DNA of 28,932 nt from the IMG/VR virus record IMGVR_UViG_3300020021_000042, positions 1-28,932 of that record. One strand, given 5' to 3'. Position numbers and translations under genes: made by a program. Shown one piece after another: positions 1 to 28,932 of this stretch. This DNA comes from a virus. Under the pieces are notes generated by a model that was not told the DNA's origin, did no database searches, and worked only from the letters and a program-made list of their open reading frames with translations. Every line of letters begins with the position of its first letter. Within the stretch, counting starts at the first letter, position 1.

Positions 1-1378
1 CTAATCCACCAGAGTCAGTGACGAGCATGCCGGGAACCACGCTGGTGACGCTGGTGACTGTGATAGCGGTGGCACCGGCGGCGGTGTCTCCCGATGAAGT
101 TTTGGTGATCTGATTTGCGACGGTAGCCGCGAGCCATTTGCTGCCATCAAACACGAGGCCACCGAGGCTATTAAGGGCAGAAGCACTCCATACCGGCTTG
201 TTTGCGCCTGTCGCCTGATTGATCGTGTATCCACTGATTAGATCGACGGCCTGCGATACATTATTGCTGCCGTCTTTGGTGATATGATCGGCGGTCGAGA
301 AATCGAACCAAAATCCGGGTGGATGATAGGTCAGACTGGTTGCATCATCAATCGTTCCTGTGAGATTTGCGCTCAGGGTGATCGTGTTGTCAGTGATGCT
401 TTGGATCCAGGTTTGGTCTGGAATGCCCGTCCCAACCACGGTGCCATAGACCTGGAGGCCAGTTGCGTCCTCGAGGATGATAACAGCCTGCCCGGACGAT
501 GAGCTACCGGACGTGGTAATCGTGACATCAGGAAACAGCAGATCAGGACTTGTGGGCTTTGAAACATCCCGGATCAGGCAATCGACATGATCGCCTGAAA
601 TCGGTCCCTGAGATGGTGCCGAGATCGTGATGGTGGCCGTGCGATCGGTAGTTTCGGTATAGTCTGGCTTGGCGAAGAAGTTGAGCGTAATCGGATTCGC
701 AGCCCCCTTCTTCACCGTCAGCACACTGGTGCCGTCGAACGTCAGGAACGGATCGAGCAGGCAGGCGTCGGCCAGACCCTGGGCAAGAGTCCGGTCCCAT
801 CCTGCCGTGTCGAAGTCGGTTCCGGTCACAGTGATTGTGATACCGGCTGGATACGTGTCCATCAGCACAGAGGGATAGTTAATGCAGAACCCGGCGACAT
901 CTCCCTCGCGCACTACGGTATCGCCGTAAATGCTCCAGTTAAGGATGCCTGCGGCGTAACTGCCAGTGACAACCCATGTATCGTTGCCGAGGTTTTCGAT
1001 CTCGACGAAGGTGCCATTAGTGTAGGACGAAAGAGTTGCCACCGTCCCGTTAATGATCGTGCCGCCTCCAAATGTCTGAAATAGGACTTGCCCTGTACTG
1101 CCTTGGTAAACGCGCGTCTTGAACCCTCGTGGAAAACTCCTCGGCAGGTAAAAGTCCATATTGAGCACGTTGGTCGCAACGATGCTTCGTCCCACGTCGC
1201 TTATCTGAAGTGTGTAGCTATCTGTTATATGGCGAACTGGCGGCGGAATTTTCTTGAGCGTGGTCCCGTCGAACTCCAGATCAGGTCCGGGCAGGATCGT
1301 GCTGCCTACCGCCGCAGAGGCGCCTGCATTGCCAAGTAGCGTTGTAGCAGGAAGTGGTGTGCGTGGCTGGTACGCCAT
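1..1378 (-). CDS. Tail fibre/depolymerase-like protein, partial (second copy of the GH16 protein's N-terminal modules)
   Basis: This frame is open without a stop from an ATG at 1378 to the left edge, giving 459 codons; the C-terminus lies outside the window. Its ATG overlaps the TAA of the upstream GH16 gene by one base (TAATG). Module order matches that protein: an N-terminal tail-fibre segment with LLGN, a short module with FYLPRSFPRGFKTRVYQG and EIENLGNDTWVV, a Calx-beta-like stretch (TFDG...LTVKKGAANPITLNFF), a beta module ending TITLSANLTGTI, and the start of a LamG-like domain with PPGFWFDFSTA, GYTINQATGANKP and ALNSLGGLVFDG. The last visible residues start another beta module that interrupts the LamG domain. 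It is inferred to be a receptor-binding or polysaccharide-degrading tail protein; whether it has a catalytic domain cannot be seen. Confidence 0.85.
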   Translation of the reverse strand, partial: MAYQPRTPLPATTLLGNAGASAAVGSTILPGPDLEFDGTTLKKIPPPVRHITDSYTLQISDVGRSIVATNVLNMDFYLPRSFPRGFKTRVYQGSTGQVLFQTFGGGTIINGTVATLSSYTNGTFVEIENLGNDTWVVTGSYAAGILNWSIYGDTVVREGDVAGFCINYPSVLMDTYPAGITITVTGTDFDTAGWDRTLAQGLADACLLDPFLTFDGTSVLTVKKGAANPITLNFFAKPDYTETTDRTATITISAPSQGPISGDHVDCLIRDVSKPTSPDLLFPDVTITTSGSSSSGQAVIILEDATGLQVYGTVVGTGIPDQTWIQSITDNTITLSANLTGTIDDATSLTYHPPGFWFDFSTADHITKDGSNNVSQAVDLISGYTINQATGANKPVWSASALNSLGGLVFDGSKWLAATVANQITKTSSGDTAAGATAITVTSVTSVVPGMLVTDSGGL

Positions 1379-4300
1379 TACAGCGCCCCCAGAGCGTGGA
1401 GATAGACGTACAAAAGGCTGTAAAGATCGCGTGCATCGTCAGCTGTGAGGAAAACCCCGCCGTGAAAGCAGGCCGTTTGATAATTGCTGTTCGCCATATA
1501 CATATTGGTTGACGAAAGTGTGGCGTGTTGGTTCGCCGCCACATAGTTTCCTGAGCCAGCGACACCATTATTTCCGGAGGAGAAGTTGCCATTAATGTAT
1601 GTGTAGGCCCATGCGAAGTTTCGTGATGACATGATATGGCAATTTGCCGCCGTCTGATTGGCCGGAACGGTGTTTGTCCCCAGGCCAACCTGTAGAATAT
1701 TATCATATATTCCACCGTTCCAGTTAGCGGTGGCGCCCAGATTATAAACCAGGAGTTTCCCGAGATTGGTGGGTTGAATATAATAGGCCGCACAGCCAAC
1801 GGTTCCGACCGAGGTCGATTGCGGTGCCCCACTGACATTATTAATCACCGAGCCAATATGGTTGTTAGACTGCGTAAGGGTAAATCCAGCGGTCGCAAGA
1901 GCTTTTCCTGTGTCAATATACGACACTCCTGAGTCACCTGTATAACCGCGGTCTGTTTGAAAGGCTGGCGACCCGACCACCGATCCCACATTGGACGGGC
2001 TCTTCCAGTTGATCCTGCCAGCCTGCGCATCATGAGCGGCTGGTATATAGAGGAAGTCGAGAGCGTCCCAGAACGATAGCCCGAACCCCGTCCTATAGGT
2101 CTTCAGACTGGAAATGAGTGCATTGATCAATGTGGTGCGCGGCCCGCTTGGTTGCACTGACATTGCCGCCAGCAGGGCGGTCGTTTCCGCCTGAGTACTG
2201 CCAGACACCGATGGAGATTGCTGCTTCTTCCTGAGAGCAACCACATGATCGACGTATAACGGAATATGCGTCACGCCGTCCCACGCTCCGCTGCCGATAA
2301 ATGTAAAATTATTGTCGATATCCATGCACCAAAAAATAGGGGTATCATCCAGTGACGTAACACGGCGAACGAATTCCCGGTTCACGAAAAGATCAAGATA
2401 ATTGGGTGTTATCTCACACCCGATCAACATATGCTCTGCCCAAAGCGGTCCGAACGTATCTTGGCACGGGCTCGTGTTAAACGTGTTGTTATTATTAGAT
2501 ACGTGGCCCGGGTTACCCCACAAATTCAGCGACCCGGAAGCAAAGGCATTGGACTCTTGTTCCAGAATATCAAGTTCCGGCGGCCACGGTGCCCCATAAA
2601 TCGGCTGGTCTACTGCCACTGTTAGCCAAAATGCGGGCCACGCCCCGCTCACGGCGCTTACCTTCATCCGGCATTCGTAATAGCCGTGCATCATTCTAAA
2701 TTCTTGTTGATTGGTCGGAAGGCCTCCAATAGCCGATCTGACGCCAGCTCCGCCGGCGGTCAACGCCGTCTGCATGACCGGAGGTGTTGGTGACAGCGTC
2801 ATAAGAAGCTGACCCGTTTCGGCTCCAGCCGATTTGTCGAGCGCAAACGGGTTATAAGGAACCCACGGCGCATAAGACGGATCGGGGTAAAAAGTATTGA
2901 AATCTATATAGCCAAATGCCGTATTGTTGTACGGATAATTCCAGTATGTCCCTTGATTGCAGGTCCATCCCTGTGCTCCATCCCATTGCCTGAACCCGGT
3001 ACTGAAATCGTCCCTATAGATGAGATCGTAATTCGAGGCGTCCAGGTATCGCGGCTTCTTGAATGAAGGCGTTGTGAAAGTCAGGGTGGCGCCGCTCGTA
3101 ATTCCTGGAGACTGAATGGCGGTGTCAATCTCGATGTTTCCAGCCGGGTTAATCCCGATAACCGTCGTTCCCTCGGCTATTCCTGTCGTGGCCGATATCA
3201 CTTGCCCTTGGCAAATACCGGTCAGGGATGTCAGCGGTAACCTCCACGCTGGCCCCATGTCCTTATTAGCCGACTCGGGCACGCCAGCCGACACGGTGGT
3301 GGTGACCGATGCTCCCCATTTATTCGCGATATACAGGTGGACGCCTCGTAACTGCTGGGGCGTCAGCATGCGCGGAACGACGATCAACTCGAGAACGGTG
3401 AACTGCCCCGTGGAAAACGACGTACAGCCCATCTCGAATAATGTCCCGGTTTGTGCCGAAGTAAGTCCTCCAGCGCCGCTCGAACCAGTGACATTAATTG
3501 TTGTTCCAGCGGGAACCGTGGTGCCAGGGGCGGTACTAAACGGAAGAGTTGTTGAGCTTGACGCTGGACCGCAAGTAGGTCCCTGGCTTCCATTAAATGA
3601 CCCCATTACCTTACAGGAGACATGAGATCCGCCAAACGGTGGAAGTCCCAGGCTAGTGGCGTCGTCTACAGTCGCTGTAGTCGTGCCACCTTTAACAAAA
3701 TTGGCCGTCAGGGTAACCTTGAAAGTCCAGAATGGCTGCCCGTTGCACATTCCGGCGCCATCCCAATTCGTGAAGCACAGAGCAATACCATTGGCTTGAG
3801 CTTCGCTGATAGACTCGAAGTCTGAGTGTGCGTAACCGCTGTTGTGACAGCTTCCCATGAACGTGCCGTAGTTCCCGACATTGGAAGTCCCGGTATTCCT
3901 CTTCAGGACGAGAAAACGCGTGATGTGATGGTTAGCGTCGTTGAATAAGGAAAAAAGCGGCGCGCTCGTCGATGTCGCGAGATTCTGAGATGTCCCGTTG
4001 AACTGCAGGCCTCCAAGACTGTTCCACGCACTGGCGAGATAAATCGGCTTATTGCCCGTCGTAGCCTGATTGATTGTATAGCCGTTGATCTTGTCCGTCG
4101 CCGTCGCCACGCGGTTGCTACCATCCATTGTGATGCCGGTGGACGTGGAAAAGTCGAACCAAAGCCCGGGAGGTGTAAATGTCAGGGCGGTAGTAGCCGT
4201 TACTGTGCCTGTCAAATTGGCGCTCAACGTAATCGTCTTTGTTCCCGCATTGATGGCCGTAATCCACGTTAGCGCAGGAACATGTGTGTCGCCGGTCACA

Positions 4301-5235
4301 GTCATCCATTTGGTAAGCGTGGAGACATCATCCATGATGATATTCGCCTGAGAACCGGAGGCATCTGTATTAACGGTTGCCGTCACTGGGGGGAATAGTT
4401 CCGATGGGTCAGTCGGCTTCGACACATTCAAGACTGTCGTCGTAGAGCTGCTGGTCCCCAGAGATCCGACCGACGGGCTGGCTATCGTAAGGGTCACGTC
4501 CCTGTTTCCAATAGCCGTATAGGTCGGCACGACAAAAAAGCTCAAGGCTATCGGATTGATCGATCCAGGCTTGATCGTCAACGTATCCACGCCATCGAAC
4601 GTCACATTTGAATTAAGCCGGGCAATATCGGTGAGCGTCTCGACCAGATCGCGCGCGAAGCCAGCGGCGGTGACGCCGGTTCCCGTTACCCTAATTGTTG
4701 CCCCGGATGGATCGGAGAAAGCCTCTGCTGGGCGCGTGATGATAAACGTGCAGGAATCGCCTTCCTTGATGGTCGGCATCCCTGCGATAGACCATACGTC
4801 CGTGACCGAGACGCCGCCGTTGATAATAACCCATTGGTCGCTGCCAACATTCTCGATATCGACAAAATAGCCAAGTGTATTGATCCCCTGGCTAACGATC
4901 GAGCCATTTAGGATGCTAGCTCCAGTAGCCGGGATGTAATGGATTTTCCCTGCCCCGCCTTGATAGGAGCGCACCTTGAACCCCTTGCGAAGCCCGGCCG
5001 GGAGGTAATAGTTCGCGTCGCCCCCGTCAGTGCTGACAAGGCTTGTGCCGTCGTCCGATGCCATGAGGGTGACGACACCGGTCGTGCTCCTGCCCGGCCC
5101 CGGCGTGGCGCTGAGCTGGTTGCGTGTGAAGGCGGTGTAGTTACTCAGGGGTATGCCGGTCCCCAACGCAGGCGAACCCGTCGGGTTACCGTAGATAGTC
5201 CCTGGATTGATAGTCGTATTGGCTTTGTAGCTCAT
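1378..5235 (-). CDS. Modular tail protein with LamG-like and GH16 glycoside hydrolase domains (putative exopolysaccharide depolymerase)
   Basis: 1285 aa. Domains in order, approximate residues: tail-fibre N-terminus 1-70; small module 75-142 (YYLPAGLRKGFKVRSYQG, DIENVGSDQWVI); Calx-beta-like region 150-270; beta module 285-352; LamG-like domain 355-641 ending LYIANKWG, with a beta module inserted at about 510-590; another beta module 660-722; GH16 domain about 738-1002; C-terminal phage domain 1033-1285 (TTLINALISSLKTY, AAHDAQAGRINWKSP). The GH16 motif ELDILE at 886-891 carries both expected catalytic glutamates, and the preceding GYYECRMKVSAVSGAWPAFW is family-like. GH16 enzymes cleave beta-1,3 or beta-1,4 glycans; the rhizobial succinoglycan depolymerase ExoK belongs to this family. 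Role as a virion depolymerase is inferred from position. The ATG overlaps the preceding gene by four bases (ATGA). The substrate is unknown. Confidence 0.9.
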   Translation of the reverse strand: MSYKANTTINPGTIYGNPTGSPALGTGIPLSNYTAFTRNQLSATPGPGRSTTGVVTLMASDDGTSLVSTDGGDANYYLPAGLRKGFKVRSYQGGAGKIHYIPATGASILNGSIVSQGINTLGYFVDIENVGSDQWVIINGGVSVTDVWSIAGMPTIKEGDSCTFIITRPAEAFSDPSGATIRVTGTGVTAAGFARDLVETLTDIARLNSNVTFDGVDTLTIKPGSINPIALSFFVVPTYTAIGNRDVTLTIASPSVGSLGTSSSTTTVLNVSKPTDPSELFPPVTATVNTDASGSQANIIMDDVSTLTKWMTVTGDTHVPALTWITAINAGTKTITLSANLTGTVTATTALTFTPPGLWFDFSTSTGITMDGSNRVATATDKINGYTINQATTGNKPIYLASAWNSLGGLQFNGTSQNLATSTSAPLFSLFNDANHHITRFLVLKRNTGTSNVGNYGTFMGSCHNSGYAHSDFESISEAQANGIALCFTNWDGAGMCNGQPFWTFKVTLTANFVKGGTTTATVDDATSLGLPPFGGSHVSCKVMGSFNGSQGPTCGPASSSTTLPFSTAPGTTVPAGTTINVTGSSGAGGLTSAQTGTLFEMGCTSFSTGQFTVLELIVVPRMLTPQQLRGVHLYIANKWGASVTTTVSAGVPESANKDMGPAWRLPLTSLTGICQGQVISATTGIAEGTTVIGINPAGNIEIDTAIQSPGITSGATLTFTTPSFKKPRYLDASNYDLIYRDDFSTGFRQWDGAQGWTCNQGTYWNYPYNNTAFGYIDFNTFYPDPSYAPWVPYNPFALDKSAGAETGQLLMTLSPTPPVMQTALTAGGAGVRSAIGGLPTNQQEFRMMHGYYECRMKVSAVSGAWPAFWLTVAVDQPIYGAPWPPELDILEQESNAFASGSLNLWGNPGHVSNNNNTFNTSPCQDTFGPLWAEHMLIGCEITPNYLDLFVNREFVRRVTSLDDTPIFWCMDIDNNFTFIGSGAWDGVTHIPLYVDHVVALRKKQQSPSVSGSTQAETTALLAAMSVQPSGPRTTLINALISSLKTYRTGFGLSFWDALDFLYIPAAHDAQAGRINWKSPSNVGSVVGSPAFQTDRGYTGDSGVSYIDTGKALATAGFTLTQSNNHIGSVINNVSGAPQSTSVGTVGCAAYYIQPTNLGKLLVYNLGATANWNGGIYDNILQVGLGTNTVPANQTAANCHIMSSRNFAWAYTYINGNFSSGNNGVAGSGNYVAANQHATLSSTNMYMANSNYQTACFHGGVFLTADDARDLYSLLYVYLHALGAL

Positions 5236-5660
5236 GCGAGCTTACCCGTGACGATCCATACATCGCCGCCGAGATTCTCAAGATCGGCGAAATACCCGGC
5301 AGACCAGAGGCCGCCGCTCTTCGGAGTGCCGTTGATGATGGTCGCTCCGGCCCCGGCGATATAGCTGATTTGCCCAGACGCACCTTGATATGACCGAACC
5401 TTAAGCCCACTCGGCAGGCCGGCCGGGAGCGTGTAATTCACCCCCGACGTATCCGTGGTAACGAGGCTCTTTTCCCAATCGCCCGATGCAATCGTGTGAT
5501 CGCCGGTCGTTGGCGACCCTGACGGGGGCAGTGAAGCAAGAACCGATCCGCTCATCGATATGGTCGCATCGAGCGGAATGTTTTCGGGCTGCGCCGTTGC
5601 CGCCGTGGCGTTGCCGATCAAATCACCGGCATCGGCGACGAAGGATGGCGCGTACCCCAT
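5232..5660 (-). CDS. Small tail-fibre-like protein sharing a module with the GH16 protein
   Basis: 142 aa from the ATG at 5660, which follows the TGA of the upstream gene by one base. A GTG at 5687 in the same frame would give 151 aa but overlaps the upstream gene by 26 bases, so the ATG is preferred. The N-terminus (LIGNATAATAQPENIPLD) is a common phage tail-fibre style. Residues about 75-142 repeat a module of the GH16 protein: YTLPAGLPSGLKVRSYQG, then SYIAGAGATIINGTP, then ADLENLGGDVWIVTG. It contains only the fibre segment and this module, with no catalytic domain, so it may be a minimal adhesin, an adaptor or a chaperone-like subunit. The TGA overlaps the next ATG (ATGA). Function is not established. 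Confidence 0.75.
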   Translation of the reverse strand: MGYAPSFVADAGDLIGNATAATAQPENIPLDATISMSGSVLASLPPSGSPTTGDHTIASGDWEKSLVTTDTSGVNYTLPAGLPSGLKVRSYQGASGQISYIAGAGATIINGTPKSGGLWSAGYFADLENLGGDVWIVTGKLA

Positions 5661-5661
5661 A

Positions 5662-6573
5662 TCAGATCGCCACCCAGTTCCCGGCACCGTCGGAGCGAAG
5701 CGTTAGAGAGTTTTTGTTCGCCGTGATCGCGATGGCGGACGCGCCGTCTATCGTGCCAGACACCGGCGTGATGACGATATTATATGTTCCAGCCGTGCCG
5801 ATGCCGTCCTTAATCACGATGTCCTCACCGGCATTGCCGCTGGCCGCAGCAGGAATCGTCTGGTTCTTGGTTCCCGTCGAACTGCTGTTCCAGATCACCG
5901 TGAGGTCGGCTGAGGCGGCCGTGTTGGTGGTGCCACTGGGGACACTCACTATGACGGAAACCGAACTTGCGGACGACGCGGCCACGCCTTCCGATTTAAT
6001 GAACCAGTTGGAGATCCCGTCCCATTTGAGAGTGACCGAGCCAAAGGCAATCGCGATTTGATATTGCGTGGTATAGAGAATGCTTCCACTCGGCGATGAT
6101 ACGATGGTTATGGGATTACTCTCGTCGCATGTTCCGATCTCGTCGCAGATATCGATTTCCTGTCCACTGTACTCACCATCATAAATCGTGATCGTTTTCC
6201 CGCCCGAAGCTTCTGATGCCCAGGCAAACGAGGTTTGCCCGGACTCGGCTGTAAAAGTTGTTCCACTGGTAATGCGCGTAACGCCACCCGTGCCTGCTTC
6301 GACAAGCCCGGCAATTTGATTAACGCTGACATCACCGCTTTCTATTTTCCATACGCGCGTGAAGGTAATGTCCGCCGTGGTGCGATCATTGACGGTTACC
6401 ATGTCGCCGAGGCGAACACCAAGGTCTTCACAGTCAGCAAAGTAGCCATCGGTCAGAATGGCGGCGATGATGTCCGTCGGGCTGTCGTAAGACCATTGCT
6501 GGAACCCACGCGCGTTGTTGGTCGAACCGTGCGTCGAGAGCGAGAGGGCACTAATGGATGGATCATAGCTCAT
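5662..6573 (-). CDS. Tail fibre-like protein with a decoration-protein-like N-terminus and two beta repeats
   Basis: 303 aa. Residues 15-72 align by eye with the 92-aa decoration-like protein at 24814-25092 (GSTN, QWSYDSP, GYFAD, LGVRLGDMVTVND). Two repeats follow at about 100-197 and 215-303; the repeats end in the related strings LKWDGISNWFI and LRSDGAGNWVAI, a pattern seen in phage tail proteins. No enzyme motif is visible. Its ATG overlaps the TGA of the gene upstream (ATGA). It is probably a virion surface or fibre subunit; the exact role is unknown. Confidence 0.75.
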   Translation of the reverse strand: MSYDPSISALSLSTHGSTNNARGFQQWSYDSPTDIIAAILTDGYFADCEDLGVRLGDMVTVNDRTTADITFTRVWKIESGDVSVNQIAGLVEAGTGGVTRITSGTTFTAESGQTSFAWASEASGGKTITIYDGEYSGQEIDICDEIGTCDESNPITIVSSPSGSILYTTQYQIAIAFGSVTLKWDGISNWFIKSEGVAASSASSVSVIVSVPSGTTNTAASADLTVIWNSSSTGTKNQTIPAAASGNAGEDIVIKDGIGTAGTYNIVITPVSGTIDGASAIAITANKNSLTLRSDGAGNWVAI

Positions 6574-6791
6574 GGCCTTCTCGCGGGTTTAGGTTTCTCT
6601 GGATTGGGCCGGTAGGCCGTATAATTCACGCAACAACGGACATCCTCATTCGGGAAGGTGACAACTTTTCCGTTGGCGAGGAAAACGACCCAGTAAAGCG
6701 AATGCTCAATGCCGTTGTCGATCTCGGCGTGGCCGAAACCAGGACCTCTGGGTGTATCGAGGGGCAATGCGGGGTTTAGCTGTACGATCAC
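6570..6791 (-). CDS. Small conserved phage tail-region protein
   Basis: 73 aa from a GTG at 6791. I chose this start because it forms a GTGA overlap with the mini-ORF upstream, matching the coupling used throughout the operon, and because the sequence that follows (LNPALPLDTPRGPGFGHAEI, then HSLYWVVFLANGKVVTF) resembles a small protein family I recall next to phage tail genes with a typical LNPPLPLDTPKG start. A TTG at 6899 would lengthen it to 109 aa and overlap the SGNH gene by 20 bases. No signal peptide or catalytic motif is visible in this version. It ends in a basic, proline-rich tail (NPEKPKPARRP). Function is unknown. Confidence 0.65.
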   Translation of the reverse strand: MIVQLNPALPLDTPRGPGFGHAEIDNGIEHSLYWVVFLANGKVVTFPNEDVRCCVNYTAYRPNPEKPKPARRP

Positions 6792-6883
6792 TGCCACACC
6801 TGCACACAATAGAAGTTGCAAGTCCCAACTGGCCTTGTACCGGTGAAGAATAGCAGGGTAAAGAGGATGCAGATAAATCTCAT
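6788..6883 (-). CDS. 31-aa hydrophobic mini-protein, possible signal or membrane peptide
   Basis: Reading from the ATG at 6883 gives 31 codons ending in TGA at 6788. The product begins MRFICILFTLLFFTGTRPVG, a basic residue followed by a strongly hydrophobic core, then a short cysteine-containing tail (CNFYCVQVWQ). The ATG sits in an ATGA overlap with the stop of the SGNH gene, and its TGA sits in a GTGA overlap with the next gene, so it fills the interval exactly like the other coupled genes. No convincing Shine-Dalgarno sequence is visible. It could be a true small membrane peptide, a leader coupling translation to the next gene, or chance. Confidence 0.45.
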   Translation of the reverse strand: MRFICILFTLLFFTGTRPVGTCNFYCVQVWQ

Positions 6884-8580
6884 GGCCAACTCGCTTCAAA
6901 AGCGTCCCTGAAATGACCCATTCCTGTGTCGTTCGGGTGTAGAGAATTCGACATATCGGTTGTTGAATTTACGTAGCTTCGCACGGGAACAAACGCAATA
7001 TTAAGGCCGTCTCCGGATAAAGTCGTAACGTCAGCCGACACATCTGCGTTATAGGCCGAAGTCGCCGCGGAATTTGCATCACTTTGCTGGTAAGGAACGC
7101 CACCAGCGAGAACCTTACAACAAGCATTCGCTGTCGGAGGAGTGCCAATACCAGCAATGGAAACGGCGCTCGCATTTGTTGTAGTAAAGAGAACAGTGTG
7201 ACTTCCCGCCGCCACACCAGTGATGCGGATAAAGCCTTCCCCATGCGCTCCTCCGTTCTGCGTAGCAATCGCTGGAGAGGTCGTGTTGTTAATCGACGTA
7301 GTGCTCCCGCCATCAAGCGCATAGGTAAAAGTACCTCCGCAAGAGTCGCAAAGCCTATACCATGCGTATATCGGGCCTCCAGTCGTTGTTATCGTACAGG
7401 ACAGGGTTTGGCCGCTACCTGATACGATACGCCCAATACCCGCTCCATAGGATGTATCAGGAGCCCATGAACCACTTGCCGTACAGGCCGAGGCATATTT
7501 CTTAGAGGCCGAAGGCACGGCGAGCCATGAAAGAGAGGCGTTCAGACATAAGTTATAGACCGCTTCGTAACTTCCTGCGCCCTTCGTGTTTGCGTCGTTT
7601 GTTCCTATCATCTCTGTGTAAATAATATTTTGCGAACTTATTGGAGTTTCGAGAGGAAAAACCTGCGTGTCTGCCATATCGCAGGAAAGCTGCCCAGAAA
7701 CACCGCGATTGATGAGTTGAATGCCTTTATCGCTGGAAATAAGATTAACATACCGGTTTGAAGTGCTGCTTGCATTCTGCCCAGCGGTAATACTGTCTCC
7801 CATCGCATGAAGAGCGGGTAACCCTGCCGGAGCCCCAATAGATCCCCCTTGAACCATCTGGACCGGGGCATGATTGCCGCGTTTTGGTCCTGCCACCGTA
7901 AGTTGTAAATGGTTTGGACTCCAATCCATTTCATTGGTCGTATTACCGTAAAGCGGAGCGTACAGAAGGAGAAAGGCTGATCGGATTTGAAGTGGTGACG
8001 CCCCGCGCCATAACGCCGTTATCTCATTGGGTGACAAGAGCTGGCCGTTCCACACCGCGAACTCTGCTATTCTGCCGTTAAACGCCCTGTCCAGACCGTT
8101 CCGATTTCCAATGTTAAATGATTGGGTGGGAATAGATATCGTGCCAACCGGGGTCGTTGCGGTCGTAACGCTTTGCGAAACCCCATCAACATATATAAGC
8201 GGGACATTGCTAGTCGATGCACCATCATAAGTGACGGCCAGATGATGCCATACCGAACTGGACGGAGCTGTGATAGTCCATACACCGACTGTTGTTGAAA
8301 AACCAACCGCGAGAGTCATCGTCGTCCCGGAACTTGTAAATTCAAACTGATAGTTCGACCCGGATTCAGGGTTGAAATCATAGATTCTTGGTGATGAATT
8401 CTGCGATTGAGTTGCATTTGAAAAAATCCAAACCGAAACGCTGATCTGTTGCGGCCACGATACGTTAGCGCTAACTATCCTGTCGTTCACCCCTGTGCCA
8501 CATGTTGAGTTAAAACACCGCGCCGCTTGCGCCTGAGAAGCTAGACAGCAAAGCACCAGAATGAGGAAAATGTTTCTCAC
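6880..8580 (-). CDS. LamG-like plus SGNH hydrolase tail protein with Sec-type signal peptide
   Basis: 566 aa from a GTG at 8580 that overlaps the previous TGA (GTGA); an upstream ATG at 8628 exists but would bury the signal peptide. Residues 1-19 (MRNIFLILVLCCLASQAQA) look like a Sec signal peptide. A LamG/concanavalin-like domain spans about 40-195 (WHHLAVTYDG, IYVDGV, GRIAEFAVWNGQLLS). An SGNH esterase domain follows: block I GDSITAG with Ser263, the NRGVSGQ block, IGTND with Asn328, and near the C-terminus NSLHPND with His548. The usual DxxH catalytic pair reads NxxH here. Between the third and fifth blocks lies an inserted beta-rich domain of roughly 100 residues. SGNH enzymes often deacetylate polysaccharides, so a role in removing host surface acyl groups is inferred. 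Confidence 0.8.
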   Translation of the reverse strand: MRNIFLILVLCCLASQAQAARCFNSTCGTGVNDRIVSANVSWPQQISVSVWIFSNATQSQNSSPRIYDFNPESGSNYQFEFTSSGTTMTLAVGFSTTVGVWTITAPSSSVWHHLAVTYDGASTSNVPLIYVDGVSQSVTTATTPVGTISIPTQSFNIGNRNGLDRAFNGRIAEFAVWNGQLLSPNEITALWRGASPLQIRSAFLLLYAPLYGNTTNEMDWSPNHLQLTVAGPKRGNHAPVQMVQGGSIGAPAGLPALHAMGDSITAGQNASSTSNRYVNLISSDKGIQLINRGVSGQLSCDMADTQVFPLETPISSQNIIYTEMIGTNDANTKGAGSYEAVYNLCLNASLSWLAVPSASKKYASACTASGSWAPDTSYGAGIGRIVSGSGQTLSCTITTTGGPIYAWYRLCDSCGGTFTYALDGGSTTSINNTTSPAIATQNGGAHGEGFIRITGVAAGSHTVLFTTTNASAVSIAGIGTPPTANACCKVLAGGVPYQQSDANSAATSAYNADVSADVTTLSGDGLNIAFVPVRSYVNSTTDMSNSLHPNDTGMGHFRDAFEASWP

Positions 8581-9650
8581 TGGAATTGCTCGAACCAGTT
8601 GCAGGAAAGAGTCTGAGCAAGCGTCCATCCTGTGGTATTAAACGTTATCGCTACAACGGAAACGCCATCAGAAGCGGGAGATGGTGTAAGTGGAGTTGCC
8701 GTAAGAAGATAACCGCCAGTGGTGGTGATCGAAAGACTGGTTTGTGTTTCGCCAGTTAAACTCGCCGCCGAAGGATCAGAGCCCGAATTAACGATGGCAT
8801 CACTAGTGGTGTACTTGGCTGTACCACTTCCCGCAGCCGCTTGACATAAAGAAACAAGATTAAGCGTACCGCTTGGCGGCAAAACATGCGGCAAGAGAAA
8901 TCTGCCTTGGAGCACAACATTTGATCCCAGCGAAGCGACCACGCCCCAACCAGGCGAAGCTGGGGATACGTTTCCGCCAGTCCCAATATAGGTATTAGGA
9001 AATAGATTTCCGCCGGTATCAGTCGTTGTTAATGAAAGCGGCAAAATGCGTGGAGATAGATTTGCCGAGGTCACAACTCCAGAAGTCGTGGCCTGAAGAT
9101 ACCCGGCCCCTTGACCACTGATAGCAAAGGCGTTCGCCGTAACGGTCGTAAACAAGGCACTCGAAGATGTCGTAGCCCCAATTGTCGTTCCGTTGATTGT
9201 ACCACCAGTTACACGAGCGGTAGCAATCGTGGTCGTTCCGTTCAGAGCAGCGTTGCCGTTGTCGGTAAACGAAGTGGTGGTGATTCCAAGGATGGAGGTC
9301 AGGCCCGTCGAGGCGTTGTAAGACCACGGCGAGCCGACATCGACGTAAACTGTCGAGGCCGCCGCGGAGGTACTCGTGGCAAACAAGGGCCGGTAGGTCA
9401 CGTTCGATGTGGTGGCTGCTATCGCAACCGAGCCTCCCCCACCTCCGCCGGTCGCAGAGATCACGCCACCGCTGATCGTAACCGTGCTGCCGTCGACCTT
9501 GACGCAGCCAGAGACAGTCGTGGACGCCGTCTTGCAGGCAGTAGGCGCATTGCTTCCAAACGGACCGCCGCCCGTGAACGGGCCGTTCTGCGCTAATGCA
9601 GGCGTGGCGAATAAAAGACTTAAAGCGAGGACGGCGATCCGTGTTTGCAT
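8577..9650 (-). CDS. Tail fibre-like protein with signal peptide
   Basis: 357 aa starting at ATG 9650. Residues 1-20 (MQTRIAVLALSLLFATPALA) form a clear Sec signal peptide with an ALA-Q cleavage site. The rest is low-complexity, Thr/Ser/Gly-rich beta-repeat sequence typical of phage fibres (GNAALNGTTTI, VTGGTINGTTIGATT), with a glycine run near residue 70 and a compact C-terminal domain from about 220 (SPGWGVVASLG, LVSLCQAAAGSG). GNAALxGTT also occurs in the 562-aa fibre upstream, so the two share a module. No enzyme motif is recognised. It may be a receptor-binding fibre; the signal peptide is unusual for a virion protein. Confidence 0.75.
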   Translation of the reverse strand: MQTRIAVLALSLLFATPALAQNGPFTGGGPFGSNAPTACKTASTTVSGCVKVDGSTVTISGGVISATGGGGGGSVAIAATTSNVTYRPLFATSTSAAASTVYVDVGSPWSYNASTGLTSILGITTTSFTDNGNAALNGTTTIATARVTGGTINGTTIGATTSSSALFTTVTANAFAISGQGAGYLQATTSGVVTSANLSPRILPLSLTTTDTGGNLFPNTYIGTGGNVSPASPGWGVVASLGSNVVLQGRFLLPHVLPPSGTLNLVSLCQAAAGSGTAKYTTSDAIVNSGSDPSAASLTGETQTSLSITTTGGYLLTATPLTPSPASDGVSVVAITFNTTGWTLAQTLSCNWFEQFQ

Positions 9651-9653
9651 GGC

Positions 9654-9926
9654 CTACTCTTGGTCAGGGAAATGCTTGTCCTGCGGAAACTCGTAGAAAC
9701 ATTGCAGGCCACTAACTCCACACAGAGGAAACGGCACGCCCTCCGCATTGAGAATAACAACGGCAAGACCACCGGTAGTGGCAATGAGGAAAGGCCAGAA
9801 TGCAGCCCCGCCACCACCCGCAACGGCTACAATCGGCGTCGGTATTGGTGCCAAAGCAGCGGCTTTTGCCGGAGAGGCCGAAAGCCCGAGAACAAGTACG
9901 GCGGCGATGATGAGTTTCTTGAACAT
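9654..9926 (-). CDS. 90-aa exported or membrane protein between fibre genes
   Basis: The start is the ATG at 9926, preceded by a good ribosome site (AAGGAG, about six bases upstream); a longer reading of the same frame exists but runs into the upstream fibre gene. Residues 1-22 (MFKKLIIAAVLVLGLSASPA and two more) are a typical signal peptide. A second hydrophobic stretch at about 38-62 (AAFWPFLIATTGGLAVVILN) would span a membrane, and the C-terminal tail is polar with two cysteines (CGVSGLQC). It is not recognised. A small membrane protein inside the tail cluster could act in lysis, superinfection exclusion or envelope modification, but the sequence does not decide between these. Confidence 0.7.
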   Translation of the reverse strand: MFKKLIIAAVLVLGLSASPAKAAALAPIPTPIVAVAGGGGAAFWPFLIATTGGLAVVILNAEGVPFPLCGVSGLQCFYEFPQDKHFPDQE

Positions 9927-9940
9927 GATTGCTCCTTCGG

Positions 9941-11629
9941 TTAGTTGACGATTCCAAACAGAGTGAAGTGGCCAGTAATTGTTCCACTGGCGGGGAGAAT
10001 CTCGATTGCATTGATGGCTACCGGAGTTGCCGGGTCGTATTGGCCGTCTCCGTGCGTAGCAAAGCCAGCGCCTCCGGTGGCAAGCGCGGCGTTCATGTCC
10101 CACGTTGCAAGCAACGCAGCGACGGCACTTGGCCTTGAGAATACAATGCGCCCGTGCGCTGCCTGATCAGCTGAATTTGCGGTCGATACGCCTTGGCTTA
10201 TTGCAAACGCATCAACGCATCCCCCGCCGCCGTTGACTTGATTAGCAGCTGTGATGCTAGGGTTTGACTTGGTGCCTACCCAACAATAATCGGATCCACC
10301 CAGCCATGCGCCGCCATTATTTGAGGAAACCTTCATCGCGAGAGATGTGCCGGCGCTTGTATAAACGCTATCAAACTCAAGCACGTATTTGTTGTACGTG
10401 CTCGTGATGTAGGTCGATCCGAAAGAAACCTGGGCCGCAGCACTGGCGTTCACGGTATTGAGGGGTATTAAGGCCCCACTGCCGCAACCCGTGCAGGTGC
10501 CTTTGACCGTCAGGTTGTTTGCGGTGGTCGTGCCGCCAAGGGAGGCATTGGAGGTGTTTAGCGCCGTGACCGAGGTAGTGCCTGTCAAAGCAGCGTTGCC
10601 GCTGGCCGTGAATACCCCCGTTACCGCCGCTGCGCCCGCGAAGTACCCCGCGTAGCCTGTGGTGGCCGGGTTGACGAAATACCCTGCGTAGCCGGTGTTG
10701 CTAGCCCCTGTGAGGGTCGATGAGAGGGCTTTGCCAGCACCTGTGGTGGTTTCAGCGAGAACCAGCAATCCGCCGCTTGTGCCGTTAGTGGTCGTCAGCG
10801 TAAGGCCATTGCCTGCCCCCAGTGCCTGCCAAGCCCAGGTTTGAGCAAAGCTGGTATTGTCGATCGCATTGCCCGTCGTGGCCGCTGTCAGGCCAGAAAG
10901 AGAAAGGCTCGCAGTGCCGCTACATCCGGTGCAGGTTCCCGTCACAACCAGATTGGCGGTCGTAGTCGTGCCGGTCAGAGCAGCGTTCGTGCCGGAGAAT
11001 TTGGTAGCCGAGACGGTCCCGGTCGATGGGTTGAAGAAGATCCCCGAGTTGATCACCGTTGCCTGATTGCCGCTGGTCGCCGTGGCCACCCCGGTGATGT
11101 AGTAGCTGGCATTCGTAGACGAGACGGTCGTGCCGATGTTTGTGGCGTTCGTCGCCGTGGTGGCTGACAGCGTGACCGTGGCGAAGGTGAGGTTGCTTGT
11201 TCCTATTACTACAGGATCGGCCGTCGTGAGCTGCCAAAGCCCAGCCTGAATCCCGCCATCGACGGCGATAATCGTTCCTGAGACCACGTCACCTGGACCG
11301 TCACAATCCGCCGCGCGCGTCCATGCGGTCATCTGGACGTTATAAATGCCGTTCGTGGTCGTATCAGACTGGTTCTTGACCAGCACACGGTCGCCCGTGT
11401 TGACGGCTATCCCGTCGATTGTTTGGCCGCCGGACAGCGTAATGGCCGCTGTGGTCGCCACCTTGACCGGCTGCTTTATGCCGGTGCTTGAGAGGGGGCC
11501 TGCCGAATCGCGATAGGTATAGGTGGATTGGGAATAGGCCGCAGGGGCCGTGACCAGCACGGCCAAAGCCAGAAAGAGCAAAAACAGGGCCGAAAGGCTA
11601 GACCAATTCAAGTAACCCCGAAGCTGCAT
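9941..11629 (-). CDS. Repetitive tail fibre protein with signal peptide or N-terminal membrane anchor
   Basis: 562 aa from ATG 11629; a TTG at 11674 in the same frame would add 15 residues, and neither start has an ideal ribosome site. The N-terminus is basic then strongly hydrophobic (LSALFLLFLALAVLVTAPAA), like a signal peptide ending near AAYSQ. Residues about 40-150 form a tail-fibre module (VKVATTAAITLSGGQTIDG, DRVLVKNQSDTTTNGIY, WTRAADCD) found in many phage fibres. The centre carries two copies of an NLxVxGTCTGC segment and a tandem 12-residue repeat with TGYAGYF. The C-terminal domain of about 150 residues is likely the tip. Together with the 357-aa protein it is a candidate receptor-binding fibre. 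Confidence 0.8.
   Translation of the reverse strand: MQLRGYLNWSSLSALFLLFLALAVLVTAPAAYSQSTYTYRDSAGPLSSTGIKQPVKVATTAAITLSGGQTIDGIAVNTGDRVLVKNQSDTTTNGIYNVQMTAWTRAADCDGPGDVVSGTIIAVDGGIQAGLWQLTTADPVVIGTSNLTFATVTLSATTATNATNIGTTVSSTNASYYITGVATATSGNQATVINSGIFFNPSTGTVSATKFSGTNAALTGTTTTANLVVTGTCTGCSGTASLSLSGLTAATTGNAIDNTSFAQTWAWQALGAGNGLTLTTTNGTSGGLLVLAETTTGAGKALSSTLTGASNTGYAGYFVNPATTGYAGYFAGAAAVTGVFTASGNAALTGTTSVTALNTSNASLGGTTTANNLTVKGTCTGCGSGALIPLNTVNASAAAQVSFGSTYITSTYNKYVLEFDSVYTSAGTSLAMKVSSNNGGAWLGGSDYCWVGTKSNPSITAANQVNGGGGCVDAFAISQGVSTANSADQAAHGRIVFSRPSAVAALLATWDMNAALATGGAGFATHGDGQYDPATPVAINAIEILPASGTITGHFTLFGIVN
10638..10696. repeat. Tandem 36-bp coding repeat in the fibre gene
   Basis: Two near-identical units begin at about 10640 and 10676, 36 bases apart, each encoding TGYAGYF plus five variable residues. 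The DNA of both copies is nearly the same (gaagtaccccgcgtagcc against gaaataccctgcgtagcc). This looks like a short duplication in the fibre shaft, a usual source of length variation in phage adhesins. Confidence 0.7.
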
Positions 11630-11688
11630 ACCTCGGCTTTGGCAGGTTGTACCACACCACGCTTCCGCATTCAATAACTAGGAACGCC

Positions 11689-14600
11689 CTACTTCGCTCC
11701 CGACAGCGTCTTTAACTTCTCACTTACCGCATCTTTCATGATCTGCGGGTTTTGCATCATAACGATATTTCTCGCGGTCTCACGGGATGATTCGATGATA
11801 CCTTTGATTGTTTCGATCTGAACCCCGGCCGGGATAGTGGCGAAACCGGCGGTGCGGACAACCGCGTTAAGACGCTGCTTTGCCATGCGCCCTGCAAGCC
11901 TCGAATAGTCATCATATTGCTGATCTGTAAGTTCGCCACCGCGGATTTTCTTGCCTAGCTGCCCAACCCCGATTTGCAACGCTTCCATACGCTGGACAAC
12001 GGGATCGTTGGCGTATTGTGGCAGTGGTGCTCCATTGGGAATGGGCTCGCCAAATCGGTCACGGCGTGGCATGAGAGCCTGCGAGGCATATGGAACCTTT
12101 GCCCATGCGGCATCGATAATGCTGTGGGTTTGCCTTTGATCGGGATCTACTTCACGGGCCACCTGAGACATACCAACCGACAATGGCAGCCAATTAGTCA
12201 CAAATTGTTTGATATAGTTGGCCCCATATTCATCGGGATGATAGACCGCATCGAGCAAGTCCTTGACCCCTCTCATGAAGTTTTCATCGAGCACGCTTTT
12301 GCTAAGACCTTCAACGAACGACATGGCAAGTTTGCCCCCGTTCTCCCCATCCCATCCCCGCGCCGTCTCTGTCATATTCGCCGAGAAGCGCATGAGCATC
12401 CCGAGGTGCCCAAGACCCTGATAGGGAATGGTGATATCCCCAATCTGGACGCTATTGGGACGATGATTAAGCAGCCAGATTGCACGTTGTGCCGGATCGG
12501 TTGGGCCATCTCCCGTAGCATTTCCTTCGAGCGTCATAAGCGCCGTGGTCGCCATGAGGGACGTACCGACCGCCATCTTGCCAAGCTGGGTATCCCGCGC
12601 AGCACCACCGTTGTCACCAAGGACATTTGCCCTCACATCCTTGTCCAGAAGGCCAAGAGGCGTCCGCTCGATAAAAGCGTTGCGTGTGATCTGACTGCCG
12701 ATTTTCATAAACGGAACGATAATCTTGGCGGCCAGATTGCTGTTGATCGCCCGGTTGAGCGCTCCCATCGTGCTGTTGTATTCCGTGGGAGACATGTAGA
12801 GTTCGCGCAACGCCCCGGAGGTCGCTTCTTTCATCATGGCCTCTGTTGGGTTTACGCCGAGATCAGCAACGCGCGCCGCGAACGCCTCGTCCTTCAGTCC
12901 TTCCTGCATTGCTTGCCGGTAGGCCAGCGCCTGAATGTTCTGTTCATAGCGCAGCGACTTGAAGAAACTATGGATGGCGGCGACCGACTTGGTGGGTACA
13001 TTGAGCACTTTCCCTGCAAGCCCTGGGATGGCATTCACCTTCGTTGTGTCGGCAAAGTTGCCGCTCAGATGCTCACCCGGCAGCGCCGGGGAGATCCCTG
13101 TCTTGAATGCCGTGGCTGCCGCATACAATCCATCCCGAGACCCCTTGAAGAGGCCGTGAAGTTGCGCCGCAGCCTCGCCCAAGTAAACCCTGTCCGCATC
13201 GCCACGGACGGTTCCGACAGCAGCTTGAAAAGGGATTTCGACCAATGGTGTCGCCAGCGCATTGATCGCGTTGCCAACAGAATAACGCAAATGGGTGATT
13301 GGCCCAGAAATCAAAGCATTGATATAATATTCCAGCACCATATCGCGGAAGGTGGCTTTCTTCGAGGCATCGAGGAACTTCGCCACCTGTCCTGCGGATT
13401 GCAGGTTCTTCCCAAACTTCATCTCCTGTTCGAGCTGGAATAGATCCTTTCCAGTGGCCTCTTTGAAGAAATCGCCGAGAGCTTTTGCATCGGTGAATCC
13501 CTCCAACTTCCGGAACGCACCGAGGGCACGACCGGCTTCAGCCGTGATTCCGGCGACATGCTCCTGGATCATCAAGTGACGTTCTTTCGCCTCCGCATAT
13601 GCGGCAACATCGTTGCCGTTCATGAGGTTGCGGACTTCGACCGCCGATTTTACCAAAAGCTTACGAGCTGCAATAATTTGCTCCGCATTGAAGGCCTGCC
13701 CGATTTTGCGGAAATTCAAGTCCCACGGGTTCATACCGAGCGCATCGGCAAGGTTCAGTTGCTCTCCAGCAGGAATAACGCCGCGGCGTGCCTCCATGAA
13801 ATCATTGTTCTCGCTAGCTGTCTGCCTGAGAACCTCATTCACATCAGCGGGAGTATTCAGATTGTCGAGCCTGATGTTGCCGGCCTTGTCTACGAGGGCG
13901 GACTTGGGTCGTCCGAGGATGGTGTTGGGTCCGGGGCCGGGCTCGGGTCCGGCGACGGGTCTTGGCTCTGGAAGTGGACGACCGCCTTGTGCCGCAGCTT
14001 CACCTCCGCGTTCGCCGACCGGCTCAGATTGCGGAATAGGGATACCTTCTCTGGGTGCTGGTCCGGGCGATCCGCCAACTGCTGGAGATTGGTCGCTATC
14101 CCCTGGGCCTCGCCCAGCCTCACTTGCGGTAATTGCATTGCTTGCCTCCTCGTCCTGTTTCGCGGTCGCTTTCATTTCGGCACGGATGTTGTCTGCCACT
14201 TCCGCCGCATGCTCGGGCGGCGTGTGCTCGGCATCGGCCTCATGGATATCTGCCAACATCTTACCGGGTTCGTGATCGGGGGTGATGACCGTTTTCTCCG
14301 GCTTGCTCGACAGCAGCCGGTCGAACACGTCGCGGATGTCATTGGTGATGGGGGAGCGTAGCCGATCCACAGTCTTGTAGAGTTGGACCAGCCACTGCCT
14401 GAATTTGGCGAACACCCCAGCCAAGGTCTTGCTGGGGGCGGTGCCTTCCATAAGATAGCGCTCGAAGCCGCGCGCCCATTTCTCATGCTGCTTGCGCGGG
14501 ATCTCTGCACCGTCTTCCACGCCAAGCCATTTACGGACGGTCGCGGCATCGCGCAGCAGTCCGGCGGGCGCATCTGGTGCCGCAGCATACCGCATCATCT

Positions 14601-17514
14601 CGTCGAGCCAGTGATGGCCGGTTTCATGAATGAATGTGGAGGCGTTCGCTGACTTCATCAGCGTAATGGCGGCTTTGGCGTCGTCAGTAGCGAGGCGGAT
14701 TTTTCCGCGAGCGGATTGGGCCAGCTCTACGGCGTCGGAGTATCGTTCATCACGTTCCGATTGAGGTTGTCCACCAGGGCTTGACCGATCTTCTTCGTGT
14801 ACTCGTCGATCCGCGCCTGCATCTCCGGCGTGTGCATCGGCGAAGCCGTTGTAGGTTTGGTCTGAGATTGTTCCGTTGACTCTTTGCTCATCGAGTGCCT
14901 TCCTTACGCTCTCGTATGTATTATCATGGATAATCCTTGATAAATCGTCAAGGGGGATCTGTTTGGCTCCATCTTTACCGTATCGGTTGTCAATCACCTG
15001 GATGGTAACCCTATGATCATCTTTGTACTTCTCGGCAATCGCCTTGATCGTCTCAAGCGACCCGTCGTGAGTCGCAGCGTGCTCACCAATGGGGACTGTG
15101 CGCCCACTGCCAAACTTCTTCTCTTGGCGCGTGGCACGAGGGAGCGCCCCATTGACTAGAGCCTCGATTGGATCACGGTAAACATAGGTGATGTTAACAG
15201 ACTTTCCAGCCGCCAGTGCTTTATCGATTTTCTCTACCGAACCATCCAACCAGTTCATGTTCGAGTCGTAGACGATCTGAGCACGATCAGCCAACTCCCT
15301 CACGGCAGGAATATTGGCAATAGCATTAGATTTACCAGCCCCCGTGCCCCCGGCTGTGAATTGGACAAGATCAAGTTTATCGCCGGTTGCTTTTTCCTTC
15401 AGTTTTTCGTCATAAAGCTTCCTGATGAACCAACTGGCCGGCTCCTGTACCGCAGACGATTTGGTGCGGTCCCGGAGATAGTCTTCCGAAAGCTCGCGCG
15501 CGCTATCGGTATTAAGAACTGTCCCACCCTGCGTTTCCGGTAGTTTACTATATTCCTCCACCGCCGCGTCAAAGTTGTTTCCAACCTTTTCGGCAAGTTT
15601 AGATTCAATCTCATGGTCAGCTTGGCTCAAACGTCCGTCACTGGGAATCTCGCCATCCGGGGTCTGGGCAAACTCTGGCTGTTTATCGAGTTCGGCCCCC
15701 TTGACTGCATCTTGAAACTGCACAGTCAACTGTTTGCCGTCTTCGCCCACGACCCCGTTAAGGCCCTTGTGCGGTTCCTTGGTGTACACCTTGCTGACGC
15801 CAGTAACATCAGGCTTGCTGACGAGGCGATACGCGCCGCCATCATCTCGGCCAAGCACGAGCAGGTTCTTTACGAACCCGGCATCAACGATGTTTCCCGG
15901 AGCCCATTCCTGGGTGGTGATACCGCGCAATCTGCGTTGCTGGGCTTCGACCCCGACAGCCTCGCCATATTCCTTGCGAGAGGTATCAGCCCTCCGCTTG
16001 ACAGCATCCGCGTCCACTTTCTTCGAGAAATCATCCCAAGAAATACCAGTCGCATCAGCACCACGCCCGGCTTTGATCTGCGCACCGTCCCGCGCATAGA
16101 TTTCCTCTGGCGTGCCCTTGGCCCAGCCTTGTTCGGCAACGGCTTTGTAATGCTCGGCCACGAGCTGCGCCGCCGCGTCAGCTTCTTCCTTCGGCCTGCC
16201 AGCGGCGATGAGCTTCTGGCTGACATCATCGGCAATGTCCGTGGGGGGAGCTTCGACCGGCGCTATTGGTGCAGTTGGCTCCTGCGACGCCTCGGAAGAC
16301 GTTGGAACGGTCTGGACAACCGGCGGTGCGGCCACCTCGGGCTCGACCGGCTCCGGCAGTCCTTCCTGTGCCTTCCGATAGGCTGCGGATACGTCGGGGG
16401 CCAGATCGCGCATCTGGTAGTCTGTTTCTTGCAGCTTCGTGCGAACCGCCGCCATCTCCGGCGTGTCGCCTTCGTTGAGAATTGTGTCTCGCTTCTCCTT
16501 CAGCGATTGCAGTTTTCCATAGCCACCCTGTTTGGCCTGCTCTATCGCTGCGATTTGAGAGTCGATATCGGCGGTGCGCTGCAATCCAAGATCACTCAAC
16601 TGGCTACGCAAGGTATCGCTTTGGGCGGTGAGCCGGTCATAGGCCTGCATAGCTTCAGGCGCTGCCGCGCGTGCGAGTTGATGAATGTCCGGGACCGGCG
16701 CGGGTTGCGCCTCGGGGGGCATCGGTGCGGCTTCCGGACTGGGCGGCAGAGAAGCTGCGGCTGCATCGCGCGCGGCCGCGTTCTCCGGCGTCGGTTCGGC
16801 TGTGCCGAAATATCCAGCCTCACCCTCGCCTATGACCCCAAGGCTCCGCGCCTTTGCGACCTCGACAGGTAACCGAGCGCTGGGAATATGTCCGCCACCA
16901 CCCAAACCGAACTGGGACTCCGGCGTCGCAGCGATGTCTCGCGCGAGTTGGGCTGTACCAGCGCCGTAAATCTGCGGCGCACCAGTCTCAAGTACCGTTT
17001 GATGCAAAAAAGCCTGACCACCTGCGAATAACGCGCCACCTGCGCGATATGCCGCATCCATCGCGGTGGCAGCCTGACGCACCAAGGCCTCGGTAATGCT
17101 CTTCCCGAAGTCTTTCTCACCGCTCATGTAATCGTTAAAGATACCAGCTTCTCGCAAAGATTTCTCGGTATCTCCACCCACTTGTATGGCGGGAACACCC
17201 CCTTCCTTCAGAGCGTCGGCGGCACCCCCCATAAAGCTGTCGGCGATCCGGCCTGCGGCAGTATTCTTGAAGAAAGCGTCCACGGCGGGATCGGGTGACG
17301 TTCGGAATGTGGCAATATCACTGGCCTCTGCACCGACAGCGCCCAAAGTCGTAACGCCCCCCTGATAAAGACTACGTCCAACCCTAGCTGCGGTAGATGT
17401 CCAAGATGCTGGGTTACTTTTTACGGCATCATCCCAAGTCGGAAGCGAACCATCTGAAGGAGGTAATGGCGGTTGCGCTATCGCTTCATCCCAAGTTGGC
17501 AGGCCATCGCTCAT
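11689..17514 (-). CDS. Giant gp16-slot internal virion protein: polyvalent protein with P-loop kinase/zeta-toxin-like and HExxH metallopeptidase domains
   Basis: 1941 aa. The N-terminus carries two copies of LPTWDxA (residues 5-11 and 24-30). Residues 1-430 are Ala/Pro-rich with helical stretches. A P-loop domain spans about 680-870: Walker A GGTGAGKS at 722-729, then ITYVYRDPIEALVNGALPRA, resembling zeta-toxin/polynucleotide-kinase-like folds. A metallopeptidase domain spans about 930-1070: HETGHH with H963, E964 and H967, and FERYLMEG whose E1018 could be the third zinc ligand. A Pro/Gly-rich linker (about 1140-1200) leads to a long C-terminal region (about 1380-1900) resembling the domain shared by large phage polyvalent proteins (LPD38-like). 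It occupies the T7 gp16 slot, so ejection into the host envelope is inferred. It starts in an ATGA overlap with the gene upstream. Confidence 0.85.
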   Translation of the reverse strand: MSDGLPTWDEAIAQPPLPPSDGSLPTWDDAVKSNPASWTSTAARVGRSLYQGGVTTLGAVGAEASDIATFRTSPDPAVDAFFKNTAAGRIADSFMGGAADALKEGGVPAIQVGGDTEKSLREAGIFNDYMSGEKDFGKSITEALVRQAATAMDAAYRAGGALFAGGQAFLHQTVLETGAPQIYGAGTAQLARDIAATPESQFGLGGGGHIPSARLPVEVAKARSLGVIGEGEAGYFGTAEPTPENAAARDAAAASLPPSPEAAPMPPEAQPAPVPDIHQLARAAAPEAMQAYDRLTAQSDTLRSQLSDLGLQRTADIDSQIAAIEQAKQGGYGKLQSLKEKRDTILNEGDTPEMAAVRTKLQETDYQMRDLAPDVSAAYRKAQEGLPEPVEPEVAAPPVVQTVPTSSEASQEPTAPIAPVEAPPTDIADDVSQKLIAAGRPKEEADAAAQLVAEHYKAVAEQGWAKGTPEEIYARDGAQIKAGRGADATGISWDDFSKKVDADAVKRRADTSRKEYGEAVGVEAQQRRLRGITTQEWAPGNIVDAGFVKNLLVLGRDDGGAYRLVSKPDVTGVSKVYTKEPHKGLNGVVGEDGKQLTVQFQDAVKGAELDKQPEFAQTPDGEIPSDGRLSQADHEIESKLAEKVGNNFDAAVEEYSKLPETQGGTVLNTDSARELSEDYLRDRTKSSAVQEPASWFIRKLYDEKLKEKATGDKLDLVQFTAGGTGAGKSNAIANIPAVRELADRAQIVYDSNMNWLDGSVEKIDKALAAGKSVNITYVYRDPIEALVNGALPRATRQEKKFGSGRTVPIGEHAATHDGSLETIKAIAEKYKDDHRVTIQVIDNRYGKDGAKQIPLDDLSRIIHDNTYESVRKALDEQRVNGTISDQTYNGFADAHAGDAGADRRVHEEDRSSPGGQPQSERDERYSDAVELAQSARGKIRLATDDAKAAITLMKSANASTFIHETGHHWLDEMMRYAAAPDAPAGLLRDAATVRKWLGVEDGAEIPRKQHEKWARGFERYLMEGTAPSKTLAGVFAKFRQWLVQLYKTVDRLRSPITNDIRDVFDRLLSSKPEKTVITPDHEPGKMLADIHEADAEHTPPEHAAEVADNIRAEMKATAKQDEEASNAITASEAGRGPGDSDQSPAVGGSPGPAPREGIPIPQSEPVGERGGEAAAQGGRPLPEPRPVAGPEPGPGPNTILGRPKSALVDKAGNIRLDNLNTPADVNEVLRQTASENNDFMEARRGVIPAGEQLNLADALGMNPWDLNFRKIGQAFNAEQIIAARKLLVKSAVEVRNLMNGNDVAAYAEAKERHLMIQEHVAGITAEAGRALGAFRKLEGFTDAKALGDFFKEATGKDLFQLEQEMKFGKNLQSAGQVAKFLDASKKATFRDMVLEYYINALISGPITHLRYSVGNAINALATPLVEIPFQAAVGTVRGDADRVYLGEAAAQLHGLFKGSRDGLYAAATAFKTGISPALPGEHLSGNFADTTKVNAIPGLAGKVLNVPTKSVAAIHSFFKSLRYEQNIQALAYRQAMQEGLKDEAFAARVADLGVNPTEAMMKEATSGALRELYMSPTEYNSTMGALNRAINSNLAAKIIVPFMKIGSQITRNAFIERTPLGLLDKDVRANVLGDNGGAARDTQLGKMAVGTSLMATTALMTLEGNATGDGPTDPAQRAIWLLNHRPNSVQIGDITIPYQGLGHLGMLMRFSANMTETARGWDGENGGKLAMSFVEGLSKSVLDENFMRGVKDLLDAVYHPDEYGANYIKQFVTNWLPLSVGMSQVAREVDPDQRQTHSIIDAAWAKVPYASQALMPRRDRFGEPIPNGAPLPQYANDPVVQRMEALQIGVGQLGKKIRGGELTDQQYDDYSRLAGRMAKQRLNAVVRTAGFATIPAGVQIETIKGIIESSRETARNIVMMQNPQIMKDAVSEKLKTLSGAK

Positions 17515-19559
17515 TCAACCCCCGTAGGGACCTTCGGAGCCGAATCAATTCTGACAAGACCCAGGCTCTCAGCTTTGGCGCGACCTTCTTCCTCGGAGAT
17601 TTTGCCTGAGTGAACATCGGATATTATGCCGCCGAGCGTCGGCGTAGCCGCTGCATCCGGGGCCATACCCCCGGCATCCAGCATCATGTCAGAAAGCTTC
17701 TCGTTCATCCCCCGCTTGAACTGCGGAATCAGCTTACCGACGTAATCCGGGCTGTCGGGATTAAGAAGTTGCGTTGGCGTCTTTCCAGCCTCTCTGCCTT
17801 GCTGGTAGGCCGGAACGGCAGCGCTCATGAATTTGAGGTATAGCTCTTCACCCTTCGGATCCTTGATGTGCAAAAGCGGGTCAGAACCGGATATCTGGCT
17901 TTTCGCCACATCGAAAAATTGCTTCTTCATTTGCGCTTCGGCGTCGCCCTCCGGTGTGTTGCGCCCCGCGAGTTCCTTGCGAAGTTGTTCGTTGCCTTCA
18001 AAGCTAATGCCGTGACCGACATAAGGGATGAGATCGTCAGTTTTCGTAATGCGATTTGGATCAGTCGGATCGGCATGGATGCGCTGGAAAAGATCGTTGA
18101 ACACGGCGGGATCGGTCTGCGCACCGCGCTCCGCTACCGAATGCAGCATATTCAAGACCGTCTGCTTCTTCTCGAAAGTCAGAGTAGGATCATTGATCAC
18201 CGTCTGCGGGTCGAGTTTCTGCTGATAGGCAGCGGTCAGCATCCCATTCATCGTCTTTTCCTGAGCCTGATCCAGAGCCTGCTTTTGCTGACTCAAATCC
18301 TGCGCATTTCGGATGACGGCTGTGTGGAAAAGCTCCGGCACCTTTTCGGGCGGTATGAAATCCGTCCAGTCGTTCGATACCGGTTGAACGCCCGTGTTGT
18401 TGATTGTCTGACCGAGTAAAGTCTGACGGGAGGCCCACCCTGCCGCCGACGCGCCATATTTGCCGGGGTTCATCTGCACCAGATGCTGATAGGCCGCCGC
18501 GCGCTCCGCGAGCAGTGCATTCGGGTCACCATCGGCTTTGGCAATCATGTCCTGTGCGACCGGAACACCAAAATTAACGGCCGTGTCGAAAGCCGCGAGG
18601 CGCATGTTGGCGGGAAGATTGTCTGCGCCAATCGCATCCCAGTAATTCTGTTTGTAGATCGCCGCAGCCTTGTCGGGCAAGAGATTTGCGACTTGTTGAG
18701 GGGTCAGGCCATTATCGGCAGCCACGATGCCATATTTCGACGGCCCGCGACCGTTGTCATTGGGCACCAGATGGTCGCCCTCGAATTTGTTCATCACGAA
18801 ATTGATCGCCGAATCTGCGTCAGCGGGAGCATTGGCGTTCGCCGCTTGCGCATCCGGAACAGCTTGCGCAGGTTTGCCCTGCATACGGTCCATCATGGGT
18901 TGAAGGACGCCAAGCGCCTGGGCCGGCGGCATGTAATTCACCCGCGCTACGGCGAGCTGCTGGGTGACTTTCTGAAGCCCCAGCGTCGCGTGCGCCTGAT
19001 CCATTCCACCGGCCTGCACCGTAGCTTGATAGGCTCCCTGAATATTCTGGAGTGACTGCTGGGTCTGCGTCGGATCGCGCAGCGCCACGCTGATTTGATC
19101 GTTCGTCAATTGGTCGAGGCTCGAAAGCGCGGCGTCCTTTGACTTCGCAGCGACCATCGCCTGCACACGGCGCTCACCGGGCGCAAAAGCTGTCTTAGTT
19201 GCCCAAGACTGAAACAATGAATTGTGATATGGATTCTCGACCTGCGCAGAATTGTCCTTGATAATCTGCTGCATTCCATCTTGGTATTTTTGCGGAATCG
19301 AAGCGTAATCGGGGTCCTGTGCCAGTTGCTCCATCAGCGCCTGTTGTTGCGAGGCCACTCCGGCTTGCGCATAGCGCATCTGGAGAGTTCCTTGATAGTA
19401 ATCGTTGCGGTTCAGTTGGTCGCCGAGCTTCGCAACTTCACCGCCAACACCTGCCAAAGCTTCGGCAGGAGCCGATGCATCGGCCAGGGGCACGTCCACG
19501 CCTGCCTGCGGTTGGGGAGTGACCTGACCGAGATCTTCGAAGCTTGGAAGGCGAGCCAT
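17511..19559 (-). CDS. gp15-slot internal virion protein with GH108-like lysozyme domain
   Basis: 682 aa, close to the 747 aa of T7 gp15. The start (MARLPSFEDLG) is a common opening for phage internal virion proteins. Residues about 248-385 match the N-acetylmuramidase family GH108: NKFEGDHLVPNDNGRGPSKY with the probable catalytic Glu260, then YKQNYWDAIGADNLP and AAFDTAVNFGVP. The flanks are helical and Gln/Ala-rich, as expected for a core protein. Peptidoglycan cleavage during genome entry is inferred; in T7 the equivalent activity sits in gp16. The ATG shares one base with the preceding stop (TAATG). Confidence 0.85.
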   Translation of the reverse strand: MARLPSFEDLGQVTPQPQAGVDVPLADASAPAEALAGVGGEVAKLGDQLNRNDYYQGTLQMRYAQAGVASQQQALMEQLAQDPDYASIPQKYQDGMQQIIKDNSAQVENPYHNSLFQSWATKTAFAPGERRVQAMVAAKSKDAALSSLDQLTNDQISVALRDPTQTQQSLQNIQGAYQATVQAGGMDQAHATLGLQKVTQQLAVARVNYMPPAQALGVLQPMMDRMQGKPAQAVPDAQAANANAPADADSAINFVMNKFEGDHLVPNDNGRGPSKYGIVAADNGLTPQQVANLLPDKAAAIYKQNYWDAIGADNLPANMRLAAFDTAVNFGVPVAQDMIAKADGDPNALLAERAAAYQHLVQMNPGKYGASAAGWASRQTLLGQTINNTGVQPVSNDWTDFIPPEKVPELFHTAVIRNAQDLSQQKQALDQAQEKTMNGMLTAAYQQKLDPQTVINDPTLTFEKKQTVLNMLHSVAERGAQTDPAVFNDLFQRIHADPTDPNRITKTDDLIPYVGHGISFEGNEQLRKELAGRNTPEGDAEAQMKKQFFDVAKSQISGSDPLLHIKDPKGEELYLKFMSAAVPAYQQGREAGKTPTQLLNPDSPDYVGKLIPQFKRGMNEKLSDMMLDAGGMAPDAAATPTLGGIISDVHSGKISEEEGRAKAESLGLVRIDSAPKVPTGVE

Positions 19560-20197
19560 TACTGCATCATGTTGGAATCAAAAGGACTGGCGTATCGGGA
19601 GAACATCGACCTGGAGCCGCTAAGAACCGTTGATAATGCCTTTGCGTTGTCGGTATAGTCGGCGGTCTCGCCCTCGTAATTATCCATCGCACCTTGTTGT
19701 TGCAGCCGAGCCGCCTGCGCATTGCCGTTGTAGAGATCGGTGAGCGAATTGAATTCACCTTGTCCTGCTATGCTCTCTGCATTTGTCTCCACGCTTGGAT
19801 CGTCGACCGAACCGCCGCCAGCGGCAGCTCTTGCGCGATTTTGCGATAACATGAGGTTGGTCTGCCGCTGACGGGCAAGATACGTTCTCTGCGACGATGC
19901 TTGCGCTTCATCCGCCGCAGCATTGGCAACCTGCTGATTGTATTTGCCAGCCATACTGGCGGCATCGCCGGCTCCGAGTTGCTGAAGGGCGCCAAAACCT
20001 GTGCCGGCGATGCTAAGGAGGTTTCCTATCGAAAAGAAACTCGAACCCGCTGCGGCGAGCGGCGCTGCCACGGCCGGAGCGGCAAAAGTCACCCCTGCTC
20101 CAGCGGCGGCGGCACTGGCAGCCGCCTCTGTTCCAAAAACTCCGGCGGACTCAGTCCCGAGAGCTGCGGCGGCTTCGCCTATCCCAAAATCAGGCAT
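19559..20197 (-). CDS. gp14-like internal virion protein
   Basis: 212 aa, near the 196 aa of T7 gp14. The N-terminal half (to about residue 70) is Ala/Gly-rich and hydrophobic, compatible with membrane insertion after ejection. The second half is helical and polar: KYNQQVANAAADEAQASSQR, LARQRQTNLMLSQNRARAAA, then GGGSVDDPSV, a pattern typical of this family, in which a helix with an RQ-rich stretch precedes a G-rich VDxxS motif. It lies between the GNAT-like genes and the gp15-slot gene, exactly where T7 has gp14. It probably forms the outer part of the ejected channel. It overlaps the upstream gene by eight bases. Confidence 0.8.
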   Translation of the reverse strand: MPDFGIGEAAAALGTESAGVFGTEAAASAAAAGAGVTFAAPAVAAPLAAAGSSFFSIGNLLSIAGTGFGALQQLGAGDAASMAGKYNQQVANAAADEAQASSQRTYLARQRQTNLMLSQNRARAAAGGGSVDDPSVETNAESIAGQGEFNSLTDLYNGNAQAARLQQQGAMDNYEGETADYTDNAKALSTVLSGSRSMFSRYASPFDSNMMQ

Positions 20198-20651
20198 TCA
20201 GCACCTTTGAATAAGTCGTGGACTGAGGGAAATAGCCAATACGTTCGAGCAGACTTCCGAAATTCACGAGCTTCGTGACGTGAAAATCCATCTCCCCGGC
20301 ACCAGCCTCCTTGGCAAACTTCTCGGCTGCCGCGACGAGGCCGCGCCCGATATGCTGGTTTCTCCTGTCCGGCTTGACAAAGATCGAGTCGCAGCTGGCC
20401 TTCTTGAAACCCTTGTGATGAAGTTTATTGGTAATAAAGATCGTGCAGTATCCGATGAATATGCCATCGTCGCGAGCAGCTATGCCGATGACAATCCCTT
20501 TGTCTTCCAGAACCTTATATGTTTCGATATCGGGGATTGGATTGATGGACTTCAAAAAGCCGTGACCAATTTCCTTCCACGCCTCGGTTGCCGCGGCGAT
20601 CATCCCGGCATCCCAAGTATCTGATTTCTCTATCTGGAATGTGACGGCCAT
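20190..20651 (-). CDS. GNAT-family acetyltransferase-like protein
   Basis: 153 aa. The core has a GNAT layout: a strand with DGIFIGYCTIFIT, then CDSIFVKPDRRNQHIGRGLV, where the R/Q-x-x-G-x-G/A acetyl-CoA loop is recognisable as RNQHIGRG, followed by a helix (AAAEKFAKEAGA) and a C-terminal LERIGYFP motif. It lies in a TAATG overlap with the related gene upstream and directly before gp14, so it may be packaged or only co-expressed. The acetyl-acceptor is unknown. GNAT genes at this spot occur in other podoviruses, some as internal virion proteins. Confidence 0.8.
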   Translation of the reverse strand: MAVTFQIEKSDTWDAGMIAAATEAWKEIGHGFLKSINPIPDIETYKVLEDKGIVIGIAARDDGIFIGYCTIFITNKLHHKGFKKASCDSIFVKPDRRNQHIGRGLVAAAEKFAKEAGAGEMDFHVTKLVNFGSLLERIGYFPQSTTYSKVLNA

Positions 20652-21019
20652 TAGTTCACCCGGTAAAGAACGTGACCGTCCTCCGCTTGCACTATCTCAA
20701 AGCCGAGACTTTGCAGGAATTTCTCCGATTTATCTATACTCGTATTTAGTTGCGTAATCAACGGAAGACCTTTGCCGAGCATCTCATCGAGTATGTACTT
20801 CGCGGTGCGCCAGATTTTAATAGGCGAAGCTTTCAGGCCCGGCCTCACATCACAGAACGCAACAAACCCTGCCTCCTCAAATGCAATGCCAGCTATGCAG
20901 GATGGTTCGCCGCGCCAGAGAGCAATCCAGGCCTTCACGCTAGGCCGAACGTCCCGCCCATAGAAGGCCTCCAAATCGGCGCTATCGGCCCGTCTGACTT
21001 CAACGTCCGGCGGCAACAT
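20651..21019 (-). CDS. GNAT-like protein in the gp13 slot (internal virion protein A-like)
   Basis: 122 aa, similar in length to T7 gp13 (138 aa). It has an N-terminal VRRADSADLEAFYG segment, a hydrophobic strand region (IAGIAFEEAGFVAFCDVRPG), and a C-terminal KFLQSLGFEIVQAEDGHVLY; this matches the GNAT-like fold of gp13/DUF2833 proteins. The acetyl-CoA loop (R/QxxGxG/A) is not evident, so it is probably a structural or degenerate GNAT. It starts in a TGATG overlap with gp12. A role in ejection or assembly is inferred from position. Confidence 0.7.
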   Translation of the reverse strand: MLPPDVEVRRADSADLEAFYGRDVRPSVKAWIALWRGEPSCIAGIAFEEAGFVAFCDVRPGLKASPIKIWRTAKYILDEMLGKGLPLITQLNTSIDKSEKFLQSLGFEIVQAEDGHVLYRVN

Positions 21020-22800
21020 CAGGCGCTGTCGTTGGTGATGACGGATACCGTCACGCCAAGTATATTAGCAGGTCGTGGAGAAGCGGAATACAAACACAAA
21101 CGCGCGTCAGTGGACCAGTCTCCACCAACGCTAAATCCATCGCGATCATATAAATCCCAGACCGTATCTGGATCAACAGGTGCTCCGTCTTCCACGCTCG
21201 GCATGTCGTAAAGATCGGCATCATCAAGACTGCGCCCCGCACGAACGCCCTTGCAATGTGTGTCGGCCAATAAAAGCCCGATGTAGTTCAGATACTTGCG
21301 CTGATTCAGAGCTGTCCCGAGTGCGGCACCATAGGATAGCTTGGTCCCCTCGAACTCCGCATCGTAGAAAAGTCCCACGACCGCATCCGATACCGCCGAA
21401 GGCAGCGTGATTTGGCCACCGGAGACCAGATAACTCGTCGGCACGCCTTTACTCACCAGTGGGCTGAAATCCTTGCCATCTGCCCAAACCACAACCTGCA
21501 TACCATTGAGGCGATCAAGGCCCGTGATGACGGTGGTTGGCGTATCGCTATGGAAGATGACAAAGCTATCGGCCTGCTTGTTCAGCGTCCCACCGACACA
21601 TTCACTGGCAAGCGCCCATTTCTCCAAACTCCGCTTGGTCACCCCGTTCAGGACACGCGCCACCGAGTAGTAAACAACGTCCTCGACCAAGCCAGGCATC
21701 ACGATCACATCTTCGATGCTTCCAGCGGTGTCGATATCGATGATGCATTTGACTTCCTCAAGCTTGTCGTAAACCAACACGAAGGCCGTGCCATCGTTAA
21801 GAATGCAATGAATGCGGGTATCAGGACGACGCTGAAGCGCAATCCGTTTGATGCCAACAGCCCCGGCTTCCGGGCAAAAGATCGTCAGGTCTTCGACAGG
21901 ATAGCTTTGGTAAATATTGTCATAGGACGCCGAAACTAACCTCGTGCCGCTCCGGTCGACAAACACAACTACCGTCTCGATCTTCACCGCCTGTACGGGT
22001 GCCGAACCCATATTCGACGGCGAGCGGATATTATTATTGGTGGGAGTGATGGGGGCATCGAGGGCATCGGAGAACAGAAAGTGCTCCGCCATCTCGCCGC
22101 CCAACGCGAACCGGAGCAAATCAACGAGCCAGTTGATGCGATCGACGGGGCCTGATCCGATGCTCCTGTTGATCGGGCCTGCATCGCCTATGACCGAATC
22201 GTCATAGCTCTCATAGCCATCGGAGACCGATCCGATAATCCTGTCACGCCCCGCCCACCACAGGCGCCCCTCATTGAGCTTGACCGCTGTCGGAAATCCT
22301 CGCCGCGTCGACCATTGGCCTTCGTCCCAGTCAGATGTCCCATCGGTTCCTCCAAGGTTCTTCAACACATTGGCGGCAACCAACTTGGTGTTAACGAAAC
22401 CCGTCACCCTGACGATACCCGCCAATGATCCAGAGGAATAAGTGAGCACCACCGCTGCCGTACCGGATGTGTAGTCCCCTGTATTGAACCCAATCCGGTA
22501 GAAAATGATCTGATTGTCCAAACCGTCGTTATAATCCGTACTGGAGGAGTAGGTCCCATTGTCTACCCATGCCCCAACATCGCCGACGCTGCGTTGCAGG
22601 GTGAGCGTTCCGACATAGGTTCCGGAAATACCAATGCTGAATTTCCTCTGGTCGCCCACTCCGGTGACCCTGATCGGATCGGTGTACTGACCCTCCCCAC
22701 CGAGGTCTGCTTTGACGATCTGGCCCGTGCTGTTAAGCCGGAAGAGGCTGCCAACATGATCAATAGTAAAGAACGGCGCAGAACTTGCGAGATTGATGTC
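21019..22800 (-). CDS. Tail tubular protein B (gp12-like nozzle), C-terminal part, in the -1 frame
   Basis: This part continues gp12 after a frame change. Reading from about 22800 gives DINLASSAPFFTIDHVGSLF, then FRLNSTGQIVKAD, a sequence that continues the typical gp12 pattern. An ATG at 22659 gives 546 aa on its own, but the homologous-looking stretch starts about 47 codons upstream with no canonical start close by, so the whole protein needs the upstream ORF. It includes YNDGLDNQIIFYRIGFN, DWDEGQWSTRRGFPTAVKLN and NEGRLWWAGRDRIIGSVSD, which are characteristic of podovirus nozzle proteins. The end overlaps the next ATG (TGATG). See the companion entry for the N-terminal part. Confidence 0.8.
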   Translation of the reverse strand, partial: DINLASSAPFFTIDHVGSLFRLNSTGQIVKADLGGEGQYTDPIRVTGVGDQRKFSIGISGTYVGTLTLQRSVGDVGAWVDNGTYSSSTDYNDGLDNQIIFYRIGFNTGDYTSGTAAVVLTYSSGSLAGIVRVTGFVNTKLVAANVLKNLGGTDGTSDWDEGQWSTRRGFPTAVKLNEGRLWWAGRDRIIGSVSDGYESYDDSVIGDAGPINRSIGSGPVDRINWLVDLLRFALGGEMAEHFLFSDALDAPITPTNNNIRSPSNMGSAPVQAVKIETVVVFVDRSGTRLVSASYDNIYQSYPVEDLTIFCPEAGAVGIKRIALQRRPDTRIHCILNDGTAFVLVYDKLEEVKCIIDIDTAGSIEDVIVMPGLVEDVVYYSVARVLNGVTKRSLEKWALASECVGGTLNKQADSFVIFHSDTPTTVITGLDRLNGMQVVVWADGKDFSPLVSKGVPTSYLVSGGQITLPSAVSDAVVGLFYDAEFEGTKLSYGAALGTALNQRKYLNYIGLLLADTHCKGVRAGRSLDDADLYDMPSVEDGAPVDPDTVWDLYDRDGFSVGGDWSTDARLCLYSASPRPANILGVTVSVITNDSA

Positions 22801-23720
22801 GCGGTAAAGACGATGCTTTGATTGATGTTCCCTACCATGAACGGGCCATCAATTGGCAGGAATTGGGCGATTGACCATGATCGCGGAGCGCGCCGCTCGA
22901 TCTTCAGCTGCTGATAGCCCTTGGCTCCCCGCTTGTCGCAGGCGAGATAGACCACGTCAGCCGACTGGTCACAGCGAACCAGATCAAGATCGCCGAGGGC
23001 GTAGTTCGTCGGCAGGGTCATGGCCCCGGCCCCCTCGATCGCAACGCTGTCGATGAGACACGAGTTTGTGGTGTGATTGGAGAATTGGAGATAGAAATCC
23101 CCGGAAGGGGAAAAGACCAGTGAATGGGTGCCGGCGCCGATAGTCGTCTCCGCGATATATTCGTCTCCGCCGCTGGTTGATCCAACCCGAAGAACAGTGT
23201 CGTTGCGCTGCACCACAATGCGAAGGGCGTGCTCCACGCCTGCCTCGTTCACCGTAACTTGCTGAGTGACTATGGCGCTGTTCGAGCCGTTCCCTACCAG
23301 TTGCAGGAAGCCTCCGCTCCCGCCGTAGTTCGTCCAGTTCGAGGTAGCCCCCGCCTCGTCCGAGATCATCCAGCCAACGATATCTGTTGTGAATGTCCCG
23401 TTCGTGATGACGGCCGTAACCGCAGGTCGTGTGATAATGGCTTCATTCACACGCACGCGAAGCAGCATATCGGTGAACTCAAATATCGCCGTGTCATCGA
23501 GACTATAGATAAACGGGAGATAATAGGCTTGAGCATCGTTGTAACTGCCGTCGATGTAGCCCCAACCTGGACGGAGCATCGATGAACCAAGGGTGCGGGA
23601 AATAAAGTTACGCTGGACGAATGCGGAGAAAGGATATCGTTTTAGGTCAACACGGGCGAGGCCAAGCTTGGACAGTCGCCCCCGGTTGAGAGCAAGAATT
23701 GTCTTATTTTCCAGAGACAT
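22563..23720 (-). CDS. Tail tubular protein B (gp12-like nozzle), N-terminal part, interrupted by a frameshift
   Basis: 385 codons from ATG 23720, two of every three plausible: residues 1-307 look like gp12, whereas the rest (SISQVLRRSLLLIMLAASSG onward) is the wrong frame. Early residues (NRGRLSKLGLARVDLKRYPF, then RPGWGYIDG) are typical of nozzle proteins. Residues about 105-232 are a carbohydrate-binding-like jelly-roll insertion (NGTFTTDIVGW, LQLVGNGSNSAIVTQQVTV, HSLVFSPSGDFYLQFSN). The frame changes at 22800/22801, where the code reads ACC GCG ACA in this frame and GAC ATC AAT in the -1 frame. A joined product would be about 900 aa. Cause unknown: mutation, sequence error or recoding. 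Confidence 0.8.
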   Translation of the reverse strand: MSLENKTILALNRGRLSKLGLARVDLKRYPFSAFVQRNFISRTLGSSMLRPGWGYIDGSYNDAQAYYLPFIYSLDDTAIFEFTDMLLRVRVNEAIITRPAVTAVITNGTFTTDIVGWMISDEAGATSNWTNYGGSGGFLQLVGNGSNSAIVTQQVTVNEAGVEHALRIVVQRNDTVLRVGSTSGGDEYIAETTIGAGTHSLVFSPSGDFYLQFSNHTTNSCLIDSVAIEGAGAMTLPTNYALGDLDLVRCDQSADVVYLACDKRGAKGYQQLKIERRAPRSWSIAQFLPIDGPFMVGNINQSIVFTATSISQVLRRSLLLIMLAASSGLTARARSSKQTSVGRVSTPIRSGSPEWATRGNSALVFPEPMSERSPCNAASAMLGHG

Positions 23721-23723
23721 AGG

Positions 23724-24356
23724 CTACTCACCACGTCGAGTGCCGGTCCCCATGCGCGCCGATGCCCATCTACCGCGTGCAGGAATTTTCGATGGTTGCT
23801 CCATCGCCGAGTTGGTGCGCGCGGCTGAAGCAGCCATCTCCGTCTTGCGGATCATGTCCTCTTCGCGCTTCTCGCTTTTGGTGATCTTTCCGATAATGCG
23901 CGAGGCGAAGTAACGCTCGACATAAAGCTTGAAACTCTCGGGCCATTTGGTGAAGTCAAGGCCATAGGCCGCATCGTTTGAGACGTATTTCACATAGAGA
24001 CGAGCAAGGTCCGAATACCAGAATCCGGCTTCCTCTGAATAATCTGTCACGGGATTGCTGAATCGCTCATCCGACCAGACGCCTGCGGTCTGAACAAAAT
24101 CGCCGGGCATTCCGAACCGGTTGGAAACACCGAAGCTCGGCGTGTAGTCCGGATCTGGGTCCACGGCCATCGAACGGAGAGCGAAGGTCCAAAGGCCTTG
24201 TTCCAAACAATGCTTTAGGCCACCCGTTGTGACCCCACCATCCCCCCAGACTTCATCAAGCAGGAAGCGGCCCTCAGCTCTGTCCGTCAAAGCTGCAAGA
24301 GCCCGAGAGGACGTTTCCCTCAAAGCCCCGTTGTAGATTTCCAGTTGTCCGTAGAT
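23724..24356 (-). CDS. Tail tubular protein A (gp11-like adaptor)
   Basis: Gp11-like gatekeeper/adaptor between portal and nozzle, close to 200 aa. Homology-like sequence starts TIYGQLEIYNGALRETSSRA, a hallmark N-terminus of the family, followed by LTDRAEGRFLLDEVWGDGG and FALRSMAVDPDPDYTP. The first canonical start is a TTG at 24323, which would remove the conserved TIYGQLEIYNGA. The stretch from the preceding TAA (24366-24368) to that TTG contains no ATG, GTG or TTG. A ribosome-site-like AAGAGGG lies just upstream of an ATC codon at 24356, so I place the start there (210 aa); CTG at 24344 is the alternative. The C-terminus is basic and disordered-looking (PARGRWASARMGTGTRR). Confidence 0.75.
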   Translation of the reverse strand: MYGQLEIYNGALRETSSRALAALTDRAEGRFLLDEVWGDGGVTTGGLKHCLEQGLWTFALRSMAVDPDPDYTPSFGVSNRFGMPGDFVQTAGVWSDERFSNPVTDYSEEAGFWYSDLARLYVKYVSNDAAYGLDFTKWPESFKLYVERYFASRIIGKITKSEKREEDMIRKTEMAASAARTNSAMEQPSKIPARGRWASARMGTGTRRGE

Positions 24357-24365
24357 GGTGCCCTC

Positions 24366-24698
24366 TTAAGCGGCTGATGCAATAGGCGGCCTGCTCTTGC
24401 CTTTCGGCTTGGCAACCACTTCCTCGGGAATAATGGGCTCGCGCAGTTCGGTCTGATTCAGCAACTGGGTATAAACGATACCAACGCCGATTTTGAGAAC
24501 GATCAGTTCGGCAAGATTGCTCAAATCCTCCCAGAGGCAGGTCACCCGGTCACCCACAGTCATCGTATCAGCCCTGTGTGCTAAGTATGCGGGGTCGAGA
24601 ATCTGTTCCATGGTTGTTTCAGGCTCAACACTGACCTGCCAACGCTGAATCGCGTAAGTTTCGATCTTAATGCGACCTAAATTTACAGACGTGTTCAT
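24366..24698 (-). CDS. Hypothetical protein between decoration and tail-tube genes
   Basis: 110 aa from ATG 24698 with a strong ribosome site (GGAGG, nine bases upstream). It contains VGDRVTCLWEDLSNLAELIV in the middle and a basic proline-rich tail (AKPKGKSRPPIASAA). Its TAA is in frame with the following gp11-like reading frame. It is the first gene after a strong terminator, so it may be the first one expressed at lower level, as T7 gp11 and later genes are. I do not recognise the family. Confidence 0.7.
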   Translation of the reverse strand: MNTSVNLGRIKIETYAIQRWQVSVEPETTMEQILDPAYLAHRADTMTVGDRVTCLWEDLSNLAELIVLKIGVGIVYTQLLNQTELREPIIPEEVVAKPKGKSRPPIASAA

Positions 24699-24760
24699 TG
24701 CTCAATCCTCCGGGTTGTGAAGCCCGGAACAGTACCACGCCGCAACGATACGTACCAGTT

Positions 24761-24794
24761 GAAAAACCCGGCGGGGTATGCGGTCCGCCGGGTT
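24761..24794 (-). terminator. Rho-independent-type terminator after the capsid genes
   Basis: A perfect 10-bp stem, AACCCGGCGG at 24765-24774 paired with CCGCCGGGTT at 24785-24794, encloses a 10-base loop. On the minus strand it is followed by TTTTTC. It sits between the 92-aa gene and the 110-aa gene, just as T-phi follows gene 10 in T7, and would lower transcription into the tail genes. The plus-strand side lacks a T-run. Confidence 0.85.
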
Positions 24795-24813
24795 CTTCCA
24801 ACCGGAGGTCGGC

Positions 24814-25092
24814 TTAGGAGGCGGCCCCAATCGTGGTGCCGGCCGAAAGGTTCGTGGCCTGGCCGGTGAAGGACAAGACCTGATGCACAGTGATAAGTGG
24901 TGTAGTGGTATCGCTGACGAAGACCAGATCGTGGACCTTCATACCAAGTGTCTTGCCATCGGTAAAATATGCGGCACCAGCTACAGTTGCGGCAACGTCA
25001 GCCGATTGATATTGCCAGAAGCGCATGCCAACGTTGTCGTTGATCGATCCATTGTTGACCATGATGGGTTGGTTTGTCGTTGCGTAAGTCAT
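24814..25092 (-). CDS. Small decoration-like capsid protein
   Basis: 92 aa starting at ATG 25092, preceded by CAGGTG about eight bases upstream. It lies directly after the major capsid gene and before the terminator, a usual place for capsid decoration or head-fibre-related proteins. The sequence is beta-rich with FWQYQSADVAATVAGAAYFT followed by DGKTLGMKVHDLVFVSD. It resembles the N-terminal domain of the 303-aa tail protein at 5662-6573. A role in stabilising or decorating the head is inferred. Confidence 0.7.
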   Translation of the reverse strand: MTYATTNQPIMVNNGSINDNVGMRFWQYQSADVAATVAGAAYFTDGKTLGMKVHDLVFVSDTTTPLITVHQVLSFTGQATNLSAGTTIGAAS

Positions 25093-25125
25093 TCTTGCAC
25101 CTGTTCGAAAGAGTTAACTAGAGAA

Positions 25126-25153
25126 ATGGCCCTCAGTTCTCACCAAGGGCCAT
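25126..25153 (-). terminator. Hairpin between capsid and decoration genes (weak terminator or mRNA stabiliser)
   Basis: Stem of eight pairs: ATGGCCCT at 25126-25133 with AGGGCCAT at 25146-25153, loop of 12 bases. On the minus strand it is followed by TTCTCT, a poor T-run, so it is more likely a partial attenuator or an RNA-stability/processing element setting the ratio of capsid to decoration protein. Confidence 0.5.
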
Positions 25154-25159
25154 CACCAT

Positions 25160-26002
25160 TTAGCTTGAGGCGACCGCGGAACCGTCGTGGAGCGTCTTGA
25201 CCACATGGGTCGTAAGCAGCAGCTTCGCCCCCATGAATGCCGAGGCGCGATCCCAGTAGTAGGACTCTTCCTTGTTGTAATCGCCCTCGACTTCCATATC
25301 GCCGGTGTTGATGGCGTAACCAATGCCATCGCGGTGGAACAGGAAGCAGGTCTCGGACGCCGTCGTCCGGCCGGGAAGGCGGTTTGAGACGAAGAAGTTG
25401 ATGCCCAACCAGCGTTTCATCTTAACCGCCGGGCCATCAAGAACCTTCACCTCGACGTAGTCTGCCGAAGCGAATTCCTTGATTTGGTTCAAGTAATTGC
25501 GTGCGGCAGGCGTGATCGCGTAGAAGATATTGCTTTCGTCTTCGATATCGACATCCTGTTGCCCCAGAAGCGCCTGAGCCTTTGAGATCGTATCGAGATT
25601 GAACGGAAGCGCCGTGCTGTTCAACTGCAAGGTTGCGTTGGCTAGCTCGGCGATGATGAGATCGTCAGCTTTACGGTTGATGACCTTGACGACGCCCTTT
25701 TGCATCAGCATGCGCATATTACCTTGCGCCGTGAAGATGTTAAACTTCGTGCGGCGTACCTTGTCATGCCATTCCTGCAATGTGCAGGCTGGGTTGGTGA
25801 CCGTGTCTGTGCGCGAAGGAATCAGACCTTGCGGACCACGGCTCGTAGCTTCTGCACCACCAGTACCGCCGGTGAGAAAGATAGCTTGGTTGCCCTGGAT
25901 GACGAAAAAGGTCGTAACGGAGTTACGGAAAAGAGAGACGCCTTGCTCAGCTTGGGCGATTAGCTCTTGTCTATACTGAACTTGGGTGGCTGTGTCGGTC
26001 AT
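25160..26002 (-). CDS. Major capsid protein (probable)
   Basis: 280 aa from ATG 26002 with ribosome site AGGAG six bases upstream. Its place directly downstream of the scaffold block and upstream of decoration protein and terminator supports coat function. The N-terminus is helical (YRQELIAQAEQGVSLFRNSV), followed by a loop with GGTGGAEATSRGPQGLIPSR and a later TLQEWHDKVRRTKFNIFTAQ segment. The ending includes YWDRASAFMGAKLLL, typical of coat proteins in this gene arrangement. It is somewhat shorter than T7 gp10A (345 aa). HK97-like fold is assumed rather than shown. Confidence 0.8.
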   Translation of the reverse strand: MTDTATQVQYRQELIAQAEQGVSLFRNSVTTFFVIQGNQAIFLTGGTGGAEATSRGPQGLIPSRTDTVTNPACTLQEWHDKVRRTKFNIFTAQGNMRMLMQKGVVKVINRKADDLIIAELANATLQLNSTALPFNLDTISKAQALLGQQDVDIEDESNIFYAITPAARNYLNQIKEFASADYVEVKVLDGPAVKMKRWLGINFFVSNRLPGRTTASETCFLFHRDGIGYAINTGDMEVEGDYNKEESYYWDRASAFMGAKLLLTTHVVKTLHDGSAVASS

Positions 26003-26082
26003 AGCACTCCTATGAGGGGTTAAACTGAATAGTTACGGGAACGATCCGTAGCCTTCCGGTTTATCCTCACGGAGTGAGCGGT

Positions 26083-26205
26083 TTACCCTTTGGGGGCCGC
26101 GAGCACTTCGATAGGCTCCATCTTGCAATCGGCTGTGTCTTTCGGGACTTTTGCAAGTTTCCCCAAAGAGACAACGCCACCAATATACGCGCGTCGTAAT
26201 GACAT
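26083..26205 (-). CDS. Small 40-aa ORF before the capsid gene
   Basis: ATG at 26205 opens 40 codons ending in TAA at 26083, filling the gap between the 86-aa gene and the capsid gene. The product has a basic start (MSLRRAYIGG), a KLAKVPKDTADCKMEPIEVL middle and ends in AAPKG. No Shine-Dalgarno sequence is clear. It fits the compact layout, and without it the gap would be more than 200 bases, but it remains unproven and unrecognised. The 80 bases between its stop and the capsid gene contain a small CTCAC-TCC-GTGAG hairpin. Confidence 0.45.
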   Translation of the reverse strand: MSLRRAYIGGVVSLGKLAKVPKDTADCKMEPIEVLAAPKG

Positions 26206-26220
26206 TTCAACAACAATTAT

Positions 26221-26481
26221 TCAGGACAACCGGCGACGGCCCTTTTCCCAGTCCTCACGATTATCGAGGCTATGGTGAACCATTACCCCTTCATCCTCCG
26301 TCGGATGACGCCAGCACGGCGTATCAACTTCGTGCGGACGCAGATCATCAACCGGATGAACATGGATGAACCCACCGACCGAATCGGCGAACCAGCCGGG
26401 CCACACGATCGTCTGGACGCATGGGACCAGAAGCGACTCACCCCATTCAGCGCCTCCTCCAAACGGCCGCCCTCTGGTCAC
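26221..26481 (-). CDS. Small conserved phage protein with CWxxP and HHSxDxRE motifs
   Basis: 86 aa starting at a GTG (26481) in a GTGA overlap with the gene upstream. It contains GGFIHVHPVDDLRPHEVDTP, then CWRHPTEDEGVMVHHSLDNR and a final ExxxxGRRR. Phage structural regions commonly encode a short protein of this pattern, usually with CWCxP and HxSxDGRE; here the second Cys is an Arg. The His/Cys content suggests metal binding in the family, but one expected ligand is missing here. Function unknown. Confidence 0.65.
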   Translation of the reverse strand: MTRGRPFGGGAEWGESLLVPCVQTIVWPGWFADSVGGFIHVHPVDDLRPHEVDTPCWRHPTEDEGVMVHHSLDNREDWEKGRRRLS

Positions 26482-26903
26482 GTCTCTTCCTCTGGCTCCG
26501 AAACCGTGAACCTCCGTCCCTCGATCAGCCGATCCATAGCGCGATCATGGATCTCCTTGGCGCGCTTCTCTCTCAAAGCCTCCGCCATATCCCGGTAACT
26601 TTCCTCAGGCATCACATAGTAAAACCGGCTCCCACAGAGCATCGCGGTCGGCCGGTACTTGTCAGGCAGACAATTCCAAAGCCGATCCTCGCCCCACCGG
26701 CAAAAGGCCGCACCAATGTTGATTATCCAGAGATATGGAAGCGTGCGCCACGTCCTGACGCTCCGCTGCCGGCGCGCAGCCGTGAGTTCCAGATATTCGC
26801 GCTGAAGAGCGTCCCCGACGCCCGGCTTCCAATAATCACTACCACTATCGCCGATCATTGCGTTGATGGCGGCGAAGCGGTTATCTCTCGGCCTACTACT
26901 CAC
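26478..26903 (-). CDS. Small protein sharing the scaffold's C-terminal motif
   Basis: 141 aa from GTG 26903, overlapping the upstream gene by eight bases. Residues about 9-45 (RFAAINAMIGDSGSDYW, then DALQREYLELTAAR) repeat the C-terminal segment of the scaffold protein. The middle is a hydrophobic, Trp-rich section (TWRTLPYLWIINIGAAFCRW) and the end is a charged helix (MAEALREKRAKEIHDRAMDR). The shared motif suggests it contacts the same partner, probably the coat protein or the procapsid interior. The family is not recognised. Confidence 0.7.
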   Translation of the reverse strand: MSSRPRDNRFAAINAMIGDSGSDYWKPGVGDALQREYLELTAARRQRSVRTWRTLPYLWIINIGAAFCRWGEDRLWNCLPDKYRPTAMLCGSRFYYVMPEESYRDMAEALREKRAKEIHDRAMDRLIEGRRFTVSEPEEET

Positions 26904-27183
26904 TTGGCCGAAGCGGTGCGCCCCGACGGGGCTCGGTAATTGATCTGACTTTGGTCACGAGCTTTGCGACGGCTTCCTTCATCGGCTGACCATCACCAGC
27001 TTCCAGGGCGTCAAGCGCCTGATCGCTAGAATCCACGATCTTTAATTTAACAACAGCGTAAAGACCACCGTTCTCAGCGAGAACGTCGCTAGAATCCAAC
27101 TGACTCCGAAGCTCGGCTGCAAACATCGAGACCGCGCTTTCGCACCGCATTGCGGCCCGTTGGGCATCGTTTGGAATAGGCAT
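26896..27183 (-). CDS. Hypothetical protein downstream of the scaffold
   Basis: 95 aa from ATG 27183, two bases after the scaffold stop. It is mostly helical and acidic (MRCESAVSMFAAELRSQLDS, ALDALEAGDGQPMKEAVAKL) with a basic tail (EPRRGAPLRPSE). No ribosome site is obvious, so translation may depend on coupling to the scaffold gene. I do not recognise it; it might be a capsid assembly partner by position only. Confidence 0.65.
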   Translation of the reverse strand: MPIPNDAQRAAMRCESAVSMFAAELRSQLDSSDVLAENGGLYAVVKLKIVDSSDQALDALEAGDGQPMKEAVAKLVTKVRSITEPRRGAPLRPSE

Positions 27184-27185
27184 AG

Positions 27186-28238
27186 CTACGCAGCTCGCTT
27201 CTTGATCTCCAGCTGGGCAGCCAGGAGATCATGATATTCCTTCTGGAGGATCGGACCTTTGTCCTTGCTCCAATACTCGCTCTGGTCGTTGCCCATCATG
27301 GATTTGATCGTGGCCAAACGGCTTTCCATGTCCTGAATTTGGGTCGGGCCGCCCGGCAGATTGAGGCCGGCCAAAGGGTTTACCTGCCGTGCCCACATGA
27401 AGAGACTTCGGATTACGTTAGGATTGCTCATGAGCGGCACGCCATCGGGACCGTAGGCCTCGGTGAGCGCCTTTGAAGCAGGCTGCGGCATCGTATCCAG
27501 AAGCCCGGTCACGATATTCGTGTTGTTCTTATATTCGTCAGGCCCCCATTCCTTCATAAGCTCAGCCACCGTCGCTTCCTTGGCCGTCCGGTTGGATTCG
27601 ACACGCCTGTTGAAGCCTTCTTGCGTCAGTTCGTAATAAACATTCAGAGCTTCATTCACGACTTCGGGACTGGCGTTTTTCCCGTGGAGGCGTTCCACAA
27701 ACTTGTTTACCAACGGCTTGTCCTGCTCACCAACCACGAGACCGTCTGCCAGCTTGATTTCGTACTTGTCGGCAGTCTCAGGGATACCCTCCTGCTTCCG
27801 CCATGCCGCGAGCTCTTCAGGCTTGGCCTCTTCGCCGGGATGCGGTTTACGATAGGCTCCAGACGACAGTTTCTTTTCCAATTCACGATATGACCGATTG
27901 ATGTCCTCGGGCGAACCAAAGGCTTGAAGACGTTTGAGTTCCTTGGCGTCGCCGGCGGCCATCACTTCGCGCCAATCGGACGGCCATGCGGGCTTTACCT
28001 CTGGTTCGGCTGGCTTATCCGGCTCGGCTGGTGTTGGCGCAACGGCTGTATCCGGCTTAGGGGCAACCGCAGGAGCTGGTTCCTGCGGCTTGGGGAGGTC
28101 GCCAGCGGCGGCGGGTGCCGCTGGTGCCGGAACGGGCTCTGGGGGCTTGGGATCGACGGCTGGAGGTGTCGCGGGGACGGGTGGCGTCGCCGGCGGATCA
28201 ACCTTCACTTCGCCCGCAGGCGCTGCCGCATCAGTCAT
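27186..28238 (-). CDS. Capsid assembly scaffolding protein
   Basis: 350 aa starting at ATG 28238 with ribosome site GGGGGA five bases upstream. Residues 1-90 are Pro/Ala-rich and disordered-looking; the remainder is charged and helical (EVMAAGDAKELKRLQAFGSP, NRSYRELEKKLSSGAYRKPH, ADKYEIKLADGLVVGEQDKP, ALNVYYELTQEGFNRRVESN). The C-terminus (RLATIKSMMGNDQSEYW, then ILQKEYHDLL) is where podovirus scaffolds bind coat. The position just before the capsid genes equals T7 gp9. Homologues in this type of phage share the ELEKKL and YELTQEGFN style. The stop precedes the next ATG by two bases. Confidence 0.85.
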   Translation of the reverse strand: MTDAAAPAGEVKVDPPATPPVPATPPAVDPKPPEPVPAPAAPAAAGDLPKPQEPAPAVAPKPDTAVAPTPAEPDKPAEPEVKPAWPSDWREVMAAGDAKELKRLQAFGSPEDINRSYRELEKKLSSGAYRKPHPGEEAKPEELAAWRKQEGIPETADKYEIKLADGLVVGEQDKPLVNKFVERLHGKNASPEVVNEALNVYYELTQEGFNRRVESNRTAKEATVAELMKEWGPDEYKNNTNIVTGLLDTMPQPASKALTEAYGPDGVPLMSNPNVIRSLFMWARQVNPLAGLNLPGGPTQIQDMESRLATIKSMMGNDQSEYWSKDKGPILQKEYHDLLAAQLEIKKRAA

Positions 28239-28249
28239 GTTTCCCCCGT

Positions 28250-28633
28250 TTAGTTGGCTGGATCATCTTTTGGTTCGCGCGCCGGTTTTGGTTCAAGCGG
28301 CTTGCGGTCCTGAAATCTCTTGATGAGGCTATCGCCGGATTCTTCGAGGAAGTACACGAGCCACGCCCCGATGAAACGGCGGCCTTCCTTAAAGTCACCT
28401 ACGTCAGGCTTATCAGGAGTAAACGAAATACCCCCGATTGTACAGGCTTTCTTCACAAGCCAGCCGAAAAAGCGTTGCTGTTGTTCGGCATTTGCTGTTC
28501 CGGCGGCTACAGCTTTCAGGGCAATGATGTCGGCATAGTCATGGTCCGGCGCATCGAGCGCAGCGTGCTGCTGAATAGTCAGGCGCCGACGGAGCTTCGG
28601 AATCGGTGATTTTCTGGGGCGTTCGACTGCCAT
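28250..28633 (-). CDS. Bbp19-like phage structural-region protein
   Basis: 127 aa from ATG 28633; a GTG at 28663 would add ten residues without better support. The central part NAEQQQRFFGWLVKKACTI, then DVGDFKEGRRFIGAWLVYFL, resembles the Bbp19-type domain, with a QQR...WL helix and an EGRRFxG helix. The start is basic (ERPRKSPIPKLRRRL) and the end is a charged proline tail (EPKPAREPKDDPAN). In related phages such genes lie near portal and scaffold; function is unknown. It is the first gene of the leftward block in this window. Confidence 0.7.
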   Translation of the reverse strand: MAVERPRKSPIPKLRRRLTIQQHAALDAPDHDYADIIALKAVAAGTANAEQQQRFFGWLVKKACTIGGISFTPDKPDVGDFKEGRRFIGAWLVYFLEESGDSLIKRFQDRKPLEPKPAREPKDDPAN

Positions 28634-28711
28634 GAAACCTAACGTTGAAATTGAGTTGCGCACACGGTACGTTGCGTCTTCAGACTAATCACTAAAACAC
28701 GGGGATACAAC
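28634..28711. promoter_or_regulatory. Divergent intergenic region
   Basis: These 78 bases separate the leftward late block from a rightward gene, so they should carry promoters or a regulatory site. A sigma70-like pair for the plus strand is TTGAAA at 28645-28650 and TACGTT at 28668-28673, 17 bases apart, which is a weak match. No phage-type promoter is recognisable from a single copy. Confidence 0.25.
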
Positions 28712-28885
28712 ATGGCAACCACAAAGAAGACTGGAAGCTTTCAAGGCCATTCGAACAAATTGGGCTACGGCGGCAGGAGCCGTCAACTGGCCGCGAAAGG
28801 CGTGCCGCAAGCGGTAATCGGAGCCATTGCACGAAGCAAAGGCGCGGCACCCGGCGGTAAGAATTTTCACGGCAAGCGCAAATAG
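28712..28885 (+). CDS. 57-aa basic protein
   Basis: The only convincing plus-strand gene. ATG at 28712 is preceded by GGGGA seven bases upstream and TAG is at 28883-28885. The product is Gly/Lys/Arg-rich (MATTKKTGSFQGHSNKLGYG, SRQLAAKGVPQAVIGAIARS, then KGAAPGGKNFHGKRK). I recall short basic phage proteins of this pattern (GSF-x-G-x-SN-x-L-x-x-GGR) but no function. It may bind nucleic acid or coat proteins; inference only. Confidence 0.7.
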   Translation: MATTKKTGSFQGHSNKLGYGGRSRQLAAKGVPQAVIGAIARSKGAAPGGKNFHGKRK

Positions 28886-28932
28886 CATCACACCAATGCC
28901 CCGGCCGGCGCCGCACTCCCGGTTCGCCTGGC

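What the first reader, a model, noticed from the sequence alone, without database searches (positions are those of the whole stretch)
11689..17514. Ejected-protein slot carries a P-loop kinase/zeta-toxin-like domain plus an HExxH peptidase
The gp16-slot protein joins, in one 1941-aa chain, a Walker A (GGTGAGKS, residues 722-729) domain similar to zeta-toxin-type kinases, a HETGHH metallopeptidase (963-968), and a large C-terminal phage polyvalent domain. If it is ejected like T7 gp16, these activities would enter the cell with the first DNA and could act on host cell-wall precursors, nucleotides or defence proteins, or trim the internal core proteins. Polyvalent phage proteins are known, so this is a specific combination and location rather than a new class.
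Basis: partly seen in the sequence, partly recalled or inferred. Interest (0 to 1): 0.8.

Follow-up and report, generated by a model that had tools for sequence, protein, structure and literature searches.

The report
Swappable toxin slot in phage ejection protein
A large phage protein that is probably shot into the bacterium ahead of the DNA carries a cell-wall-precursor kinase in what looks like an exchangeable cargo slot, framed by a conserved marker segment and a protease-like domain; the idea of injected multi-enzyme phage proteins is known, but this slot and this kind of kinase in it were not found described.

Summary
The reading is correct but lies on the minus strand: one intact 1941-aa ORF (11689-17514) with GGTGAGKS at 722-729 and HETGH at 963-967. 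The P-loop module (about 629-891) is a zeta-type kinase, specifically the topologically rewired subfamily of gonococcal ng_zeta1 (profile E=3e-31 over the whole module; AF2 pLDDT 94.6; Z=28 to 6EPH against 11 for classical zeta). Its catalytic Asp, Lys and two Arg are invariant in 75/75 relatives. HExxH and a downstream Glu are invariant in the zincin-like domain, whose fold was not confirmed. The C-terminus is homologous to 'internal virion protein D' of several T7-like phages, not detectably to T7 gp16 itself. New here: in 35 related ejection proteins a ~57-aa 'adaptor' and the HExxH domain bracket a slot that is either empty (<=30 aa) or filled with 112-1452 aa of exchangeable cargo (ADP-ribosyltransferase, GNAT, unknown; zeta here). 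The same bracket occurs on unrelated BPP-1 Bbp10-type scaffolds (RNase, ART, zeta). Most likely: a virion-borne, ejected UDP-sugar kinase, possibly freed by the neighbouring protease. Polyvalent proteins with zeta and zincin domains are published (PMC5512222), so this is a new variant of a known kind. Ejection, substrate and proteolysis are inferred.

The parts
11689..17514 (-). gp16-slot polyvalent ejection protein, 1941 aa
   Evidence: Intact ORF; starts in a 4-nt ATGA overlap with the upstream gene
16264..17514 (-). N-terminal part, aa 1-417 (contains LPTWDEAI/LPTWDDAV-like start motifs)
   Evidence: P0001 aa 1-484 (this part plus the adaptor) has homologues in 27 of 29 gp16C+HExxH relatives by blastp; about 31-38% identity
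16063..16263 (-). adaptor element, aa 418-484, immediately upstream of the slot
   Evidence: HMM found in 35/36 gp16C+HExxH ORFs and 87/96 of all HExxH ORFs after iteration, 0 hits in 480 shuffled sequences, none of 81 zeta ORFs lacking the HExxH domain
14734..16062 (-). variable cargo slot, aa 485-927
   Evidence: Absent in relatives L104, L115, L120, L122, L096 and others; slot length 5-1452 aa, bimodal, in 30 complete distinct relatives
15634..16062 (-). domain X of the cargo, aa 485-627 (function unknown)
   Evidence: Shared with L114, where it precedes an ART-PolyVal domain, and with L132, whose slot also holds a GNAT match
14842..15630 (-). ng_zeta1-type rewired zeta kinase module, aa 629-891
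   Evidence: Pfam PF06414; hmmsearch to 6EPH E=2.9e-31; AF2 pLDDT 94.6; VIA Z=28.0, rmsd 2.1 over 250 aa to 6EPH
15505..15507 (-). D670, predicted general base (= ng_zeta1 D56)
   Evidence: Invariant 75/75; aligned to D56; role in PMC5923241
15328..15351 (-). Walker A GGTGAGKS, aa 722-729 (K728 = ng_zeta1 K115)
   Evidence: G722, G725, G727, K728 invariant 75/75
15136..15138 (-). R793 (= ng_zeta1 R175)
   Evidence: Invariant 75/75; aligned
15100..15102 (-). R805 (= ng_zeta1 R181)
   Evidence: Invariant 75/75; aligned
14248..14718 (-). HExxH zincin-like (MPTase) domain, aa 933-1089
   Evidence: phrog_9880 6.5e-50; HExxH 95/95; invariant H38, E39, H42, H85, E86, E93 columns in 77 sequences
14614..14628 (-). 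HETGH, aa 963-967
13900..14154 (-). Pro/Gly-rich linker, about aa 1121-1205
   Evidence: pLDDT mostly <50 across aa 1124-1201; sequence
11695..13881 (-). gp16-slot (internal virion protein D-type) C-terminal region, aa 1212-1940, predicted all-helical
   Evidence: phrog_6651 internal virion protein 5.4e-26; tblastn to ProddE, P60, S-CBP42 and other internal virion proteins D; BFVD structural matches to internal virion proteins
17511..19559 (-). gp15-slot protein with GH108 muramidase domain (682 aa)
   Evidence: Pfam GH108 1e-12; phrog_315 endolysin 4.4e-22
19559..20197 (-). gp14-like internal virion protein (212 aa)
   Evidence: phrog_418 1.1e-17

Best explanation
The gene encodes a virion-borne, ejected delivery protein built as [N-terminal ejection part]-[adaptor]-[cargo slot]-[HExxH zincin-like domain]-[linker]-[gp16-slot C-terminal scaffold]. 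In this phage the cargo is an unknown domain X plus a rewired ng_zeta1-type kinase. Proposed sequence: the protein is packed as part of the internal core, travels into the cell envelope and cytoplasm with the first DNA (inferred from gene order and homology to internal virion protein D), the zincin-like domain next to the cargo cuts the chain and frees the kinase (inferred), and the kinase phosphorylates UDP-activated sugars at the 4'-OH (inferred from ng_zeta1), draining peptidoglycan and LPS precursors early in infection and so halting envelope growth. Shown here: fold and subfamily of the kinase, intact catalytic residues under strong conservation, the slot and its exchange. Inferred: ejection, proteolysis, substrate, benefit to the phage.
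For: Kinase: hmmsearch of the 75-sequence profile finds 6EPH/6EPG/6EPI (ng_zeta1) at E=2.9e-31 over the whole module; AF2 model pLDDT 94.6, pTM 0.91; VIA Z=28.0 over 250 aa to 6EPH, 11.7 AvrRxo1, 10.8 classical zeta 1GVN, 9.2 polynucleotide kinase. The D-block lies before the P-loop, as in ng_zeta1's topological rewiring (PMC5923241). Catalytic D56/K115/R175/R181 equivalents invariant 75/75. Slot: among 30 complete distinct relatives slot length runs 5-1452 aa, 13 at <=30, 17 at >=100, none between; it accounts for total length (r=0.96); flanks align in 27-29 of 29, domain X in 2, zeta in 0. Cargo elsewhere: ART, GNAT, LPD3; ART, PBECR RNases, RelA/SpoT, GNAT, zeta in the Bbp10-type group. Virion context: gp14-like and GH108 gp15-slot genes directly upstream, same order in BPP-1 and UFJF_PfDIW6; zeta is a separate gene between gp15-slot and virion structural genes in L020 and L029, with the same order in L012. 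Zincin-mediated processing proposed for polyvalent proteins and P1 DdrB (PMC5512222).
Against: No proteomics: presence in the virion and cleavage are unproven. Two ng_zeta1 residues that contact the lactyl group of UNAM differ: K59 is R673 (R in 73/75) and N75 is S686 (S in 62/75, A in 12/75), so UNAM may not be the preferred substrate. The HExxH domain has no Pfam match and neither fold nor profile search confirmed a zincin fold. N4 vRNAP, TraC1 and ArdC carry such domains yet are packaged or transferred uncut (PMC5512222). T7 gp16 itself shows no detectable sequence similarity.
Confidence: 0.6

Rival explanations
1. The kinase is active but acts on another small molecule (NAD or nucleotides, AvrRxo1-like, or a nucleotide defence signal) rather than UDP-sugars; it counters host defence or reshapes nucleotide pools.
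For: The second-best structural neighbour is AvrRxo1 (Z 11.7), reported as a NAD kinase (PMC5923241 introduction); the UNAM-contacting residues K59 and N75 are changed; co-occupants of such slots include nucleotide-acting domains such as RelA/SpoT and ART.
Against: Z=28 to ng_zeta1 is far above AvrRxo1; the whole rewired topology and the catalytic tetrad are those of ng_zeta1.
Confidence: 0.25
2. The module is a resident effector or toxin of a lysogen (addiction or superinfection exclusion) made in the host cell rather than delivered from the virion.
For: Solo copies of the same module occur next to terminase and portal genes in other phages and on bacterial contigs; ng_zeta1 is a TA toxin (PMC5923241).
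Against: Here it is fused inside a structural protein of the late operon between ejection-protein segments; no dedicated antitoxin gene is apparent beside it, and domain X also accompanies an ART, so it is not a zeta-specific antitoxin.
Confidence: 0.1
3. The kinase and HExxH domains no longer act as enzymes and only fill space or help the internal core to assemble.
For: Empty-slot relatives show that the scaffold works without cargo; many huge phage proteins have cryptic domains.
Against: Walker A intact 86/86, HExxH intact 95/95, D/K/R/R invariant 75/75 across sequences as little as 24-31% identical to the window.
Confidence: 0.08

Closest known systems
ng_zeta1 toxin of Neisseria gonorrhoeae (PDB 6EPG/6EPH/6EPI; PMC5923241)
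   Same: Whole-module profile match, rewired order (Asp block before P-loop), catalytic D/K/R/R, 3D fold Z=28
   Different: About 20% identity; here fused in a phage ejection protein without an apparent epsilon antitoxin gene or OB-fold domain; two UNAM-contacting residues differ
Polyvalent proteins (Iyer et al. 2017, PMC5512222)
   Same: Large multi-enzyme chain with a zincin-like peptidase; zeta-toxin-like kinase is already listed among their domains (in conjugative elements and fused to phage MuF); delivery with DNA proposed
   Different: Here on a T7-like internal virion protein D scaffold; the adaptor/peptidase-bracketed slot with empty and filled states, and the ng_zeta1-type identity of the kinase, were not found in the sections read
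Bordetella phage BPP-1 Bbp10 and relatives (phrog_9880)
   Same: Same gene order after gp14-like and lysozyme genes, same adaptor, same HE[ST]GH domain; slot holds PBECR1 RNase; relatives L026 and L058 hold zeta there instead
   Different: C-terminal scaffold not detectably related to the window's (hhalign probability 3%)
Internal virion protein D of T7-like phages ProddE, P60, S-CBP42, pelagiphages
   Same: C-terminal ~500 aa homologous, same synteny
   Different: The matches do not extend to the zeta and HExxH modules, and ProddE's protein has no HExxH or Walker A pattern; T7 gp16 itself not detectably similar

Membership tests
ng_zeta1-type (rewired) zeta kinases | Sequence profile match along the whole kinase domain | tested here: met
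   hmmsearch E=2.9e-31, profile 9-265 of 267
ng_zeta1-type (rewired) zeta kinases | Rewired topology: catalytic-Asp block N-terminal to P-loop, same 3D fold | tested here: met
   D670 precedes Walker A 722-729; model aligns from end to end with 6EPH, Z=28.0, rmsd 2.1
ng_zeta1-type (rewired) zeta kinases | Catalytic D56, K115, R175, R181 | tested here: met
   D670, K728, R793, R805, invariant 75/75
ng_zeta1-type (rewired) zeta kinases | UNAM-contacting K59 and N75 (a substrate feature, not one that defines the fold) | tested here: not met
   R673 and S686 in this protein; this lowers the claim that UNAM is the substrate, not the claim of subfamily by fold and catalytic residues
ng_zeta1-type (rewired) zeta kinases | 4'-phosphorylation of UDP-sugars | not testable with these tools
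   needs enzymology
ng_zeta1-type (rewired) zeta kinases | Operon partner epsilon antitoxin | tested here: inconclusive
   No small partner gene is apparent beside the ORF; neighbours are lysozyme and tail genes; an unrecognised antitoxin cannot be excluded
Classical epsilon/zeta (PezT) zeta toxins | P-loop followed by the catalytic Asp block in sequence | tested here: not met
   Asp block precedes P-loop; Pfam match covers only profile 94-185 of 199
Polyvalent proteins | Several biochemically disparate domains in one chain | tested here: met
   Kinase, HExxH domain, ejection scaffold
Polyvalent proteins | Packaged and delivered with the DNA | not testable with these tools
   Only synteny and homology to internal virion proteins
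Zincin-like metallopeptidase (MPTase of polyvalent proteins) | HExxH plus Glu on a following helix | tested here: met
   HExxH 95/95; invariant HE (col 85-86) and E93 columns on a later predicted helix
Zincin-like metallopeptidase (MPTase of polyvalent proteins) | Zincin fold | tested here: inconclusive
   Weak model in this part; no fold match; Spartan/SprT only E about 1
Internal virion protein D (gp16-slot) family | Homology to annotated internal virion proteins D and position after gp14/gp15-type genes | tested here: met
T7 gp16 | Detectable homology to T7 gp16 itself | tested here: not met
   hhalign probability 0.2%; no match among PDB sequences

The most novel reading that the evidence does not exclude
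The adaptor plus HExxH domain form a portable delivery cassette, a phage counterpart of the marker-then-toxin layout of polymorphic toxins: any cargo placed between them is packaged, ejected and cut free. It has been grafted on at least two unrelated ejection-protein scaffolds and is loaded or empty in different phages, here with a UDP-sugar kinase.
Probability: 0.45. Interest if true: 0.75.

Novelty: new variant of a known kind. Interest (0 to 1): 0.55.

Why it matters
If right, podovirus-type ejection proteins have a defined docking place for exchangeable enzymes that act in the first minutes of infection, with natural empty and loaded versions that make the role of the cargo directly testable. 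It also moves the gonococcal-type UDP-sugar kinase from a plasmid toxin-antitoxin curiosity to a widespread phage virion effector candidate (68 viral contigs found in one scan), and gives a sequence marker (adaptor + HExxH) for finding new early-acting phage effectors, most of which in these slots have no Pfam match.

Tried and rejected
Close relatives of the full protein by single-sequence scan of IMG/VR: none; alignment-based scans were needed. Combined alignment of kinase and HExxH domains for one fold job: MAFFT misaligned the kinase-only rows, so two jobs were run. Structure of the HExxH + C-terminal part: pLDDT 73.9, no informative PDB match; this is absence of evidence only. T7 gp16 homology: not found. 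C-terminal scaffolds of the two groups: not related by hhalign (3%). Foreign-DNA signature of the kinase segment: GC 0.505 against 0.548-0.608 in the flanking protein domains, but its GC3 is unremarkable (130 of 1675 windows as low), so not used as evidence. Tree of the kinase: 74 rows, the window's place unresolved (no starred set holds it); the Bbp10-type kinases do not form one group, which fits repeated exchange but the backbone is weak. Strong hydrophobic transmembrane segments in the chain: none above the threshold used. Domain X as a zeta-specific antitoxin: rejected, it precedes an ART in L114. Literature: no paper in the library holds both 'internal virion protein D' and 'zeta toxin'.

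Full report
OBSERVATION. The window is a whole 28,932-base virus record. The finding's coordinates hold one intact ORF of 1941 aa on the minus strand. The start codon overlaps the stop of the upstream gene in a 4-nt ATGA. Upstream lie a 682-aa protein with a GH108 muramidase domain, a gp14-like internal virion protein (phrog_418), a GNAT and a phrog_308 internal virion protein; tail tube, capsid and a probable scaffold lie further up. The order gp14-like, lysozyme, giant protein, tail fibre or spike is that of BPP-1 and UFJF_PfDIW6.

THE KINASE. Pfam calls residues 743-839 Zeta_toxin above its cut-off but only over profile positions 94-185. The reason is a rearranged order: the conserved block GG..LNTD.AREL..Y (D670) lies before, not after, the P-loop. 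I gathered 68 viral and 19 cellular contigs with the same module; in an alignment of 75, Y655, G664, D670, G722, G725, G727, K728, K762, A766, P782, R793, G804 and R805 are invariant. The profile matches the solved ng_zeta1 toxin of N. gonorrhoeae over its entire length at E=2.9e-31. That enzyme is described as topologically rewired, with two sequence blocks swapped, and as a kinase of UDP-sugars at the 4'-OH that lyses E. coli when expressed (PMC5923241). The AF2 model of residues 626-895 (pLDDT 94.6) superposes on 6EPH with Z=28.0, rmsd 2.1 A over 250 residues, against Z 11.7 for AvrRxo1, 10.8 for classical zeta and 9.2 for polynucleotide kinase. D56, K115, R175 and R181 of ng_zeta1 correspond to D670, K728, R793 and R805. 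Two UNAM-contacting residues differ (K59 to R673, N75 to S686), so the exact sugar is open.

THE HExxH DOMAIN. Residues 933-1089 match phrog_9880 and hundreds of viral contigs (556 in one scan). HExxH is intact in 95/95 and an HE plus E pattern on a later helix is invariant, as described for the zincin-like peptidases of polyvalent proteins (PMC5512222). No fold search confirmed the zincin fold, so this stays supported by conservation only.

THE SLOT. In relatives with the same HExxH domain and the same C-terminus the N-terminal homology stops at residue about 484 and resumes at about 933. In 30 complete distinct relatives the intervening length is 5-1452 aa: 13 are empty (<=30), 17 filled (>=100), none between; N-terminal part, adaptor, HExxH domain and C-terminus vary far less, and slot length correlates with total length at r=0.96. 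L104 and L096 show the empty state next to 55% and 61% identical C-termini. Cargo pieces are reused in different slots (L131/L132 66%, L118/L127/L137 about 60% identity), and Pfam sees ART, GNAT and LPD3 in some. The segment in front, about 57 aa with consensus QSRQAIADDVAEQLVAAGRPPEEAEAAAALVAARYETRAARLGGTPEELYRREGLQI, was found in 87 of 96 HExxH ORFs after iteration, in none of 81 zeta ORFs without the HExxH domain, and in none of 480 shuffled sequences. No Pfam family was reported in enough members to be this element. On the Bbp10-type scaffold, whose C-terminus is not detectably related, the same bracket holds PBECR1 RNase in BPP-1, zeta in L026 and L058 (57% and 52% identical to Bbp10 downstream), zeta plus an ART match in L040, and elsewhere other PBECR, RelA/SpoT and GNAT domains. 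In L020 and L029 zeta proteins are separate genes between the gp15-slot gene and a virion structural gene (phrog_684), and L012 has the same order. Among the 36 gp16C+HExxH ORFs sampled only the window carries zeta.

MECHANISM. Most likely a packaged and ejected chain whose cargo kinase acts on envelope precursors in the cytoplasm. Ejection is inferred from gene order and homology to internal virion protein D of ProddE, P60, S-CBP42 and others and structural matches to such proteins; a precedent for huge polyvalent-type proteins in podovirus particles is the 4515-aa DarB-like gp69 of JC1, found by mass spectrometry (PMC9144972). Release by the HExxH domain is plausible from its place directly after every cargo and from the published proposal, but some such proteins are packaged or transferred uncut (PMC5512222). 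What the phage gains (weakened wall, stalled growth, altered LPS against superinfection) is speculation.

WHAT IS KNOWN AND WHAT IS NEW. Polyvalent proteins with zincin domains, and zeta-like kinases among their domains, were published in 2017. Mosaic exchange of the lysozyme domain between ejection proteins is also known (PMC8954989). New, as far as the held literature shows: the kinase belongs to the rewired ng_zeta1 type and is common in phage structural loci; and the cargo place is a sharply bounded, bimodal slot framed by a definable adaptor and the HExxH domain on two unrelated scaffolds. Hence new variant of a known kind. Limits: relatives were capped at 80 per scan and chosen by similarity to these domains, so frequencies are not population estimates; no host is known; nothing here shows activity.

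Noticed in passing
21019-23720 (-): Tail tube B is split over two overlapping ORFs (phrog_376 positions 10-196 and 241-711), suggesting a frameshift or an assembly error.
   Followed up: no
20190-20651 (-): A GNAT acetyltransferase gene sits between gp13-like and gp14-like internal virion protein genes; an acetyltransferase-annotated gene lies in a similar place in MW202801 (L003).
   Followed up: no
6880-8628 and 1378-5235 (-): Probable receptor-binding or depolymerase proteins: one with LamG-like and SGNH-esterase-like (MGDSITAG) stretches, one 1285-aa tailspike with a GH16-like ELDILEQ motif (by eye).
   Followed up: no
L032, L041, L045-L047, L049-L056, L059-L068: Solo 300-363 aa copies (up to 400) of the rewired zeta module; in those inspected (L032, L045, L050, L064) they stand next to apparent terminase and portal genes, possibly a second mode of use.
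   Followed up: partly
L084, L086-L091, L093: Solo rewired-zeta genes of about 260-360 aa on Acidobacteriota contigs; possible antitoxin partners were not examined.
   Followed up: no
L008 4414-6969: Moraxella lincolnii plasmid DUF5710 protein carries a distant copy of the module, near a Fic/VbhA pair and an LPD7 gene.
   Followed up: no
slots of L108, L117, L118, L123, L127, L133, L137, L098: Large cargo regions (543-1452 aa); those scanned singly have no recognisable Pfam enzyme, candidates for unknown early effectors.
   Followed up: partly
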